NCBI GenBank assembly: GCA_944321685.1
Contig: CALUMH010000048.1
Span: forward strand, 1-64,000
From: an uncultured Muribaculaceae bacterium
GTDB lineage: Bacteria; Bacteroidota; Bacteroidia; Bacteroidales; Muribaculaceae
Length of the DNA: 64,000 nt
Reading direction: 5' to 3'
Part shown: one piece after another, positions 1 through 64,000 of the stretch
Numbering within the stretch: position 1 is the stretch's first letter
How the letters are laid out: each line of letters opens with the position of its first letter
Program-made: the position numbers and the translations under genes
The notes under the pieces: model-generated
Databases searched by the model: none
Told to the model about the DNA's origin: nothing
The model's input: only the letters and a program-made list of their open reading frames with translations

Positions 1-13
1 GGCTTCTTCATGT

Positions 14-643
14 TCAGGCTTGCCAAGCTATATTCCTGAAATCCCCGTTCCTCCAACCGGGAAAATCCGCTGATCCGTTCAATTCGGTGTAACTGCCGTT
101 CATTATAGCACCGTTGGAATAGATGGTGCCGCCTTTTTCGATGATGCCGTGCTCGATGTGTATATGCCCGAACATGTGCAGGCGCGGCCGCACGACAGTA
201 AGGCGTTCCAGTAGTTCCTGTGAGCCGTAGTTGATGTCGGCAAAGTCGAGTATGCCGTATGGCGGCGTGTGCGTTATCAGCACGTCGGTATCGGCCGGTA
301 TGCGAGCGATGTTGCGCGACTGGCGGTCGGTAATGCAGTCACCCATGAACATCGGCACTCCATAGAATTTCACGCCGTCGATTTCCATGCCCGAATTGCA
401 CAGGTAGTGGACATTTGCGTCAAGTCCGCCGATATTGGCACTATACAGGCAATCGTCGTGGTTGCCGCAGATGAATATCTTGTGGCGGTAGGGCAAGTCG
501 CAGAACCAGTTGAGGAAGTCGATGGCTTCGGCCTCGGTTCCCACCATGCAGAAGTCGCCCGAATGTACCACCACGTCGGCCTCAGGCAAATCGCGGAGCC
601 TGTGGTGGCAGCCATGAGTGTCGGAAAGATGCAAGATTTTCAT
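14..643 (-). CDS. Calcineurin-like metallophosphoesterase
   Basis: A 209-residue protein of the metallophosphoesterase superfamily, predicted to hydrolyse a phosphoester with a two-metal centre in the cytoplasm; no signal peptide is visible. The metal-ligand motifs occur in the expected order: DTH at 8-10, GD at 29-30, GNHD at 60-63, H125 in HTPPYG, and GHIH at 159-162. The length suits the small single-domain members of the family that act on cyclic nucleotides or other phosphodiesters, but nothing in the sequence fixes the substrate. It is transcribed away from rprXY across a 377-bp spacer that holds two inverted repeats. The stop codon lies only 13 bases inside the window, so the downstream neighbour is not visible. 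Family assignment is firm; the substrate is unknown. Confidence 0.9.
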   Translation of the reverse strand: MKILHLSDTHGCHHRLRDLPEADVVVHSGDFCMVGTEAEAIDFLNWFCDLPYRHKIFICGNHDDCLYSANIGGLDANVHYLCNSGMEIDGVKFYGVPMFMGDCITDRQSRNIARIPADTDVLITHTPPYGILDFADINYGSQELLERLTVVRPRLHMFGHIHIEHGIIEKGGTIYSNGAIMNGSYTELNGSADFPGWRNGDFRNIAWQA

Positions 644-673
644 ACTTTAGCGATTTGATCTTCAATGGGCCTC

Positions 674-720
674 GCTTTATTGTAATAAAGCAGGAAGATT
701 TTTTCGTAAATATACGAAAA
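674..720. promoter_or_regulatory. Two adjacent inverted repeats, possible operators
   Basis: GCTTTATT-GT-AATAAAGC (674-691) is a perfect inverted repeat with a 2-base centre. TTTTCGTA-AATA-TACGAAAA (701-720) is a second perfect one with a 4-base centre. They lie 30-77 bp upstream of the metallophosphoesterase start and about 240 bp upstream of the rprX promoter, so they could be binding sites for a dimeric regulator of the leftward gene. No known regulator is identified. Confidence 0.4.
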
Positions 721-938
721 CTCGTGAAATTATATGGCATTTTTTTGTGGAGATTGTTTTTTATTATTTGGTGTCCGCTAAAGCTTTTTTGCAAGAATGA
801 AAAAATGATTTCATGTATGACATACCCCTTTCTCGATATCGTTGTTGTGTTATTGTGTGGAAATATTACTGTAAGGAAGTGTTAATGTGCGGCAGTGTCT
901 TAAATAATTTTAATTATAGGAAAAAACGGGTGATTATT

Positions 939-968
939 TTTGTGGTTCACATTTATTTGTTAATTTTG
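939..968 (+). promoter_or_regulatory. Bacteroides-type promoter for rprX
   Basis: A TTTG -33 box (939-942) is separated by 18 bases from TAATTTTG (961-968), which matches the Bacteroides -7 consensus TAnnTTTG. This predicts a start about 50 bases upstream of the rprX coding region. Confidence 0.55.
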
Positions 969-1023
969 TGCCGTTGTGTTAATGTAAAAACATTGATGCA
1001 GTGAAAGGATAAGGAGGTTTGTG

Positions 1024-2529
1024 ATGAAAAAATCAACGATTTGGCTACTGACCATAATAATGGCGTGTACGTTTATGGGACTGTTATATGTGCAAATCAT
1101 GTATATGGAAAACATGATTAAGATGCGCAATGAGCAGTTTTCGGAAGTTGTAAAGCGCAGTCTTTATGGTGTCTCAAATACGTTGGAACAAGACGAAACC
1201 AAGCATTACCTTGAGGAAGATCTTGACAGATTGTCGAATTTTTATACCGATTTCAGCAACGGACAATCGAAGAAATTCGAATATTCGTTGAAGTCGTCGG
1301 ACGGGTCGCAGAATTATCGTATCAAAGGTACGCTCAATGCGATAAACCAGGAAGGCGGTGACAACATAAAAGACTTGAGCGACAGCTACAGCAATATGCA
1401 GCGTGTGCTTAAAGGACAGTATTTGTACCAACAGGGCATACTGAACGAGGTGATATTGAATATGCTTGCCCAGTCGTCTAACCGACCTATTGAGGAGCGT
1501 GCCGATTCGTCGGTGGTGCGTAAGTACCTCGCCGTGGAACTTGAGAGCAACGGACTTGACCTGCCATTTGACTTTGCACTTGTGAACCGCAATGGGGCAA
1601 TAGTGTATAAGTCGGCTAATTACAAGCCCGAGGAATTCGGTAACGTATATTCTCAGGTGGTTTTCCCGAACGATCCTGTCAACAAGATGAACTACTTGAA
1701 GGTTACGTTCCCGACGAAGAACGATTACATATTCTCGTCGATAAAGTTCATGATACCGTCGTTTGCGTTTTCGTTTATATTGCTCGCGGTATTCCTTTAC
1801 ACGATTATCTTGGCATTCAGGCAGAAGAAACTCACCGAGATGAAAAATGATTTCATCAACAACATGACACATGAGTTCAAGACACCGATATCGACAATAT
1901 CACTTGCTGCACAGATGCTTAATGACGACAGTGTGCGCAAGAGCGGTATGATGATGCAGCACATATCCACTGTTATCAACGATGAGACGAAGCGTTTGCG
2001 GTTCCAAGTTGAGAAAGTGTTGCAGATGTCGATGTTTGACCGGCAAAAGGCTACTCTGAAGTTGCAAGAGATTGACGCCAACGCGACCATCGCCAACATA
2101 GTGAACACTTACAAGATAAAAGTGGAAAAATATGGAGGAAAGATTACTCCTGATCTCGAAGCCGAAGATGCGATAGTGAATGTTGATGAAATGCATTTCA
2201 CAAATGTCATATTCAACCTGCTTGATAATGCCCTCAAGTATCGCCGTGAAGATGTACCGCTTGAATTGGGTGTATCGACACGTGACGTGGGCGAACGGCT
2301 TGAAATAGTGATTTCGGATAATGGTATCGGGATAAAAAAGGAAGATCAAAAGAAGGTATTCGAGAAGTTTTACCGTGTATCGACCGGCAACCGCCACGAC
2401 GTGAAAGGATTCGGTTTGGGGCTTGCATACGTTCATAAGATGATTGTGGAACTGAAAGGTGATATTCGTGTGGAAAGCGAACTTGGAGTGGGTTCCAAGT
2501 TTATAATAACATTGCCATTACTAAAATAA
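1024..2529 (+). CDS. rprX: Sensor histidine kinase, RprX-like
   Basis: An inner-membrane two-component kinase of 501 residues. The first membrane helix is at about residues 6-27, followed by a periplasmic sensor region of about 210 residues, a second helix at about 238-262, a HisKA dimerisation/phosphoacceptor domain with the H-box MTHEFKTP (phosphorylated His near 283), and an ATPase domain with N-box NLLDNALKY, DNGIGI and GFGLGL. The partner regulator starts 12 bases downstream and closely resembles RprY of Bacteroides fragilis, which supports the RprX name. ATG at 1024 is preferred over the adjacent GTG at 1021, because the purine-rich AAGGAGG at 1011-1017 is better spaced for it. The input signal is not evident from the sequence. 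Confidence 0.9.
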   Translation: MKKSTIWLLTIIMACTFMGLLYVQIMYMENMIKMRNEQFSEVVKRSLYGVSNTLEQDETKHYLEEDLDRLSNFYTDFSNGQSKKFEYSLKSSDGSQNYRIKGTLNAINQEGGDNIKDLSDSYSNMQRVLKGQYLYQQGILNEVILNMLAQSSNRPIEERADSSVVRKYLAVELESNGLDLPFDFALVNRNGAIVYKSANYKPEEFGNVYSQVVFPNDPVNKMNYLKVTFPTKNDYIFSSIKFMIPSFAFSFILLAVFLYTIILAFRQKKLTEMKNDFINNMTHEFKTPISTISLAAQMLNDDSVRKSGMMMQHISTVINDETKRLRFQVEKVLQMSMFDRQKATLKLQEIDANATIANIVNTYKIKVEKYGGKITPDLEAEDAIVNVDEMHFTNVIFNLLDNALKYRREDVPLELGVSTRDVGERLEIVISDNGIGIKKEDQKKVFEKFYRVSTGNRHDVKGFGLGLAYVHKMIVELKGDIRVESELGVGSKFIITLPLLK

Positions 2530-2541
2530 AATATAAGAATT

Positions 2542-3252
2542 ATGGAAGAAAGATTGCGTATTTTGTTATGCGAAGATGACGAGAACCTGGGTATGCTCTT
2601 GAGGGAATACTTGCAGGCCAAGGGTTTCAATGCCGACTTGTTTGCCGATGGCGAGAGCGGATATAAGGCTTTTTTGAAGGGCAAATATGATTTGTGCGTA
2701 TTGGATGTCATGATGCCCAAGAAAGATGGATTTGCACTCGCACAGGAAATCCGCACGGTAAACAGCGAGGTGCCTATTATATTCCTGACGGCAAAGTCGC
2801 TGAAAGAGGATGTGTTTGAAGGCTTCAAAATCGGAGCTGATGACTATATCACCAAGCCTTTCAGCATGGAAGAATTGGTGTTCCGTATTGAAGCTATCTT
2901 GCGCCGCGTTAAAGGCAAGAAAGGCAAGGAAATCACTATGTATAAGATAGGGCGATTTACTTTCGACACTCAGAAACAGGTGTTGATGATTGATGATAAG
3001 GTGACGAAATTGACTACGAAGGAATCGGAGCTGCTAAGTCTGCTTTGTGCCCATGTCAATGAAATACTTGAAAGGAATTTCGCATTGAAGACCATATGGA
3101 TTGACGACAACTATTTCAATGCCCGCAGCATGGATGTATATATCACCAAGTTGCGTAAACACCTCAAAGAAGATCCGTCGATTGAGATTATCAATATTCA
3201 CGGCAAGGGGTACAAACTTATTGCACCCGATGTGGAAGCGAAGGCCAAATAA
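2542..3252 (+). CDS. rprY: Response regulator, OmpR/RprY family
   Basis: A 236-residue DNA-binding response regulator, the cytoplasmic partner of the kinase just upstream. The receiver domain (about 1-120) has the acidic pair E11-D12, the phospho-acceptor D55 in LDVMMP, the switch Thr T83 and the conserved Lys K105 in ITKPF. The C-terminal winged-helix domain (about 138-232) ends in the usual hairpin, with GKGYKL. The N-terminal sequence CEDDENLGMLLREYLQAKG is very like RprY of Bacteroides fragilis, a regulator isolated through outer-membrane/drug phenotypes in E. coli. The gene is followed by a strong hairpin terminator shared with the convergent tatD operon. Confidence 0.93.
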   Translation: MEERLRILLCEDDENLGMLLREYLQAKGFNADLFADGESGYKAFLKGKYDLCVLDVMMPKKDGFALAQEIRTVNSEVPIIFLTAKSLKEDVFEGFKIGADDYITKPFSMEELVFRIEAILRRVKGKKGKEITMYKIGRFTFDTQKQVLMIDDKVTKLTTKESELLSLLCAHVNEILERNFALKTIWIDDNYFNARSMDVYITKLRKHLKEDPSIEIINIHGKGYKLIAPDVEAKAK

Positions 3253-3275
3253 GATAGTACCGGATATTAAAACAG

Positions 3276-3313
3276 AAAAGGCGCACAAACCTATGGGGAT
3301 GTGCGTCTTTTTT
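3276..3313. terminator. Bidirectional hairpin terminator between rprY and tatD
   Basis: AAAAGGCGCACA (3276-3287) pairs with TGTGCGTCTTTT (3300-3311), a 12-bp stem with one G-U pair and a 12-base loop. Runs of T on the plus strand and A before the stem let it serve both convergent operons. Confidence 0.85.
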
Positions 3314-3340
3314 GTGTTTATAGTGAACGGTAGTGTTTCT

Positions 3341-4108
3341 TTATTGCATTAATCTGAAAAGTGCGCGGGCTGAGTTGTCGGTTGCGGCCGATACTTCTTC
3401 GGGTGTTGTTTCAAGGCAGGCGGCAATGCAAGCGGCGATGTCGGGAATATAGCTGCTCTCGTTGCGGCGGCCTCGATGTGGTACGGGGGCAAGATACGGC
3501 GAGTCGGTTTCAAGCACAATACGGCCAAGACCTATTTCGGGCAATACGAGTGGTACTTGTGACTTCTTGAAAGTTACCACACCATTTATACCGAAATAGA
3601 AATCGCCATAGTGGCGAATGCGCCGCACGTCATCAACTGTTCCGCCAAAACTGTGGAACACACCTTGCGGCAGCCGTTCAAAGCGGTCAAATACGTGTAA
3701 CACTTCATCAAGCCCGTTACGGCAATGTATTATTATAGGTAAGTTACGTTCTAAAGCCCAACCTATTTGTTCGGCAAAAGCATCCATTTGTTCTTCTCGA
3801 TGTGTTGTGTCCCAGTACATATCGATACCTATTTCACCAATTGCGACTATAGGCCGTTCTTCAATTCGGGCGGCTATGGCATCAAGAGCTTGCTTGTAAT
3901 CATTACCGATTTCGGTAGGGTGCAATCCCATTGCTACAGATGTATAACATGGATATGCGTCATGAAGCTCATACATCGGTTCGACAGTAGTCAAATCGAC
4001 ATTTGGCAGCACTATGTGACTTATTCCGGCTGCCAGGGCGCGGGATACCACTTCGTCGCGGTCTTCGTCAAATTCAGGCAGGTAGATGTGCGAATGTGTG
4101 TCGATCAT
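3341..4108 (-). CDS. tatD: TatD family metal-dependent hydrolase (DNase)
   Basis: A 255-residue cytoplasmic TIM-barrel hydrolase of the TatD family (amidohydrolase superfamily); family members are metal-dependent 3'-5' exonucleases active on DNA. The start HSH motif (DTHSHIYL), the metal Glu in IGEIGID, the histidines in IIHCRN and FHSFGG, and the Asp in LETDSPYL are all present. An ATG further upstream in the same frame would give 287 residues, but that extension lies inside the upstream gene and does not resemble TatD. The ATG at 4108 overlaps the stop of the upstream prenyl synthase as ATGA, which indicates translational coupling. Confidence 0.92.
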   Translation of the reverse strand: MIDTHSHIYLPEFDEDRDEVVSRALAAGISHIVLPNVDLTTVEPMYELHDAYPCYTSVAMGLHPTEIGNDYKQALDAIAARIEERPIVAIGEIGIDMYWDTTHREEQMDAFAEQIGWALERNLPIIIHCRNGLDEVLHVFDRFERLPQGVFHSFGGTVDDVRRIRHYGDFYFGINGVVTFKKSQVPLVLPEIGLGRIVLETDSPYLAPVPHRGRRNESSYIPDIAACIAACLETTPEEVSAATDNSARALFRLMQ

Positions 4109-5082
4109 TTTTTGCGGCCTACAAGCATTGTTGCTAAATTGCGGAAAGCCCGACGTGCATCGTCGTCCATAGGCACTTTTTCGAGCCATTCGAGTGATTG
4201 CCATGTATATTGGGCAATTGCTTTTTCGGCTTTTTGTGCAATGCCAAGACGGTCATATATATTGCGTACTGCGGTAATCTTGTCGGCGCGGTGTGCAGGC
4301 TCGTTGTCGGCAAGCCAACGCTTTAGTTCTATTGCATCATTGCCTGTAGCTTCGGTCATGGCATTTATGAGCATATAAGTTTTTTTGTTGTTGGCAATGT
4401 CGCCACCAAGTTCTTTGCCGAAAGTGGCAGGGTCGCCATATACGTCGAGCAAGTCGTCTTGCAGTTGGAATGCAAGCCCGAGGTCGCACCCGAACCTGTA
4501 TAGCGCATCGGCAGATTTTTCATCGGCACCGCCTATTATTGCACCTATTTTGCAGGCACAACCAAGCAATACGCTTGTTTTCAAGCGTATCATATCGATA
4601 TATTCACGTTCGGTAACATCATCGCGTTGCTCGAAGTCAACATCATATTGCTGCCCTTCATACACCTCCATTGCCGTGCGATTGAATGTGTCAAGCACTT
4701 GTGGAAGCACATCGGCCGATGTGCGTGCTATGTATTGCCCGGCCATGGTGAGCATCGCATCGCCCGAAAGTATTGCCGTGTTGTCGTTCCATTTCACATG
4801 AACTGTCGGGTGGCCGCGGCGCAAGTCGGCACGGTCCATTACATCGTCGTGCAGCAAAGTGAAATTATGATATAGTTCTATTCCCACTGCGGCATCAAGA
4901 GCTTTGTCACAGTTTCCTGCAAATGCGTCACACGCCATCAGTGCAAGTACCGGGCGCAGGCGTTTGCCCCCGAGCGACATGGTGTAGGCAATAGGTTCGT
5001 ATAATCCGGCCGGTTGTGCGGGATAGTTGATGGCTGCTACAGCTCGGTTTGCCTTGTCAACATATTCTTCAAAATTCAACAT
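4105..5082 (-). CDS. Polyprenyl diphosphate synthase, IspA/GGPPS type
   Basis: A 325-residue all-alpha trans-prenyltransferase that condenses isopentenyl diphosphate onto an allylic diphosphate to make linear prenyl diphosphates for quinones or undecaprenyl precursors. Both Mg-binding aspartate motifs are present: DDVMD at 79-83 followed by RRG, and DDLLD at 209-213. GGKRLRP at 38-44 is the expected substrate-binding segment. An aromatic residue (Phe) five places before the first motif favours a short or medium chain product, but chain length cannot be fixed by eye. It is the first gene of a two-gene unit with tatD, whose start codon overlaps its stop. Confidence 0.9.
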   Translation of the reverse strand: MLNFEEYVDKANRAVAAINYPAQPAGLYEPIAYTMSLGGKRLRPVLALMACDAFAGNCDKALDAAVGIELYHNFTLLHDDVMDRADLRRGHPTVHVKWNDNTAILSGDAMLTMAGQYIARTSADVLPQVLDTFNRTAMEVYEGQQYDVDFEQRDDVTEREYIDMIRLKTSVLLGCACKIGAIIGGADEKSADALYRFGCDLGLAFQLQDDLLDVYGDPATFGKELGGDIANNKKTYMLINAMTEATGNDAIELKRWLADNEPAHRADKITAVRNIYDRLGIAQKAEKAIAQYTWQSLEWLEKVPMDDDARRAFRNLATMLVGRKK

Positions 5083-5120
5083 AATTTTTTATTTGGATAT
5101 TATTGGGTTATTACCATGGA

Positions 5121-5444
5121 TTAATGTTTGTGAGCGGTTGCGGCATTAAACAGCTCGCTTGCGAGCCTTGGGTTATGCTGTTTCACATATCGGTGAAAAG
5201 CTGCATCGAATGTGTCGGCAGCAGTTGTGTCGCCCAGTAACATATATTCGCTTTGTACCGATTTCGCGTGTAATACGCAGTCTTGCAGATGCATAAGCCC
5301 GACACTGTCACTTGCTACCACTTTAGCGGCTGCAATTTCGGCACGTTCACGGGCTTCGGCGGTTAATCTGCTTTCTTCTTCACCGGTGGCTCCGCAGCTC
5401 GTGAGGCAAATTGCTGCGATGAGCAACAGCATATGATGTTTCAT
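5121..5444 (-). CDS. Small SPII lipoprotein of unknown function
   Basis: A 107-residue predicted lipoprotein. The N-terminus is a short hydrophobic signal ending in the lipobox LTSC, with the acylated Cys at 17, so the mature part is about 90 residues outside the cytoplasm. The mature region is helical in character (alanine/glutamate-rich, with EARERAEIAAAKV) and has no recognised domain. It lies 38 bases upstream of the prenyl synthase gene on the same strand and could share its transcript. I do not recognise a family. Confidence 0.7.
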   Translation of the reverse strand: MKHHMLLLIAAICLTSCGATGEEESRLTAEARERAEIAAAKVVASDSVGLMHLQDCVLHAKSVQSEYMLLGDTTAADTFDAAFHRYVKQHNPRLASELFNAATAHKH

Positions 5445-5600
5445 AAATCGATATTCTATATTTTAAATTTTTATTCTTGTTTCAAAAGTATTGCAAATTT
5501 ACGAAGTAATTACGACATAAAAAAAGGCACTTATGTGCCGCATGGAGACGACCTAAACATTTTTTAAAGACAACTTTATGGTTTTACCACATTGATGCAC

Positions 5601-5608
5601 TAACTTTG
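5601..5608 (+). promoter_or_regulatory. Bacteroides -7 promoter box for rsfS
   Basis: TAACTTTG matches TAnnTTTG, 31 bases before the rsfS start. No good -33 TTTG is seen at the usual spacing (TTTA at 5575-5578 is the nearest). Confidence 0.45.
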
Positions 5609-5636
5609 CACGATTAATTGGCACTAAAACAAATAT

Positions 5637-5996
5637 ATGACAGAACAAAAGCAATTATTGGACAGCATTATCGAAGGTATTCAAGAACGTAAAGGAAAGA
5701 AAATCACATTGGTTGACTTAAGTGGTATTGAGAATGTTGCTACACAGAATTTCATAATCTGTCAAGGCACATCGACGATGCACGTTTCTTCCATAGCCGA
5801 CAGCATAAGGGAATATGTAAGGGAAAAAACAGGCGACAAACCGTTTAATTATGACGGGTATGAAAGCTCGCAATGGATTGTAATCGACTATGGCACGATT
5901 TATGTTCATGTATTTTTACCTGAATATCGTGAACGATATAATTTGGAACAGTTGTGGAGCGACGCGCCGATAACCGAAGTTCCCGACCTTGACTAA
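5637..5996 (+). CDS. rsfS: Ribosome silencing factor RsfS
   Basis: A 119-residue member of the RsfS/Iojap family. These proteins bind ribosomal protein uL14 on the large subunit and block subunit joining, lowering translation when nutrients are short. The conserved core is visible: VDLSG, the NFIICQGTS strand, KPFNYDGYESSQWIVIDYG, and the C-terminal VHVFLPEYRERYNLEQLW. The length is typical. ftsH begins 24 bases downstream, so the two are likely cotranscribed, an arrangement that joins translation control with membrane proteolysis. Confidence 0.95.
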   Translation: MTEQKQLLDSIIEGIQERKGKKITLVDLSGIENVATQNFIICQGTSTMHVSSIADSIREYVREKTGDKPFNYDGYESSQWIVIDYGTIYVHVFLPEYRERYNLEQLWSDAPITEVPDLD

Positions 5997-6020
5997 CAAC
6001 GACATTCACCTATTTTAGAT

Positions 6021-8087
6021 ATGAACAACCAACCAAGTAACGAGGCTCCTAAAATGAAACTGCCAAAGTTTAACATATTTTGGCTGTATGCCATTATATT
6101 GGCGGTTTTGATAGGGCTTTACATGATAAACAATGACAGTTATACTAAACCGGTCGATTGGACTCAATTCGAGAAATATGTGCAGCATGGCGGTGTTACC
6201 GACATCATTGTGGTAGCCAACAAAAATGTCGCCGAAGGAGTCCTCACCGACTCCCTCGCTCGGAAAATTTTTCCTGAATATCAAAAATCGACGACCGCAC
6301 AGGCTCGTATTGTTACCGACATACCATCGACCGACAAAATGCAAGAAAAAATCGACCAATGGGAGGCCGACGGTGTGTTTAGCGGAAATGTGAAATATGA
6401 AAAAGGAAGCGATTTCGGCGGATTCCTGTGGAGCTTGTGGCCTATATTGCTGCTTGTGGCACTGTGGTATTTTTTCATGCGACGTATGTCGGGCGGTGTT
6501 GGTGGTTCCGGCGGTGGAGTTTTCAGCGTGGGGAAATCGAGAGCTAAATTGTTTGACAAGGATAACAGTACTAATGTTACATTTAACGATGTGGCAGGCT
6601 TGCAAGAAGCGAAAACCGAGGTTGCTGAGATTGTGGATTTCTTGAAAACGCCTCAAAAATATACCGAGCTTGGTGGAAAAATCCCAAAGGGAGCTTTGCT
6701 CGTAGGCCCTCCGGGAACCGGAAAGACGCTACTTGCAAAAGCGGTGGCAGGTGAAGCCAATGTGCCGTTCTTCTCGATGTCGGGTTCCGATTTTGTGGAA
6801 ATGTTTGTCGGTGTGGGCGCATCACGTGTGCGAGACCTTTTCAGGCAAGCCAAGGAGAAAGCTCCTTGCATTGTGTTTATCGACGAAATCGATGCCGTAG
6901 GTCGTGCACGTGGTAAAAATCCAAATATGGGAGCCAACGATGAGCGAGAAAACACGCTTAACCAGTTATTAACCGAAATGGACGGTTTTGGAACCAACAG
7001 CGGTGTAATCATACTTGCGGCCACCAACCGTGCCGACATTCTTGATAAGGCATTGCTGCGTGCCGGGCGTTTCGACCGCCAAATATATGTCGATCTGCCT
7101 GACCTTAATGGTCGGAAGGAGATTTTCAAGGTGCACCTGAAAAATATAAAGAAAGATGACAGTGTCGATCTTGATTTGCTCGCACGGCAAACACCGGGAT
7201 TCTCGGGTGCCGATATTGCCAATGTGTGCAACGAGGCTGCGTTGATAGCCGCCCGTCGTAAGAACAGTTGTGTGCAGAAGCAAGATTTTATGGATGCCGT
7301 TGACCGCATAGTGGGAGGACTTGAAAAGAAATCGGTGATTACCACCGAGGAAGAACGCCGGTCCATTGCCATACACGAGGCGGGGCATGCCACCATAAGC
7401 TGGCATTTGCAATATGCCAACCCGCTTGTCAAGGTGACAATCGTGCCACGTGGCAAAGCCCTTGGTGCGGCTTGGTATTTGCCTGAAGAACGCCAAATCA
7501 GCACTTATGAAGCTATGCTTGATGAAATGTGCTCTACACTTGGCGGACGAGCTGCCGAAGAATTATTCCTTGGTCACATATCTTCGGGCGCAGCCAACGA
7601 CCTTGAGCGTGTAACCAAACAGGCTTATGCGATGGTTGCATACTTTGGCATGAGCAAGAAGCTGCCCAACTTGTGTTACTATGATTCGACAGGACAATCA
7701 TATGGTTTTACAAAACCTTACAGCGAGGAACGTGCAAAGATTATCGATGAAGAAGTGTCGCGTATTATTTCGGAACAATATGAGCGTGCCAAGGAAATAT
7801 TGCGCAAATATGCCGACGGGCACGGCAAGCTCACCGAGATGTTGCTGTCTCGTGAGGTCATTTATACCGATGACGTTGAAAATATCTTCGGGAAACGCCC
7901 ATGGGTGTCTCGTACCGATGAGATATTGAAGATTAATGAAGAAATAGAAGAAAAACGCAGGAAAGAAGAGGAAGCCGGGAAGAATGCCGAGCCTCAAAAT
8001 AACGAGGACAAGGACGTCAAGGGAACAGGTAAGCCGGAGACGACTCCGCCCCCGTTTTCAAAGCAAGAGGACGACAACATAAAATGA
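6021..8087 (+). CDS. ftsH: ATP-dependent zinc metalloprotease FtsH
   Basis: A 688-residue membrane-anchored AAA+ protease that degrades misfolded or regulated membrane and cytosolic proteins. Two membrane helices (about 20-36 and 136-153) flank an exported domain of about 100 residues. They are followed by a Gly-rich linker, Walker A GPPGTGKT near 230, Walker [12 protein letters not shown], the second region of homology with RPGRFDRQ-like RAGRFDR, and the zinc site HEAGH at 452-456. The C-terminal tail of about 50 residues is Lys/Glu-rich and ends in a PPPF segment, as in other Bacteroidales FtsH proteins. A strong terminator follows. Confidence 0.97.
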
Positions 8088-8116
8088 AGTTGTGTGAAAA
8101 ATTGAAACGCAATGGT

Positions 8117-8148
8117 AAAAAACGGACGGTTATTGCCGTCCGTTTTTT
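8117..8148. terminator. Bidirectional terminator between ftsH and trpB
   Basis: AAAAAACGGACGG (8117-8129) and CCGTCCGTTTTTT (8136-8148) form a perfect 13-bp stem with a 6-base loop. T-tracts on both strands suit the two convergent genes. Confidence 0.9.
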
Positions 8149-8181
8149 ACTGTATGTTACACATGTCGCAGATGATATAAG

Positions 8182-9540
8182 TTACAGGGATTGGAGCGGG
8201 GCGGTGTTACGTGCTATTTCGGAGTCGGGAACTTGATAGTTGTTTAGGTCTCCTGCGAAATAGCTGTCATAGGCACTCATGTCTATGAGTCCGTGGCCTG
8301 ACAAGTTGAACAAGATTACTTGCCGACGGCCTTCTTCACGGGCTTGCAGTGCGCAACGTATTGCCGAGGCTATGGCGTGTGAAGATTCGGGTGCGGGAAT
8401 GATACCTTCGGCACGGGCGAAGAGAGTTGCGGCATTGAATGTTTCAAGTTGTGGTATGTCCATAGCTTCGATAAACCCGTCGTGTTTCAGGCTGCTTATT
8501 ATCGACCCTGCACCGTGGTAACGAAGCCCGCCTGCATGAATGTTGGCTGGAGCGAAATTGTGGCCAAGCGAATACATGGGTATGAGCGGCGTATAACCGG
8601 CTTCGTCGCCATAGTCGTAGCATAGTTTGCCACGGGTTAGCTTGGGGCACGATTCCGGTTCGGCGGCAAAGAAGCGGGTTTCGGCATTACCTGCAAGATT
8701 ATGCCGCAGGAACGGGAATGATATTCCCGAGAAATTGCTGCCGCCACCGAAACAACCAATCACCACATCGGGATATTCGCCTGCCATTTGCATTTGCTTT
8801 TCGGCTTCAAGCCCTATTACCGTTTGGTGCAGGGCAACGTGGTTTAGAACCGAGCCAAGCACGTATTTGCAATTAGGCGTGGTCATGGCAAGTTCCACGG
8901 CTTCGGAGATTGCCGTTCCAAGAGAACCTTGGTAGGTAGGGTTCTTGGTGATGATGTCTTTCCCGGCGCGGGTTGACATACTCGGCGAGGCAATCACTTC
9001 GGCACCGTAGGTTTCCATTATTGAACGGCGATATGGCTTTTGGTTATAGGATACCTTAACCATATATACTGCCAGTTCGAGCCCGAAGTGCTTTGCTGCC
9101 ATCGACAGTGCTGCGCCCCATTGTCCTGCACCGGTTTCGGTGGTGATGTTGGTCACGCCCTCTTGTTTGCAATAATAGGCTTGTGCTATGGCCGAGTTGA
9201 GTTTGTGTGAACCTACTGGGCTGACACTTTCGTTTTTGAAATATATATGAGCCGGTGTGTCGAGTGCGCGTTCAAGTCCGGTGGCGCGTACAAGTGGAGT
9301 AGGTCTCCATATCTTGTACATTTCACGCACTTCTTCGGGGATTTCTATCCATGCGTCGGTATCGTTCATTTCTTGATGCGACGCTGCACGCGAGAACAGT
9401 GGATACAAGTCTTCTTCTTTCATTGGTAGCCCGGTTTTGGGATTTTTCATCGGCAGAGGTTTATTTTTCATTTCAGCAAGAATGTTGTACCATGCAGTAG
9501 GTATCTCTTGTTCCGGAAGGATAAATTTCTTTGTTTTCAT
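8182..9540 (-). CDS. trpB: Tryptophan synthase beta chain, TrpB2 type
   Basis: A 452-residue PLP enzyme that makes L-tryptophan from indole and serine. The PLP lysine is K113 in GSHKLNSA, the catalytic glutamate is E135 in TETGAGQW, and the phosphate cup is GGGSNFSG. The long N-terminal region and overall length of about 450 place it in the TrpB2 subgroup, which often acts without TrpA and can salvage free indole. Consistent with that, no trpA or other trp gene lies beside it. The assignment to TrpB2 is by length and motif context; its role as an indole-salvage enzyme is an inference. Confidence 0.92.
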   Translation of the reverse strand: MKTKKFILPEQEIPTAWYNILAEMKNKPLPMKNPKTGLPMKEEDLYPLFSRAASHQEMNDTDAWIEIPEEVREMYKIWRPTPLVRATGLERALDTPAHIYFKNESVSPVGSHKLNSAIAQAYYCKQEGVTNITTETGAGQWGAALSMAAKHFGLELAVYMVKVSYNQKPYRRSIMETYGAEVIASPSMSTRAGKDIITKNPTYQGSLGTAISEAVELAMTTPNCKYVLGSVLNHVALHQTVIGLEAEKQMQMAGEYPDVVIGCFGGGSNFSGISFPFLRHNLAGNAETRFFAAEPESCPKLTRGKLCYDYGDEAGYTPLIPMYSLGHNFAPANIHAGGLRYHGAGSIISSLKHDGFIEAMDIPQLETFNAATLFARAEGIIPAPESSHAIASAIRCALQAREEGRRQVILFNLSGHGLIDMSAYDSYFAGDLNNYQVPDSEIARNTAPLQSL

Positions 9541-9752
9541 AATTATACGTTTAAATTGAATGTTAATGCAAAATAAGTGTATGAAAATTAAAAAAACAAG
9601 AAAAGTATAGAATATTTTGTGTATATTATGCGAAATATCTGTTTTTTATAGACAGGCACCATGTTTTGAAGTTACGGGTGCCTTGTTGCTACCCCTTTTG
9701 AGTCGGGCTTATTCAAGTGTCGCATGGAAATGTTTCTATTCCGAAAAATTAT
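9541..9752. other. Intergenic region upstream of trpB
   Basis: An AT-rich stretch containing the trpB start region. AGGCACC (9654-9660) and GGTGCCT (9677-9683) could form a 7-bp hairpin with a 16-base loop, but no T-run follows on either strand. No gene is seen. Confidence 0.4.
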
Positions 9753-10265
9753 ATGAAAAACTTGATTAACGGAAAGAATCCCGAATTTGACTTGAAAGCC
9801 AACGGTGTGAATGCGACAGAAGGAATGGTTGTGGCGCAATATGTCATGATATCGGCATTCTAGTCGTTACTGTCGGTATGCTAATCGGTTGGTTTGCGGG
9901 CTTGTCATTGAAGGCAATGTGGCGAATACCTATTTTGTTGCTATACTTTTCAGGCTCGTTATGTCAGGATTGGTGTTGTTCATTGCTAATAAGTCGGCAA
10001 CAATTTTACAAAGTATATTCGTGATGTTTGCTTTCATTGTTATGTTCCTGCTTATGGGGAGACTTTTTACACCCATAGCGTCAACGCTGCAATGGACACA
10101 ATGTTTTATTTTTATCGAAATAATGTGTTCGGTTTATTTGAAAGGTGTAGGTAGCCTTTGGGAACAGTATTTATCATTGGTTTTGCTTTGATATTCAGCC
10201 TTGTGGCAGCCGTTATATATAAAAACGAAATTAAAGTATGCTTATTTGGCATTTTCCCGCTTTGA
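9753..10265 (+). pseudogene. Decayed gene for a multi-helix membrane protein
   Basis: No single intact frame spans this region, but three frames read as consecutive pieces of one hydrophobic protein of about 170 residues. The first piece begins MKNLINGKNPEFDLKANG and stops at 9861-9863. A second frame then gives LVVTVGMLIGWFAGL. A third covers about 9910-10080 with at least two further helices (VAILFRLVMSGLVLFIA and IFVMFAFIVMFLLMG). The original frame resumes near 10160 with VFIIGFALIFSLVAAVIY and stops at 10263-10265. At least two frameshifts are needed. The 3' end overlaps the convergent transporter gene by 24 bases. The family is not recognised. Sequencing or assembly errors could mimic decay. 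Confidence 0.45.
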
Positions 10266-11156
10266 CTTGCGATATAATTGCCAACTGTTTATGGTGTTTT
10301 GCCATACTATGTATGCAGCAGGAGCAACCGACACTATAGGATTTAGATATGTGAGTGTCATCCAAAGTCCTAAAATCGTGTTTTTTTGTCCGAGTCCTTG
10401 GGCGCCTGAAATTTTATCGCCGAAATGCCGTCCTATTTTTCGCCCGATGAAAAATTGCAGGCAGCACACAATTAATGCAGTGATTGTAAGGCATATCATT
10501 TCAGGTAGTTCTTCAACCGGCTGTTTGATCATGAAACTCACGGCTTGCCCCATGACGATGAATAAAGATATTGCCCATATCCAAAACGATATTGACTGGT
10601 GTTCGGCAATGGTAGAATGTATGCGAGGAACCGAGAATTTCAATAATATTGCAGTAACAAACGGGATTAGCAGCAATGGAATGACTTCGGCACATATGGT
10701 TGTAAATGATTCCATGAAATCGATGCCGTCGCCACGTATAAACGACAGGCATGATGGTGCTGCAACTGCTACTACAAGGTTGCTTAGCAAGGAATATGTT
10801 GCAATTTTTGTTACACTTCCCCCGAGCATGCCGGTGATAACCGGTGCTGCAGTTGCCGTCGGCATGAAAAAGCAAATGAATGCTCCGGCGGCAATGTTTG
10901 GATTTATGAAATAAAGCCCGGCATAAAACAATGCCCCGCCAATGATTTGTATGCCCAATAGTGACCATTGGAATTTTGTTATCCTGAACTCACTAATTTT
11001 CAGTTTTGTATAAGTGATAGTGAGCATTACAAAAATTAAGTATGGGGTAATGACCGATAACTTATCGATATGGTTATGGAATAATATACCACCCAACATG
11101 GATATCGGTAGCATCCATGATTTTAATAGCTGCCTGATGTGAATATCTCTAAGCAT
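10242..11156 (-). CDS. Bile acid:sodium symporter (BASS)-family transporter
   Basis: A 304-residue polytopic inner-membrane protein with about nine or ten predicted hydrophobic helices, no signal peptide and a positively charged tail. It resembles the BASS superfamily, including the ASBT-like bacterial transporters that move organic anions with sodium. The region FMPTATAAPVITGMLGG and the late segment GQKNTILGLWMTLTYLNP resemble the two discontinuous, helix-breaking substrate/sodium-binding regions of that family. The true substrate is unknown; bacterial members carry bile salts, pantoate or other carboxylates. It lies downstream of hisS but is separated from it by a terminator. Confidence 0.75.
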   Translation of the reverse strand: MLRDIHIRQLLKSWMLPISMLGGILFHNHIDKLSVITPYLIFVMLTITYTKLKISEFRITKFQWSLLGIQIIGGALFYAGLYFINPNIAAGAFICFFMPTATAAPVITGMLGGSVTKIATYSLLSNLVVAVAAPSCLSFIRGDGIDFMESFTTICAEVIPLLLIPFVTAILLKFSVPRIHSTIAEHQSISFWIWAISLFIVMGQAVSFMIKQPVEELPEMICLTITALIVCCLQFFIGRKIGRHFGDKISGAQGLGQKNTILGLWMTLTYLNPIVSVAPAAYIVWQNTINSWQLYRKSKRENAK

Positions 11157-11164
11157 GATAATAA

Positions 11165-11198
11165 TAAAAGAGCCGCCTTTTATGTTTGTGGCGGCTCT
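11165..11198 (-). terminator. Terminator downstream of hisS
   Basis: AGAGCCGCC (11169-11177) and GGCGGCTCT (11190-11198) form a perfect 9-bp stem with a 12-base loop. Read on the minus strand, the stem is followed by TTTTATTAT. Confidence 0.85.
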
Positions 11199-11212
11199 AA
11201 GGTATTTTAGAA

Positions 11213-12580
11213 TTAATTATTTTTTAACTTGTCGATTAGTTGTTCGATCGATAGTGTGGATTGTTCCCCTGTTGCCATATCTTTGAGTGAAATGCAGTGG
11301 TTTGCCACTTCAGTTTCTCCTACAAGTGCGACGTATGGGATGTGCAAAGCATCGGCATATGACATCTGTTTTTTCATCTTCACTGCTTCAGGGTAAATTT
11401 CGGCTGCGATGCCGGCTTTGCGTAAAGCCATTACGTGTTTCATGCATTCGTTGCATTCGGTCGTGCCGAAATTGATGAAAATAACCTTTGTGCCGTTTGA
11501 AGTTTCGGCAGGGTATAGGTTGAGCGCATTCAGTACGTCGTATATACGGTCGGCGCCAAAACTAATGCCTACGCCCGATACTCCTTGAAGCCCAAAAACG
11601 CCAGTAAGGTTATCATAACGTCCGCCGCCGCTGATGCTGCCTATTTCCACGTCACGAGCTTTAACCTCGATGATTGTACCTGTATAATAGTTGAGCCCGC
11701 GTGCAAGTGATACGTCCACTTCTACCGAGGCTTTCATATCAAGGCGGGAAAGATTGTCGAAGATAAAAGTCATCTCTTCGAGACCTTTCATACCGATTTC
11801 CGATGTTGCAAGCATGGCTTTCAGTGTAGCCAGTTTGTCACTATTGCTGCCGTTGAGTTGCAAAAGTGGTTGCAGTGTGGCTATAGCATCGTCGGAAATG
11901 CCTTTAGAGCGCAGTTCTTCATTTACATTGTCAATGCCGATCTTGTCGATTTTGTCAATTGCGACAGTTATATCAACTATTTTGTCGGCAGCTCCTATTG
12001 TTTCGGCAATGCCTGAAAGAATTTTGCGGTTATTGACTTTGATTGTGACATTTATGCCGAAGCGATTGAACACTTCATCAATCATTGTCAATAATTCAAT
12101 CTCGTTAATCAACGAATCGCTCCCTACAATGTCGGCATCGCATTGGTAGAACTCACGGTAACGGCCTTTTTGCGGTCGGTCGGCACGCCACACGGGTTGT
12201 ATTTGGTAACGCTTGAAGGGGAATTGTATTTCATTGCGGTGCTGAACCACAAATCTGGCGAAAGGAACTGTGAGGTCATAGCGCAGGCCTTTTTCGCAAA
12301 TGTGTGAAGTAAGGTGAACCGAGTCATGTTCGGCCAATTCGCAATCGGGTATATCTTTCAGGTAATCGCCGCTGTTCAATATTTTGAACAGTAACTTGTC
12401 GCCTTCTTCACCATATTTACCCATCAATGTTGACAGGTTCTCCATTGCCGGGGTTTCGATTTGGCGGAACCCGTAAAGCAGGAACACATCTTTAATAGTA
12501 TTGAATATGTAATTGCGTTTCGCCATCTCTTCGGGCGAAAAGTCCCTTGTTCCCTTGGGAATGCATGGTTTTTGTGCCAT
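11213..12580 (-). CDS. hisS: Histidyl-tRNA synthetase
   Basis: A 455-residue class II aminoacyl-tRNA synthetase that charges tRNA-His. The N-terminus has [17 protein letters not shown] (motif 1 region). Motif 2 is visible as [29 protein letters not shown]. The His-A signature is [12 protein letters not shown], and the GGGRYDNL and [13 protein letters not shown] segments complete the catalytic core. The C-terminal anticodon-binding domain spans about 365-455. Length and motif order are normal. The gene sits in its own transcription unit between two terminators. Confidence 0.97.
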
Positions 12581-12605
12581 AATGGTTGTCGTTTTTTTGT
12601 AAGGG

Positions 12606-12613
12606 CAAAATTA
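12606..12613 (-). promoter_or_regulatory. Bacteroides -7 promoter box for hisS
   Basis: The minus strand reads TAATTTTG, matching TAnnTTTG, 25 bases before the hisS start. It lies just beyond the terminator of the upstream peptidase gene. No clear -33 box is seen. Confidence 0.45.
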
Positions 12614-12623
12614 CAAAAAAGTC

Positions 12624-12678
12624 AGAGCCTGTTTAAATTTTATTCAAAATAATATAGAGTAAAATTTAAGCAGGCTCT
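12624..12678 (-). terminator. Long hairpin terminator of the zinc peptidase gene
   Basis: The arms 12624-12642 and 12660-12678 pair over 19 bp with a single mismatch. On the minus strand the hairpin is followed by GACTTTTTTG. It directly follows the peptidase stop codon. Confidence 0.85.
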
Positions 12679-12681
12679 TAA

Positions 12682-13362
12682 TTAATCACGTCGGTTTCCC
12701 AAGAAAATCATCACATAATAGACAAGAGTAGCCAAAGAACCGAGGGCGGCCACCACATATGTATAAGCTGCCGAGCGGAGAGCATCGGCTGCATGGTCGT
12801 GGCTTGCTCCTGTGGTTATCCCACTGCGGTTGAGCCAAGCAAGTGCGCGTCGGCTGGCATCGATTTCAACCGGCAATGTGACAAAACTGAACAAGGTGGT
12901 TATGGCAAACAGTATTATGCCGATGAGCAAAATTTGCGGCAATGTTTGCACGAGCAATATTCCAGCAAGCAGCACCCACGACATCCATTGTGATGCGAAA
13001 TTCACGGCAGGTACGAGTTTCGAGCGCATTTGCAAGAAACTGTATTGTGTAGCGTGCTGTACTGCGTGTCCGCATTCATGAGCAGCCACTGCTGCCGCTG
13101 CTACGCTGCAACTGCCGTAAACGCCTTCACTAAGGTTCACGGTTTTATCGGTAGGATTATAGAAATCGGTCAGCATTCCGTTGGTGCTGCGCACTTGAAC
13201 ATCATAAATTCCATTGTCATGCAGCATTTTCAGTGCTACATCGCGTCCCGTCATGCCTCCCGGCAGGGGTTCTTGCGAATATCGGTTGAACTTGTTTTTA
13301 AGCGATGCTTGTACAAGATAGCTTATTATGGCTATCGCAATAAAAATTATAAACGGTGTCAT
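12682..13362 (-). CDS. Membrane zinc metallopeptidase, YugP-like
   Basis: A 226-residue membrane protein of the Zn-dependent neutral peptidase family that includes Bacillus YugP. An N-terminal helix (about 2-18) precedes a soluble part carrying the zinc motif HECGH at 95-99. Two or three hydrophobic helices follow (about 128-175 and 205-222). The ATG at 13362 is chosen because MTPFIIFIAI gives the usual short N-terminal anchor; a longer frame start 42 bases upstream adds a charged leader unlike the family. Substrates are unknown for this family; roles in membrane protein turnover have been proposed. Confidence 0.85.
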   Translation of the reverse strand: MTPFIIFIAIAIISYLVQASLKNKFNRYSQEPLPGGMTGRDVALKMLHDNGIYDVQVRSTNGMLTDFYNPTDKTVNLSEGVYGSCSVAAAAVAAHECGHAVQHATQYSFLQMRSKLVPAVNFASQWMSWVLLAGILLVQTLPQILLIGIILFAITTLFSFVTLPVEIDASRRALAWLNRSGITTGASHDHAADALRSAAYTYVVAALGSLATLVYYVMIFLGNRRD

Positions 13363-13528
13363 AATTGTATTCTTAATTTTATTGGTTCTGTGAATGATTT
13401 TCAATCTTCAAAAATTGTGCCATCATGTAAACCGTTTTTTGATTTCTGCTTATGTCATAAAGTTGTCGGGCCTGCATATTATTGTCAAAAAACATATTGT
13501 GTTTTCATTCCTTTTCGGGAATAATGGT

Positions 13529-13536
13529 TAACTTTG
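13529..13536 (+). promoter_or_regulatory. Bacteroides -7 promoter box for the nucleotidyltransferase-galE operon
   Basis: TAACTTTG matches TAnnTTTG and lies 51 bases before the ATG of the nucleotidyltransferase gene. No -33 TTTG is seen at 19-21 bases. Confidence 0.45.
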
Positions 13537-13587
13537 CATAGTGCATCATGTGTGATGCGAGTTTGACATTTATTTATCAATTAAAGA

Positions 13588-14502
13588 ATGAAACCTACAT
13601 TACTTGTATTGGCTGCCGGGATGGGTAGCAGATATGGCGGATTGAAACAATTGGATGGGATTGGCCCCAATGGGGAAACTATCATGGACTATTCGATATT
13701 CGATGCCATACGTGCTGGTTTCGGAAAAGTCGTTTTCGTTATCAGACACGATTTTGAAAAAGATTTCAGGGAAAAAATATTGAGTAAATATGAAAACCAC
13801 ATTCCGGTAGAAGTCGTTTTCCAAGCAATAGACAAGCTGCCTGCCGGTTTTAAACCGAATCCTGAACGGACAAAACCGTGGGGTACCAATCATGCAGTGC
13901 TTATGGGATGTGAGGTGATAAATGAACCGTTTGCCGTAATAAATGCCGATGATTTTTACGGGCAAGACAGTTTTGCTGTGCTGGCCAAGGCATTGCAAGA
14001 AATGGCAGAAAAGGAAAATGAATATTGCATGGTGGGATTCCATGTCGGCAATACCCTTAGTGAAAGTGGCGAAGTGTCGCGTGGCGTATGTAATATTTCG
14101 GATTCGGGATTTCTTACCACAGTGACTGAACGACATCATATAATGCGTCGTGACAATGGCGTGATTTCTTACTTGGATGAAGACGGTTCGGCATATCAAC
14201 TTGCCGATGATACGTTGGTATCGATGAATATGTGGGGATTTACTCCCGACTATTTTGATTATTCGAAAAAAGAATTGACCGAATTCCTCACTGCACACAG
14301 TAACGACTTAAAAACAGAATTCTACATACCTTCGATGGTAAATAAGCTGATAACCGAAAATATCGCATCGGTCAAGGTTTATGGTACCACATCATCATGG
14401 TTCGGCGTGACATACGCCGCAGACAAGCCATCGGTCATGGCCAATGTTGCAAGATTGGTATCCAATGGCATATATCCGAACAGATTGTTTGATTTTAAAT
14501 AA
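13588..14502 (+). CDS. Sugar-phosphate nucleotidyltransferase family protein
   Basis: A 304-residue cytoplasmic protein with the GT-A nucleotidyltransferase signature LVLAAGMGSRYGGLKQL at about 5-21, followed by a substrate region ending in the metal-binding Asp of VINADDFYG. Enzymes of this fold transfer a nucleoside monophosphate to a sugar 1-phosphate. galE starts 12 bases downstream on the same strand, so a role in supplying UDP-glucose, UDP-galactose or a related nucleotide sugar is likely. It is shorter and more divergent than classical GalU or RmlA, so the nucleotide and sugar remain open. Confidence 0.8.
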   Translation: MKPTLLVLAAGMGSRYGGLKQLDGIGPNGETIMDYSIFDAIRAGFGKVVFVIRHDFEKDFREKILSKYENHIPVEVVFQAIDKLPAGFKPNPERTKPWGTNHAVLMGCEVINEPFAVINADDFYGQDSFAVLAKALQEMAEKENEYCMVGFHVGNTLSESGEVSRGVCNISDSGFLTTVTERHHIMRRDNGVISYLDEDGSAYQLADDTLVSMNMWGFTPDYFDYSKKELTEFLTAHSNDLKTEFYIPSMVNKLITENIASVKVYGTTSSWFGVTYAADKPSVMANVARLVSNGIYPNRLFDFK

Positions 14503-14514
14503 AACTAAATTATC

Positions 14515-15549
14515 ATGAAAGGTAAAATTTTAGTGACCGGTGGAACCGGATATATCGGCTCGCACACCGTGGTTGAACTTCAGAATGCCGGTTATGACGT
14601 TGTTATAATTGACAATTTGTCGAACAGTAATATTGAGGTTCTTGACGGCATCGAAAAAATCACAGGTGTACGTCCTGTATTTGTAAAAGGTGATTGCACC
14701 GACTTGGCAACACTTACAAAACTTTTTGAGGACAATCCCGGAATAAACGGAATTATTAATTTCGCAGCCAGCAAAGCAGTGGGAGAATCGGTACAAAAAC
14801 CGTTGTTGTATTATTATAACAACCTCACTACTCTTATCAACCTATTGAAATTGATGCCGCAATATGGAACAAAGGGCATAGTATTCTCTTCTTCTTGTAC
14901 CGTTTACGGAGAACCCGACAAAAATCCGGTTGACGAAACAGCTCCTATAAAAAAGGCAACCTCTCCTTATGGAAACACCAAGCAGATATCGGAAGAAATA
15001 ATTACCGATTACATTAATTCGGGTGCACCTATCAAGAGCATAATATTGAGATATTTTAATCCTGTGGGTGCGCATCCAAGTGCAGAAATAGGCGAATTGC
15101 CCAACGGCGTTCCACAAAACTTAATTCCGTATCTGACTCAAACTGCAATAGGCATACGCAAGGAACTGAGTGTGTTTGGAAATGATTACAATACCCCGGA
15201 CGGATCGTGCATACGAGACTTTATCAATGTGGTTGACCTTGCTAAAGCCCATGTTACGGCACTCGCACGAATGCTTGAAGACAAGAGCGAAGAGAAACTT
15301 GAGATTTTCAATCTTGGAACAGGTGTCGGATTGTCGGTGCTTGAATTGATTAATTCATTTGAGCGTGCCACAGGTGTAAAAGTACCGCATAAGATTGTGG
15401 GTCGCCGCAGTGGTGATATCGAGAAAGTGTGGGCCGAGCCAAAGAAAGCCAATGAAGTGCTTGGCTGGAAAGCCACAACCTCAATTGATGATACCATGCG
15501 CTCGGCTTGGAACTGGCAATTGAAATTGCGTGAGAGAGGGATTATGTAA
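14515..15549 (+). CDS. galE: UDP-glucose 4-epimerase
   Basis: A 344-residue extended short-chain dehydrogenase/reductase that interconverts UDP-glucose and UDP-galactose with bound NAD. The Rossmann motif GGTGYIGSH is at about 9-17, the catalytic Ser/Thr region is FSSSCTVYG, and the YxxxK pair is in SPYGNTK. The substrate-binding regions RYFNPVGAHPS and DGSCIRDFINVVDLAKAH are intact. It is the second gene of an operon with the nucleotidyltransferase, and a terminator-like hairpin follows. The product would feed galactose metabolism or glycan synthesis. Confidence 0.96.
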   Translation: MKGKILVTGGTGYIGSHTVVELQNAGYDVVIIDNLSNSNIEVLDGIEKITGVRPVFVKGDCTDLATLTKLFEDNPGINGIINFAASKAVGESVQKPLLYYYNNLTTLINLLKLMPQYGTKGIVFSSSCTVYGEPDKNPVDETAPIKKATSPYGNTKQISEEIITDYINSGAPIKSIILRYFNPVGAHPSAEIGELPNGVPQNLIPYLTQTAIGIRKELSVFGNDYNTPDGSCIRDFINVVDLAKAHVTALARMLEDKSEEKLEIFNLGTGVGLSVLELINSFERATGVKVPHKIVGRRSGDIEKVWAEPKKANEVLGWKATTSIDDTMRSAWNWQLKLRERGIM

Positions 15550-15574
15550 TTGAATTAAACATAAGTAAACAGTT

Positions 15575-15625
15575 GGCGTACAGTCGCAGGTGAGAAAAAC
15601 TTCGAGTGTACGCCGCTTTTGTTTT
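15575..15625 (+). terminator. Terminator after galE
   Basis: GGCGTACA (15575-15582) pairs with TGTACGCC (15607-15614), and the stem is followed by GCTTTTGTTTTC. The ATG of the next gene is only 17 bases beyond the stem. Confidence 0.7.
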
Positions 15626-15630
15626 CTGAT

Positions 15631-16647
15631 ATGGTCATAAGGTTGTTTTTAAGTATAGTCGCATTGTGTTGTGGTTACATAGGTGTCCATGCCCAATTGT
15701 GGAACCCTGATATTTTGGGCGGGAATTATTTTTGTAAAGAAATATTGCAGCCCGATGATTATTCGGGTAAAGTAAGGACAACTGTAATAAGGCAAAATTC
15801 GCAATATGCCACCGATAAGGCTGTGTTATATGTGCATGGATACAATGATTATTTTTTCCAACAGGAGCTTGGCGATAAATTTGTCGATAATGAGTATAAT
15901 TTCTATGCCGTGGATTTACGCAAATACGGACGTTCGCTGTTGCCCGGACAAATACCGTTTGAAGTGCGGAATTTGGAAGAATATTTCAATGATATAAATG
16001 CGGCACTCGATGCAATATTGCAGGATGGCAATAAATCCATTATTCTTATGGGGCATTCTACCGGAGGCTTGATTACTTCATATTATATGGCCAAAGAGGA
16101 GCATTTGAAATATCCCATCAAGGCTTTGGTACTGAATAGTCCGTTTTTGGATATGAATTTGGATGTTGTCACTGAAGATTTTGTTTTGCCGTTTGTCGGC
16201 CGGTTTGCAACTTTATTTCCTGATATTTCCATAAACCAAGGGGGCGGCAACCAATATGCTCGTACATTATTGAAGCGATATGGCGGTGAATGGGATTATG
16301 ATACGCAGTTGAAATTTGAATGGCCGCAACCTGTAACGACAGGTTGGCTGCGAGCCATAACACGTGCGCAGGATATGCTGCATAGGGGAGCGGATATCAA
16401 TGTGCCTATATTGTTGATGCGTTCCGATAAAAGCGGTGCTGACAGTGGTTTGAACGATGAAGAGGCACGTAATGCCGATATGGTACTCGATGTGGCAGAA
16501 ATTTCGCGTTATGGCAAGAGGCTTGGAACTGATATAACGGAATTTGTAGTAAAAGACGGAATGCACGACTTGTTTTTATCGCGCATTCCGGTCAGGTATG
16601 CATTATATTCACATATGCTTGAATGGTTACGTGAAAAAGGGTTATGA
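15631..16647 (+). CDS. Exported alpha/beta hydrolase
   Basis: A 338-residue serine hydrolase. An N-terminal signal peptide of about 20 residues ends in VHAQ, suggesting cleavage after HA and an exported mature enzyme. The nucleophile elbow GHSTGG and the late HDLF segment supply the Ser and His of the triad. The HGYNDYFFQQ segment near the start is the usual oxyanion region. It looks like the lysophospholipase/monoglyceride lipase (Hydrolase_4) type, so a lipid or ester substrate is likely but unproven. The ATG at 15631 is preferred to the TTG 12 bases upstream. The stop overlaps the convergent lipoprotein gene by 6 bases. Confidence 0.82.
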   Translation: MVIRLFLSIVALCCGYIGVHAQLWNPDILGGNYFCKEILQPDDYSGKVRTTVIRQNSQYATDKAVLYVHGYNDYFFQQELGDKFVDNEYNFYAVDLRKYGRSLLPGQIPFEVRNLEEYFNDINAALDAILQDGNKSIILMGHSTGGLITSYYMAKEEHLKYPIKALVLNSPFLDMNLDVVTEDFVLPFVGRFATLFPDISINQGGGNQYARTLLKRYGGEWDYDTQLKFEWPQPVTTGWLRAITRAQDMLHRGADINVPILLMRSDKSGADSGLNDEEARNADMVLDVAEISRYGKRLGTDITEFVVKDGMHDLFLSRIPVRYALYSHMLEWLREKGL

Positions 16648-17487
16648 TTGTGGTTGTGTTTGTTCGATTTGTTTTTTTGCAACTTCGAGTCGCTTGTTAT
16701 AATAAAGTTTTTCGCTTTCGGCTTTTAGCCCGGCCTGTATTGCCACCGAATATGTGTATGATCGTGCAATGGCATTTTTAAGTGTGGCCTGCATGTGAAT
16801 GCGATATGAAGTTTTGCCTACGAATTCCAACTTGAGATGTTTGTCGGTGTTATCGGCGATGAATTTGCAAAACTCGTTGCACTGGTCGGCGTGGAAAGTT
16901 ACCATTTCATTTGTGATGCCGTCATTCTTGAACCTGTAATTCTGAGCATCGTCATATGGCACCGATGCTGTTTCGGCCGAACTGCCATCGGGCGCAATTA
17001 CACGCAGCATGGTGTGATTGACGGCACGTCCTTGCAACAGTGATACAAGATATATATTGCCATTGTCATCAACACGAGGCTCAAGCCCTGTGCGATTGAT
17101 GAGAGGCGTGTTTTTAAGAGTCTTGTAGATACGGTAATTTTCCACAAGGTCGGGATTTTTTACTACTATAAAATCTTTTTCTATTTCTTTTACTATTGGA
17201 GCATTGGCGGCAATCACACTGTCGGCGTGTGCGATACCGGCTATGCTTATTTGTTCCTGTGCCAGTGCCATGAGGTGAATGCCTTGCCTTATGACATCGG
17301 TTTCGGCGGGATAGCGCTTGTATAAAGTGTCGAGTACCGATAATGTGCTGTCATACATTTGCGCATTGTATAAAGCTTCGGCATTTTTATATAAAGCAGA
17401 GGCTTCCTCTTTTTGGCCGTTACCGCATGATGCAAGCATGAGTATGGCACATAATATTAATGCTGGTTTAATTGCTGCGTTGAACAT
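16642..17487 (-). CDS. SPII lipoprotein coupled to the RelA-like gene
   Basis: A 281-residue predicted lipoprotein with the lipobox MLASC (Cys 21). Residues about 28-65 look like a TPR-type helical hairpin (ALYKNAEALYNAQMYDSTL), a long helical/linker middle follows, and a C-terminal helical segment is rich in Lys and Glu. No recognised domain covers the middle, where INRTGLEPRVDDNGNIYLVSL and a later FHADQCNEFCKFI are notable. Its start codon lies 20 bases inside the end of the (p)ppGpp synthetase gene on the same strand, so the two are almost certainly cotranscribed and translationally coupled. Function unknown. Confidence 0.75.
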   Translation of the reverse strand: MFNAAIKPALILCAILMLASCGNGQKEEASALYKNAEALYNAQMYDSTLSVLDTLYKRYPAETDVIRQGIHLMALAQEQISIAGIAHADSVIAANAPIVKEIEKDFIVVKNPDLVENYRIYKTLKNTPLINRTGLEPRVDDNGNIYLVSLLQGRAVNHTMLRVIAPDGSSAETASVPYDDAQNYRFKNDGITNEMVTFHADQCNEFCKFIADNTDKHLKLEFVGKTSYRIHMQATLKNAIARSYTYSVAIQAGLKAESEKLYYNKRLEVAKKQIEQTQPQS

Positions 17488-19669
17488 CTTTTATTCCTTT
17501 TATTGTTTTTATTTTTTTCATTAATTCATTCAATGATTTGGTATCGTTGATGCCTATAACAAGGTAACCGCGGAATATGCCATCGTTGGAGTCGATGGAA
17601 ATGCTCCGCAACGAAGTGTCTTTTTCTTTGTTTATCAGTGATGTAATATTTGTTACGATGCCGATATCGTCTTGCCCTACAATGCGCAGAGTTACCGCAA
17701 ACTGTTGCCCGATTTTCCCCGACCATGCCGCATTGATGCAACGGTAAGGATATTTTTGTATTAAATGCTGTAAATTCTTGCAATCGCTTCGGTGTATTTT
17801 GATTGCTCCGTCTGAAGATGTAAACCCCATGATTTTATCGCCTATGATAGGGTTACAGCATTTCGATAAGCGGTAGTTGATACCGCGGATATTGTCGCCA
17901 ATAATAAGCACGTCGCGTGAGTCGGCACTCTCTTCGAGTTCCGGTTGTTGCAGTGTGAAATTACCGGCTGATTCCGGGGTGTTTTGTTGGTCGGATGGTT
18001 CGGCAATTTCCAAATATGTGCTTATGACATCATTGACATCAAGCCTGTCGGCAAGGGCAACATAGAAGTCTGTGGCAGTCTTGAAACCCAGTTTTTTTAT
18101 TGTTTTGGTGAGAATTGATTCGTCGATTTCAATCTTGCGATTTTTAAAACGTCGTTGCAACAATTCTTTTCCGAAACCTACATTCTTTGAAGTTTGTTCG
18201 TTTAGCGATTGTCGAATTTTATTGCGGGCTTTTCCTGTGACTACTATATTGAGCCAGTTGGCGTTGGGAACCTGAGACGAAGATGTAAGTATCTCAATTG
18301 TGTCTCCGCTTTTTATTTTGTAAGTAATCTTTTTGTTTCGTCCATTCACTTTGCCGCCGATACAGGTACAACCCACATTGGAGTGAATGGCAAAAGCAAA
18401 ATCGAGCAGAGTGGCACCGGCAGGCAGCCGAAACAGGTCGCCTTTGGGAGTGAATGCAAACACTTCATCATTGTAGATGTCCATTTTCACGTCTCGCATT
18501 AACTCTGTAGGCGTGTTGCTTGTTTCAAGTATGTCGCGAATGTTGTTCATCCAGTTGTCGATGCTTCCCTCGCTTTTTATGCCCTTATACTTCCAGTGGG
18601 CGGCAAGACCGCGTTCGGCAACTTCGTCCATGCGCTTGGTGCGTATTTGCACTTCCACCCATTTTGATTGTGGACCATAAACTGTTATGTGCAGCGATTC
18701 GTATCCGTTTGATTTAGGATTTGAAATCCAGTCTTTTAGTCGTGCGGTATTAGCCGTGTACATATCGGTGACAATCGAATAGGCGAGCCAGCAGTCGGCT
18801 TTCTCATTTTTAATGGGAGTGTCGATTATTATGCGAATTGCAAACAAGTCGTAAATGTCGTCCACGTCGGCGTGCTGCTTTTTCATCTTGTTCCATATAG
18901 AGCTTATCGACTTTGTGCGCCCCTTTATTTCATAATTCAGGTGTGTTCTGTCGAGTGCGTCTTTTAATGGAGCAATGAAATTGCTTATGTATTCTTCTCG
19001 TTTGGCTTTTGTTTCATTCAGCTTGTGTGCTATTTGTGTGAAAGTTTCCCTGTCGATGTATTTTAACGACAGGTCTTCGAGTTCTGATTTTATTTTGTAT
19101 AGGCCCAACCTGTGTGCCAACGGGGCATACAGGTATTTTGCTTCGGTAGAGATGTCGCGGACGAATTTTTCATTGGGGTGGTGGTTGATCATGCGCATCA
19201 TGCCCAGGCGGTCAACAATCATTATTAGGATGACTCTTATGTCTTGGGCGAAAGTCAGCAATAACTTGTGGAAGTCCTCACTTTCCACGGCAGCCCGGCT
19301 TTTGTATAGTGAAGAAATTTTTATCAACCCCGAAACCAATTTAACTGTGTCGTCACCGAATTTGGCTTGGATTTCATCGGTCGATACCGATTCGTTGTGG
19401 CATAGCAGATACACCATGACGGCAATTATCATGTCGCGGTCGGCATGAATGTTCTCGGCGAGCAGTAAGGCTGTGTTTAAAACCCGTATAGTGGGATTTA
19501 TGCCGTATTGGTCGCGTTGGAAATGGTTGTTTGCAACACCGTTCCTGACAATTTCATACACGTTGCGTATGTCCTCATGCGTCAATGTGTCATTTGACAA
19601 GTTAATCAAATTCTTACACAGCTTTAATGCAAGAAATCGTTCGTCTTGGTTAAAATAATTCCCGGTCAT
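17468..19669 (-). CDS. RelA/SpoT-family (p)ppGpp synthetase with degenerate hydrolase domain
   Basis: A 733-residue long RSH protein that makes the alarmone (p)ppGpp. Domain order is HD-like (about 40-190), synthetase (about 215-345), TGS (about 395-455, FTPKGDLFRLPAGATLLDFA), helical/zinc-finger region, and a C-terminal ACT domain (about 655-730). In the HD region the metal-site residues are replaced: the first His falls in GINPTIRV, the HD pair aligns with Tyr-Leu and the ED pair with His-Asn (about 87-92), and LHN is LGM. Hydrolase activity is therefore probably lost. The synthetase retains RLKD, the RxKD motif usual in bifunctional enzymes, together with NPKSNGYESLH and EVQIRT. ATG at 19669 was chosen over a GTG at 19696. 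Confidence 0.88.
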   Translation of the reverse strand: MTGNYFNQDERFLALKLCKNLINLSNDTLTHEDIRNVYEIVRNGVANNHFQRDQYGINPTIRVLNTALLLAENIHADRDMIIAVMVYLLCHNESVSTDEIQAKFGDDTVKLVSGLIKISSLYKSRAAVESEDFHKLLLTFAQDIRVILIMIVDRLGMMRMINHHPNEKFVRDISTEAKYLYAPLAHRLGLYKIKSELEDLSLKYIDRETFTQIAHKLNETKAKREEYISNFIAPLKDALDRTHLNYEIKGRTKSISSIWNKMKKQHADVDDIYDLFAIRIIIDTPIKNEKADCWLAYSIVTDMYTANTARLKDWISNPKSNGYESLHITVYGPQSKWVEVQIRTKRMDEVAERGLAAHWKYKGIKSEGSIDNWMNNIRDILETSNTPTELMRDVKMDIYNDEVFAFTPKGDLFRLPAGATLLDFAFAIHSNVGCTCIGGKVNGRNKKITYKIKSGDTIEILTSSSQVPNANWLNIVVTGKARNKIRQSLNEQTSKNVGFGKELLQRRFKNRKIEIDESILTKTIKKLGFKTATDFYVALADRLDVNDVISTYLEIAEPSDQQNTPESAGNFTLQQPELEESADSRDVLIIGDNIRGINYRLSKCCNPIIGDKIMGFTSSDGAIKIHRSDCKNLQHLIQKYPYRCINAAWSGKIGQQFAVTLRIVGQDDIGIVTNITSLINKEKDTSLRSISIDSNDGIFRGYLVIGINDTKSLNELMKKIKTIKGIKDVQRSN

Positions 19670-19746
19670 TGTCAATCTTGATGAGAAATTTTGCACGAAT
19701 ATATTAAAAAATCGAGCAATTGTTGTATTAGAAGTGCAAAATTTAG

Positions 19747-19754
19747 TATTTTTG
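19747..19754 (+). promoter_or_regulatory. Bacteroides -7 promoter box for the DUF4301 gene
   Basis: TATTTTTG matches TAnnTTTG, with a partial -33 GTTG at 19722-19725 (21-base spacing). It lies 24 bases before the ATG. Confidence 0.5.
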
Positions 19755-19778
19755 GATACTATTTAAACCTAAATAATC

Positions 19779-21299
19779 ATGTTGACTCAAGAAGACCTAA
19801 AACTATTGGAGAAAAAGGGTATCACGGCAGAAATGCTCGAAGCACAAATTAATCGGTTTAAAACTGGTTTCCCTTATTTGAGAGTGAAATCGGTGGCAAC
19901 CGTCGGCAATGGGATAACCAAGTTGGCTGCTGCTGAGGTGAAACATTATACCGACGTGTGGAACAGCTGTCTTGCCGAAGGGTGTAAGGTGGTGAAATTT
20001 GTTCCGGCATCGGGCGCTGCAAGCCGTATGTTCAAGAATTTGTTTGAATTTGTTTCATCGGGTCGTCAAGCTCCCGAAACCGATTTTGAAAAGAAATTTT
20101 TTGACGGCATAACCAAGTTTGCATTTTACGATGCTTTAAATGAAGCTTGTGTTAAGAAACATGGCAAAGATGTAGCTGCGCTTGTAAACGATGGCAGATA
20201 CGTTGATGTTGTAAAGTGCCTTGTCACCAATGATGGATTGGATTATGGTAGTTTGCCAAAAGGCTTGTTGTCGTTCCACAAAACGGGAACAATTGTGCAT
20301 ACTCCGGTAGAAGAGCATCTTGAAGAGGGAGCGCAATATGCCAAAGATAAGAATGGTATTGTAAATATACATTTTACAGTGTCTCCAGAACATCGTGCAG
20401 CATTCTCAAAATTGATAAATGCTCGTATATCCGAAGTGGAGAAAGAATGGGGTGTGAAATATGATATATCAATGTCGGAGCAGAAATCTTCTACCGATAC
20501 CGTTGCCGTAACCATGGATAATGTAGCATATCGTGAAAACGGCAAACTCGTGTTCCGTCCGGCCGGTCATGGAGCATTAATCGAAAACTTGAACGATATT
20601 GATGCCGATGTGGTGTTTATTAAAAACATCGATAATGTGGTTCCGCGTAAGTTGCGAGACGTGACTGTGGAATATAAAAAAGTGATAGGCGGTGTCCTTA
20701 TTGAAGTGCAAAAGCAGATTGCCGAATATGTGAAATTGCTCGAATCGGGTAAATATACCATGGAGCAAGTTCGGGAGGTGGTTGCCTTTATGCACGATGT
20801 GTTGTGCACCCGTTATGATGATACCAAGAAGTTGGAAGATTCGGAGCTTGTGGTTTATTTACTTAAAAAGTTGCATCGTCCGATACGTGTTTGCGGCGTG
20901 GTAAAGAATGATGGCGAGCCCGGTGGCGGTCCATACATAGCATACAACAGCGATGGAACATCTTCGCCCCAAATTATGGAGAGTGCCCAGTTTGACAAGA
21001 GCAAGCCAGAAGCTGTGGAAATGATTAAGAATGGAAGCCACTTCAATCCTGTTGATTTGGTATGTTATGTAAAAGATGTTGATGGAACGCACTTCGATTT
21101 GAAGAAATATGTGGATCCCGATACGGGGCTTATTTCGGAAAAGTCGAAATCGGGCGTTACAATAAAAGCTCTCGAATTGCCGGGATTGTGGAACGGCTCG
21201 ATGAGTGATTGGAATACGGTGTTTGTGGAGGTTCCGATTGAGACGTTTAATCCGGTTAAAACCGTTAATGATTTATTAAGGCCTCAGCATCAAGGATAA
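19779..21299 (+). CDS. DUF4301 family protein
   Basis: A 506-residue cytoplasmic protein of the uncharacterised DUF4301 family, common in Bacteroidota. Two segments recall sugar-nucleotide pyrophosphorylases. KFVPASGAASRMFK at 73-86 sits where those enzymes have the Gly-rich nucleotide loop. RPAGHGALIENL at 260-271, followed by FIKNIDNVVP, resembles the PxGxGxL...DN segment of UDP-sugar pyrophosphorylases. This points to a GT-A-like nucleotidyltransferase fold, but that is my inference and no activity is established. A thioredoxin-like gene follows after 4 bases, in the same operon. Confidence 0.85.
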   Translation: MLTQEDLKLLEKKGITAEMLEAQINRFKTGFPYLRVKSVATVGNGITKLAAAEVKHYTDVWNSCLAEGCKVVKFVPASGAASRMFKNLFEFVSSGRQAPETDFEKKFFDGITKFAFYDALNEACVKKHGKDVAALVNDGRYVDVVKCLVTNDGLDYGSLPKGLLSFHKTGTIVHTPVEEHLEEGAQYAKDKNGIVNIHFTVSPEHRAAFSKLINARISEVEKEWGVKYDISMSEQKSSTDTVAVTMDNVAYRENGKLVFRPAGHGALIENLNDIDADVVFIKNIDNVVPRKLRDVTVEYKKVIGGVLIEVQKQIAEYVKLLESGKYTMEQVREVVAFMHDVLCTRYDDTKKLEDSELVVYLLKKLHRPIRVCGVVKNDGEPGGGPYIAYNSDGTSSPQIMESAQFDKSKPEAVEMIKNGSHFNPVDLVCYVKDVDGTHFDLKKYVDPDTGLISEKSKSGVTIKALELPGLWNGSMSDWNTVFVEVPIETFNPVKTVNDLLRPQHQG

Positions 21300-21303
21300 A
21301 AAC

Positions 21304-21744
21304 ATGAATATCAGGCTCTATATTATCTCATTGGCTTTGTGCCTGTTGTGTATTCCGTTTGTTAATGCAGAGGTAAAAGCCGGCAAAGTGAATGAATTGT
21401 CACAAGGTGAATACAAAGCACTTGTGCATGATTATATCACCAATCCAAACTCATGGGTGTACAAAGGGAAACAGAATGCAGTGATCGATTTCTCGGCAAC
21501 ATGGTGCGGACCATGTAAACGATTGGCTCCGATACTTGATGACCTTGCAAAAGAATATTCAGGTAAGATAATGTTCTATAAAGTGGATATTGATGATTGC
21601 CGTGAATTGTCTCAAGCATATGGTGTGACTTCTGTGCCGACCATGTTGTTTTGTCCGGCAGATGGAAGCATCCCTACCGCAATCACCGGTGCATATCCCA
21701 AAGATGAGATAATAAGAGTAATAGATTACGTATTCAACAAATAG
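21304..21744 (+). CDS. Exported thioredoxin-like protein
   Basis: A 146-residue thioredoxin-fold protein with an N-terminal hydrophobic signal (about 1-22, ending FVNAE), so it is expected in the periplasm. The active site is WCGPC within FSATWCGPCKRLAP, and the cis-Pro loop is SVPTMLF. The CGPC dipeptide pair is that of a reducing thioredoxin rather than a DsbA-type oxidase. It follows DUF4301 by 4 bases and shares its terminator. A membrane electron donor is not encoded nearby on this strand. Confidence 0.88.
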   Translation: MNIRLYIISLALCLLCIPFVNAEVKAGKVNELSQGEYKALVHDYITNPNSWVYKGKQNAVIDFSATWCGPCKRLAPILDDLAKEYSGKIMFYKVDIDDCRELSQAYGVTSVPTMLFCPADGSIPTAITGAYPKDEIIRVIDYVFNK

Positions 21745-21745
21745 T

Positions 21746-21786
21746 AAAGAAGTCGCTGCAATTAAATATTTTGTAGCGACTTCTTT
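21746..21786. terminator. Bidirectional terminator between thioredoxin and aldo/keto reductase genes
   Basis: The arms 21746-21761 and 21771-21786 pair over 16 bp with one G-U pair and a 9-base loop. They are flanked by A on one side and TATTTTT on the other, and the two genes converge here. Confidence 0.9.
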
Positions 21787-21790
21787 ATTT

Positions 21791-23194
21791 TTATAGCGAT
21801 TGTTTCAGTTGTTCCACATAGGCATCTATTTTGTGTAATTCATGTGGAATATTGATGCTTTGCGGACAATGTGGCGAGCATTGGTTGCAGCCTATGCAAT
21901 GGTTGGCTTGGCGTAATTTAGGCACGCTTCGGTCATAGCCAATCAAGTATGCTCTTCGAGCTTTGCTGTAATTGTCATCTTGCGGGTTTGTTATTATATT
22001 GCCTTCATTTAGACACTTGTTATAATGCAGCAATATTGCCGGAATGTCGATGCCATACGGGCAAGGCATACAATACTTGCAGTCGTTGCAAGGTATAGTG
22101 GGGTATTGCATCATCAATGTAGCTGTGTCTTGCAGAAAATCGAGTTCTTTGTCGGTCAACGGGTCAAGCGGCGAATAAGTGTGCAAATTGTCTTGCAGGT
22201 GTTCCATGCGTGTCATTCCGCTTAATACGGTAAGGACTTCGGGATAAGTTCCGGCGAAACGAAATGCCCATGACGCCACACTGCGTTCCGGTTCTTGTTG
22301 TTTTAATCTGGCCATTATGTTGTCGGGAAGATTTGACAATCGACCTCCCAACAGCGGTTCCATTATTATCGCTTGAATACCCAGTTTCACAAGTTCATTG
22401 TACAGGTATTCGGCATCGACATTGCGATTGTTTATCTCGTTGGCGTTTTTCCAATCTATGTAATTCATTTGTATTTGCACGAAATCCCATTTATATTTAT
22501 TATTTTGTGCAAGTAACGAGTCAAACACATTGATGTCGCCATGGTATGAAAAACCGAGATTGCGAATGCGACCTGCTTTGCGTTCCTCAAGCAGGAAGTC
22601 GAGTATTCCGTTTTTGATGTACCTGTTTTCAAATTCTTCCATACCCCCGTTGCCAACGCTGTGCAGCAGCATATAGTCGATATAATCAACTTGCAGAGCC
22701 TTGAATGAGTTGTGGTACATTTCAATCGATTTCTCCCGTGACCACGTGGAGCGAGCAAAATTTGACAATTTGGTGGCAATAAAGTATTTGTCACGGGGGT
22801 GACGGCTTAGGGCAATGCCTGTGGATGTCTCAGATTTCCCCTGGCAGTAAGCCGGAGATGTGTCGAAGTAGTTAACGCCATGCTCAATGGCATAATCAAC
22901 CATTCGGTTTACCATTTCTTGATCTATCTCGCTATTACCTTCACGGGCACTGCGGTTATCGATTGAAGGCAGGCGCATCATTCCAAATCCGAGCAGCGAC
23001 ACGCGGTCGCCCGTGTGATGATTGGTGCGATATGTCATTTCTCCGGTACCGGGTACAATATTATTTGCCGGTTGGTTGTTGTTTCCTTTGTTGTTGCAGC
23101 CCGGCAGGCTTGTTACAGTTACGGTAGCACCCGCAATACCCAACGCTTTCAGGAATTTGCGGCGAGATATATTTGTTTTATTGCATTCTTTCAT
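21791..23194 (-). CDS. Tat-exported aldo/keto reductase with ferredoxin domain
   Basis: A 467-residue protein combining an aldo/keto reductase barrel with a C-terminal pair of [4Fe-4S] motifs. The N-terminus carries a twin-arginine signal (SRRKFLK, Arg 11-12) ending in SLPGC, a possible lipobox at Cys 33, so it is probably exported folded and may be lipid-anchored. The AKR tetrad positions appear intact: NYFDTS, the Tyr in PAYCQG, FIATKLS and LLHSVG. The cysteine motifs are CNDCKYCMPCP starting at 369 and CIGCNQCSPHCP at 433-444. It follows the membrane polyferredoxin gene by 12 bases, and I infer that the two proteins exchange electrons. The substrate is unknown. Confidence 0.88.
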   Translation of the reverse strand: MKECNKTNISRRKFLKALGIAGATVTVTSLPGCNNKGNNNQPANNIVPGTGEMTYRTNHHTGDRVSLLGFGMMRLPSIDNRSAREGNSEIDQEMVNRMVDYAIEHGVNYFDTSPAYCQGKSETSTGIALSRHPRDKYFIATKLSNFARSTWSREKSIEMYHNSFKALQVDYIDYMLLHSVGNGGMEEFENRYIKNGILDFLLEERKAGRIRNLGFSYHGDINVFDSLLAQNNKYKWDFVQIQMNYIDWKNANEINNRNVDAEYLYNELVKLGIQAIIMEPLLGGRLSNLPDNIMARLKQQEPERSVASWAFRFAGTYPEVLTVLSGMTRMEHLQDNLHTYSPLDPLTDKELDFLQDTATLMMQYPTIPCNDCKYCMPCPYGIDIPAILLHYNKCLNEGNIITNPQDDNYSKARRAYLIGYDRSVPKLRQANHCIGCNQCSPHCPQSINIPHELHKIDAYVEQLKQSL

Positions 23195-23206
23195 AGTTTC
23201 ACTGTT

Positions 23207-24706
23207 TTATGCTTCATGATGTACTTCGTGTCCTTCTACATAAATTGCACTGAACGGGCGGGCAGGGCATAGATTTTCGCAAGCTCCGCAACCGATGCAT
23301 TTTTCTTCATTGATAATCGGGATTTTCAGCGAATCGGGGTTGGACGGGTCGGAAGGAACCATCTGTATTGCCTTTGTCGGGCAGTGTCGGGCGCAATTGC
23401 CACATTCTTGTCCGTCGGTGAGAGGAATACAATTTTTGCGTATCCACACTGCATGACCTATGTGTATTGCCGATTTTTCAGCTATTGTTATGGGATGTAT
23501 TGCTCCTGTGGGGCATACTTGAGAGCACTTGTTGCACTCGGGGCGGCAATAGCCTCGTTCATAAGACATTTCAGGTTGCATGAGCCTTGATAAGTCGGTT
23601 GAAGGGCGTAAGACCCCATTGGGGCATACCGATACGCATAATTGGCACGCTGTGCAGTGCAGTGCAAAGTGTCGAAGGCTTAATGCTCCCGGTGGCTCGA
23701 TATGTGTGGTACGTTCAGGTACTTTCTTGTTTTCGATTACGGCAAGTCCGCCGTCAACTGTTTTCTCCTGGGCTTTTAGGGCTGTTGTTGCCGTGGTAGC
23801 CAAGGCTGTGATGATAAATGTGCGTCGTGAGGTGTCGGTTTCTTGTGCTTTTGAATTATTGGCGGTACTTTGTTTCGGGAATTTACGTGCTATGTCGAAA
23901 CTTATTGCATCGAATTCACAACTGTTGATGCAGTTCATACAATCCACGCAGCGGCTGTAATCGACAACATGGTTCTTGAAATCGATGCACGAAGCCTTGC
24001 ATTGGCGGGAACACAGGCTGCAGTTGCGGCATTTGCCGGCATCGATGCGTATTTTCATCAAGGAATACTTTGACAAAAATCCAAGGACGGTACCAACAGG
24101 GCATACGGTGTTGCAATATGTGCGTCCGTTTCGCCATGCAAGTATTGCGATTACAATAAATGTAACTGCGGCAATAATAAATGTGGGTAAACTTTTAATC
24201 CACACATCGGTGCGGTAGAATGCATAACTGTCGGCCCGTTCAGCGAAGTATGCCAGTATATTGTTGCCCCAGCCATAAACAGGAGCAAGCAGATTATTGG
24301 CTATGCGCCCGTAGGAACTGTATGGCGCAAGTAATGCTGCGATGGAACCAATACCGGCAATCAAAGCTACAATAAACAGCACCAACACTCCCCACTTGAG
24401 CCAGGTTTTGGCAGGAGAGTAGGAGAAACGACGTTTTTTCCCTTTACGCCGGGAGCTGATCCAAGAAATGACATCTTGCATTACGCCAAGCGGACATATC
24501 ACCGAGCAATATATGCGTCCGATGAGAAGTGTCAGTATCACCAATGCTACTACAACACCCACATTGAGTGCGAGTATGGCAGGCAAGAACTGGATTTTTG
24601 CCATCCATCCGAGCCATGCGTGCATCGTTCCCGTGAAGTCGAGAAACAGCATTGTTATGGCAGCAAAAAACAGAATGGCAAGTGTCAGTCTGATTTTCTT
24701 TAACAT
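23207..24706 (-). CDS. Membrane polyferredoxin, NapH-NapG-like fusion
   Basis: A 499-residue membrane iron-sulfur protein. The first part resembles NapH/YccM quinol-side subunits, with about five helices and the paired CxxxCP motifs (67-72 and 198-203), then ferredoxin-type clusters at 226-240 and 253-263. A second twin-arginine-like segment (SRRTF at 293-297) followed by a hydrophobic stretch then leads into a NapG-like exported domain with cysteine motifs at 351-361, 387-398, about 426-442 and 470-480. The layout suggests electrons pass from the quinone pool or cytoplasm to periplasmic clusters. The downstream aldo/keto reductase is the likely partner. ATG at 24706 is chosen; an in-frame upstream start adds 13 residues. 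Confidence 0.85.
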   Translation of the reverse strand: MLKKIRLTLAILFFAAITMLFLDFTGTMHAWLGWMAKIQFLPAILALNVGVVVALVILTLLIGRIYCSVICPLGVMQDVISWISSRRKGKKRRFSYSPAKTWLKWGVLVLFIVALIAGIGSIAALLAPYSSYGRIANNLLAPVYGWGNNILAYFAERADSYAFYRTDVWIKSLPTFIIAAVTFIVIAILAWRNGRTYCNTVCPVGTVLGFLSKYSLMKIRIDAGKCRNCSLCSRQCKASCIDFKNHVVDYSRCVDCMNCINSCEFDAISFDIARKFPKQSTANNSKAQETDTSRRTFIITALATTATTALKAQEKTVDGGLAVIENKKVPERTTHIEPPGALSLRHFALHCTACQLCVSVCPNGVLRPSTDLSRLMQPEMSYERGYCRPECNKCSQVCPTGAIHPITIAEKSAIHIGHAVWIRKNCIPLTDGQECGNCARHCPTKAIQMVPSDPSNPDSLKIPIINEEKCIGCGACENLCPARPFSAIYVEGHEVHHEA

Positions 24707-24742
24707 AGTAGTATTTTTATCAAAACAAAATAATAAACTGTG

Positions 24743-24750
24743 CAAATTTA
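24743..24750 (-). promoter_or_regulatory. Bacteroides -7 promoter box for the polyferredoxin-reductase operon
   Basis: The minus strand reads TAAATTTG, matching TAnnTTTG, 36 bases before the polyferredoxin start. No -33 box is evident. Confidence 0.4.
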
Positions 24751-24818
24751 AACAACAAAAGCTGAAATAATATTATACATATTCCTGATTTTGGCTATGT
24801 TTTGTAATTTCTATAATG

Positions 24819-25331
24819 TTATTTGTAGCCCGACAATGCCGCTTGCAGCATTTTGCGTGCTGCAAAAATGCGGCTTTTTACAGTTCCTATGGGCAGTGCA
24901 AGTTTGTCGGCGATTTCTTTGTAGGAATATCCCGCAATGAACATTCGGAATGGACGGCAATGGTCGATGGGACAATTGTTTATTTTTGACAAGATTTCGT
25001 GTGCCGACAGGTTGTTTTCGGGGGTACTGTCGGAGGTCTTGTCATGAAAAGAGTCTTTTCTCGGATATTCGTTTTCGGTATCGGTCGATTTTATTTTTGC
25101 CGACCGGCGGCATTGGTTGATAAAAATGTTTTTCATTATCACACTCGACCATCCTTGGAAATTAGTGCCATGCGTAAATCGGTTTTTGTTGTCAAGAATT
25201 TTCAGCACTGTTTCTTGCAAAAGGTCCTTGGCATCATCTAAATCGAGTGTCAAGTTGTAAGCCAACTTGAATAACCACGTTTGTGACAATAGTATTTGCG
25301 AAGTGATGTAATCGTTACCGGACATAAGCAT
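24819..25331 (-). CDS. ECF-type RNA polymerase sigma factor
   Basis: A 170-residue sigma-70 family factor with region 2 (about 8-80, including DLDDAKDLLQETVLKILDN and the -10 binding WSSVIMKNIFINQCRR) and region 4 (about 112-165, with FIAGYSYKEIADKLALPIGTVKSRIFAARK). The two are joined by a charged linker. No anti-sigma gene is adjacent, unlike many ECF systems of Bacteroidota. It lies between a HAD phosphatase gene (45 bases upstream) and the polyferredoxin operon (112 bases downstream), all on the minus strand. Control of the downstream operon is possible but not shown. Confidence 0.9.
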   Translation of the reverse strand: MLMSGNDYITSQILLSQTWLFKLAYNLTLDLDDAKDLLQETVLKILDNKNRFTHGTNFQGWSSVIMKNIFINQCRRSAKIKSTDTENEYPRKDSFHDKTSDSTPENNLSAHEILSKINNCPIDHCRPFRMFIAGYSYKEIADKLALPIGTVKSRIFAARKMLQAALSGYK

Positions 25332-25348
25332 AAAGTGAAACTAACGTT

Positions 25349-25356
25349 CAAATATA
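25349..25356 (-). promoter_or_regulatory. Bacteroides -7 promoter box for the ECF sigma gene
   Basis: The minus strand reads TATATTTG, matching TAnnTTTG, 17 bases before the ECF sigma start codon. Confidence 0.4.
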
Positions 25357-25376
25357 CGCATAATCCTTTAAATATC

Positions 25377-26024
25377 CTATATGATTTTCAATAATTGTGA
25401 CAGATCTTCGATTATATAATCGGCATGAGCATCGATTAGTTGCCGTTTGGATGCGTTTCCATATGTTACGCCACAAGTGAGAGTTCCTGCATTGCGCCCC
25501 ATGATTATATCAACGGGCATGTCGCCGACTACAATTGTGTCTTTTGCTTTCATGCCCAGTGCATCGAGGGTTTGCAGTACCGGTTCGGGTGCCGGTTTTG
25601 CATTTGTTACATTATCGGCTCCTACAATATGTGATATGTAGCGACTAATGCCTAATACATTGCTGAGTTCAATCAATGAAGCCGAAGAGCGTGAAGATGC
25701 TATGGTAATCGTGGTTCCTTGCTGTTTCAGTTCGGCCAACGTGTCTTTTACGTTTGGAAACAAGGTTGGCGGGATTAATGTTTTATTTTTATTGAATATA
25801 TCACGATAGGTGGCGGCACATTTGTCGAGTGTTTTGTCGTCAAGTTGCGGATATATTTGAGCAAAGCATGATTTCAGAGGTAATCCGATTGTTGCTTTGC
25901 AGGTATTTGTGTCGGCAACAGGCAATTGCATTTGGCGTAATGTCGATTGCATTGTATTTACTATGGTGTTGCAAGTGTCGGCGAGTGTTCCGTCAAAGTC
26001 GAATATGGCAAGTTCTATTTTCAT
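25377..26024 (-). CDS. HAD-superfamily phosphatase, phosphoglycolate phosphatase-like
   Basis: A 215-residue cytoplasmic HAD hydrolase with a helical cap. Motif I is FDFDGTLADT with the nucleophile Asp at about 9, motif II is the Ser of TIASSRSS, motif III is a Lys in the NAKPAPEPVL segment, and motif IV is VVGDMPVDIIMG. This matches the Gph/pyrophosphatase-like group that dephosphorylates small sugar or glycolate phosphates, but the substrate cannot be read from sequence. The ATG at 26024 (MKIELAIFDFDG) is preferred to one 21 bases upstream. It is divergent from the sigma-54 regulator gene. Confidence 0.85.
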   Translation of the reverse strand: MKIELAIFDFDGTLADTCNTIVNTMQSTLRQMQLPVADTNTCKATIGLPLKSCFAQIYPQLDDKTLDKCAATYRDIFNKNKTLIPPTLFPNVKDTLAELKQQGTTITIASSRSSASLIELSNVLGISRYISHIVGADNVTNAKPAPEPVLQTLDALGMKAKDTIVVGDMPVDIIMGRNAGTLTCGVTYGNASKRQLIDAHADYIIEDLSQLLKII

Positions 26025-26074
26025 CTTCTCTCGTTTTTGGCGCACAAACTTAGGAAAAATCTGTTATTTTTCTG

Positions 26075-26082
26075 TAAGTTTG
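26075..26082 (+). promoter_or_regulatory. Bacteroides -7 promoter box for the sigma-54 regulator gene
   Basis: TAAGTTTG matches TAnnTTTG, 21 bases before the ATG. No -33 TTTG is found at the usual distance. Confidence 0.4.
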
Positions 26083-26103
26083 CAACCTAAAATTTAAGAT
26101 ATA

Positions 26104-27447
26104 ATGGCATTGCAAGGTACAATACTTGTGGTTGATGATAACCGTAACATACTGATATCTCTTAAATATTTGCTTGGCGATGTTTTTGCCAAGGTATTGC
26201 TTGTGGATAATCCCGAATTGCTGCCGTCATTGTTGCGGGAACAGATTGATGTGGTTTTGCTTGACATGAATTTTTCACCCGGATTGAATACGGGCAATGA
26301 GGGGTTGTATTGGTTGAGAGAAATAAAGCGATTGAAACCGCAAGTGCAAGTGGTGTTGTTTACCGCATATGCCGATATTGAACTTGCTGTGGCCGGTATG
26401 AAGGAAGGGGCTTTTGATTTCGTGGTCAAACCGTGGGATAATGCAAGGTTGAAACAAACTTTGACAAACGCATATAAGGTGACCAAAGGTGAGAAACACA
26501 ATATTAAAAATGAAAAGCAGGAACCTGATGCAATGTATTGGGGTCAGTCGCCTGCGATGTACCATATTAAGGAAATTGTGGAGCGAATAAGTGCATCGGA
26601 TGCGAATGTGCTGATTACCGGAGAGAATGGAACGGGGAAAGATATGCTTGCCAGGGAAATACACCGACTGTCGGAACGAAACAATAGGCAATTTGTTGTC
26701 GTGGACATGGGTGCAATTACCGAGTCGTTATTTGAAAGTGAGTTGTTCGGGCACGTTAAAGGATCGTTTACCAATGCTTATACCGACCGCGTGGGGCGAT
26801 TTGAGGCTGCCGATGGTGGAACGCTGTTCCTTGATGAGATAGCAAACCTGCCATATTGTTTGCAGCCAAAATTGTTGACGGCCATCCAAAAACGAAGTTA
26901 TGTAAGAGTTGGCAGCAATGTGCCGCAACCTACCGATATTCGCTTGATTTGCGCCACAAATCGTAACCTTGATAATATGGTGCGGAATGGTGAATTTCGG
27001 GAAGACCTGTTATATCGTATCAACACGATACATTTGCATTTGCCTCCGTTGAGGGAACGAAAGGAAGATATTATAGAGCTTGCCCATAGGTTTGTATGCC
27101 GATATGCAGGGCAATATGGCCGCGGAGATGTGAGGTTGTCGGATAAAGTGTGTGAAATTCTGATAAACCATTCATGGCCCGGAAATATCAGAGAGTTACA
27201 ACATGTGATGGAGAGGGCGGTATTATTATCGGATAATAACGGAACTATCTGTTCGGTGCAAATTCAAGAGAGCCACAATGATGGATTAAAACAAGAAAAT
27301 GACACGATTGTACCTCTTGATGAAATGGAACGGAATATGGTACAAAAAGCCATAATGATGAATAACGGCAACTTGTCGCAAGCTGCCGCACAATTGGGAA
27401 TAACACGGCAAACGCTGTATAACAAGATGAAGCGATATGGGCTTTGA
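26104..27447 (+). CDS. Sigma-54-type response regulator (NtrC/AtoC family)
   Basis: A 447-residue enhancer-binding protein with a receiver (1-125; DD at 11-12, phospho-acceptor D54, Lys K109), a AAA+ central domain (about 145-375; Walker A GENGTGKD at 173-180, Walker B GTLFLDEI at 239-246) and a C-terminal Fis-type helix-turn-helix ([20 protein letters not shown]). The sigma-54 contact loop reads GSFTNA at 220-225 instead of the canonical GAFTGA. The kinase gene overlaps its 3' end by 11 bases. Downstream lies a palindrome and a -24/-12-like site in front of an export operon, its probable target. Confidence 0.93.
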
Positions 27448-28744
27448 TAAGATTGCATATTCGTTACCGGTTCGTGCGGCACTATTGTTATGCGGTGGTG
27501 CTTTGATTGCCGGTGGGGTGGCCAAGTGGGGCGATTTTTTTATTGTAATCGGTGTCATTCTTGTGTTGGTTGCCATAGCGCTTATGTTTAAAGTTTACAG
27601 GACAATGCAAGAAAACAGCCGCTTAATGCTCGAAGCGGTGAAAAACGGCGACAATTCGTTTAAGTTGAATGAAAAAGGTATATATTCCTATGAAAGGATA
27701 TTACAAATAACATTGAATGAGTTTGGTGAAATAATGGGGCGGCAAAAACTGATAATGGAGCAACGTGAACAGTTTTTCGGCATGATTTTGACGAATGTGA
27801 CTACAGGTGTTGTTGTTCTTGACAAGGATAATAAAATCATTCAAACAAATCCTGTTGCATCCAAGTTGCTACATTTGCCATTGTTTTATTCATTGAAACA
27901 GTTGGAACGTCATGACATTAATCTTCCGGAAATGTTGAGTGCCATGAAAAATGGGGAGCGGTTGCAGGTGGATTTTACAACTTCCACAGGAGAAGTGCAT
28001 TTGTTGGTGAAAGCGGCTGAAATGGTACTTGGCAACGAGCAGGTGAAGATACTTGCCATTAGTGATATTAAAAATGAGCTTGATGCAAAAGAACTTGAAA
28101 CTTGGATAAAACTTACCCGGATATTGACACATGAAATAATGAATTCGGTGGCTCCGATAGCATCGCTGAGTGCCACTTTCCTTGACAAAGCAGAAATTAA
28201 GAATAGCAATATTTATGAAGGAATGCAAGCTATTCATGACACTGCTGCCGGCCTTGTTTCATTTGTTGATAATTACCGTGTGATTTCCACGTTACAAAAG
28301 CCTGCACCGAAACCATTTTATTTGTCGGAGATGGTAGAAAGTATTAATAATTTGAATTTTATACCGGCAAAAATAGAATTCTCATGCAGGATAGAGCCAC
28401 AAGACCTGATGATTTATGCCGACCCTAATTTAATAAGACAAGTATTGATTAACATATTGAAAAACGCAGTACAGGCAATAGGGGATAATTCTGGTAAAAT
28501 ACATATTAATGCACATACTCTGTCAACCGGACATATATATGTCTATATCAGTAATGATGGTCCTATAGTCCCCGTCGATGTCGCAGAGACGATTTTTATG
28601 CCATTTTTCACGACACGGAAAGACGGTAACGGCATAGGCTTGTCGTTGTCGCGACAAATTATGAAATTAAGTGGCGGCAGTATAAGTCTGCTTGATGCCG
28701 GAACCAATGGTTGGAATACGACTTTCTTGCTTGAATTTGAATAA
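27437..28744 (+). CDS. Sensor histidine kinase, NtrY-like
   Basis: A 435-residue membrane kinase. Two closely spaced helices (about 10-27 and 30-50) leave almost no periplasmic loop, so it probably senses an intramembrane or cytoplasmic cue. A PAS-like region follows (about 110-215, starting near FGMILTNVTTGVVVLDKDNKII). The H-box is LTHEIMNSVAPI with His 232, and the ATPase domain has NILKNAVQAIGD, SNDGP and DGNGIGLSLSRQI. It overlaps the response-regulator gene by 11 bases, so the pair is translationally coupled. Such NtrB/NtrY-type kinases usually phosphorylate a sigma-54 activator. Confidence 0.9.
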   Translation: MGFDKIAYSLPVRAALLLCGGALIAGGVAKWGDFFIVIGVILVLVAIALMFKVYRTMQENSRLMLEAVKNGDNSFKLNEKGIYSYERILQITLNEFGEIMGRQKLIMEQREQFFGMILTNVTTGVVVLDKDNKIIQTNPVASKLLHLPLFYSLKQLERHDINLPEMLSAMKNGERLQVDFTTSTGEVHLLVKAAEMVLGNEQVKILAISDIKNELDAKELETWIKLTRILTHEIMNSVAPIASLSATFLDKAEIKNSNIYEGMQAIHDTAAGLVSFVDNYRVISTLQKPAPKPFYLSEMVESINNLNFIPAKIEFSCRIEPQDLMIYADPNLIRQVLINILKNAVQAIGDNSGKIHINAHTLSTGHIYVYISNDGPIVPVDVAETIFMPFFTTRKDGNGIGLSLSRQIMKLSGGSISLLDAGTNGWNTTFLLEFE

Positions 28745-28748
28745 CCGA

Positions 28749-28788
28749 GTGTAAAATAATTTGACATCGATGTCTAAATTTTTTACAC
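28749..28788. promoter_or_regulatory. 40-bp palindrome, candidate enhancer (UAS) for the sigma-54 regulator
   Basis: The two 20-base halves pair at 17 of 20 positions. The perfect 12-bp centre is GACATCGATGTC (28763-28774) and the ends are GTGTAAAA and TTTTACAC. It starts 4 bases after the kinase stop codon, and its centre is about 73 bp upstream of a -24/-12-like element. This is the placement expected of a binding site for the Fis-type domain of the adjacent regulator. A role as a transcription terminator is possible but less fitting. Confidence 0.6.
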
Positions 28789-28839
28789 ATTTGCTTAATG
28801 TGGTTGTTGTATATTGTTGGTAATGAGCGTGTTGTGTTT

Positions 28840-28855
28840 TTGGCTTGATGTTTGA
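28840..28855 (+). promoter_or_regulatory. Sigma-54-like -24/-12 promoter of the export operon
   Basis: TTGGC (28840-28844) and TTGA (28852-28855) give GG-N10-GA, one base short of the GG-N10-GC rule. The predicted start is about 21 bases before the TolC-like gene. The upstream palindrome and adjacent sigma-54 regulator support the call. Confidence 0.5.
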
Positions 28856-28887
28856 ATATATTATAGCAGAAACATAATATTATACCA

Positions 28888-30243
28888 ATGAGAATGAGTT
28901 TAACCACATTATGGAATTTAACGGCATTATGTTTTTCTGCTGCAAGTTTACAACTTCATGCACAAGAAGTGTGGAGTGTGGATCGATGCATGGCATATGC
29001 GGTGGAACATAACCGCACGGTGCGGCAACGCAGTTATGAAGTGGATAATTACAAAATCGACCGTATGAATGCCATAGGTAGTTTCTTGCCGGGAATTAGC
29101 GGGGGATCTTCGTTGCAATACAGTTGGGGACGTTCGGTCGATCCGGAAACCAATACCTATAACAATATTTCTACGTTTAATAATTCGTATTCGCTTGAAG
29201 CCTCGTTGACCATCTTTAATGGAGGCAACCTGGTTAACCAATTGCGACGGTCGAAGGCCGCTGAATTGATGGGAAAAGCTGCATTGCAGGTGGAACAAGA
29301 CAATACGGCTATCGAAACTTTCCAGGCATATATTGATGCGTTATATTATTATGGGTCGGTGAAACTTGCTCGGGAAAAAGTGGCAGAAAGTGATTCGTTG
29401 TTGCGCAAGACTCGTCGGCAAGAAGAACTTGGATTGAAAGGAATGGCAGACGTTGCACAGATAGAGGCACAATATGCCACTGATGATTATACGTTAACCA
29501 ATCAAATTAACTTGTATGAAGCGGCAATGCTTGCATTGAAACAGCAAATGAATTATCCGCTTGATAACCCCTTGATGCTCGACACGGTGTTGCTTGAGAC
29601 TAATGCCATCGATTTATCGTTGATGCCGGATGATACTTCCAATGAGATATTCGGAGTGGCTCTTGATTGTAATCCCACTTTACGGCAATCTCATTATAAC
29701 AGGGAAGTTTATAAGTTGGATATGAAACGGTCATGGGCAAATGTGTTACCTACCGTTTCATTGTTTGCCGGTATAAATTCATCATATTACAAGGAGTTGA
29801 ATGTAACCGGATATGCTGATTTTTGGCAGCAATTGCAGAACAATTTCGGACAGTATGTGGGTATGCGCATAAGCATACCGCTGTTTAATGGTTTTTCACG
29901 GGTGAATTCTGTGCGCAAGGCAAAAAACAATTACCGTATTGCAAGCGAACAATACGAGGCACAAAAAGAGGAACTGCAGAAACTTGTGGCTCAGGCCGTG
30001 CTTGACCGTAACGGTTTCTTAAAAGAGAGCATACAAATGGAAAAGAAAGTACATTCCGATTCGATAGCTTATCATGTGACGAAGCGTAAATATGAAGAGG
30101 GGCTTATGACTTCGCTCGATGTGCAAACGAGTGCCTCGGCATTGCTTGAAAGTAAAGTAACGCTGTTGCGCAGTAAGTTGTCGTATGTGTTAAAATGCCG
30201 GCTTGTGGACTATTACAAAGGAAATAATATTATCAAAGATTAA
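28888..30243 (+). CDS. TolC-family outer-membrane efflux protein
   Basis: A 451-residue outer-membrane channel subunit. The signal peptide (about 1-25) ends in LHAQ. The mature protein consists of long alpha-helical, coiled-coil-like segments typical of the two OEP repeats (about 35-230 and 240-445). It is the first gene of a five-gene exporter operon: TolC, HlyD-type adaptor, two MacB-like permeases and the ATPase. It would form the outer-membrane exit duct. The cargo is unknown; MacAB-TolC type systems move peptides, lipids or antibiotics. Confidence 0.9.
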   Translation: MRMSLTTLWNLTALCFSAASLQLHAQEVWSVDRCMAYAVEHNRTVRQRSYEVDNYKIDRMNAIGSFLPGISGGSSLQYSWGRSVDPETNTYNNISTFNNSYSLEASLTIFNGGNLVNQLRRSKAAELMGKAALQVEQDNTAIETFQAYIDALYYYGSVKLAREKVAESDSLLRKTRRQEELGLKGMADVAQIEAQYATDDYTLTNQINLYEAAMLALKQQMNYPLDNPLMLDTVLLETNAIDLSLMPDDTSNEIFGVALDCNPTLRQSHYNREVYKLDMKRSWANVLPTVSLFAGINSSYYKELNVTGYADFWQQLQNNFGQYVGMRISIPLFNGFSRVNSVRKAKNNYRIASEQYEAQKEELQKLVAQAVLDRNGFLKESIQMEKKVHSDSIAYHVTKRKYEEGLMTSLDVQTSASALLESKVTLLRSKLSYVLKCRLVDYYKGNNIIKD

Positions 30244-30260
30244 AAGAACAGGAAAATACT

Positions 30261-31511
30261 ATGGATATACAAATCGAGAAAAAGCGAGGATTGCAGAAAC
30301 GTCATGTAATTTACATAGCTGTGGCTGTCGTTATGTTGTTGCTTGTGTTGTGGATCTTTTTTAATCCATATGTGGCGACACAAAACGTTGAGGCCAAGTC
30401 GATAACCGTAACTGATGTTGTTTATGGCGAATTCAGTGATTATGTGAGGCTTAACGGGCAGGTGAAACCGATATCGGTGGTGCAGATAAGTCCTGAAGAA
30501 GGGGGAATAGTCCGTGAAAAAGTGGTAGAAGAAGGTGAGTTTGTAAAAAGGGGGGATGTTATATTGCGATTGAGCAATTCCAACCTCGACTTGCAAATAC
30601 TCAATGCCGAGTCGGAGCTTGCCGAAAAACAAAATTTGCTGCGTAATACTCAGGTAACCATGCAACAAGATAAGTTGAATAATGAAACAGAACAAGTGCA
30701 ACTTGAAATAGATACTCGGCGTAAACGTCGCACGTATGAACAATATGAGCGTCTGTATGACGAAAAATTGATAAGTCGTGAAGAATATTTGCAAGCCTGT
30801 GAAGATTACGAGATGGCCAAAAAGAAGCATAGCCTTGTAAATGAAAGATTGGTGCAGGATTCCATCTATCGCACGATACAAATGGATCAAATGGAAGAAA
30901 ATCTTGATAATATGCGACAGAATGTGTTGCTGATACGAGAGCGAAAGAGTAAACTTGATGTACGTGCCACTATTGATGGCGAATTGGGTTTGCTTGATGT
31001 AGAACTGGGGCAAAACATTGCTGCCGGACAAATGGTTGGGCAAATTAATGATTTGTCGGGTGTAAAAATAGAGGCTTATATCGACGAGCATTACATAGAC
31101 CGTGTTTCAACCGGTCTGTCGGCTGCACTTGACCGCCAAGGGAGCCGTTTCAGCCTAAAGGTGCGCAAGGTGTATCCCGAAGTGCGTGACGGACGATTTC
31201 GCACCGACCTCGTGTTTGATGGAGAATTGCCCGATAATGTTAGGATAGGGCAGACTTATTATATAGACCTTCAACTTGGGGAATCTACCGAAAGTGTACT
31301 TGTTCCTAAAGGAACTTTTTTCCAAACCACAGGTGGACGATGGATATTTGTGGTTGACAAAGATGGCGGCAAGGCATATCGCCGCGAAATACGCATAGGC
31401 CGACAAAATCCACAATATTATGAAGTACTTGACGGGCTTGAAAAAGGTGAGCGGGTAATTGTGTCGGGATATGAGAGTTTTAAGGATAAGGATGTTCTGA
31501 TTTTAGATTGA
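30261..31511 (+). CDS. HlyD/MacA-family periplasmic adaptor
   Basis: A 416-residue membrane-fusion protein. One N-terminal helix (about 14-34) anchors it in the inner membrane. A barrel-sandwich (lipoyl-like) domain flanks a long coiled-coil hairpin (about 105-230, with EQVQLEIDTRRKRRTYEQYE and the second strand MEENLDNMRQN), followed by beta-barrel and membrane-proximal domains to the C-terminus (GLEKGERVIVSGYESF). It bridges the ABC permeases and the TolC-like protein. It is 17 bases downstream of tolC and 7 bases before the first permease, so cotranscription is certain in practice. Confidence 0.9.
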   Translation: MDIQIEKKRGLQKRHVIYIAVAVVMLLLVLWIFFNPYVATQNVEAKSITVTDVVYGEFSDYVRLNGQVKPISVVQISPEEGGIVREKVVEEGEFVKRGDVILRLSNSNLDLQILNAESELAEKQNLLRNTQVTMQQDKLNNETEQVQLEIDTRRKRRTYEQYERLYDEKLISREEYLQACEDYEMAKKKHSLVNERLVQDSIYRTIQMDQMEENLDNMRQNVLLIRERKSKLDVRATIDGELGLLDVELGQNIAAGQMVGQINDLSGVKIEAYIDEHYIDRVSTGLSAALDRQGSRFSLKVRKVYPEVRDGRFRTDLVFDGELPDNVRIGQTYYIDLQLGESTESVLVPKGTFFQTTGGRWIFVVDKDGGKAYRREIRIGRQNPQYYEVLDGLEKGERVIVSGYESFKDKDVLILD

Positions 31512-31518
31512 TATTGTC

Positions 31519-33861
31519 ATGAAAGGATTTAAGACATATTTTACATTTCTCAGTCGTAACAAGATGTTCACTGTTATCAATGTTACGGGGCTTGCAGTGT
31601 CGTTTATGTTCATCCTGCTGATCGCAGATATGGTTACACGACAACTCTCGGTGGATAGCGATGTGCCGGATGCCGACCGTATCTTTATTTTCGCATCCAA
31701 TAGTAATGCGTTAGGGCATTATCAGCTTGGGCTGAAATTCCAAGACCGATATCCCGAAATAGAAGATTGGTGCGCGTATGGTGGGATACAGGAATTGCTA
31801 TGCCGATCGGTTGGTGACCAAGAAATGTTGATGGGCGTAAGTTTCGTAAAGAAAAATTATTTTGACTTTTTCGGACATCCTCTTTTGGAAGGTCGGGCAA
31901 TTGATGCACTTGTGTCGGATAATAATGTAGTGCTTACGCGGTCGGCGGCATACAGTCTATTCGGCAATGAGCCGGTAATGGGAAAGAATATTGAAATATC
32001 GGGTATGTCGTTTGTCGTGAACGGTGTGGTAGAAGATGTCGATAATTCTATTTTCCCGAATGTAATAGGCATATTTGTTCCTATCGAAAACATTAAGCAT
32101 TTCAATTATAGTGCTGACATTAATGACACGAATATGGGTAATGCTGGTTCTGCAATGGTGTTTTTCAAATATGTGGAAGGTTTCGATCCTTCTGAAAAAA
32201 AGAGGGATATGGAAAACTATGTTAAGGAATTCTTTTGGATTTATCAATATGGCAATGCACACGGTGTGCAAATGATGCCTATGCGTGATTTTTATTTTTC
32301 CAAAATCACAGCGTGGCTCGGTGTTATGCAATATGATTTCGAGAAGGTGATTGTATTCTTTATAACAGGTATTATAATTTTGTTAATGGCCATTGGCAAT
32401 TATGTGAGCATGAGTGTGGCGCAAACAGTATATCGGGCTAAAGAGATGGCGACTCGCCGCTTGCTTGGTTCCTCGCGAGGCAGCGTGTTTTGGAGAATGA
32501 TCGAAGAATCGCTGTTCATGACGGTAGTCGCATTCTTTATAGGTTTATTGCTGGCAAAAGCGGCTGAGCCATATGCCATGGAATTGCTTGGAGTACGACT
32601 TGATATTTTAGGTGATTTTACTTGGATTACGATTGCTTGTTGGTTGGCGTTTGTATTGTTGTTGTCGTTTGTTGCCGGGTTTGTACCGGCATCGATACTG
32701 TCGGGTTATAATCCTCTTGATGTCGAAAAAGGAACATTCCGCCGCAAAACCAAGATGGTGTATTTGAGAGCACTTAATGTTTTGCAGAGTGGCCTTACCA
32801 TAGCATTGCTTGCTTGTTCCATATATTTGGGAATTCAAATATATAGTGTGCTTAATGCCCCTCTCGGTTATAATTACGGTAACGTGCTTGTGTGTCCTAC
32901 AACTAATATAATGGACAATTTGACAACGTTCAGGAGCGAGGTGAAAAAATTGCCGTTTGTGAGAAATGTATCGTTTACGCAGGGTACCCCGAATGACGGT
33001 GGAAACAACAATACGACAAGGATACAATCGGGAGATTCGGCGGTTACTTTCAGTTTTCAGACATTTCGGGCCGATTCCTCGTTTTTGAAAATCTTTGATA
33101 TTCAAATCACCGAAGATCGCCGTTTGGCCGATAGTTGGCAGTCGGTGTATATCAGTGACGATGCCTACAATGACCTGGAAAAATTAGATGCAAATACAGA
33201 AAAATTACCATTAAGCAAGTATAAAAATATAGCAGGTCGATTTAAGGATTTCAAGATTAGATCGATATTGCAATAAGCAAAACATCCGTTGCTGATGCAA
33301 ATATGTCCTTCCGACAGCATATGGCCATGGCAAGTGCTGGTGGAAGTGGAGGATGGTGACTTGGAATATTACAAGCAGCAGATAGATAATTTATTAGTGC
33401 AAATATATCAAATGTCCGGCTTTGACACGGAATGGTATGACGAAATGATGACTGATACCTATCGCGACATAATAAATATGAACAAAATCATAATTATCTT
33501 TACTTGTGTTGCTTTACTTGTTTCGCTGCTTGGATTGACGGCGATGAACATATATATGATTTCGCAGCGTAAGCGCGACATTGCCGTGCGTAAGGTGTTT
33601 GGGTCAACAGCAAAGATAGAGATAGCGTCACTAATGCGTTATTCATTGATGTCGGTAGTAATAAGTCTTGCGATAGCAATTCCGTTGTCGATTGTAGGAA
33701 TGATTAAAATTTATGATTTTGTCCCATATGGTGATATCCCGACGTGGTGGATCCCGATTGTTGCATTTGCAATAGTAGTTGTTGTATCGCTTTTGTCGGT
33801 TTACCTGATAGGGCGCAAAGCTGCCAATGAGAATCCAATAGAAAATATAAAGACAGAATAA
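31519..33861 (+). pseudogene. MacB/FtsX-like ABC permease interrupted by an in-frame stop
   Basis: The reading frame encodes a permease of 780 residues, close in length to its 791-residue paralogue just downstream. It carries one TAA at 33274-33276 (codon 586). The frame does not shift: the 194 codons after the stop (AKHPLLMQICPSD onward) continue the paralogue alignment to its end. The part before the stop has a MacB-type helix near 20-40, a large periplasmic domain, and three helices around 275-400. The last membrane helices lie after the stop (about 655-775). A point mutation of a sense codon such as GAA to TAA, readthrough, or a sequencing error would all explain it. Confidence 0.8.
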
Positions 33862-33863
33862 AT

Positions 33864-36239
33864 ATGAAAGATTTTAAGACATATTTCACGTTTCTCAGTC
33901 GGAACAAGATGTTTACGACAATTAATGTTGCCGGGCTTGCGGTGTCGTTTATGTTCATATTGCTGATTGCCGATATGGTTACACGGCAACTTACAGTGGA
34001 CAGAGATGTACGTGATGCCGACCGCATCTATATGTACACCACGGGTAAAGATGTGTTTGGACATTATAACCTCGGACAACGATTTCAAGACCGTTTTCCC
34101 GAAATTGAAGACTGGTGTGCATTTGCCAAGTGCGCTGAATTGGAATGTAATTTAGAGGATATGCAAACGATTGTGGCACATACGGCTTTTGTGAAAGACA
34201 ATTTTTTTGATTTTTTTGGATACAAAATTATAGAAGGTGATGCCAAAACTATGTTGTCGGCTGATAACAATATTGTGCTTACACGTTCAGGTGCAATAAA
34301 GTTTTTCGGAACAGAAAAAGTTGTGGGAAAGATGTTAAATTTACAATTCCCGACCACACATAAGTCAGGTACGTTTACAGTTACAAGTGTTGTTGAAGAT
34401 ATCGATAATTCGATATTTCCAGATGGAATTGAAGCTTTTGTGCCGATTGAACAGGTTGTTAATTATGATTCGTCAATGGATGTACGTGATGCAATAATGG
34501 AAAATGCTGCATCGGCAATCTTGTTTTTTAAATTTCCGAAAGACTATGATCCGACAACCAAGCAAGACGAAATTTTGGAATTGTTAAAAGAGTGTTTTTG
34601 GCCATACATTTATGGCGTCGTGGATTCTGTACAGATGATTAATATGCACGATTTTTATTATTCATCGGTTCCGACAATTTATGCAAGTGAACACTTGAAA
34701 CAATATGATTTTGTTAAAGTTTTGGCTTTTTTGGCGGCAGGCATTATAATTTTGCTAATGTCGGTGTTTAATTATATAAGCATGAGTGCAGCACAAACCT
34801 CTTATCGGGCAAAAGAGATGGCAACTCGTCGATTGCTCGGCTCTTATCGTGGCGATGTATTTTGGCGAATGATATTGGAAGCACTGTTTTTGACCATAAT
34901 TGCTTTTTTAATCGGATTATTGCTTGCCAAGGTAACCGAGCCGTATGCCATGGATGTGTTGGGTGTGAAACTCAACGTGATAGGTGATTTTACATGGCTC
35001 ACTTCAATATGCTGGCTGGTATTCTTGATTTTACTGTCGTTTTTTGCAGGACTTGTTCCGGCTTCAATATTGTCGAATTACAATCCGCTTGATGTGGTAA
35101 AAGGTACATTCCGTCGCAAAACCAAGATGGTGTATCTGCGAGTGTTAAACGTAGTGCAAAGCGGACTTACAATAGCATTGATATCATGTTCCATATATTT
35201 TGGGGTGAAGTTAAATGTGGTGTTAAATGCACCACTTGGTTATGAATATGGCAATGTGCTGTGCTATAAAAATAATGGCACGCTTGAACAATTGCAGACT
35301 TTTAGAAGCGAAGTCGAAAAATTGCCATATGTGAAGAATGTGTCTTTTACTTCAGGTACCCCGATATATGGAGGTGAAGGTTCGGCGATGGCAATAGCGA
35401 CAAGTGACACCACGGTAATGGAAATGTATCGTATTTTTGAAGTTGATTCGGCATTTTTTAAGGTGTTCAATATCAAAATTCTTGAAGACTGCAGACTTGC
35501 CAATTTGGCAAATTCTTATTACATGAGTGAAAGCACTATGGAACGCTATAAACGATTTAACCTTGGAATTGACAGGTTCAGATATGCGGGTGGTAGTGTT
35601 GATATTGCTGGGGTATTTAATGATTTCCAACTTGAATCGGTGCTTATGGACAATATGTTTGCCAATATATTGATACGAGTCAAGGACAAGGATAAGATTG
35701 TGCCACATATGATATTGGTGGATATAGAACCAGGCGACTTAGTAAATTATAAACAGAAAATTGATAAATTATATGAGGACATAGTAAAGCCGATAGGCTT
35801 TGAATCGATTTGGTATAGCGATATGATGCTGGATCAGTATAAAGGAGTGATAGACTTTAATAAAATATTGGTTGCATTCACTATTGCTGCACTCATAATA
35901 TCGCTGTTAGGCCTGATTGCCATGAATATTTATATGATTTCGCAACGAAAACGTGACATAGCTGTGCGCAGGGTGTTTGGTGCGACTGCAAAAAACGAAC
36001 AAATAAGGCTTATGCGTTTTTCTATGCAATCGATAGCTTTTAGCCTGGTTGTGGCGTTGCCGTTATTGTGGATAGGATTTAAAATGATTAACGACCTTAT
36101 TTCATATGGAGATATCCCGACGTGGTGGATCCCGATTGTTGCATTTGCCATTGTGGTTGTGGTGTCGCTCTTGTCGGTTTATTTGATAGGCCGTAAAGCT
36201 GCCAATGAGAATCCAATAGAAAATATTAAAACAGAATAA
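33864..36239 (+). CDS. MacB/FtsX-like ABC transporter permease
   Basis: An intact 791-residue permease with the MacB layout. An N-terminal helix at about 18-40 precedes a large extracytoplasmic domain (about 45-280). Three helices follow (about 285-400) around the coupling segment AAQTSYRAKEMATRRLLGS. A second extracytoplasmic domain then leads to a final set of helices, with a similar RKRDIAVRRVFGA coupling motif near 695. It begins 2 bases after the upstream paralogue, with which it shares near-identical N- and C-terminal ends. It has no ATP-binding domain of its own; the ATPase is the next gene. Confidence 0.92.
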   Translation: MKDFKTYFTFLSRNKMFTTINVAGLAVSFMFILLIADMVTRQLTVDRDVRDADRIYMYTTGKDVFGHYNLGQRFQDRFPEIEDWCAFAKCAELECNLEDMQTIVAHTAFVKDNFFDFFGYKIIEGDAKTMLSADNNIVLTRSGAIKFFGTEKVVGKMLNLQFPTTHKSGTFTVTSVVEDIDNSIFPDGIEAFVPIEQVVNYDSSMDVRDAIMENAASAILFFKFPKDYDPTTKQDEILELLKECFWPYIYGVVDSVQMINMHDFYYSSVPTIYASEHLKQYDFVKVLAFLAAGIIILLMSVFNYISMSAAQTSYRAKEMATRRLLGSYRGDVFWRMILEALFLTIIAFLIGLLLAKVTEPYAMDVLGVKLNVIGDFTWLTSICWLVFLILLSFFAGLVPASILSNYNPLDVVKGTFRRKTKMVYLRVLNVVQSGLTIALISCSIYFGVKLNVVLNAPLGYEYGNVLCYKNNGTLEQLQTFRSEVEKLPYVKNVSFTSGTPIYGGEGSAMAIATSDTTVMEMYRIFEVDSAFFKVFNIKILEDCRLANLANSYYMSESTMERYKRFNLGIDRFRYAGGSVDIAGVFNDFQLESVLMDNMFANILIRVKDKDKIVPHMILVDIEPGDLVNYKQKIDKLYEDIVKPIGFESIWYSDMMLDQYKGVIDFNKILVAFTIAALIISLLGLIAMNIYMISQRKRDIAVRRVFGATAKNEQIRLMRFSMQSIAFSLVVALPLLWIGFKMINDLISYGDIPTWWIPIVAFAIVVVVSLLSVYLIGRKAANENPIENIKTE

Positions 36240-36260
36240 TTAACAATAAAATAGATAATT

Positions 36261-36938
36261 ATGATTAAGATTGAAAATTTAAGCAAGGTGTTTAGGACTA
36301 CCGAGGTGGAAACTATTGCCCTTAATGACGTGAGCTTGGAAATCAAGGACAAGGAGTTTGTATCTATCATGGGGCCATCGGGCTGTGGAAAATCAACGTT
36401 GCTTAATATTTTAGGTTTGCTTGATAATCCCACTTCAGGGTACTATTACCTGAATGGCAAAGAAGTTGGCAACTTGAAAGAAAAAGACCGTACTAATGTG
36501 AGGAAAGGAAATATAGGTTTTGTATTCCAAAGTTTCAATTTGATAGATGAACTCAATGTATCGGAAAATGTGGAACTCCCCCTTACGTATTTGCACATCC
36601 CGGCTAAAGAACGCAAGGAGCGAGTGTCCGAAATTTTGGCGCGCATGAACATAAGCCATCGTGCCAAGCATTATCCGCAACAGTTGTCGGGAGGCCAACA
36701 ACAACGTGTGGCGATAGCTCGTGCCGTTGTCTCCAATCCGGAACTCATACTCGCCGACGAGCCTACCGGTAATCTCGATTCGAAAAACGGAAAGGAGGTT
36801 ATGCAATTGCTTTCCGACTTAAACCGTGATGGAACAACGATAGTGATGGTCACTCACAGTCAGCACGATGCCGGGTATGCCAACAGGATAATTAACTTAT
36901 TCGACGGGCAAATAGTGTCATCGATAGCTGAAATGTAA
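36261..36938 (+). CDS. ABC transporter ATP-binding protein, LolD/MacB type
   Basis: A 225-residue cytoplasmic ATPase of the LolD/FtsE/MacB group that drives the two permeases. Walker A is GPSGCGKST at about 38-46, the Q-loop is in FVFQSFNLIDELN, the signature is LSGGQQQR, Walker B is LILADEPTGNLD, and the H-loop is VTHSQHD. It closes the exporter operon and is followed by a hairpin terminator. Length and motifs are typical, with no additional domain. Confidence 0.95.
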   Translation: MIKIENLSKVFRTTEVETIALNDVSLEIKDKEFVSIMGPSGCGKSTLLNILGLLDNPTSGYYYLNGKEVGNLKEKDRTNVRKGNIGFVFQSFNLIDELNVSENVELPLTYLHIPAKERKERVSEILARMNISHRAKHYPQQLSGGQQQRVAIARAVVSNPELILADEPTGNLDSKNGKEVMQLLSDLNRDGTTIVMVTHSQHDAGYANRIINLFDGQIVSSIAEM

Positions 36939-36961
36939 GCCGGTTGTGAAGTAGTGCTTTT

Positions 36962-36998
36962 AAGGTGTGTCATTCCCATAATGGTGCACCTTTATTGT
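36962..36998 (+). terminator. Terminator of the exporter operon
   Basis: The arms 36962-36974 and 36980-36992 pair over 13 bp, including three G-U pairs, around the loop CCCAT. TTTATTGTTG follows. The T-run is modest. Confidence 0.65.
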
Positions 36999-37011
36999 TG
37001 TGGTTAATTTT

Positions 37012-37168
37012 ACTATCGATAGTTATTATCAATAGTTGTTATTGCTGATTTCGATAGTAAATGTGTATGGTGTAGTGTTCTAAAGGAAACAAAAGTTATA
37101 TGTAGGGCAAGATTTGTCTGTTTTACATAAATTTAATGAATAACCGATATCGAAAACCATTATCGAAA
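37012..37168. promoter_or_regulatory. Cluster of TATCGAwA boxes, candidate operator array
   Basis: A perfect 12-bp palindrome ACTATCGATAGT (37012-37023) is followed by an imperfect copy TATCAATAGT (37027-37036), an inverted TTTCGATA (37049-37056) and two direct TATCGAAA copies (37148-37155 and 37161-37168). The array ends about 18 bp upstream of the predicted -33 region of the next gene. No regulator with this site is recognised. Confidence 0.45.
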
Positions 37169-37185
37169 GATACATTAACCGATGT

Positions 37186-37217
37186 TTTTAAGCAATATCA
37201 AGACATTGGTAATTTTG
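37186..37217 (+). promoter_or_regulatory. Bacteroides-type promoter for the small membrane protein and split thrE operon
   Basis: TTTT (37186-37189) lies 20 bases before TAATTTTG (37210-37217), which matches TAnnTTTG; the ATG is 29 bases further on. Confidence 0.5.
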
Positions 37218-37245
37218 CAGTGTTAAATTTTAAAGGGAAATAATT

Positions 37246-37428
37246 ATGACAACACATCTTATTTTTACATGGTTTTTAGTAATAGGTTTTGTAGTTATCG
37301 GCATTTTGGCAAGGTGTATAGTGAGGTTTAACAAAACAACAAACCATTACCGAGTTGTAGGATTTGAAGGTAAGGAAGACTTCTTTGAATATGATGACGA
37401 TGACAACGATGATGAGAATTACAAGTGA
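37246..37428 (+). CDS. Small single-helix membrane protein of unknown function
   Basis: A 60-residue protein with one strongly hydrophobic helix (about 5-25) and a basic patch after it (ARCIVRFNK). The tail is very acidic, with Asp/Glu at most positions from 47 on. It has its own promoter upstream, and its 3' end overlaps the 5' end of the ThrE-N gene by about 20 bases. The acid tail is encoded by the same GATGAC-rich DNA that supplies the start codon of the next gene. Whether it is a real protein or a leader peptide is uncertain; the promoter and gene order favour expression. Confidence 0.5.
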   Translation: MTTHLIFTWFLVIGFVVIGILARCIVRFNKTTNHYRVVGFEGKEDFFEYDDDDNDDENYK

Positions 37429-38215
37429 TACCGAATGTGCTGCATTGACACATGATTTGTTGAAAGGTAAATGTAGGTTTATAGCCAATTATGCGGCGGC
37501 ATTGTTGGGATGCGGGGCAACTTGCATCCGTATCGAGAAAAATGTAAAACGAATTGCCGAAACATTCGGTGTACACGTTGATATGACTTTGTTGCCTTCT
37601 CATGTTATTGCCGTGGTGTGGGATATGGATTACACTCATTCATATAATTGCCAGTCAAAACCTATTGGCGGAGCTATAGATTTTAGTCGAAATATAGCGT
37701 TGAGCAAATTGAGTTGGCAGATAGCTGAAGATAAACTTAATTATGTAGATGCTGCAGGTAAGTTTGAACAGATATTATTAAAACCGAGGTTGAATAAATG
37801 GCTTGTTTTAACATTGACTTCGATAGCAAACGCTTCGTTTTGCCGACTTTTCGGTGGCGATTTTAATGCGGTGGGAATAGTTTTGTTTGCAACTTTGCTT
37901 GGCTTTTTAGTGAAGCAAGTCATGCTTGAAGATAAGATTGATGTACGTATAACCACGGTGGCATCGGCTTTTGTGGCATCGGTTATTGGAGCATCGGGAT
38001 ATTTATTCGGGATAAGTGGTACTCCGGAATTGGCCCTTGGCACAAGTGTGTTGTTTCTTGTACCAGGAATTCCTTACATTAATTCGGGCAGTGACTTGTT
38101 TGCAGGACATTATTTATGTTCGATGAGCCGATTTATTCAAGCGGTCATACTCACTATTTGTTTGTCACTTGGCTTGTGTGGCGGAATGTTGTTGATGCAA
38201 ATGAAATTTTTTTAA
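37409..38215 (+). CDS. Threonine/serine exporter ThrE-like, N-terminal (DUF1212) half
   Basis: A 268-residue membrane protein matching the first half of ThrE-type threonine/serine exporters. A cytoplasmic region of about 115 residues contains the family-typical GCGATCIRIEKNVKRIAETFG, and four or five helices follow (about 130-260) with VPGIPYINSGSDLFAGHY. In other bacteria the two halves are fused in one protein of about 490 residues; here the second half is the next gene. The start is uncertain: a run of ATG codons spans 37391-37414, and I chose 37409, which overlaps the preceding small gene. Confidence 0.83.
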   Translation: MMRITSDTECAALTHDLLKGKCRFIANYAAALLGCGATCIRIEKNVKRIAETFGVHVDMTLLPSHVIAVVWDMDYTHSYNCQSKPIGGAIDFSRNIALSKLSWQIAEDKLNYVDAAGKFEQILLKPRLNKWLVLTLTSIANASFCRLFGGDFNAVGIVLFATLLGFLVKQVMLEDKIDVRITTVASAFVASVIGASGYLFGISGTPELALGTSVLFLVPGIPYINSGSDLFAGHYLCSMSRFIQAVILTICLSLGLCGGMLLMQMKFF

Positions 38216-38220
38216 TCGTT

Positions 38221-38718
38221 ATGGAAATATTATTTGAAATATTACAGGATATGCTGTTTGCGGCCATGGCTGCCATTGGTTTCGCAAGCATAAGTAATAC
38301 TCCTTTTTCGGCTATGAAATATTGTGCACTGCTTGGTGCGGTGGGGCATAGCATGAGGTTTGTCATGATGACTTATTTGGGGGTGCATATAATCATTGCT
38401 GCAGCAATTGCAGCTTTGGCAATAGGGATTTTGGCTATACCGTTTGCTCCCAAAGCCAAATGCCCGCCGGAAACTTTTTCATATCCTGCTTTATTGCCCA
38501 TGATACCCGGAATGTATGCCTATAGAGCAGTGCAGGGGCTTGTGATGTGCCTGTCGAGTAGTGAAGAAAGTGTATTTGACCATTATTTTTATTTGATGAA
38601 TTTTAATGGGCTTACTTGTATTATTGTTGTTGCCGGCATGGTACTCGGGGTGACGTTGCCCATATTTGTGTTCAAGCATATTTCTTTCAGTGCCACTCGT
38701 GAAATAATAAATGATTGA
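38221..38718 (+). CDS. Threonine/serine exporter ThrE-like, C-terminal half
   Basis: A 165-residue polytopic membrane protein with four or five helices, matching the C-terminal half of ThrE. Its central LLPMIPGMYAYRAVQG segment mirrors the VPGIPY repeat of the first half. The start at 38221 is 5 bases after the ThrE-N stop, so the two halves are translated from one message and should assemble into one transporter. An upstream in-frame start inside the neighbour would add 35 non-family residues and is rejected. Confidence 0.85.
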   Translation: MEILFEILQDMLFAAMAAIGFASISNTPFSAMKYCALLGAVGHSMRFVMMTYLGVHIIIAAAIAALAIGILAIPFAPKAKCPPETFSYPALLPMIPGMYAYRAVQGLVMCLSSSEESVFDHYFYLMNFNGLTCIIVVAGMVLGVTLPIFVFKHISFSATREIIND

Positions 38719-38729
38719 ACAAAAATAGG

Positions 38730-38737
38730 TAATTTTG
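38730..38737 (+). promoter_or_regulatory. Bacteroides -7 promoter box for the LysR gene
   Basis: TAATTTTG matches TAnnTTTG and ends only 9 bases before the ATG at 38747, implying a very short leader. Confidence 0.45.
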
Positions 38738-38746
38738 CAATCGCAC

Positions 38747-39658
38747 ATGGAATTACGACAGCTTAAATATTTTTGCAAGACAGCCGAATTGCTCAGCTTC
38801 TCGGAGGCGGCGAAGGCTTTGTTTATAACTCAAAGTACTTTATCGCAACAAATAAAGCAACTTGAAGGAGAACTCGATGCGCAATTATTCAGGCGCAACA
38901 ATCATGGTGTGGCATTGACCGAAATAGGGATGGAGTTGTTGCCTTATGCCAAAGCGACACTTAATAAAGCCGATTCGTGCATAGAGCATATAAGAGATGT
39001 CCAGAACCTGATGACCGGAACATTGAACATAGGTGTGACATATACGTTCAGCCCGACACTTAACGAAACGCTGCTTGAGTTTATGAAGCGTTATCCAAAT
39101 GTAAAGTTGAATATATATAACAAGACGATGGAAGAGCTGATGACCATGCTTGAAAAGCACGATGTTGACATAGTGTTGTCGTTTAAACCTACGCAGACAT
39201 ATGATCGCATAGAATCTCATATCCTCTTTGACAATCATCTTGATGTTGTAGTAAACAAGAAGCATGAATTGGCATCGTGTCGCAGCATTGACCTTGCACG
39301 GTTGCAGCAATATGAGATTGCATTACCGGGAAAAGGTTTGCAAGCCCGCAACCAATTTGACATCATAGTTGCGAGCAAAGGGTATAAATTCAACTGCCCC
39401 ATAGAACTGAATGAAGTGAATATATTGCTTAAAATAGTTTCGGGTAGTAATCTTGTGACAATTTTATCGGAGGCAACGATTTATGGTGCACGCGATCTTG
39501 TTGCCATTCCAATAGATGCACCGGGTACACAAATGGAAGGTTGTGTGCATGTGTTGAAAGACAGTTATCGCAAGTGTTCGGCCGTGAAATTTGTAAAACT
39601 TTTGTGCGAATCGGACTCGATTCGCGAAAAAGCCTTTAATTGGTTGCACAATTCCTGA
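38747..39658 (+). CDS. LysR-family transcriptional regulator
   Basis: A 303-residue LysR regulator with an N-terminal winged helix-turn-helix (about 1-60: LRQLKYFCKTAELLSFSEAA, then TQSTLSQQIKQLE) and a C-terminal periplasmic-binding-protein-like effector domain (about 88-300). It lies 28 bases beyond the split thrE genes on the same strand and has its own promoter. LysR proteins usually control nearby genes, so thrE and gdhA (which converges) are candidate targets; no operator has been identified. The upstream TTG start is rejected in favour of MELRQLKYF, the usual LysR beginning. Confidence 0.9.
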   Translation: MELRQLKYFCKTAELLSFSEAAKALFITQSTLSQQIKQLEGELDAQLFRRNNHGVALTEIGMELLPYAKATLNKADSCIEHIRDVQNLMTGTLNIGVTYTFSPTLNETLLEFMKRYPNVKLNIYNKTMEELMTMLEKHDVDIVLSFKPTQTYDRIESHILFDNHLDVVVNKKHELASCRSIDLARLQQYEIALPGKGLQARNQFDIIVASKGYKFNCPIELNEVNILLKIVSGSNLVTILSEATIYGARDLVAIPIDAPGTQMEGCVHVLKDSYRKCSAVKFVKLLCESDSIREKAFNWLHNS

Positions 39659-39679
39659 TACTTGACGAGTGAAAAAGAG

Positions 39680-39728
39680 CGGCCGCAAATAAGCATTTAA
39701 TTCTGCCTGTTTGCGGCCGATGTTTTTT
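39680..39728. terminator. Bidirectional terminator between LysR and gdhA
   Basis: CGGCCGCAAA (39680-39689) and TTTGCGGCCG (39710-39719) form a perfect 10-bp stem. TGTTTTTTG follows on the plus strand, and CTCTTTTTC follows on the minus strand. Confidence 0.9.
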
Positions 39729-39754
39729 GTGCGTTTTTGTGGTATAGAGAACGT

Positions 39755-41092
39755 TTAGATCACGCCTTCACCCAGCATGGCATGGGCAACCTTCATGAAC
39801 CCGGCAATGTTTGCCCCTTTCATATAATTGATATATCCGTCGGGTTCTTTGCCATATCTTACGCATTGTTCATGTATGTTGTTCATTATTTCGTGGAGAC
39901 GGTCGTCAACTTCTTTTTCCGACCATGACAAGTGCATGGCATTTTGGCTCATTTCAAGGCCAGATGTTGCCACACCGCCGGCGTTAACTGCTTTACCCGG
40001 TCCATAAGGGATTTTATTGGCAATGAATGTGTCGATAGCTTCGGGAGTACAACCCATATTAGAAACTTCACCAACACACATGACCTTGTTGCGAACAAGA
40101 TTTTCGGCATCTTCTTTGCCGACTTCGTTTTGTGTGGCACAAGGCATTGCAATGTCAACCTTTACTTCCCATGGGCGGCGGCCGGGATAGAATGTAGCTT
40201 CGGGATACCGTTCGGCATATGGAGCTACGATGTCATCGCCCGATGCCCTCAGTTCAAGCATATAGTCGATTTTTTCGCCTGATATTCCGGTCGGGTCATA
40301 AACATAACCGTCCGGGCCTGATATGGTTACTACTTTTGCGCCAAGTTCCGTGGCTTTTAAGGCTGCACCCCATGCCACGTTACCGAATCCTGAAATTGCC
40401 ACAGTCTTGCCTGCAAAATCTTCTCCCATCGACCGTAGCATATTGCGGACAAAGTAGCAAGCTCCAAATCCAGTAGCCTCCGGTCGTATTTTTGAACCAC
40501 CGAAATCAAGGCCTTTTCCTGTGAATGTACCTGTGTGTTCCTGTGCCAGTTTTTTATACATGCCATACATATAACCGACTTCACGTCCACCCACACCGAT
40601 GTCGCCTGCCGGAACATCACGGTCAGGACCGAGGTTGCGCCAAAGTTCAAGTATATATGCTTGGCAGAAGCGCATTATTTCGGCATCGCTTTTCCCCCGC
40701 GGGCTGAAGTCGGAGCCGCCTTTTGCTCCACCCATAGGCAGAGTAGTCAATGCATTTTTGAAAGTTTGTTCAAATCCCAAGAATTTCAGGATTGACAGAT
40801 TGACTGATGCATGGAACCTAATGCCACCTTTATACGGGCCTATAGCATTATTGAATTGCACACGGTAACCCAGGTTGGTTTGAACTTCGCCACGGTCATC
40901 GGTCCATGTTACCCGGAATGTGAAAATACGATCCGGTTCAATCATACGTTCGATTATTTTGGCTTTTTCAAATTCTGGATGTTCATTATAAACATCTTCA
41001 ACCGATAGAAGGACCTCTTTGACTGCTTGCAAATACTCTTTTTCTCCGGGATGCTTTGCTTCAAGCCCGGCTAAAATTTCATTGACTTTCAT
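39755..41092 (-). CDS. gdhA: NADP-type hexameric glutamate dehydrogenase
   Basis: A 445-residue enzyme catalysing ammonium assimilation into 2-oxoglutarate to give glutamate. The substrate lysines are K88 (GPYKGGIRFH) and K124 (PMGGAKGG), and the catalytic Asp is D164 (PAGDIGVGGRE). The coenzyme domain contains VAISGFGNVAWGAA. Length and motifs are those of the NADP-preferring bacterial hexamers, but coenzyme choice was not tested. It is convergent with the LysR gene and shares its terminator. Confidence 0.96.
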   Translation of the reverse strand: MKVNEILAGLEAKHPGEKEYLQAVKEVLLSVEDVYNEHPEFEKAKIIERMIEPDRIFTFRVTWTDDRGEVQTNLGYRVQFNNAIGPYKGGIRFHASVNLSILKFLGFEQTFKNALTTLPMGGAKGGSDFSPRGKSDAEIMRFCQAYILELWRNLGPDRDVPAGDIGVGGREVGYMYGMYKKLAQEHTGTFTGKGLDFGGSKIRPEATGFGACYFVRNMLRSMGEDFAGKTVAISGFGNVAWGAALKATELGAKVVTISGPDGYVYDPTGISGEKIDYMLELRASGDDIVAPYAERYPEATFYPGRRPWEVKVDIAMPCATQNEVGKEDAENLVRNKVMCVGEVSNMGCTPEAIDTFIANKIPYGPGKAVNAGGVATSGLEMSQNAMHLSWSEKEVDDRLHEIMNNIHEQCVRYGKEPDGYINYMKGANIAGFMKVAHAMLGEGVI

Positions 41093-41281
41093 AGAGTGTT
41101 GTTTTTAATGTGTATTAAAGGTAATAATGTTAACGCTAATGGTAAAGCGTATTACAAATATAAGTTATTTATTCGGGTATAAAAAATTTAAAAAGGATAA
41201 AATTTCAGTGATTTAAGGCTCGTTTCAGGGTGTTAGCAAAAGAGTCTTTTTTGTAAATAAATGCACCGATTTAGGTGGCTT
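41093..41281. other. 189-bp spacer upstream of gdhA
   Basis: AT-rich spacer with the gdhA promoter at 41155-41162. No gene is evident. Confidence 0.5.
41155..41162 (-). promoter_or_regulatory. Bacteroides -7 promoter box for gdhA
   Basis: The minus strand reads TATATTTG, matching TAnnTTTG, with TTTT as a weak -33 about 20 bases upstream. The leader to the gdhA ATG would be about 55 bases. Confidence 0.45.
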
Positions 41282-41884
41282 TTATTTTAAAGTTCCTTTA
41301 CCTTCCCGCACAATTTCGGGAGCATCGCCTGTGCAGTCTATTATAGTGGAAGGGATGGTGCTGCCTCGTCCGCAGTCAAGTATCAGGTCGGCTACCGTTT
41401 CATAACGTTCGGCTATCAGTTCGGGTTCGCATCCGTAGTCTTCGTCATCGAATTGAACTGAGGTCGTCATTATAGGGTGTCCCAGTCGTTCGACGAGTTG
41501 TATTGCCACATTATTGTCGGGTATTCTAATTCCGACAGTTCTTCGTTTTTTGAAGGCTTTCGGTAATTTAGATAGGGCAGGCAATATAAAAGTGAATGGT
41601 CCAGGAAGGTTATTTTTCATCATGGTGAAAATGTCATTGTTTATGCGGGCATATTCGGCTGCCTGGCCGATATTTTTACATATAATCGATAGGTTGGTTT
41701 TGTCAGACCGTATCTCTTTTACTTTGCATATTTTTTCGATGGCATTGTTGTTTAATGCATCGCACCCCAAGGCGTAAAGCGAGTCGGTGGGGTATATTAT
41801 GATTTCCCCGTTGTAGAGAGCCTCGACGGCCATGTCAAGAAATCGTTCATTAGGGTTAGTGGGTATTATTTGCAGAATTTTCAT
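41282..41884 (-). CDS. L-threonylcarbamoyladenylate synthase family (Sua5/YrdC/YciO)
   Basis: A 200-residue YrdC-domain protein. Enzymes of this family make threonylcarbamoyl-AMP for the t6A modification of tRNAs that read ANN codons. The family segments FLDMAVEALYNGEIIIYPTDSLY and YALGCDALNN are present, followed by IEKICKVKEIRSDKTNLSII and a C-terminal LDCGRGSTIPSTIIDCTG. YciO-like members are closely related, so assignment to the catalytic TsaC group is likely but not certain. The start codon overlaps the stop of the upstream B3/4-domain gene as ATGA. Confidence 0.88.
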   Translation of the reverse strand: MKILQIIPTNPNERFLDMAVEALYNGEIIIYPTDSLYALGCDALNNNAIEKICKVKEIRSDKTNLSIICKNIGQAAEYARINNDIFTMMKNNLPGPFTFILPALSKLPKAFKKRRTVGIRIPDNNVAIQLVERLGHPIMTTSVQFDDEDYGCEPELIAERYETVADLILDCGRGSTIPSTIIDCTGDAPEIVREGKGTLK

Positions 41885-42546
41885 ATCGTATAAGTTTCAA
41901 TGTTTTGGGCGTTGCAGTATTTTTTAAGTAAGCAGATGCACCATTGTATGGTATCATCCAAAGGCATTTCTGGGGCAAAAGCGTTGATGTTGATTTGTAC
42001 GGTGGAAGTGGAAATGTCGATTTTGGTACGTTCTTCATCGCTCGTTGGGGTGGCGACACCTCCTATTTCATCACGATATACGGGCAATCCGTCGATGTTC
42101 AGCGAGCCACGACCTATTCCGTTAAATGCTTCTCCGGCTTTCCCGATCCCCAATGATAATCTGTTGCCTGTTATTTTGTCGGCATCAAGTCCGCTTATGG
42201 GATATCCGCTTTTTATCGAAATGAGGTTTATGATATCGACCAAGGAATTTATTCTGTATAATTCCAACCCTTTTACCGCACGTCGGCATAAAGCCTCACT
42301 CGCCACTCTGTACCGATTAGGATCTTTGCCGCAAGCTCTGTAAAGCGAGCGTGTTGCCATTATTGCCGGACGCTTGTTTATGTCAAGCAGCTTGTATCGT
42401 GATTTGATTTCGTTGCAAGTGTCGCATATTTCTTTCCATAAATCATCGGGAGTGTTGCAGTTTGTTACTTTCGACCTTATAAGGCCGATTTTCATTTCGG
42501 GGCAATGGCCTGAAATAAATTCTTCTATCTCGATAACAGGTAACAT
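41881..42546 (-). CDS. B3/4 tRNA-binding-domain protein
   Basis: A 221-residue protein consisting mainly of a B3/4 domain, the module of phenylalanyl-tRNA synthetase beta chains that edits tyrosine and other mischarged residues. Characteristic segments are RYKLLDINKRPAIMATRSLYR and VDIINLISIKSGYPISGLDAD. Stand-alone B3/4 proteins are widespread and often annotated as possible editing factors, but none of the residues here proves a hydrolytic activity. It is translationally coupled to the YrdC-like protein, which is consistent with a tRNA-related role. Confidence 0.82.
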   Translation of the reverse strand: MLPVIEIEEFISGHCPEMKIGLIRSKVTNCNTPDDLWKEICDTCNEIKSRYKLLDINKRPAIMATRSLYRACGKDPNRYRVASEALCRRAVKGLELYRINSLVDIINLISIKSGYPISGLDADKITGNRLSLGIGKAGEAFNGIGRGSLNIDGLPVYRDEIGGVATPTSDEERTKIDISTSTVQININAFAPEMPLDDTIQWCICLLKKYCNAQNIETYTI

Positions 42547-42569
42547 GGTTTAAAATTTTTGCATAGTTG

Positions 42570-42577
42570 CAAAAGTA
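42570..42577 (-). promoter_or_regulatory. Bacteroides -7 promoter box for the B3/4-Sua5 operon
   Basis: The minus strand reads TACTTTTG, matching TAnnTTTG, 23 bases before the B3/4 start. Confidence 0.4.
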
Positions 42578-42640
42578 GTAATTTTTCACTAATTTTACGA
42601 CCGAATTTTTTAAGGGAAAATCGAAACAAGCTAAACACCG

Positions 42641-43321
42641 ATGCGAATAGGAATAATAGTGGCAATGGATAAGGAGCTTTCATTGCTTCTGCCCATGATT
42701 GAAGGCCACAAAACAGAAGATGTTTTAGGTTTTTATTTCCATAAGGGAACAATAGGAAGGCATGAAGTTGTGGCAATGGAATGCGGTATAGGAAAAGTAA
42801 ATGCAGCTATTTCCACAATGACGTTATTGGAGAAATACGAGCCCGACGTGGTGATTAACACCGGTGTGGCCGGTGGTGCCGACAAGAGCATTAATGTGAT
42901 GGACGTTGTGGTGGCCGATTCCATAGCTTATCACGATGTGTGGTGCGGTCCCGGAACCGATTATGGGCAAGCTGCTGGTATGCCGATGTATTTCGTACCT
43001 GATAAGAACGTTATTGATTTGCTTCCCTGTTCAGATAATATAAGGCATGGACTGATTTGTTCGGGCGACAAGTTTATTGATAAAATGGCAAGCGTGGAAG
43101 AAATAAAAACGCATTTCCCCGAAGCACTTGCCGTGGATATGGAGTCGGCTGCGATTGCGCACGTTTGTAACAAGATGCACGTGCCCATGTTTTGTATGCG
43201 TGTAATCAGCGATTCTCCGGGAGCGAGCCATAATAATTCGCGGCAATATGAGGATTTTTGGTCGGCAGCACCAGAACAGACGTTTGAGATAGTGAGACAA
43301 TTGCTCGAGAAATTAAAATAA
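42641..43321 (+). CDS. mtnN: 5'-methylthioadenosine/S-adenosylhomocysteine nucleosidase
   Basis: A 226-residue purine nucleosidase that releases adenine from S-adenosylhomocysteine and methylthioadenosine. The N-terminal [16 protein letters not shown], the central [10 protein letters not shown] and the late [13 protein letters not shown] with RVISDSPG are family hallmarks. It is followed by luxS after 8 bases: the ribosylhomocysteine product of this enzyme is the substrate of LuxS, so the pair forms the two-step SAH recycling route to homocysteine. Confidence 0.94.
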
Positions 43322-43329
43322 CAGCTATA

Positions 43330-43812
43330 ATGGAAAAAATAGATAGTTTCAAAGTTGATCACACACGATTGTTGCGCGGCATATATGTGTCGAGAAAAGA
43401 CTATTTGGAAAAAGGTGACGTAGTAACAACGTTTGATATACGAATGAAAGAGCCTAATCGCGAGCCGGCAGTGGGGCAAGCTGCCATACATACCATAGAA
43501 CATCTTGGAGCTACATTTTTACGGAACCATGACAGATGGGGCCGTAAGATAATATATTTCGGCCCCATGGGGTGTTGTACCGGATTTTATTTGTTGCTTG
43601 CCGGTGATTTGCGGTCGGAAGATGTTGTGGATTTGGTCAAAGAAATGTTTAAGTATATAGCAACGTTTAGCGGGGAAATTCCGGGGGCTTCGGCTCATGA
43701 TTGCGGCAACTATATGCTTAATAATCTGCCAATGGCAAATTGGGAGGCTCGGAAATTTTTGAAAGAAGTCCTCGAATGCATATCTGTCGAAAACATGGTT
43801 TACCCGGAATGA
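43330..43812 (+). CDS. luxS: S-ribosylhomocysteine lyase LuxS
   Basis: A 160-residue metalloenzyme that converts S-ribosylhomocysteine to homocysteine and DPD, the precursor of autoinducer AI-2. The metal site HTIEH (about 55-59) is present, and the catalytic Cys pair [11 protein letters not shown] and the third metal ligand in HDCGNY are in place. The gene directly follows mtnN, its metabolic partner. The protein is likely cytoplasmic and its main role is methyl-cycle detoxification; AI-2 signalling is possible but not inferred from sequence. Confidence 0.96.
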
Positions 43813-43830
43813 TAATCGAAAGGATGTATT

Positions 43831-45120
43831 ATGGAAACTGAAAATAAGAAAAAACATATTGTAATAATAGGTGGAGGTTTCGCCGGTATAAATGTTATTA
43901 AAGCACTTGACAAAAATAAATTTGATATAACGCTTATTGACCGACATAATTTCCATTCGTTCCCACCGTTGTTTTATCAAATAGCATCGTCGGGGCTTGA
44001 TTCAGGGAGCATTTCATTCCCTTTCCGCCGGGAAGTCAGGCATATGAAACATGTGAGGTTTCATATGGGCGAGGTGAAGAAAGTGGATACTGTTGCCAAG
44101 ACGGTCTCGACACAATTTGAGACGGTGAATTATGATTATTTGGTAGTGGCAGCCGGAACCACAAATAATTTTTTCGGCATGAATGATTTGCGCGATAAGG
44201 TTTATACGCTTAAATCGGTTGCCGAGGCCATAAGGTTGAGGAACGAGATACTTGACCGCCTTGAACGTGCAAGCATAGCCACTGATCATGAACGGAAGAA
44301 ACAATTGTTGAGTTTTGTGGTTATAGGTGCCGGTCCTACGGGCGTGGAGGTCGCCGGAGCAATAGGTGAGATGAAGCGCTATATAATTCCACGAGAGTAT
44401 CCCGAGTTGGAGAAAGAAGATTTGAAGATACTCATAGTGGAAGGAACCGACCGTGTGCTGCGTACCATGAGTGAAGATGCTTCACGCCATGCTTATGAGT
44501 ACCTAGGACACTTGATGGTTGATGTGAAATTAAATACCACAATGGTTGGGTATGACAATAATGTGGTGAAATTCTCCAATGGCGAAGAGGTATATTGCGA
44601 GACGTTGATATGGACTGCCGGTATTACAGGTGAGCCTATCGAAGGCTTTGATGAGTCGGTTTATGCCCGTGGCGGCCGTTTTAAAGTAGATGCGTACAAC
44701 CGCGTAAACGGGTATGATAATATATTTGCATTAGGGGATATTGCTTATCTTGAAGCTCCTGAGTATCCGCGAGGTTATCCGCAGTTGGCTCAGGTGGCAA
44801 TACAGCAAGCACGATGCCTTGCCGAAAATTTGAATTCGGGTAATTTCGTGAAAGAATTCAAATACAATGACAAAGGATCGATGGCCACGGTGGGGCGCAA
44901 CAGGGCAGTTGCCGATTTGCATAAATTGCATATGTATGGCCGTCCGGCATGGGTGACATGGATGTTTGTACACTTGATCTCGATTTTGGGAATGAGAAAC
45001 AAGTTGACCGTGCTGATAAACTGGATTTGGGCGTATTGTACTTATTCAACCTCTTTGAGGTTGCTTGTAAGGCCGTCTAAGTATCCATACCGCAAGCATT
45101 GGGATCTTGCAAAAGAGTAA
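43831..45120 (+). CDS. ndh: Type II NADH dehydrogenase
   Basis: A 429-residue monotopic flavoprotein that oxidises NADH and reduces quinone without pumping ions. Two Rossmann motifs are seen: IVIIGGGFAGIN (about 10-21, FAD) and FVVIGAGPTGVE (about 155-170, NADH). The conserved VYARGGRFKVDAYNR, AYLEAP and LAQVAIQQARCLA segments follow. The amphipathic C-terminus with WVTWMFVHLISILGMRNK fits membrane association. It is 18 bases after luxS and 36 bases before the lipoprotein gene, so likely part of the same transcript. Confidence 0.92.
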   Translation: METENKKKHIVIIGGGFAGINVIKALDKNKFDITLIDRHNFHSFPPLFYQIASSGLDSGSISFPFRREVRHMKHVRFHMGEVKKVDTVAKTVSTQFETVNYDYLVVAAGTTNNFFGMNDLRDKVYTLKSVAEAIRLRNEILDRLERASIATDHERKKQLLSFVVIGAGPTGVEVAGAIGEMKRYIIPREYPELEKEDLKILIVEGTDRVLRTMSEDASRHAYEYLGHLMVDVKLNTTMVGYDNNVVKFSNGEEVYCETLIWTAGITGEPIEGFDESVYARGGRFKVDAYNRVNGYDNIFALGDIAYLEAPEYPRGYPQLAQVAIQQARCLAENLNSGNFVKEFKYNDKGSMATVGRNRAVADLHKLHMYGRPAWVTWMFVHLISILGMRNKLTVLINWIWAYCTYSTSLRLLVRPSKYPYRKHWDLAKE

Positions 45121-45156
45121 AAAAGAATATATTGTATAATCAAAAATAATTGAATT

Positions 45157-46008
45157 ATGAAATTTGGGAAAATTATCATATGTGTATTTGTCGCAGTAGC
45201 GGCTGTAGGTTGCGGAACTATGAAGAAAAGTGCCAAAACCGGCGTGAATGAAAATGTTGACACAACCGCAGTGGAAACAAGTGAAGCAATGACGGGCATA
45301 TTATTGTCGAACCCTGCCGAGCAATTGGCGGGCGAATGGACGTTTATGACAATTGACGGGAAGGATGTCAACACATTGTCACGTCCGTTTATTGCATTTG
45401 ATTTTCGCGAAAACAGATTTTATGGCAATAATGGTTGCAATATAATCAACGGAAATTTCAAGTGTGAAGGAAGTTCCGTGGTATTCAGCGATATAATTTC
45501 AACGCGTATGGCTTGCGACAATGAAACTCCCGAGCACAAGGTTATGAAAGTTTTTAATGACGTTGTAGAGTTGAGGCTTAATGAAAAGAAAGGTATTCAA
45601 TATCTGCAAATGCTTGATAAGAAAGGGCATGAGTTAGCCACATTAAAGTCTCAAAATCTTGTTTTCATGAACGGGGCTTGGACAGTTGAAGAAATTGACG
45701 GTGAAACGGTAGTTGACGAGAACGTGAAACTGGTGATAGACCTGGATCAATTGACCATACACGGTAATTCCGGTTGTAATATTGTAAATGGAACCGTGTA
45801 TATTGATTATGAGAAGGATTGGGGTGTCCAGTTCCAGCAATTGCTTTCCACAATGAAGATGTGTGAGAATATTCAAACCGAAAAGAAGTTGCTTGTGGCA
45901 CTTGAATTGACAGAAACGTGTAAGCAGCTTGATAATTCCAAAATAGCCTTGTATGATGGCAAAGGAAAATGCGTGGCGGTATTGAAGAAACTGCATCTTG
46001 AAAAATGA
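45157..46008 (+). CDS. Lipoprotein with two META (HslJ-like) domains
   Basis: A 283-residue lipoprotein with lipobox AVGC (Cys 19). The mature part has two tandem META-type beta domains, each with the same core: FYGNNGCNIINGNF (about 88-101) and IHGNSGCNIVNGTV (about 204-217). META domains occur in heat-shock protein HslJ and in lipoproteins linked to motility or stress. The two copies suggest internal duplication. It closes the mtnN-luxS-ndh group. No catalytic function is predicted. Confidence 0.85.
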   Translation: MKFGKIIICVFVAVAAVGCGTMKKSAKTGVNENVDTTAVETSEAMTGILLSNPAEQLAGEWTFMTIDGKDVNTLSRPFIAFDFRENRFYGNNGCNIINGNFKCEGSSVVFSDIISTRMACDNETPEHKVMKVFNDVVELRLNEKKGIQYLQMLDKKGHELATLKSQNLVFMNGAWTVEEIDGETVVDENVKLVIDLDQLTIHGNSGCNIVNGTVYIDYEKDWGVQFQQLLSTMKMCENIQTEKKLLVALELTETCKQLDNSKIALYDGKGKCVAVLKKLHLEK

Positions 46009-46065
46009 TGCGTTGCTGCTAAAGCATTTGATAATTTTTGTCGCCGATTAGGGCGATTATAAATA

Positions 46066-46110
46066 TGTGCCAAACTTTTATATCATTTGAAAGATAGATT
46101 GTTTGGCACA
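46066..46110. repeat. Inverted repeat containing the lon -24 element
   Basis: TGTGCCAAAC (46066-46075) and GTTTGGCACA (46101-46110) are perfect 10-bp arms separated by 25 bases. The right arm includes the -24 element of the promoter in front of lon. Confidence 0.7.
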
Positions 46111-46119
46111 CATTTTGCA
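46104..46119 (+). promoter_or_regulatory. Sigma-54 consensus promoter for lon
   Basis: TTGGCAC-ACATT-TTGCA reproduces the sigma-54 -24/-12 core, with GG (46105-46106) and GC (46117-46118) exactly ten bases apart. The predicted transcription start is near 46130, about 23 bases before the lon ATG. A nearby Bacteroides -7-like TACATTTG (46130-46137) lacks a proper -33 box at 19-21 bases. Confidence 0.65.
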
Positions 46120-46152
46120 GATATGTTCTTACATTTGTAGTTTAATGAAAAG

Positions 46153-48600
46153 ATGGTAAATTTTTTTAATGACTTTGATAGCGAACCAAACGACGAAACT
46201 CCACATATAATGCCGATATTCACAGAAATAAAGGGAGAAGAGAACGAGGGGGCCGATGAGGTATTCGACATTAACAATATGCCGATACTTGCGTTGCGCA
46301 ATATGGTTCTGTTTCCCGGTATAACTTTGCCTGTGGCTGTGGGGCGGAGCAAATCGCTCAGCCTTATACAAGAGGCACAAAAGAATAAGACGAAAATAGG
46401 TGTCGTATGTCAAGTTTCAGGCAAAACCGAAGATCCCGGTTTTAATGATTTATACCATTACGGTGTCATAGCCGATATCATTAAAATTTTTGAATTACCA
46501 GATAATACAACCAATGTATTATTGCAGGGGCGTTCATGTTTTAAATTGAAGTCGATTGTCGCACAAGAACCCTATTTGAAGGGAATTGTCGAACCGATTG
46601 ATGAAATCGAACCGGTTGAAGATGATAAGGAATTTGATGCCTTGATAATCAGTCTGCGTGAATTGACGTTTGACATCCTGAAGAATATGGGGGAGGGTGC
46701 CAAGGAATTGGCTTTTGCCATAAAAAATATAGATAATCCATTATATCTGATTAATTTCCTTGCTGTTAATTGTCCGATAGAACCTTCGATTAAGCAAGAG
46801 ATGCTTGAAGAGAGGGTTGTTAAGCAGCGTGCTTATAAATTGTATTCCATATTGTCGAAGCAGGCTCAATTGCTTGCTATAAAGGCCGATATACAATCGA
46901 AAACACGTGAAGATTTGTCGCAGCAGCAACGAGAGCATTTTTTGCAACAGCAAATTCGTACTATACAAGACGAGTTGGGTAATACTGCCGATGATGATAT
47001 AGACGAACTGCAAAAAAGGGCATCGGAAAAGCATTGGAACGAAGAAACAGGGAAAGCATTTGAGAAAGAACTGAAGAAATTGGAACGCATTAATCCGCAG
47101 TCTCCCGATTTTTCGGTACAATATGCTTATCTTGATACTTTGTTAAACTTGCCTTGGAACGAATATACAACTGATAATTTCAATTTAAAGAAAGTTGAGG
47201 CAAAGTTGAACAAGGATCATTATGGGCTTGAGAAGGTAAAGGATCGCATATTGGAGCATCTTGCCGTGTTGAAATTGCGTGGCGATATGAAGGCCCCTAT
47301 TATATGTCTTTATGGCCCTCCGGGGGTAGGTAAAACATCGCTAGGCAAGTCGATAGCCGATGCGTTGAACCGCAAATATGTACGTGTGTCGCTTGGCGGC
47401 CTGCATGATGAGGCTGAAATCCGTGGACATAGGCGTACATATATAGGTGCAATGCCCGGACGCATAATTCAAGGGTTGATTAAGAGCGAAAGTGCAAACC
47501 CTGTGTTTGTGCTTGACGAAATAGATAAACTCGGACAAGATTTTAAGGGAGATCCCTCGTCGGCGTTGCTTGAAGTACTCGATCCGGAACAAAACAGCCA
47601 TTTCCATGACAATTATGTGGATTTAGACTTCGATTTGTCGAAAATATTATTCGTGGCTACAGCCAATTCGCTTGCAGAGTTGTCGCAACCTCTTCTTGAT
47701 CGTATGGAAATCATAGAGATAAACGGATACATACAGGAAGAAAAAATTGAAATAGCGCGCAAACACTTAATTCCCAAGCAATTGAAAGAACACGGATTTG
47801 CTGCAAAGGAAATCGATTTCCCGAAACCGACGATTGCAAAGATGATAGATGCATATACTAGGGAATCGGGTGTACGCCAGTTGGATAAAACAATTGCCAA
47901 GGTTTTGAGACGCATAGCCCGATTAAAGGCTTCAAACGATGAATATCCTACAACGATAGTCGTAGATGAATTGAAAAATCTGTTGGGACCCGAAGAATAT
48001 TTCCGTGACAAGTATGAGGGGAATGAATTTGCCGGAGTGGTAACAGGTTTGGCGTGGACGGCCGTCGGTGGTGAAATCTTGTTTGTCGAGTCTTCGATAT
48101 CCAAAGGTAAAGGTGAGAAATTGACGCTTACCGGTAATCTTGGTGACGTGATGAAAGAGTCGGCTGTTATAGCATTACAATACTTGAAGGCACACAGCTC
48201 GTTGTTTGGTATAGATTATGAGTTGTTTGACAAGTATAATGTGCACATTCATGTGCCTGAAGGAGCAATTCCCAAAGATGGACCTTCGGCGGGAGTTACG
48301 ATGGTGACTTCACTTGTTTCCACATTTACACAACGAAAAGTTCGACCCAACCTTGCCATGACAGGCGAGATCACGTTGCGAGGAAAAGTATTACCGGTTG
48401 GTGGTATCAAGGAAAAAATTCTTGCGGCCAAACGAGCCGGTATCACCGATATCGTATTGTGTAAAGAGAACAAGAAAGATGTGGATGAAATTAAGGATAC
48501 ATACTTGAAAGGGCTTAATTTTCATTATGTAGGCACGATAAAAGAAGTCATAGACATTGCTATACTTCCCGAGAAAATAGATAACGCCCTTGAATTGTAA
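46153..48600 (+). CDS. lon: ATP-dependent serine protease Lon
   Basis: An 815-residue LonA protease for quality control and turnover of regulators. It has an N-terminal substrate-binding domain (about 37-240), a long coiled-coil linker (about 240-360), a AAA+ module with Walker A GPPGVGKT at 388-395, and a C-terminal protease with the Ser-Lys dyad S712 (DGPSAG) and K753 (GGIKEK). Length is slightly above the common 780-800. The gene is alone in its transcription unit, between a sigma-54-type promoter and a strong hairpin. Confidence 0.97.
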
Positions 48601-48617
48601 AGTATTTTCATTGATTT

Positions 48618-48667
48618 AACATGGTGGTTCATTGGTTAATGCATCCAATGAACCACCATGTTATTAT
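48618..48667 (+). terminator. Terminator of lon
   Basis: The 18-base arms 48618-48635 and 48645-48662 pair perfectly around a 9-base loop, just after the lon stop. The T-run is weak (TTATTATG), but the stem is very stable. Confidence 0.75.
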
Positions 48668-48718
48668 GCAAGATGTAAAAATGCCAGCATAAAGAATGTG
48701 TATTGGCGAAAAAATTAG

Positions 48719-48726
48719 TAACTTTG
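48719..48726 (+). promoter_or_regulatory. Bacteroides -7 promoter box for clpP-clpX
   Basis: TAACTTTG matches TAnnTTTG, 51 bases before the clpP start. The -33 region is weak. Confidence 0.45.
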
Positions 48727-48776
48727 AATTATTATTCGATTAAGTAACATAACAAAAAAACATCATAACAATAAGT

Positions 48777-49487
48777 ATGAATGCAGATTTTAGAAATTAT
48801 GCCGTGAAACATCTCGGCATGAATGGTCTTGCACTCGACCAATATATTGGCAAAACAAGTCCTGTAACGAGTAGTTATATTTCTCCTACAATAATCGAGG
48901 AACGCCAGTTGAACGTAGCGCAAATGGACGTGTTTTCTCGGTTAATGATGGATAGGATTATATTTCTCGGAACAACAGTCGATGATTACTCAGCCAATGT
49001 GATACAGGCGCAATTGTTGTATTTGGACTCGTGTGATCCCGGGAAAGATGTTTCCATATATATAAATTCTCCGGGCGGATCGGTGTATGCCGGCCTTGGA
49101 ATTTACGACACTATGCAATATATATCGAGCAATGTGTCAACCATATGTACAGGTATGGCAGCATCGATGGCAGCCGTATTGCTCGTAGCCGGAGCCAAAG
49201 GAAAACGATTTGCCCTTAAACATTCGCGCATAATGATACACCAGCCTATGGGCGGGGTACAAGGGCAGGCCTCCGATATAGAAATAACTGCACGTGAGAT
49301 TTTGAAATTAAAAGATGAATTGTATTCGATAATTTCACAGCATTCAGGTCAACCGTTCGAGAAAATTTTGAAAGATTCAGATCGGGATTATTGGATGACA
49401 TCACAAGAAGCCGCAGAATATGGCATGATCGACAAAGTCCTTGAAAGACAAATTGCCGATAATAGTGAAGTAGAAGAAAATAAATAA
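48777..49487 (+). CDS. clpP: ATP-dependent Clp protease proteolytic subunit
   Basis: A 236-residue serine peptidase of the ClpP family. The catalytic Ser S130 is in [11 protein letters not shown], His H155 in [10 protein letters not shown], and Asp D204 in SDRDYW. An N-terminal extension of about 30 residues before the conserved core is longer than in E. coli ClpP and is usual in Bacteroidales. clpX starts 2 bases downstream, so the proteolytic chamber and its unfoldase are produced together. Confidence 0.95.
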
Positions 49488-49489
49488 AG

Positions 49490-50719
49490 ATGGCCAAGAA
49501 AACAGAGACATATTGCAGCTTTTGTGGGCGCAGCTCTCGTGAAGTTCCATTGTTGATGCCGGGCATGAGCGGATGCATATGTAGCGATTGTGCTGCACAA
49601 GCATATGAAATATCGCGGGAATATTTTGCCGAGAAAAACAAAGTCAAGGATATTGATATCAAGGAAGTACCAAAGCCTGTAGAAATCAAAGATTACCTCG
49701 ACCAATATATCATAGGACAGGAACGCGCCAAGAAATATATATCGGTAGCGGTTTATAACCATTATAAACGCTTGGCTCAACAAAACGATGATGTTGATAT
49801 TGAAAAGTCAAATATAATAATGGTAGGTCCAACCGGAACCGGTAAAACGTTGATTGCAAAGACAATTGCAAGATTGCTTAAAGTTCCGTTTGCAATTGTC
49901 GATGCAACTGTACTCACTGAAGCCGGTTATGTGGGCGAGGATATCGAGAGCTTGTTGACGCGGCTTCTGCAAGCTTGCGATTATGACGTAAAGCTTGCAG
50001 AGCGAGGTATTGTATTTATTGATGAAATAGACAAGATTGCCAGGAAAGGAGACAATCCATCGATAACTCGTGACGTGAGTGGCGAGGGGGTGCAGCAAGG
50101 ATTGCTTAAATTGCTTGAAGGTTCGATAGTGAATGTTCCCCCGCAAGGAGGACGCAAGCATCCTGAGCAACGCATGATAGCCGTGAATACGAAAAATATC
50201 TTGTTCATTTGTGGCGGAGCATTTGAGGGGATAGAGCGTAAAATTGCTTTGAGACTCAACACCCATGCCGTTGGTTACGGGTCTGATGCGGCTGTAAAAC
50301 GTATTGCTCGTGAGAAATTGTTACACTATGTCACTCCTCAGGATTTGCGTTCGTTCGGGCTTATTCCTGAAATCATAGGGCGATTGCCCATATTGACAAA
50401 TTTGGAAGAACTGGATCGTGCAGCATTGCGTCGGATACTTGTCGAACCTAAGAATGCCATAGTAAAGCAATATGTGAAATTGTTTAAGATGGATGGTGTG
50501 GACTTGAAATTTGACGATGAGACTTTGGATTATGTTGTGGATAAAGCAATAGAATTCAAACTTGGCGCACGAGGCTTGCGTTCGATAGTTGAAACAATTA
50601 TGATAGATGCGATGTATGAAACTCCGTCAACGGCGAAAAAAGAGTTTGTCGTTACCAAAGAATATGCAAAATCACAATTGCAGAAAGCAAATTTTGAAAT
50701 GATGCAACAGATGAATTAG
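49490..50719 (+). CDS. clpX: ATP-dependent Clp protease ATPase subunit ClpX
   Basis: A 409-residue AAA+ unfoldase that feeds ClpP. The N-terminal zinc-binding domain holds four cysteines, in YCSFCGRS and the later GCICSDC. The AAA+ domain has GPTGTGKT (about 105-112), GYVGEDIES, the Walker [13 protein letters not shown], sensor and arginine-finger segments, and the C-terminal small domain. It is coupled to clpP by a 2-base gap. Confidence 0.97.
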
Positions 50720-50821
50720 CAGATCTTTGAAAGAAGCCGATGTCGCCTCGAAATCAAATGTCCGGTTGAATTATTTCTAAGGTGACCATATTGCAGGAGA
50801 AAAATTTTATTGGAACAAATG

Positions 50822-50853
50822 TTTGTTTTTTCAGTTGCGAAATATTATATTTG
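50822..50853 (+). promoter_or_regulatory. Bacteroides-type promoter for recQ
   Basis: TTTG (50822-50825) and TATATTTG (50846-50853) are separated by 20 bases, a good match to the TTTG-N19-21-TAnnTTTG pattern, and end 30 bases before the recQ ATG. Confidence 0.65.
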
Positions 50854-50883
50854 TTCTACCAATAAAAAATCTTTTCTATTAAC

Positions 50884-53064
50884 ATGGCAAACAAAGAACT
50901 CCTAACATCAACATTGAAAAAATATTTTGGTTTTGACACCTTTAAGGGCAATCAAGAAGCAATAATGGAAAACTTGCTTGATGGTAACGACACATTTGTC
51001 TTAATGCCCACAGGTGGGGGAAAATCGTTATGTTATCAGTTGCCGTCGTTAATAATGGAAGGTACTGCAATAGTGATATCTCCATTGATTGCGTTGATGA
51101 AAAATCAGGTGGATGCCATGCGAAATTACAGTGAAGAAGACGGGGTGGCCCATTTCCTTAATTCTTCACTTAACAAGCAGGCTATCGACCAAGTAAAGGA
51201 AGATGTAATCAGTGGCAAGACACGGCTGCTGTATGTCGCACCGGAATCATTGACAAAAGAAGAGAACATAGAATTTTTAAAAACAGTAAAGATTTCTTTT
51301 TATGCTGTGGACGAAGCCCACTGCATCTCGGAATGGGGGCATGATTTCCGCCCGGAATATCGCAGGATACGCCCGATAATAAACGAAATAGGGAAGCGCC
51401 CCGTGATAGCCCTTACAGCGACTGCCACACCGAAAGTGCAACATGACATACAGAAGAATTTGGGAATGACCGATGCCAGGGTGTTCAAATCGTCGTTTAA
51501 TCGTCCGAACTTGTATTATGAGGTAAGGAGCAAGACGAGCAATATCGATAAGGACATCATAAAGTTCATAAAAGACCGACCCGGCAAATCGGGGATTATA
51601 TATTGCCTGAGCCGGAAAAAAGTAGAAGAGTTGGCTCAGATATTGCAGGTCAATGACATTCGGGCGCTCCCATATCATGCAGGAATGGACAGTGCTACCC
51701 GCACTGCTAATCAGGATGCATTCTTGCAAGAAGATGTTGATGTTATTGTTGCTACAATAGCTTTTGGAATGGGAATAGACAAGCCTGATGTTAGATTTGT
51801 CATTCATTACGACATTCCAAAAAGCCTTGAAGGGTATTATCAAGAGACAGGCAGAGCCGGTAGGGATGGAGGAGAAGGATTGTGCATCACATTCTATACT
51901 AATAAGGATCTTCAGAAACTTGAAAAGTTCATGCAAGGCAAGCCTGTAGCAGAACAAGAAATCGGCAAGCAATTGCTTTTGGAAACTGCCGCTTATGCCG
52001 AATCGTCGGTGTGCCGCAGGAAGACGTTGCTCCATTATTTTGGAGAAGAATATGCCGAAACCAATTGCGGAAACTGTGATAATTGTTTAAATCCTAAGAA
52101 ACGCGTGGAAGCTAAGGATGAATTGTGTGCGGTGATAGAAGCTGTCATCGCTTTGAAAGAGAAATTTAAGGCTGATTATATTACAAATGTATTGTTAGGG
52201 AAAGAGACTAACGAAATTAAGTCATATGGACATGAAAGTGAAGAGGTGTTTGGTAGTTTGCAAAGTTCTGACAGCAAGTTTGTCGGAGCTGTTATACGCC
52301 AAGCCATAATTTCGGGATACCTTGACCGCGACATAGAAAATTACGGATTGCTAAAAGTGACCAATGCCGGAAGGGCGTTCCTTAAAAAGCCTACGTCATT
52401 TAAAATAGTGGAAGATAATGATTTTTCCGACTCTGACGAAGAGGTTGTAGCCAAAGGAGGAGTGTCTTGTGCCATAGATCCGGAATTAACAGCAATCCTT
52501 AAGGATCTAAGGAAAAAAATTGCAAAGCAGCACAATTTGCCGCCTTATGTAATATTCCAGGATCAGTCGATAGATGCTATGGCCACTACTTATCCCATAA
52601 GCATTGAGGAACTTGAAAAGGTTCCTGGAGTAGGCCCCGGGAAAGCCAAGCGTTACGGCGACGAGTTTATAAAAGTGATTAAACGTTATGTCGAGGAGAA
52701 TGATATAGAGCGACCCGAGGATTTGATGATAAGAGGATTGCCCAAGAAAGCCGACTTGAAGCAGCCTATCATCAATGGTATAGATCGTCGTATTCCACTT
52801 GACGAACTTGCCGAGTCGAATGGATTGGAATTTAATGAGTTGCTCGATGTCATAGAGGCAATGGTACACGCGGGAATGAAGATCAACATCGACTATTTTA
52901 TCTCGGAAATAATGGATGAAGATTCAGAAAATGAGATATTCGAATATTTCAAAGAGAGTGAAAGCGGTGATGTTGATACTGCTGTGGAAGAACTCGGTAA
53001 TGATTTTACCGAAGATGAAATACGGCTTGTCAGGATTAAATTTTTGTCGGAATTAGGTAATTAA
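50884..53064 (+). CDS. recQ: ATP-dependent DNA helicase RecQ
   Basis: A 726-residue 3'-5' DNA helicase for recombination and replication repair. Walker A is MPTGGGKS (about 41-48), the DEAH box AVDEAHCISEWGHDF is intact, and zinc-binding cysteines occur in SSVCRRKT and GNCDNC. An HRDC domain is present (PGVGPGKAKRYG). The protein is longer than the classic RecQ, with about 100 residues after the HRDC (acidic, ending ELGN), common in Bacteroidales. It is monocistronic between a good promoter and a terminator. Confidence 0.96.
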   Translation: MANKELLTSTLKKYFGFDTFKGNQEAIMENLLDGNDTFVLMPTGGGKSLCYQLPSLIMEGTAIVISPLIALMKNQVDAMRNYSEEDGVAHFLNSSLNKQAIDQVKEDVISGKTRLLYVAPESLTKEENIEFLKTVKISFYAVDEAHCISEWGHDFRPEYRRIRPIINEIGKRPVIALTATATPKVQHDIQKNLGMTDARVFKSSFNRPNLYYEVRSKTSNIDKDIIKFIKDRPGKSGIIYCLSRKKVEELAQILQVNDIRALPYHAGMDSATRTANQDAFLQEDVDVIVATIAFGMGIDKPDVRFVIHYDIPKSLEGYYQETGRAGRDGGEGLCITFYTNKDLQKLEKFMQGKPVAEQEIGKQLLLETAAYAESSVCRRKTLLHYFGEEYAETNCGNCDNCLNPKKRVEAKDELCAVIEAVIALKEKFKADYITNVLLGKETNEIKSYGHESEEVFGSLQSSDSKFVGAVIRQAIISGYLDRDIENYGLLKVTNAGRAFLKKPTSFKIVEDNDFSDSDEEVVAKGGVSCAIDPELTAILKDLRKKIAKQHNLPPYVIFQDQSIDAMATTYPISIEELEKVPGVGPGKAKRYGDEFIKVIKRYVEENDIERPEDLMIRGLPKKADLKQPIINGIDRRIPLDELAESNGLEFNELLDVIEAMVHAGMKINIDYFISEIMDEDSENEIFEYFKESESGDVDTAVEELGNDFTEDEIRLVRIKFLSELGN

Positions 53065-53077
53065 AATAATGTATGGG

Positions 53078-53113
53078 GTGACGGGATTATGACAGTAGTT
53101 CCGTCACTGCTTT
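53078..53113 (+). terminator. Terminator after recQ
   Basis: GTGACGG (53078-53084) pairs with CCGTCAC (53101-53107), extending to 9 bp through a G-U pair, followed by TGCTTTTATTG. Confidence 0.65.
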
Positions 53114-53182
53114 TATTGCCGCAGTTATATAAAAAACATTAAATAGGCTGTCGAAAAGCCATTAGAATTGATGAATTATTAG

Positions 53183-53190
53183 TAATTTTG
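53183..53190 (+). promoter_or_regulatory. Bacteroides -7 promoter box for guaB
   Basis: TAATTTTG matches TAnnTTTG. The leader to the guaB ATG would be about 115 bases and contains small potential hairpins but no recognised riboswitch. Confidence 0.4.
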
Positions 53191-53301
53191 TGGGCAATAA
53201 TGATATAAGAGGACATAATATTGGTGCTTTAAATGGAATTTTGAACACCGATGTATGTGTACCACGCATTTGTAAGTAAGAATTTTACATAATTAATATA
53301 A

Positions 53302-54786
<1,485 letters not shown>

Positions 54787-54809
54787 TTCTTATAAAAGCC
54801 AATAGGACT

Positions 54810-54857
54810 AAATGCGTAGTTAGAAATCACGTGTTTCTAATTACGCATTTGTTTATG
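54810..54857 (+). terminator. Terminator after guaB
   Basis: The arms 54810-54826 and 54834-54850 pair over 17 bp with one G-U pair and a 7-base loop, followed by GTTTATG. Confidence 0.8.
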
Positions 54858-54953
54858 TGATAAAAAATCTAAAAAACAGAAGCGACATAATTTTTCTTTT
54901 AATGTTTCGTTATTATTTGTAGTGTAAGAATTATAATAAACAAACCTAATTAT

Positions 54954-56873
54954 ATGAGAATAATTAAACTGTTAACCATGCCGGTTGCCTTGTTGTGCGC
55001 CATGCCATTGCTGGCCGATGATCCGGTGCTTATGGAAGTAGGGAATGATAAGGTAACTTTATCGGAATTTGAATATCTTTATAATAAAAACAGCCAGCAG
55101 CAGCTTGAAAAAGAATCTCTCGACGAGTATATCGATAGATTTGTAGTGTATAAATTAAAAGTTGAAGATGCGAAGGCCGCCGGTATTGACACGACAAGTG
55201 CATTTAAAAAAGAATTTGAAACTTATCGTAACGAGCTTGCTGCTCCATATCTTCAAGACAGTACGGTAATTGAGAAATTGGCTGCCGAGGCATACAGGCG
55301 TATGGAAAGCGAAGTGGACGTGGCGCATATAATGCTTCCACTTGTTCCCGAATATCAAATGGACCGGACAATAGCCCGATTGGACAGCATGAAACAATGT
55401 GTGTTAAACGGGGAAGATTTCGGAGATTTGGCTGTTAAATATTCAATCGACCGTTCGGCGAAAGTAAATCGTGGCCGATTGGGATATTTGACAGTGGGTA
55501 GAGTTCCGTATTCATTCGAGAATGTGGCTTTCAATATTCCTGTTGGCGATATGGCCATTGTGAAAACCGATTTTGGTGTGCATTTGCTTAAAGTGCTTGA
55601 TAAACGTCCTTCTCAAGGTGAGGTTCTTGTTGAGCATATATTGAAATTATATCCACGTAATGCCAACGATTCGATTAAAGCTGCTGTAGCTGCGGTCATG
55701 GATAGCATTTATGCAGTGGTTAAAAACGGAGCCGATTTTGAGAAAGTGGCTACAACCGAATCGGAAGATCCCGGGTCGGCTGCGCAAGGTGGAAAATTGC
55801 CATGGTTTGGAACCGGCCGCATGGTGCCGGAATTTGAGCAAGTGTCGTTTGCTCTTGCCAAGGATTCGATATCAGCCCCATTTGCCACACGATATGGCAT
55901 TCATATAGTAAAGAAACTTGATAGTCGCGGATTGCCTGCTTATGCTGATTGCAAAGCCGGTATATTGCGTATGATGCAAAGGGATGAACGAGCCAATATG
56001 CCGCGAGAAGCCAAAGTAGAACAATTGAAGAAAGAATTTGATTTGAAGGAAAACAATGAATTCCTTGCTCTTGTGAAACAAGAGATTGATGCTTATGGCA
56101 AATATGACTCGGTTCTTGTGGAAAAGTTGCAAAATGACGTGAAGTGTGTAGCATTTTCATTTGCAGGGAAAGATGTTATGTCGCAGGAGGTGCTTGCAGA
56201 TCTCAATCCGGGACTCGACATGAATAAGGAAGCGATTGCGGGATATGTGACCGGTATATTGCATAGGGTGGAGTCGAACAAGGTCATAGAACATGAAATG
56301 GAACTTTTGGATGAAAAATATCCTGATTATAGGAATTTGCTAAACGAATATTTCGATGGTATGATGCTGTTTGAAATAAGCAACCGTAATGTGTGGGATA
56401 AGGCAAATAAAGATACCGAAGGCCTTGGAGAATTTTTTGAGAGCCATAGGGGCGATTACACTTGGAACGAACCTCGTTTTAAAGGTTATGTGATTTATGC
56501 TGCTAATGATTCGATAGAAAACGAAATTAAAAAAATGATACAGGTCACCGGACGCGATTCGTTGTTCCAAACTTTGAGAAAGAATTTCAAGCGAGATATC
56601 AGAATCGAGCATTTGTTGGTAAAAAAAGGGGAAAATGCAGTTGTTGACCGATTGAAATTCGGTGGCGAAGAAACAACGCCAGGTGGCAAGTTGCCGGTTT
56701 TCTTTGAATTTGAAGGCAGAATAATCGAACAACCTGAAGAAGTTGCCGATGTTCGCGGGCAAGTTACTGCTGATTACCAAGCCGAGCTTGAAAAACAATG
56801 GGTAGCCATGTTGAAAGATCGTTATAAGGTGAAAATCAATAAGAAAGTCTTGAGAAAGGTAAAACAGTTGTGA
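54954..56873 (+). CDS. Periplasmic PpiC-type peptidyl-prolyl isomerase
   Basis: A 639-residue exported folding factor. A signal peptide at 1-20 (ending LLADD) precedes a SurA-like N-terminal helical region. Two parvulin-type domains follow (about 120-220 and 222-322), with the strand-and-loop hallmarks VAHIMLPL and VEHILKLYPR and the GGKLPWFGTGRMVPEFE segment. A long helical C-terminal part follows. It is the first of two such genes ahead of an OstA-like gene, which indicates assembly of outer-membrane proteins and LPS machinery. Confidence 0.88.
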   Translation: MRIIKLLTMPVALLCAMPLLADDPVLMEVGNDKVTLSEFEYLYNKNSQQQLEKESLDEYIDRFVVYKLKVEDAKAAGIDTTSAFKKEFETYRNELAAPYLQDSTVIEKLAAEAYRRMESEVDVAHIMLPLVPEYQMDRTIARLDSMKQCVLNGEDFGDLAVKYSIDRSAKVNRGRLGYLTVGRVPYSFENVAFNIPVGDMAIVKTDFGVHLLKVLDKRPSQGEVLVEHILKLYPRNANDSIKAAVAAVMDSIYAVVKNGADFEKVATTESEDPGSAAQGGKLPWFGTGRMVPEFEQVSFALAKDSISAPFATRYGIHIVKKLDSRGLPAYADCKAGILRMMQRDERANMPREAKVEQLKKEFDLKENNEFLALVKQEIDAYGKYDSVLVEKLQNDVKCVAFSFAGKDVMSQEVLADLNPGLDMNKEAIAGYVTGILHRVESNKVIEHEMELLDEKYPDYRNLLNEYFDGMMLFEISNRNVWDKANKDTEGLGEFFESHRGDYTWNEPRFKGYVIYAANDSIENEIKKMIQVTGRDSLFQTLRKNFKRDIRIEHLLVKKGENAVVDRLKFGGEETTPGGKLPVFFEFEGRIIEQPEEVADVRGQVTADYQAELEKQWVAMLKDRYKVKINKKVLRKVKQL

Positions 56874-56933
56874 GGCAATATTGCTTTTAAAGCAAAGTAA
56901 TATATTGAAATTTACTGACAAACTCAATAAAAT

Positions 56934-56974
56934 GGCACGGCCTTCGGTAAAATACGGAAGCTGTGCCGTTTTTT
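56934..56974 (+). terminator. Terminator after the first PpiC gene
   Basis: GGCACGG (56934-56940) pairs with the CTGTGCC segment ending at 56967, the stem is extended by CTTC/GAAG, and TTTTTT follows. Confidence 0.75.
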
Positions 56975-57046
56975 GACTATAAAAGTACTCAATGGTAAAA
57001 AATACGAAAATGGCATATTAGGTATAATCAATATAAAAAAATCTAA

Positions 57047-57054
57047 TATCTTTG
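57047..57054 (+). promoter_or_regulatory. Bacteroides -7 promoter box for the second PpiC gene
   Basis: TATCTTTG matches TAnnTTTG, 78 bases before the GTG start at 57132. Confidence 0.4.
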
Positions 57055-57131
57055 CACATAAATTATGTGATATGGTATTATTGATATTGTAAAAATGTCA
57101 AGTGCCATAAGGTTAAAAACGGATACTTAAA

Positions 57132-58484
57132 GTGAATACAAGAATTTATTTAGCTACATTTTTCGCATCGGTTATGTGCATGATGGCAGCAGCCCAGAAC
57201 AACGTTATTGAAGAAGTTGCATGGGTTGTGGGAGATGAACCTATATACAAATCGGAAGTGGAAGAACAATATATGCAGATGCAGTATGAGAGACAGTCGA
57301 TAGATGGGAATCCATATTGCGTGATACCGGAAAGAATAGCCATCAACAAATTGTTTTTACATCAGGCAAAAATAGATACGGTGGAAGTGCAAGATGCCAT
57401 GGTGATGCAGCAGGCCGATAGCAGAATAAATTATTTTATAGCAAATTTGGGGTCGAAAGAAAAGGTGGAAGAATACTTCCGCAAACCTTTGCCCGAACTC
57501 AAAGAGCAGATGATGGATGTAATTCGTGACCAATATTCCATACAAGAAGTGCAACGCAACTTGACAGCCGATATAAAAGCGACTCCTGCCGATGTGCGCA
57601 AATATTTCTCATCGTTGCCGTCAGATAGTGTTCCGTTTGTGCCATTGCAGGTGGAAGTTCAGATTATAACCCTTAATCCTGTTATTCCGCAACAAGAAAT
57701 TGATGATATAAAGGCAAGGCTTCGTGACTATACCAACCGCATTAATTCAGGAGAAAGCGATTTTTCTACTTTGGCTATATTATATTCCGAGGATGGGTCT
57801 TCGGTATATGGTGGAGAAATCGGTTTCAAAGGTCGGGGTGAATTGGTTCCGGAATATGCCAGCGTAGCTTTTAATCTTAACGACCCTAAAAAAGTATCGA
57901 AAATAGTCGAGACGGAATTTGGTTTCCATATAATCCAGTTGATAGAAAAGCGAGGCGACCGCATTAATACACGACATATATTATTGCGGCCCAAGGTGTC
58001 GGACAAAGATTTGACCGATGCTCTTAACAGGCTTGATTCTATCAGAACTGACATTGTTGCCGATAAATTCTCGTTTGAAGTTGGTGCACAATATATATCA
58101 CAGGACAAGAACACCAAGAATAACAATGGAATGATGGTAAACCCGCAGATGGGTGGTACACGTTTTGAAATGTCGGCACTGCCGCAAGAGGTGGCTAAAG
58201 TGGTTGATACATTACAGGTGAATGAAATATCAAAGCCGTTTATAATGATTGACCAAAGCAACAATAGGGAAGTCGTGGCAATAGTGAAACTTAAAAACCG
58301 CATTGAAGGGCATAAGGCAAATCTCAGTGAAGATTACCAAATGATACGCGCCATGTATGAAAACAGTGCCAAAGCCAAAGTTATAGAAGACTGGATAGCG
58401 AAGAAACAAAAAGAAACATACGTCCGCATTGAAGAAGGATGGCGTGATTGTGAGTTCAAGTATGATTGGTTGAATAAGGATTGA
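57132..58484 (+). CDS. SurA-like periplasmic peptidyl-prolyl isomerase
   Basis: A 450-residue exported chaperone/isomerase. Its GTG start gives a signal peptide ending MMAAAQ (about residue 21). The SurA-type N-terminal domain follows, with EEVAWVVGDEPIYKSEVEEQ, then two parvulin domains (about 175-280 and 282-385). The first contains SEDGSSVYGGEIGFKGRGELVPEY. It belongs to the same folding group as the preceding gene but is shorter and closer to SurA. The OstA-like gene starts 16 bases downstream. Confidence 0.88.
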   Translation: MNTRIYLATFFASVMCMMAAAQNNVIEEVAWVVGDEPIYKSEVEEQYMQMQYERQSIDGNPYCVIPERIAINKLFLHQAKIDTVEVQDAMVMQQADSRINYFIANLGSKEKVEEYFRKPLPELKEQMMDVIRDQYSIQEVQRNLTADIKATPADVRKYFSSLPSDSVPFVPLQVEVQIITLNPVIPQQEIDDIKARLRDYTNRINSGESDFSTLAILYSEDGSSVYGGEIGFKGRGELVPEYASVAFNLNDPKKVSKIVETEFGFHIIQLIEKRGDRINTRHILLRPKVSDKDLTDALNRLDSIRTDIVADKFSFEVGAQYISQDKNTKNNNGMMVNPQMGGTRFEMSALPQEVAKVVDTLQVNEISKPFIMIDQSNNREVVAIVKLKNRIEGHKANLSEDYQMIRAMYENSAKAKVIEDWIAKKQKETYVRIEEGWRDCEFKYDWLNKD

Positions 58485-58500
58485 CACCTTGCAAAATAAG

Positions 58501-60174
58501 ATGTTTATAAAAAAAATATTAAATATGTCGGGGCATAAAGTCTTAATTATGGCTTTATGCCTTTTGGCTGTTACATTGTCTGATGTAATGTTCTCGGGTA
58601 ACGCTTGGGCGCAAAATGACGTCGGAACAGACAGAAATATTGCACCTCAAGTTCCATCGGCCGACCGTCAACAGAAAAACAAGGTTTTCCTTGAACACGC
58701 CGATGTGTTAGTTGCTGATGAGAAGGTCAGTACCGAATATCAGATTTTAAGGGGCAATGTCGTTTTTCGGAAAGAGGGTGTTTTCATGTATTGCGACAGT
58801 GCTTATTTTTATGATTCAAGTAATTCTCTCGATGCTTTCGGAAATGTGAAGATGAACCAAGGCGACACTTTGTTTGTTTATTCCGATGTAATGTATTATA
58901 GCGGAATAGATGAAATAGCCCGATTGCGATATAATGTGAAGCTCGAAAATAAAGATATGACATTATATACCGACAGCCTTGATTACGACATGATAGAAAA
59001 TCTCGGGTATTATTTCGAAGGGGGGCGTATAGTTGATACCGAAAACGAATTGGTGTCGGTGTATGGCCAGTATGATCCCGACACTAAAGATGCCGAATTC
59101 CTTTTTGACGTGGAATTGATTAATGAAAAGTATGTAATGCATACCGATACCTTGCATTACAATACCGACACCCATATAGCCGATATAGTGGGGCCTACCA
59201 CGATTGTTTCAGATAGCAATATCATATATTCTCAGCGCGGCTGGTACAATACCGAAGCAGATAAAGCTACATTGTATGACCGATCTTTGCTGGTGGGAAA
59301 CAATGGCATTAAACTTACCGGGGATACCTTGTACTATGATCGTGTTGCAGGTTATGGTGAAGCTTTTAGCAATATGTTATTGACTGACTCGGTTCATAAT
59401 TCGATACTTGATGGAGATTATGGTTTTCATAACGAAAGGGAAAACAAGTCGTTTGCGACTTTACGGGCAAGAGCAAGGGAAATAAATAATAGTGATACAT
59501 TATATTTGCACGGTGATACTATTCGTACATATATGCTTGAGGATTCATCAAGGGTGATGATTGCCGAGCCAAATGTGCGATTTTTCAGGTTTAACATACA
59601 AGGGCTTTGTGATTCAATGACATATGTTCAACGTGATTCTATGCTGTATATGGATCGTCATGCTATATTGTGGAGTGGAGACAGGCAGATAACCGGCAAT
59701 TCAATCGACATACACATGAATGATTCAACTGTTGATTATGCATTGTTGCCCGATTACGGGTTTATGGCCGAATTTATTGGTGAAGTTTATTTTAATCAAC
59801 TGTCGGGTAAGGAAATGAAAGCTTATTTCAAGGAACAGGAATTGCGCAGGCTTGACGTAAGTGGAAATGTGCAATTGATAATGTATCCGATGGAAGAGGA
59901 TTCTACATATAACAAACTTGTGGATGCCGAAAGCAGCTACATGATAGTGTTGTTGAAACCTAAACAAGAAGTTGATAAAATAACCATGTGGCCTGAAGTT
60001 ACAGGGAATGTGACGCCATTATATTTGGCAAAAAAATCGCAATATTATCTTGACGGTTTTGCGTGGTATGACGTATTGCGACCTAAATCCCCTGAAGATA
60101 TATTCATTATCCCCAAAGAAATGGAAGAATTGTTCAATGCACCCACTAATTTGCGGCGCGTGCGGAAAAATTAA
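58501..60174 (+). CDS. OstA-like (LptA/LptD-type) envelope protein
   Basis: A 557-residue protein with a signal/anchor helix (about 8-35, ending AWAQ) and a long beta-rich body made of OstA repeats, with recurring YCDSAYFYDSSNSLDAFGNV, SLDYDMIENLGYYFEGG and DTLHYNTDTHIADIVG units. The OstA fold is shared by LptA, LptC and the N-terminal domain of LptD, which carry lipopolysaccharide across the periplasm. It is much longer than LptA. The ATG at 58501 is used; a TTG 12 bases upstream is less likely. Its place after two PPIases suggests an LPS/outer-membrane assembly operon. Confidence 0.85.
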   Translation: MFIKKILNMSGHKVLIMALCLLAVTLSDVMFSGNAWAQNDVGTDRNIAPQVPSADRQQKNKVFLEHADVLVADEKVSTEYQILRGNVVFRKEGVFMYCDSAYFYDSSNSLDAFGNVKMNQGDTLFVYSDVMYYSGIDEIARLRYNVKLENKDMTLYTDSLDYDMIENLGYYFEGGRIVDTENELVSVYGQYDPDTKDAEFLFDVELINEKYVMHTDTLHYNTDTHIADIVGPTTIVSDSNIIYSQRGWYNTEADKATLYDRSLLVGNNGIKLTGDTLYYDRVAGYGEAFSNMLLTDSVHNSILDGDYGFHNERENKSFATLRARAREINNSDTLYLHGDTIRTYMLEDSSRVMIAEPNVRFFRFNIQGLCDSMTYVQRDSMLYMDRHAILWSGDRQITGNSIDIHMNDSTVDYALLPDYGFMAEFIGEVYFNQLSGKEMKAYFKEQELRRLDVSGNVQLIMYPMEEDSTYNKLVDAESSYMIVLLKPKQEVDKITMWPEVTGNVTPLYLAKKSQYYLDGFAWYDVLRPKSPEDIFIIPKEMEELFNAPTNLRRVRKN

Positions 60175-60199
60175 GAAATTGTAAAGCTCTCGATTAAAT

Positions 60200-62050
60200 A
60201 TGAGTGACGTAATAAAATTATTACCCGATTCGGTAGCCAACCAGATTGCGGCAGGAGAAGTCATACAACGTCCGGCATCGGTCATAAAAGAGCTTGTAGA
60301 AAATGCGATAGATGCGCAAGCCGATAATGTAGCCATAATATTAAAAGACGCAGGCCGGACATTGATACAAGTAGTTGATAATGGAACAGGCATGAGTGAT
60401 ACCGATGCTCGTTTGGCTTTCGAAAGACATTCTACCTCAAAAATCAGGAATGCGTCTGACTTGTTTGCCTTGCATACTATGGGGTTCAGAGGAGAAGCCT
60501 TGGCTTCGATTGCAGCTGTGTCGCAACTTGAGTTGCGCACCACAAAACGTGGGAATGAAATGGGCACACACATAATTATAAATGGTTCGAAATGTGAAAG
60601 TCAAGAAGCCGATGTGTGTCCTGCCGGGTGTAATTTCATGGTGAAGAATTTGTTTTTTAATGTGCCTGCACGCCGTAAATTTCTTAAGGCTCCCAAGATT
60701 GAGTTGGCTAATATAGTAAAGGAATTTGAACGATTGGCATTGGTAAATCCGACAGTGGAATTCACAATGTGTAACAATGATGCGGTAATGTATAAGTTGC
60801 AACCTGGTAATATCAAGCAGCGCATTATGCAACTTTTCGGCAATAAGATTGAAGAACAGTTGATACCGATATCTATTGATACAACGTTGGTTCGCATCGA
60901 GGGATTTATATGTAAGCCTGAAAATGCACGTAAAAGAAATTTTATCCAGTATCTTTTTGTGAATGGAAGGTATATGCGGCATCCCTATTTTCATAAGGCA
61001 GTATTGTCGAGTTATGAACAATTGATACCTGAAGGTGCGCAACCCAATTATTTCTTATATTTTTCGGTTGACCCCGAAACTATTGATGTTAATATTCATC
61101 CCACCAAGACCGAAATAAAATTTGAGAACGAATTGCCCATATGGCAGATACTGTCAGCAGCGGTAAAAGAGTCGCTGGGTAGGTTCAGTGTTGTTCCTTC
61201 AATTGATTTCGATACCGATGATGCTCCCGATATTCCAGTTTTTCATGTGCATCGAGAAGCGCCGGTATCTCCAAGTGTGCCGCCGGGGGATAATCATGCC
61301 GCTGCATATAACCCATTTAAAAACGGAAACAGTGGAGACTATAAAGTTGATCCTGTGGTTGATTGGGAAAAGTTATATCAGCGGTTTGAGGCGTCTCGGC
61401 AAGATGGTTTTGATATGGCCGATGTCGAGGTTCCGTCTTTGTCTGATGATGAAGAAAATACCGAGTGTTCGTTGCAATTAACCGATATTGGCAACAATGA
61501 TTGTTTGCAGATACAAAACAGGTATATTGTTTCACCGGTGAAATCGGGGTTGATGATTATCGATCAGCATAGGGCTCACATTAAAGTGCTGTTTGATAAA
61601 TTCTTGAAGCAAATGTCGGGTAGAAGTTCCATATCGCAACGGATAATGTTTCCTGAAATGCTGCACTTGTCCGGTTCGCGTCAATTGGTCCTTGAAAGTT
61701 TACAAGACGAATTGGAAAATGTAGGTTTCTGTTTGTCTAATCTTGGAGGAAACGATTGGTCGATAAATGGGGTTCCGGCAGGCGTTGATGGTATTGATAT
61801 AAAAGATTTGCTTATGCAAGTTATTGACGCAGTTACCGAAGGCGGCAAGCCTGTATCTGATCGCATCAGGGAACATATTGCTATGGTGATAGCTGAAAAA
61901 GCTGCAATTCCTTATGGACGATCATTGTCAAGTAAAGAAATGGATACTTTGATAGGTGATTTGATGCAACTCGATTCGCCGAATTATTTGCAAGATGGTA
62001 AAACTGTAATCAGTATTATGACTATAGACAGCATTAACAAGTTGTTTTAA
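60200..62050 (+). CDS. mutL: DNA mismatch repair protein MutL
   Basis: A 616-residue GHL-type ATPase that links mismatch recognition to downstream repair. The ATPase motifs are QIAAGEV, ELVENAIDAQA, DNGTGM, and a long N-terminal domain to about 330. After a low-complexity linker (about 360-420), the dimerisation domain holds DQHRAH at 455-460 in place of the endonuclease motif DQHAxxExxxxE, and SPNYLQDGKT where endonuclease MutLs have the CPHGRP-type motif. It therefore resembles MutLs without nuclease activity. It follows the OstA-like gene by 25 bases. Confidence 0.94.
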   Translation: MSDVIKLLPDSVANQIAAGEVIQRPASVIKELVENAIDAQADNVAIILKDAGRTLIQVVDNGTGMSDTDARLAFERHSTSKIRNASDLFALHTMGFRGEALASIAAVSQLELRTTKRGNEMGTHIIINGSKCESQEADVCPAGCNFMVKNLFFNVPARRKFLKAPKIELANIVKEFERLALVNPTVEFTMCNNDAVMYKLQPGNIKQRIMQLFGNKIEEQLIPISIDTTLVRIEGFICKPENARKRNFIQYLFVNGRYMRHPYFHKAVLSSYEQLIPEGAQPNYFLYFSVDPETIDVNIHPTKTEIKFENELPIWQILSAAVKESLGRFSVVPSIDFDTDDAPDIPVFHVHREAPVSPSVPPGDNHAAAYNPFKNGNSGDYKVDPVVDWEKLYQRFEASRQDGFDMADVEVPSLSDDEENTECSLQLTDIGNNDCLQIQNRYIVSPVKSGLMIIDQHRAHIKVLFDKFLKQMSGRSSISQRIMFPEMLHLSGSRQLVLESLQDELENVGFCLSNLGGNDWSINGVPAGVDGIDIKDLLMQVIDAVTEGGKPVSDRIREHIAMVIAEKAAIPYGRSLSSKEMDTLIGDLMQLDSPNYLQDGKTVISIMTIDSINKLF

Positions 62051-62151
62051 TATGGGTAATGAAACACTTCTTTGGTGATTATGTGTGATGATTATTTTGC
62101 AGGTAATAATAAATTAAGTATTTTTGAACTCGGACTAATATCTTGATAGAA

Positions 62152-63582
62152 ATGAAAATCAGAATATTGATAATAATGCTTGTTGCATTATTTATGCCTT
62201 TATATGGTGGCACGCTCGAAGAAGCCAAGAAGGTGTATTTGTCGGGTGATTATGAGGCTGCTTTGCCGTTGCTTGAAGAGCAATATAAAAAAAACAAACG
62301 AAATGCATCGGTGAATCAATGGATAGGTGTGTGTCTGTTTAATCTTGGACGATATGAAGAGGGCCGTAAATACTTTGAATATGCCAAATCTCGAAAGGTG
62401 GTAGAGGCTTATAGGTATTTGGCAATGCTTGATTTTTATGCTTATCGATTTGATGATGGCAGCGAAATGTTCAATCAGTACAAGGCAGAACTGAAGCGTT
62501 TGAAAAAAGATGTATCTGATGAAGCAATTAAAATGGAACAACAACTAAGTAAAGCGAAAATAATGCTCGACCATGTGGAAAAAATAGCTATAATCGACAG
62601 TATCGTGGTTGACAAGGATAATTTTTTTGAATATTACAGGCTGTCTTCGGGCGCGGGTACCTTAAGTGGTAAAAATGTGTTGCCTTTTGAAATACAGGAT
62701 AGTGCAACTGTTGTGTTTGAGCCGGAAAGCAGGTCTCGGTTGATGTGGGGGATGAATTCGTTGGAAAACGCCGATTCGGTTGATGGCATGACTCGAAAAC
62801 ACATATATGAAACTCAGAAATTATATGACGGAAATTGGGATAAGGCTATAAAACTTGATGAGACGATAAATATAGATGGAGATTCTTCATATCCGTATAT
62901 GATGTCTGACGGAACCACTCTTTATTATGCCAATAACGGATCGGAATCGATAGGGGGGTATGATATTTTTATCAGTCGTAAAGATTCGGAAAGTGGAAAG
63001 TTTTATTCTCCACAAAATATAGGTATGCCTTTTAATTCGCCATTTGATGATTATATGCTTGTTATAGATGAATTTACTGGAGTCGGTTGGTGGGCTACGG
63101 ATCGTAATCGTATTCCCGGTAAAGTAACTATATATGTTTATGTTCCGCAGTCGGTAAGGGTTAATTATAGCCCTGAAGATCCCGATTTGTTATCTTATGC
63201 AAAAGTGGAAAATATTCAATCTACGTGGGATGGGAATGATTATACCGATAAGTTGCAAGAAATAAAGGCCGTGTCACAAAGTCACAAAGAAGAGCATAAG
63301 GATTTTGTTTTTCATTTGTCTAATGATGTGACATATACTCGGTATGATCAGTTTAAGAATAGTGAAGCTCGGCATAGAATGGAAGAACTCGTGGTTATAA
63401 AGCAAAATAAGGCGAGCGATGAAGAACGTTTGAAACGATTGCGGGTTCAATTTTCCAAGGTTTCAGGTGTACAGCGCAATTCTTTGAAGGGCGAGATCTT
63501 AAGGCTTGAAGAAAAAATTGATGCGTATTACGAAGAAATTGAACGAGTAGAGAATGCCATAAGGCGATTAGAAATGAAATAA
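62152..63582 (+). CDS. Exported PD40-repeat protein with TPR and coiled coil
   Basis: A 476-residue exported protein with a signal peptide (about 1-18) and an N-terminal TPR-like region (about 20-115, with LEEQYKKNKRNASVNQWIGV). A central WD40/PD40-like beta-propeller portion follows, with SYPYMMSDGTTLYYANNGS and GYDIFISRKDSES, and then a C-terminal coiled coil (about 415-475). PD40 proteins of this kind occur in OmpA/T9SS- or TolB-like envelope complexes of Bacteroidota; the function here is unknown. It precedes floA by 16 bases. ATG at 62152 is preferred to a TTG nine bases upstream. Confidence 0.78.
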   Translation: MKIRILIIMLVALFMPLYGGTLEEAKKVYLSGDYEAALPLLEEQYKKNKRNASVNQWIGVCLFNLGRYEEGRKYFEYAKSRKVVEAYRYLAMLDFYAYRFDDGSEMFNQYKAELKRLKKDVSDEAIKMEQQLSKAKIMLDHVEKIAIIDSIVVDKDNFFEYYRLSSGAGTLSGKNVLPFEIQDSATVVFEPESRSRLMWGMNSLENADSVDGMTRKHIYETQKLYDGNWDKAIKLDETINIDGDSSYPYMMSDGTTLYYANNGSESIGGYDIFISRKDSESGKFYSPQNIGMPFNSPFDDYMLVIDEFTGVGWWATDRNRIPGKVTIYVYVPQSVRVNYSPEDPDLLSYAKVENIQSTWDGNDYTDKLQEIKAVSQSHKEEHKDFVFHLSNDVTYTRYDQFKNSEARHRMEELVVIKQNKASDEERLKRLRVQFSKVSGVQRNSLKGEILRLEEKIDAYYEEIERVENAIRRLEMK

Positions 63583-63598
63583 TAAAATCTAATATTAT

Positions 63599-64000
63599 AT
63601 GTTTGGAATGGAAATAACTCTTATTCTCCTTGTGCTTGTCATTCTTATAGCACTTGGTATTTTCTTTTACTATGTGCCTTTTTTCTTATGGATCTCGGCA
63701 AGAGTATCAGGTGTAAAAATATCGCTGATACAGCTCTTTTTGATGCGAATTCGTAAAGTGCCGGCGAATATCATTGTAAGGGCAATGATAGAAGCCCACA
63801 AGGCAGGCCTTAGTGATGTAAATCGTGATGATCTCGAAGCCCATTATTTGGCTGGGGGGAATGTCGAAAAGGTTGTACATGCCTTGGTATCGGCAGCAAA
63901 AGCCAATATCGACCTTGGGTTTAAGATGGCTACAGCTATCGATTTGGCCGGCAGGGATGTGTTTCAAGCAGTACAAATGTCGGTTAATCCAAAAGTTATC
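63599..64000 (+). CDS. floA: Flotillin-like protein FloA, N-terminal part
   Basis: A partial gene cut by the window end: 134 codons are seen. The N-terminus is a membrane helix (about 5-30), followed by the segment [21 protein letters not shown] and then [22 protein letters not shown] and [21 protein letters not shown]. This is the UPF0365/FloA pattern and differs from classical flotillins in being short. FloA marks functional membrane microdomains and influences secretion and signalling in Bacillus. It is probably cotranscribed with the PD40 gene. The ATG at 63599 or the in-frame one nine bases on may be used. Confidence 0.9.

Follow-up and report, generated by a model that had tools for sequence, protein, structure and literature searches.

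The segment at 28749–28856 of the window (the whole 64-kb stretch of DNA that was analysed) is very probably the enhancer and promoter region of a TolC-HlyD-FtsX-ABC exporter operon, controlled by an NtrC-type sigma-54 switch. In the proposed circuit, the adjacent histidine kinase would phosphorylate the NtrC-type response regulator, and two regulator dimers would bind two 19-bp dyads with a spacing of two helical turns (21 bp). The AAA+ ring assembled on the dyads would contact the sigma-54 polymerase waiting at TGGCTTGATGTTTGAA, approximately 53 bp further on. ATP hydrolysis would then open the promoter and turn the exporter on. The sequences provide the predicted parts, their conservation, a fixed geometry, a concerted change of regulator and promoter, and a recognition-helix change that coincides with a half-site change. 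The last of these, found in one clade, is the basis on which we infer that the regulator binds the dyads. The initial annotation had suggested a local enhancer-and-promoter circuit for the export operon. This suggestion gained support from the geometry fixed in 70/71 loci, the NtrC-family regulator, the presence of RpoN and the co-change in the Prevotella-type loci. The initial annotation had overlooked that there are two sites, that they are conserved throughout Bacteroidales, and that the promoter type switches.

Components of the predicted circuit

The features of the region are as follows.

26104–27447, + strand: NtrC-family response regulator, 447 aa, with receiver, AAA+ sigma-54 activation domain and Fis-type HTH; L1 loop GSFTNA
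27437–28744, + strand: sensor histidine kinase, 435 aa, HATPase_c (PF02518); 11-bp overlap with the regulator gene
28749–28767, no strand: left dyad GTGTAAAATAATTTGACAT, the first predicted enhancer site
28770–28788, no strand: right dyad ATGTCTAAATTTTTTACAC, the second predicted enhancer site, its centre 21 bp from that of the left dyad
28841–28856, + strand: sigma-54 -24/-12 element TGGCTTGATGTTTGAA (TGGC-TTGATG-TTTGAA), 53 bp past the 17-bp core of the right dyad
28888–30243, + strand: TolC-family outer membrane efflux protein, first exporter gene
30261–31511, + strand: HlyD/RND-type periplasmic adaptor; best NCBIfam model DarC, under cut-off
31519–33276, + strand: MacB/FtsX-type permease 1, ended early by an in-frame TAA at 33274–33276
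33289–33861, + strand: C-terminal FtsX remainder of permease 1, in the same reading frame
33864–36239, + strand: MacB/FtsX-type permease 2, intact, 791 aa
36261–36938, + strand: exporter ABC ATPase; best NCBIfam model DarD, under cut-off

The initial annotation had described one 40-base palindrome with 17 of 20 matching pairs straight after the kinase gene. The inverted repeat was found at exactly 28749–28788 (centre GACATCGATGTC), beginning 5 bp past the kinase stop codon (the gene ends at 28744). No other even palindrome of 40 bp in the 64-kb window reached 17 matching pairs out of 20, and locally shuffled windows contained 0.017 such palindromes on average. The repeat thus exists as annotated, but it is not a single element: the 40 bp resolve into two separate tandem dyads of 17–19 bp (consensus TGTCWAAWWWTTWGACA) with centres 21 bp apart. 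The palindromy of the full 40 bp seems to be a by-product, because relatives space the dyads 21, 22 or 23 bp apart and the two are not always mirror images. Only the pair was specific. A single 19-bp dyad searched genome-wide at 3 mismatches gave 233 matches, as compared with 192 for the reversed-pattern control.

The promoter element contains GG at 28842–28843, followed by N10 and GA at 28854–28855. The GG-N10-GA reported earlier was confirmed, and its distance of about 73 bp held when counted from the palindrome centre to the GG. By itself, GG-N10-GA is weak evidence; it rises above chance because relatives keep the geometry of pair plus promoter. Relative to TGGCAC-N5-TTGCW, the window promoter is near consensus, and several relatives have the full consensus. 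Its conserved form is TGGCTCGATATTTGGT within the genus and TGGCAC-N5-TTGC in the other families. At -12, the window reads GA and several genus relatives read GG, instead of GC. The window promoter may be weak, because this GA replaces GC and the L1 loop of the regulator is GSFTNA rather than GAFTGA.

The Fis-type DNA-binding and AAA+ domains that had been assigned to the neighbouring regulator were recovered in domain searches (Sigma54_activat, PF00158, 224.7 bits; Fis HTH, PF02954), together with a receiver (PF00072). The Walker motifs GENGTGKD and GGTLFLDE are legible in its sequence. The sigma-54 contact loop varied among the orthologues (GAFTGA, GAFTDA, GSFTDA and GSFTSA, with GSFTNA in the window), while the loop F and T and the promoter GG-N10-G were kept in nearly all relatives examined. 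For the kinase, the best NCBIfam model was AtoS, with a score far under the AtoS cut-off. The genome encodes one RpoN (a single PF04552 match, 175 bits) with an intact RpoN box, ARRTVAKYR. Searching the same genome with the regulator as query returned two proteins with a sigma-54 activation domain. The other one (frame from 6512, contig C15) has an AAA+ domain with GAFTGA and an HTH, without an N-terminal receiver, and the 18-kb stretch around it contained no dyad pair. Upstream of the regulator gene, TAAGTTTG at 26075–26082 resembles a primary-sigma -7 box; therefore, the regulator–kinase pair may be made constitutively.

Intergenic gaps of 2–21 bp suggest that the genes from TolC to the ABC ATPase form one operon. 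In the near-identical genome G008, the permease matching the interrupted permease 1 (31519–33861) is intact, with 778 aa. The interruption of the window copy therefore reflects either recent pseudogenization or an error in the assembly. G008 (8821–16600 of its locus, L121) has three FtsX-type permeases ahead of the ATPase, versus two in the window, which suggests loss or gain through recombination between similar copies.

Conservation and distribution of the dyad pair

Besides the nearly identical G008, five loci of the genus, with kinase identities of 58–74%, keep both dyads and the -24/-12 element. The 40 bp are free of indels in the genus intergenic alignment, where TTTGGCTCGATATTTGGTATATA (GG-N10-G and its surroundings) is among the best-conserved bases. 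TolC orthologues in Muribaculaceae, Phocaeicola/Bacteroides, Parabacteroides and Tannerella likewise have two dyads, 21–23 bp apart. The -24 distance was counted with the full -24/-12 score in loci with a scored dyad pair (n = 71, including some duplicates and near copies, such as L085 = L161 and L099/L100). The -24 element (TGGC-like) started 52–56 bp past the right dyad in 70 of these 71 Bacteroidales loci. The dyad spacing was 21 bp in 46 loci, 22 bp in 22 and 23 bp in 3. Apparent jumps of helical phase (63–65 and 74 bp) were dropped, as the full score gave 55 bp for L091, 55 bp for L107 and 52 bp for L109. L106 and L108 fell under the dyad threshold and so were unscored for this distance. 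Several relatives carry a textbook TGGCACG-N4-TTGCA, and L085/L161 has the perfect consensus TGGCACGCTCTTTGCA. A position weight matrix of the dyad pair, whose training sites partly overlap the tested set, gave the 79 loci, among which are the Prevotella-type ones, a median score of 32.6, as compared with a maximum of 4.5 for reversed and shuffled controls. The initial annotation had made its reading depend beforehand on conservation of the palindrome in related loci. Such conservation was found, with the dyad pair and the -24/-12 element kept together in 70/71.

We then scanned 14 genomes with a dyad-pair model containing no promoter. In the genome of the window, this model yielded a single pair, the one at 28749–28788. 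Fifteen pairs away from the query TolC genes were examined (14 found with the dyad model, and the pair of G003 that precedes its own TolC). All 15 had a -24/-12 element at 52–56 bp on one side, as compared with 0.35% of random positions in the same DNA. The genes that follow these pairs mostly encode FtsX-type permeases or an exporter ATPase; the few others include a serine-hydrolase-like protein and a small secreted protein. G005, the only genus genome without an orthologue of this kinase, showed no strong pair with the dyad-only model. A second pair with a -24/-12 element was present in the genus relative G007 (contig C33, site 5172). On that side, the first 1.2 kb contain no start of an open frame of at least 100 aa; the first such frame encodes a protein resembling a TrkA-C type transporter.

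Several dyad pairs each were found in three genomes of family f105, of which at least one is Parabacteroides. In these (L219–L228), paralogous FtsX permeases each have their own dyad pair and sigma-54 promoter, and L219 has three dyad-pair sites within 12 kb. The f105 pairs represent a predicted regulon, rather than a single target.

Probable conversion in Prevotella-type loci and alternative explanations

The orthologous regulators of the Prevotella-type loci are mostly 173–186 aa long (L199 and L204 read 202–212). They consist of Response_reg and HTH_8 only, that is, a receiver and a Fis HTH, and the AAA+ domain is absent. The operons lack the -24/-12 element. TTG-N18-22-TAnnTTTG is a known form of the Bacteroidetes primary-sigma promoter. 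It occurred at 27/29 loci with AAA+-less regulators versus 4/48 other loci, and in nearly all of the Prevotella-type operons the TA box and the right half-site were 55–57 bp apart. L087, the lone promoter exception among the 71 loci, carries a 178-aa regulator and a primary-sigma type promoter, like the Prevotella-type loci. Loss of rpoN from these genomes had been expected, and was ruled out by the retention of RpoN in 197 of 201 genomes of the family.

A tree of the receiver and HTH resolved the split between long and short regulators as one change, with full support. This indicates one event, not repeated convergence. Loss is the likely direction, since outlying families have sigma-54 promoters. 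Four loci with short regulators (L184, L186, L202 and L205), which form one clade on the regulator tree, have the recognition helix ISRQRLYKK, as compared with [IV][TS]RQTLYNK elsewhere. Their half-sites read TGTATT/AATACA, as compared with TGTCTAA/TTAGACA elsewhere. The AAA+ loss links the motor domain of the regulator to the predicted promoter type, and the helix change links its DNA-reading helix to the putative dyad sites. Each of the two correlations has only one historical instance behind it, because the AAA+ loss and promoter switch were one event and the helix change occurred in one clade. The Prevotella-type lineage has probably lost the AAA+ domain in a single event, leaving a receiver–HTH activator. 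The -24/-12 element would have given way to a primary-sigma promoter, set at a new fixed distance; the paired sites were kept and sigma-54 mostly remained encoded. Nature would here have turned a circuit built on a sigma-54 enhancer into one with a conventional activator.

We considered whether the palindrome could instead be the intrinsic terminator of the regulator–kinase operon, lying ahead of the exporter by chance. Its start 5 bp past the kinase stop and its folding into a hairpin (-12.4 kcal/mol; z = -3.2) would fit this role, but the stem is A+T-rich with no T-tract behind it, and no terminator-like site was found within 28600–29000. In many relatives, the regulator gene is divergent (minus strand) beside the TolC gene and the dyad pair lies between the divergent genes, where there is nothing to terminate, yet the distance to the -24 element stays fixed. 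A terminator role is therefore unlikely as the conserved function, and we regard the whole explanation as highly improbable. The dyads might instead be bound by a different regulator, such as a global factor, with the adjacent NtrC-type regulator acting elsewhere or without DNA binding. The adjacency of the regulator is indeed not universal: in some Parabacteroides and Tannerella loci, the dyads are present but the retrieved flank contains no regulator gene. On the other hand, the loss of the AAA+ domain coincides with the loss of the -24/-12 element, and altered half-sites accompany the altered recognition helix. The genome of the window contains no other dyad pair, and in G005 the kinase orthologue and a strong pair are both missing. 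These observations make another binding protein unlikely.

Transcription of the exporter might be driven mainly by a primary-sigma promoter, with the -24/-12 element vestigial in the genus. The degenerate -12 (GA/GG, not GC) and the GSFTNA loop would agree with such decay, and sigma-70-like matches occur in the region, although the sigma-70 consensus does not fit Bacteroidetes. However, GG-N10-G and its neighbouring bases remain among the best-conserved intergenic positions at kinase identities down to 58%. In loci that did switch, a clear TAnnTTTG box lies at a constant distance; just 4/48 of the others show this pairing. We judge a vestigial -24/-12 element to be as unlikely as a foreign protein on the dyads. 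The NtrC-type sigma-54 switch is thus the reading that we retain.

Relation to known systems and meaning

Sigma-54 control in Bacteroidales has been little studied. The predicted window circuit belongs to the known NtrC-type sigma-54 circuits; it is the order-wide rule and the probable Prevotella conversion that are of wider interest. With the NtrC/AtoC/ZraR-type group I bacterial enhancer-binding proteins, it shares the receiver–AAA+–Fis HTH architecture, an adjacent AtoS/NtrB-like kinase, paired upstream dyads, a -24/-12 promoter and RpoN in the genome. It differs in its predicted binding site, TGTCWAAWWWTTWGACA, in the fixed distance of 52–56 bp between the pair and the -24 element, and in its target, a TolC-HlyD-FtsX ABC exporter; its scores lie under every NCBIfam equivalog cut-off shown. 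The closest named exporter is that of darobactin, DarBCD, since the best NCBIfam models of the adaptor and the ATPase are DarC and DarD. The exporter subunits nevertheless failed the DarBCD equivalog cut-offs (DarC 186 vs 450, DarD 297 vs 375 and DarB 27 vs 700 bits). RegA/PrrA/ActR-type regulators also consist of a receiver and a Fis HTH without AAA+, which is the domain make-up of the short Prevotella-type regulators. Unlike them, the Prevotella-type short form is the orthologue of a sigma-54 activator, acts at the same operon and has kept the paired sites.

Sigma-54 promoters were predicted before FtsX-type ABC antimicrobial-peptide permeases in Bacteroidia in 2025, and termed first evidence (PMC12316311). 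That work was a PSSM promoter search, and when its text was searched by term, neither UAS nor upstream activating sites, TolC or AtoC turned up. In Flavobacterium psychrophilum, sigma-54 promoters were mapped (motif SM4) and three sigma-54 activators were predicted (PMC9723704). The -24/-12 promoters in Bacteroidota are common to that study and ours, but the genes linked to them there are those of envelope stress, gliding and exported proteins, and the passages of the paper that were consulted describe no enhancer pair. Among open-licence papers, we found no description of this particular enhancer, its regulator or the promoter switch.

The results provide a searchable rule: two TGTCWAAWWWTTWGACA dyads 21–23 bp apart, with a -24 element 52–56 bp further on. 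This rule points to a predicted activator, to its sites and to the genes it would control (mostly FtsX-type ABC exporters) in gut genera, the cultured Phocaeicola and Parabacteroides among them. To the connection of sigma-54 with FtsX-type permeases that was proposed for Bacteroidia in 2025, it adds a predicted activator and its sites. The Prevotella form makes it testable how an enhancer-dependent promoter converts to an ordinary one.
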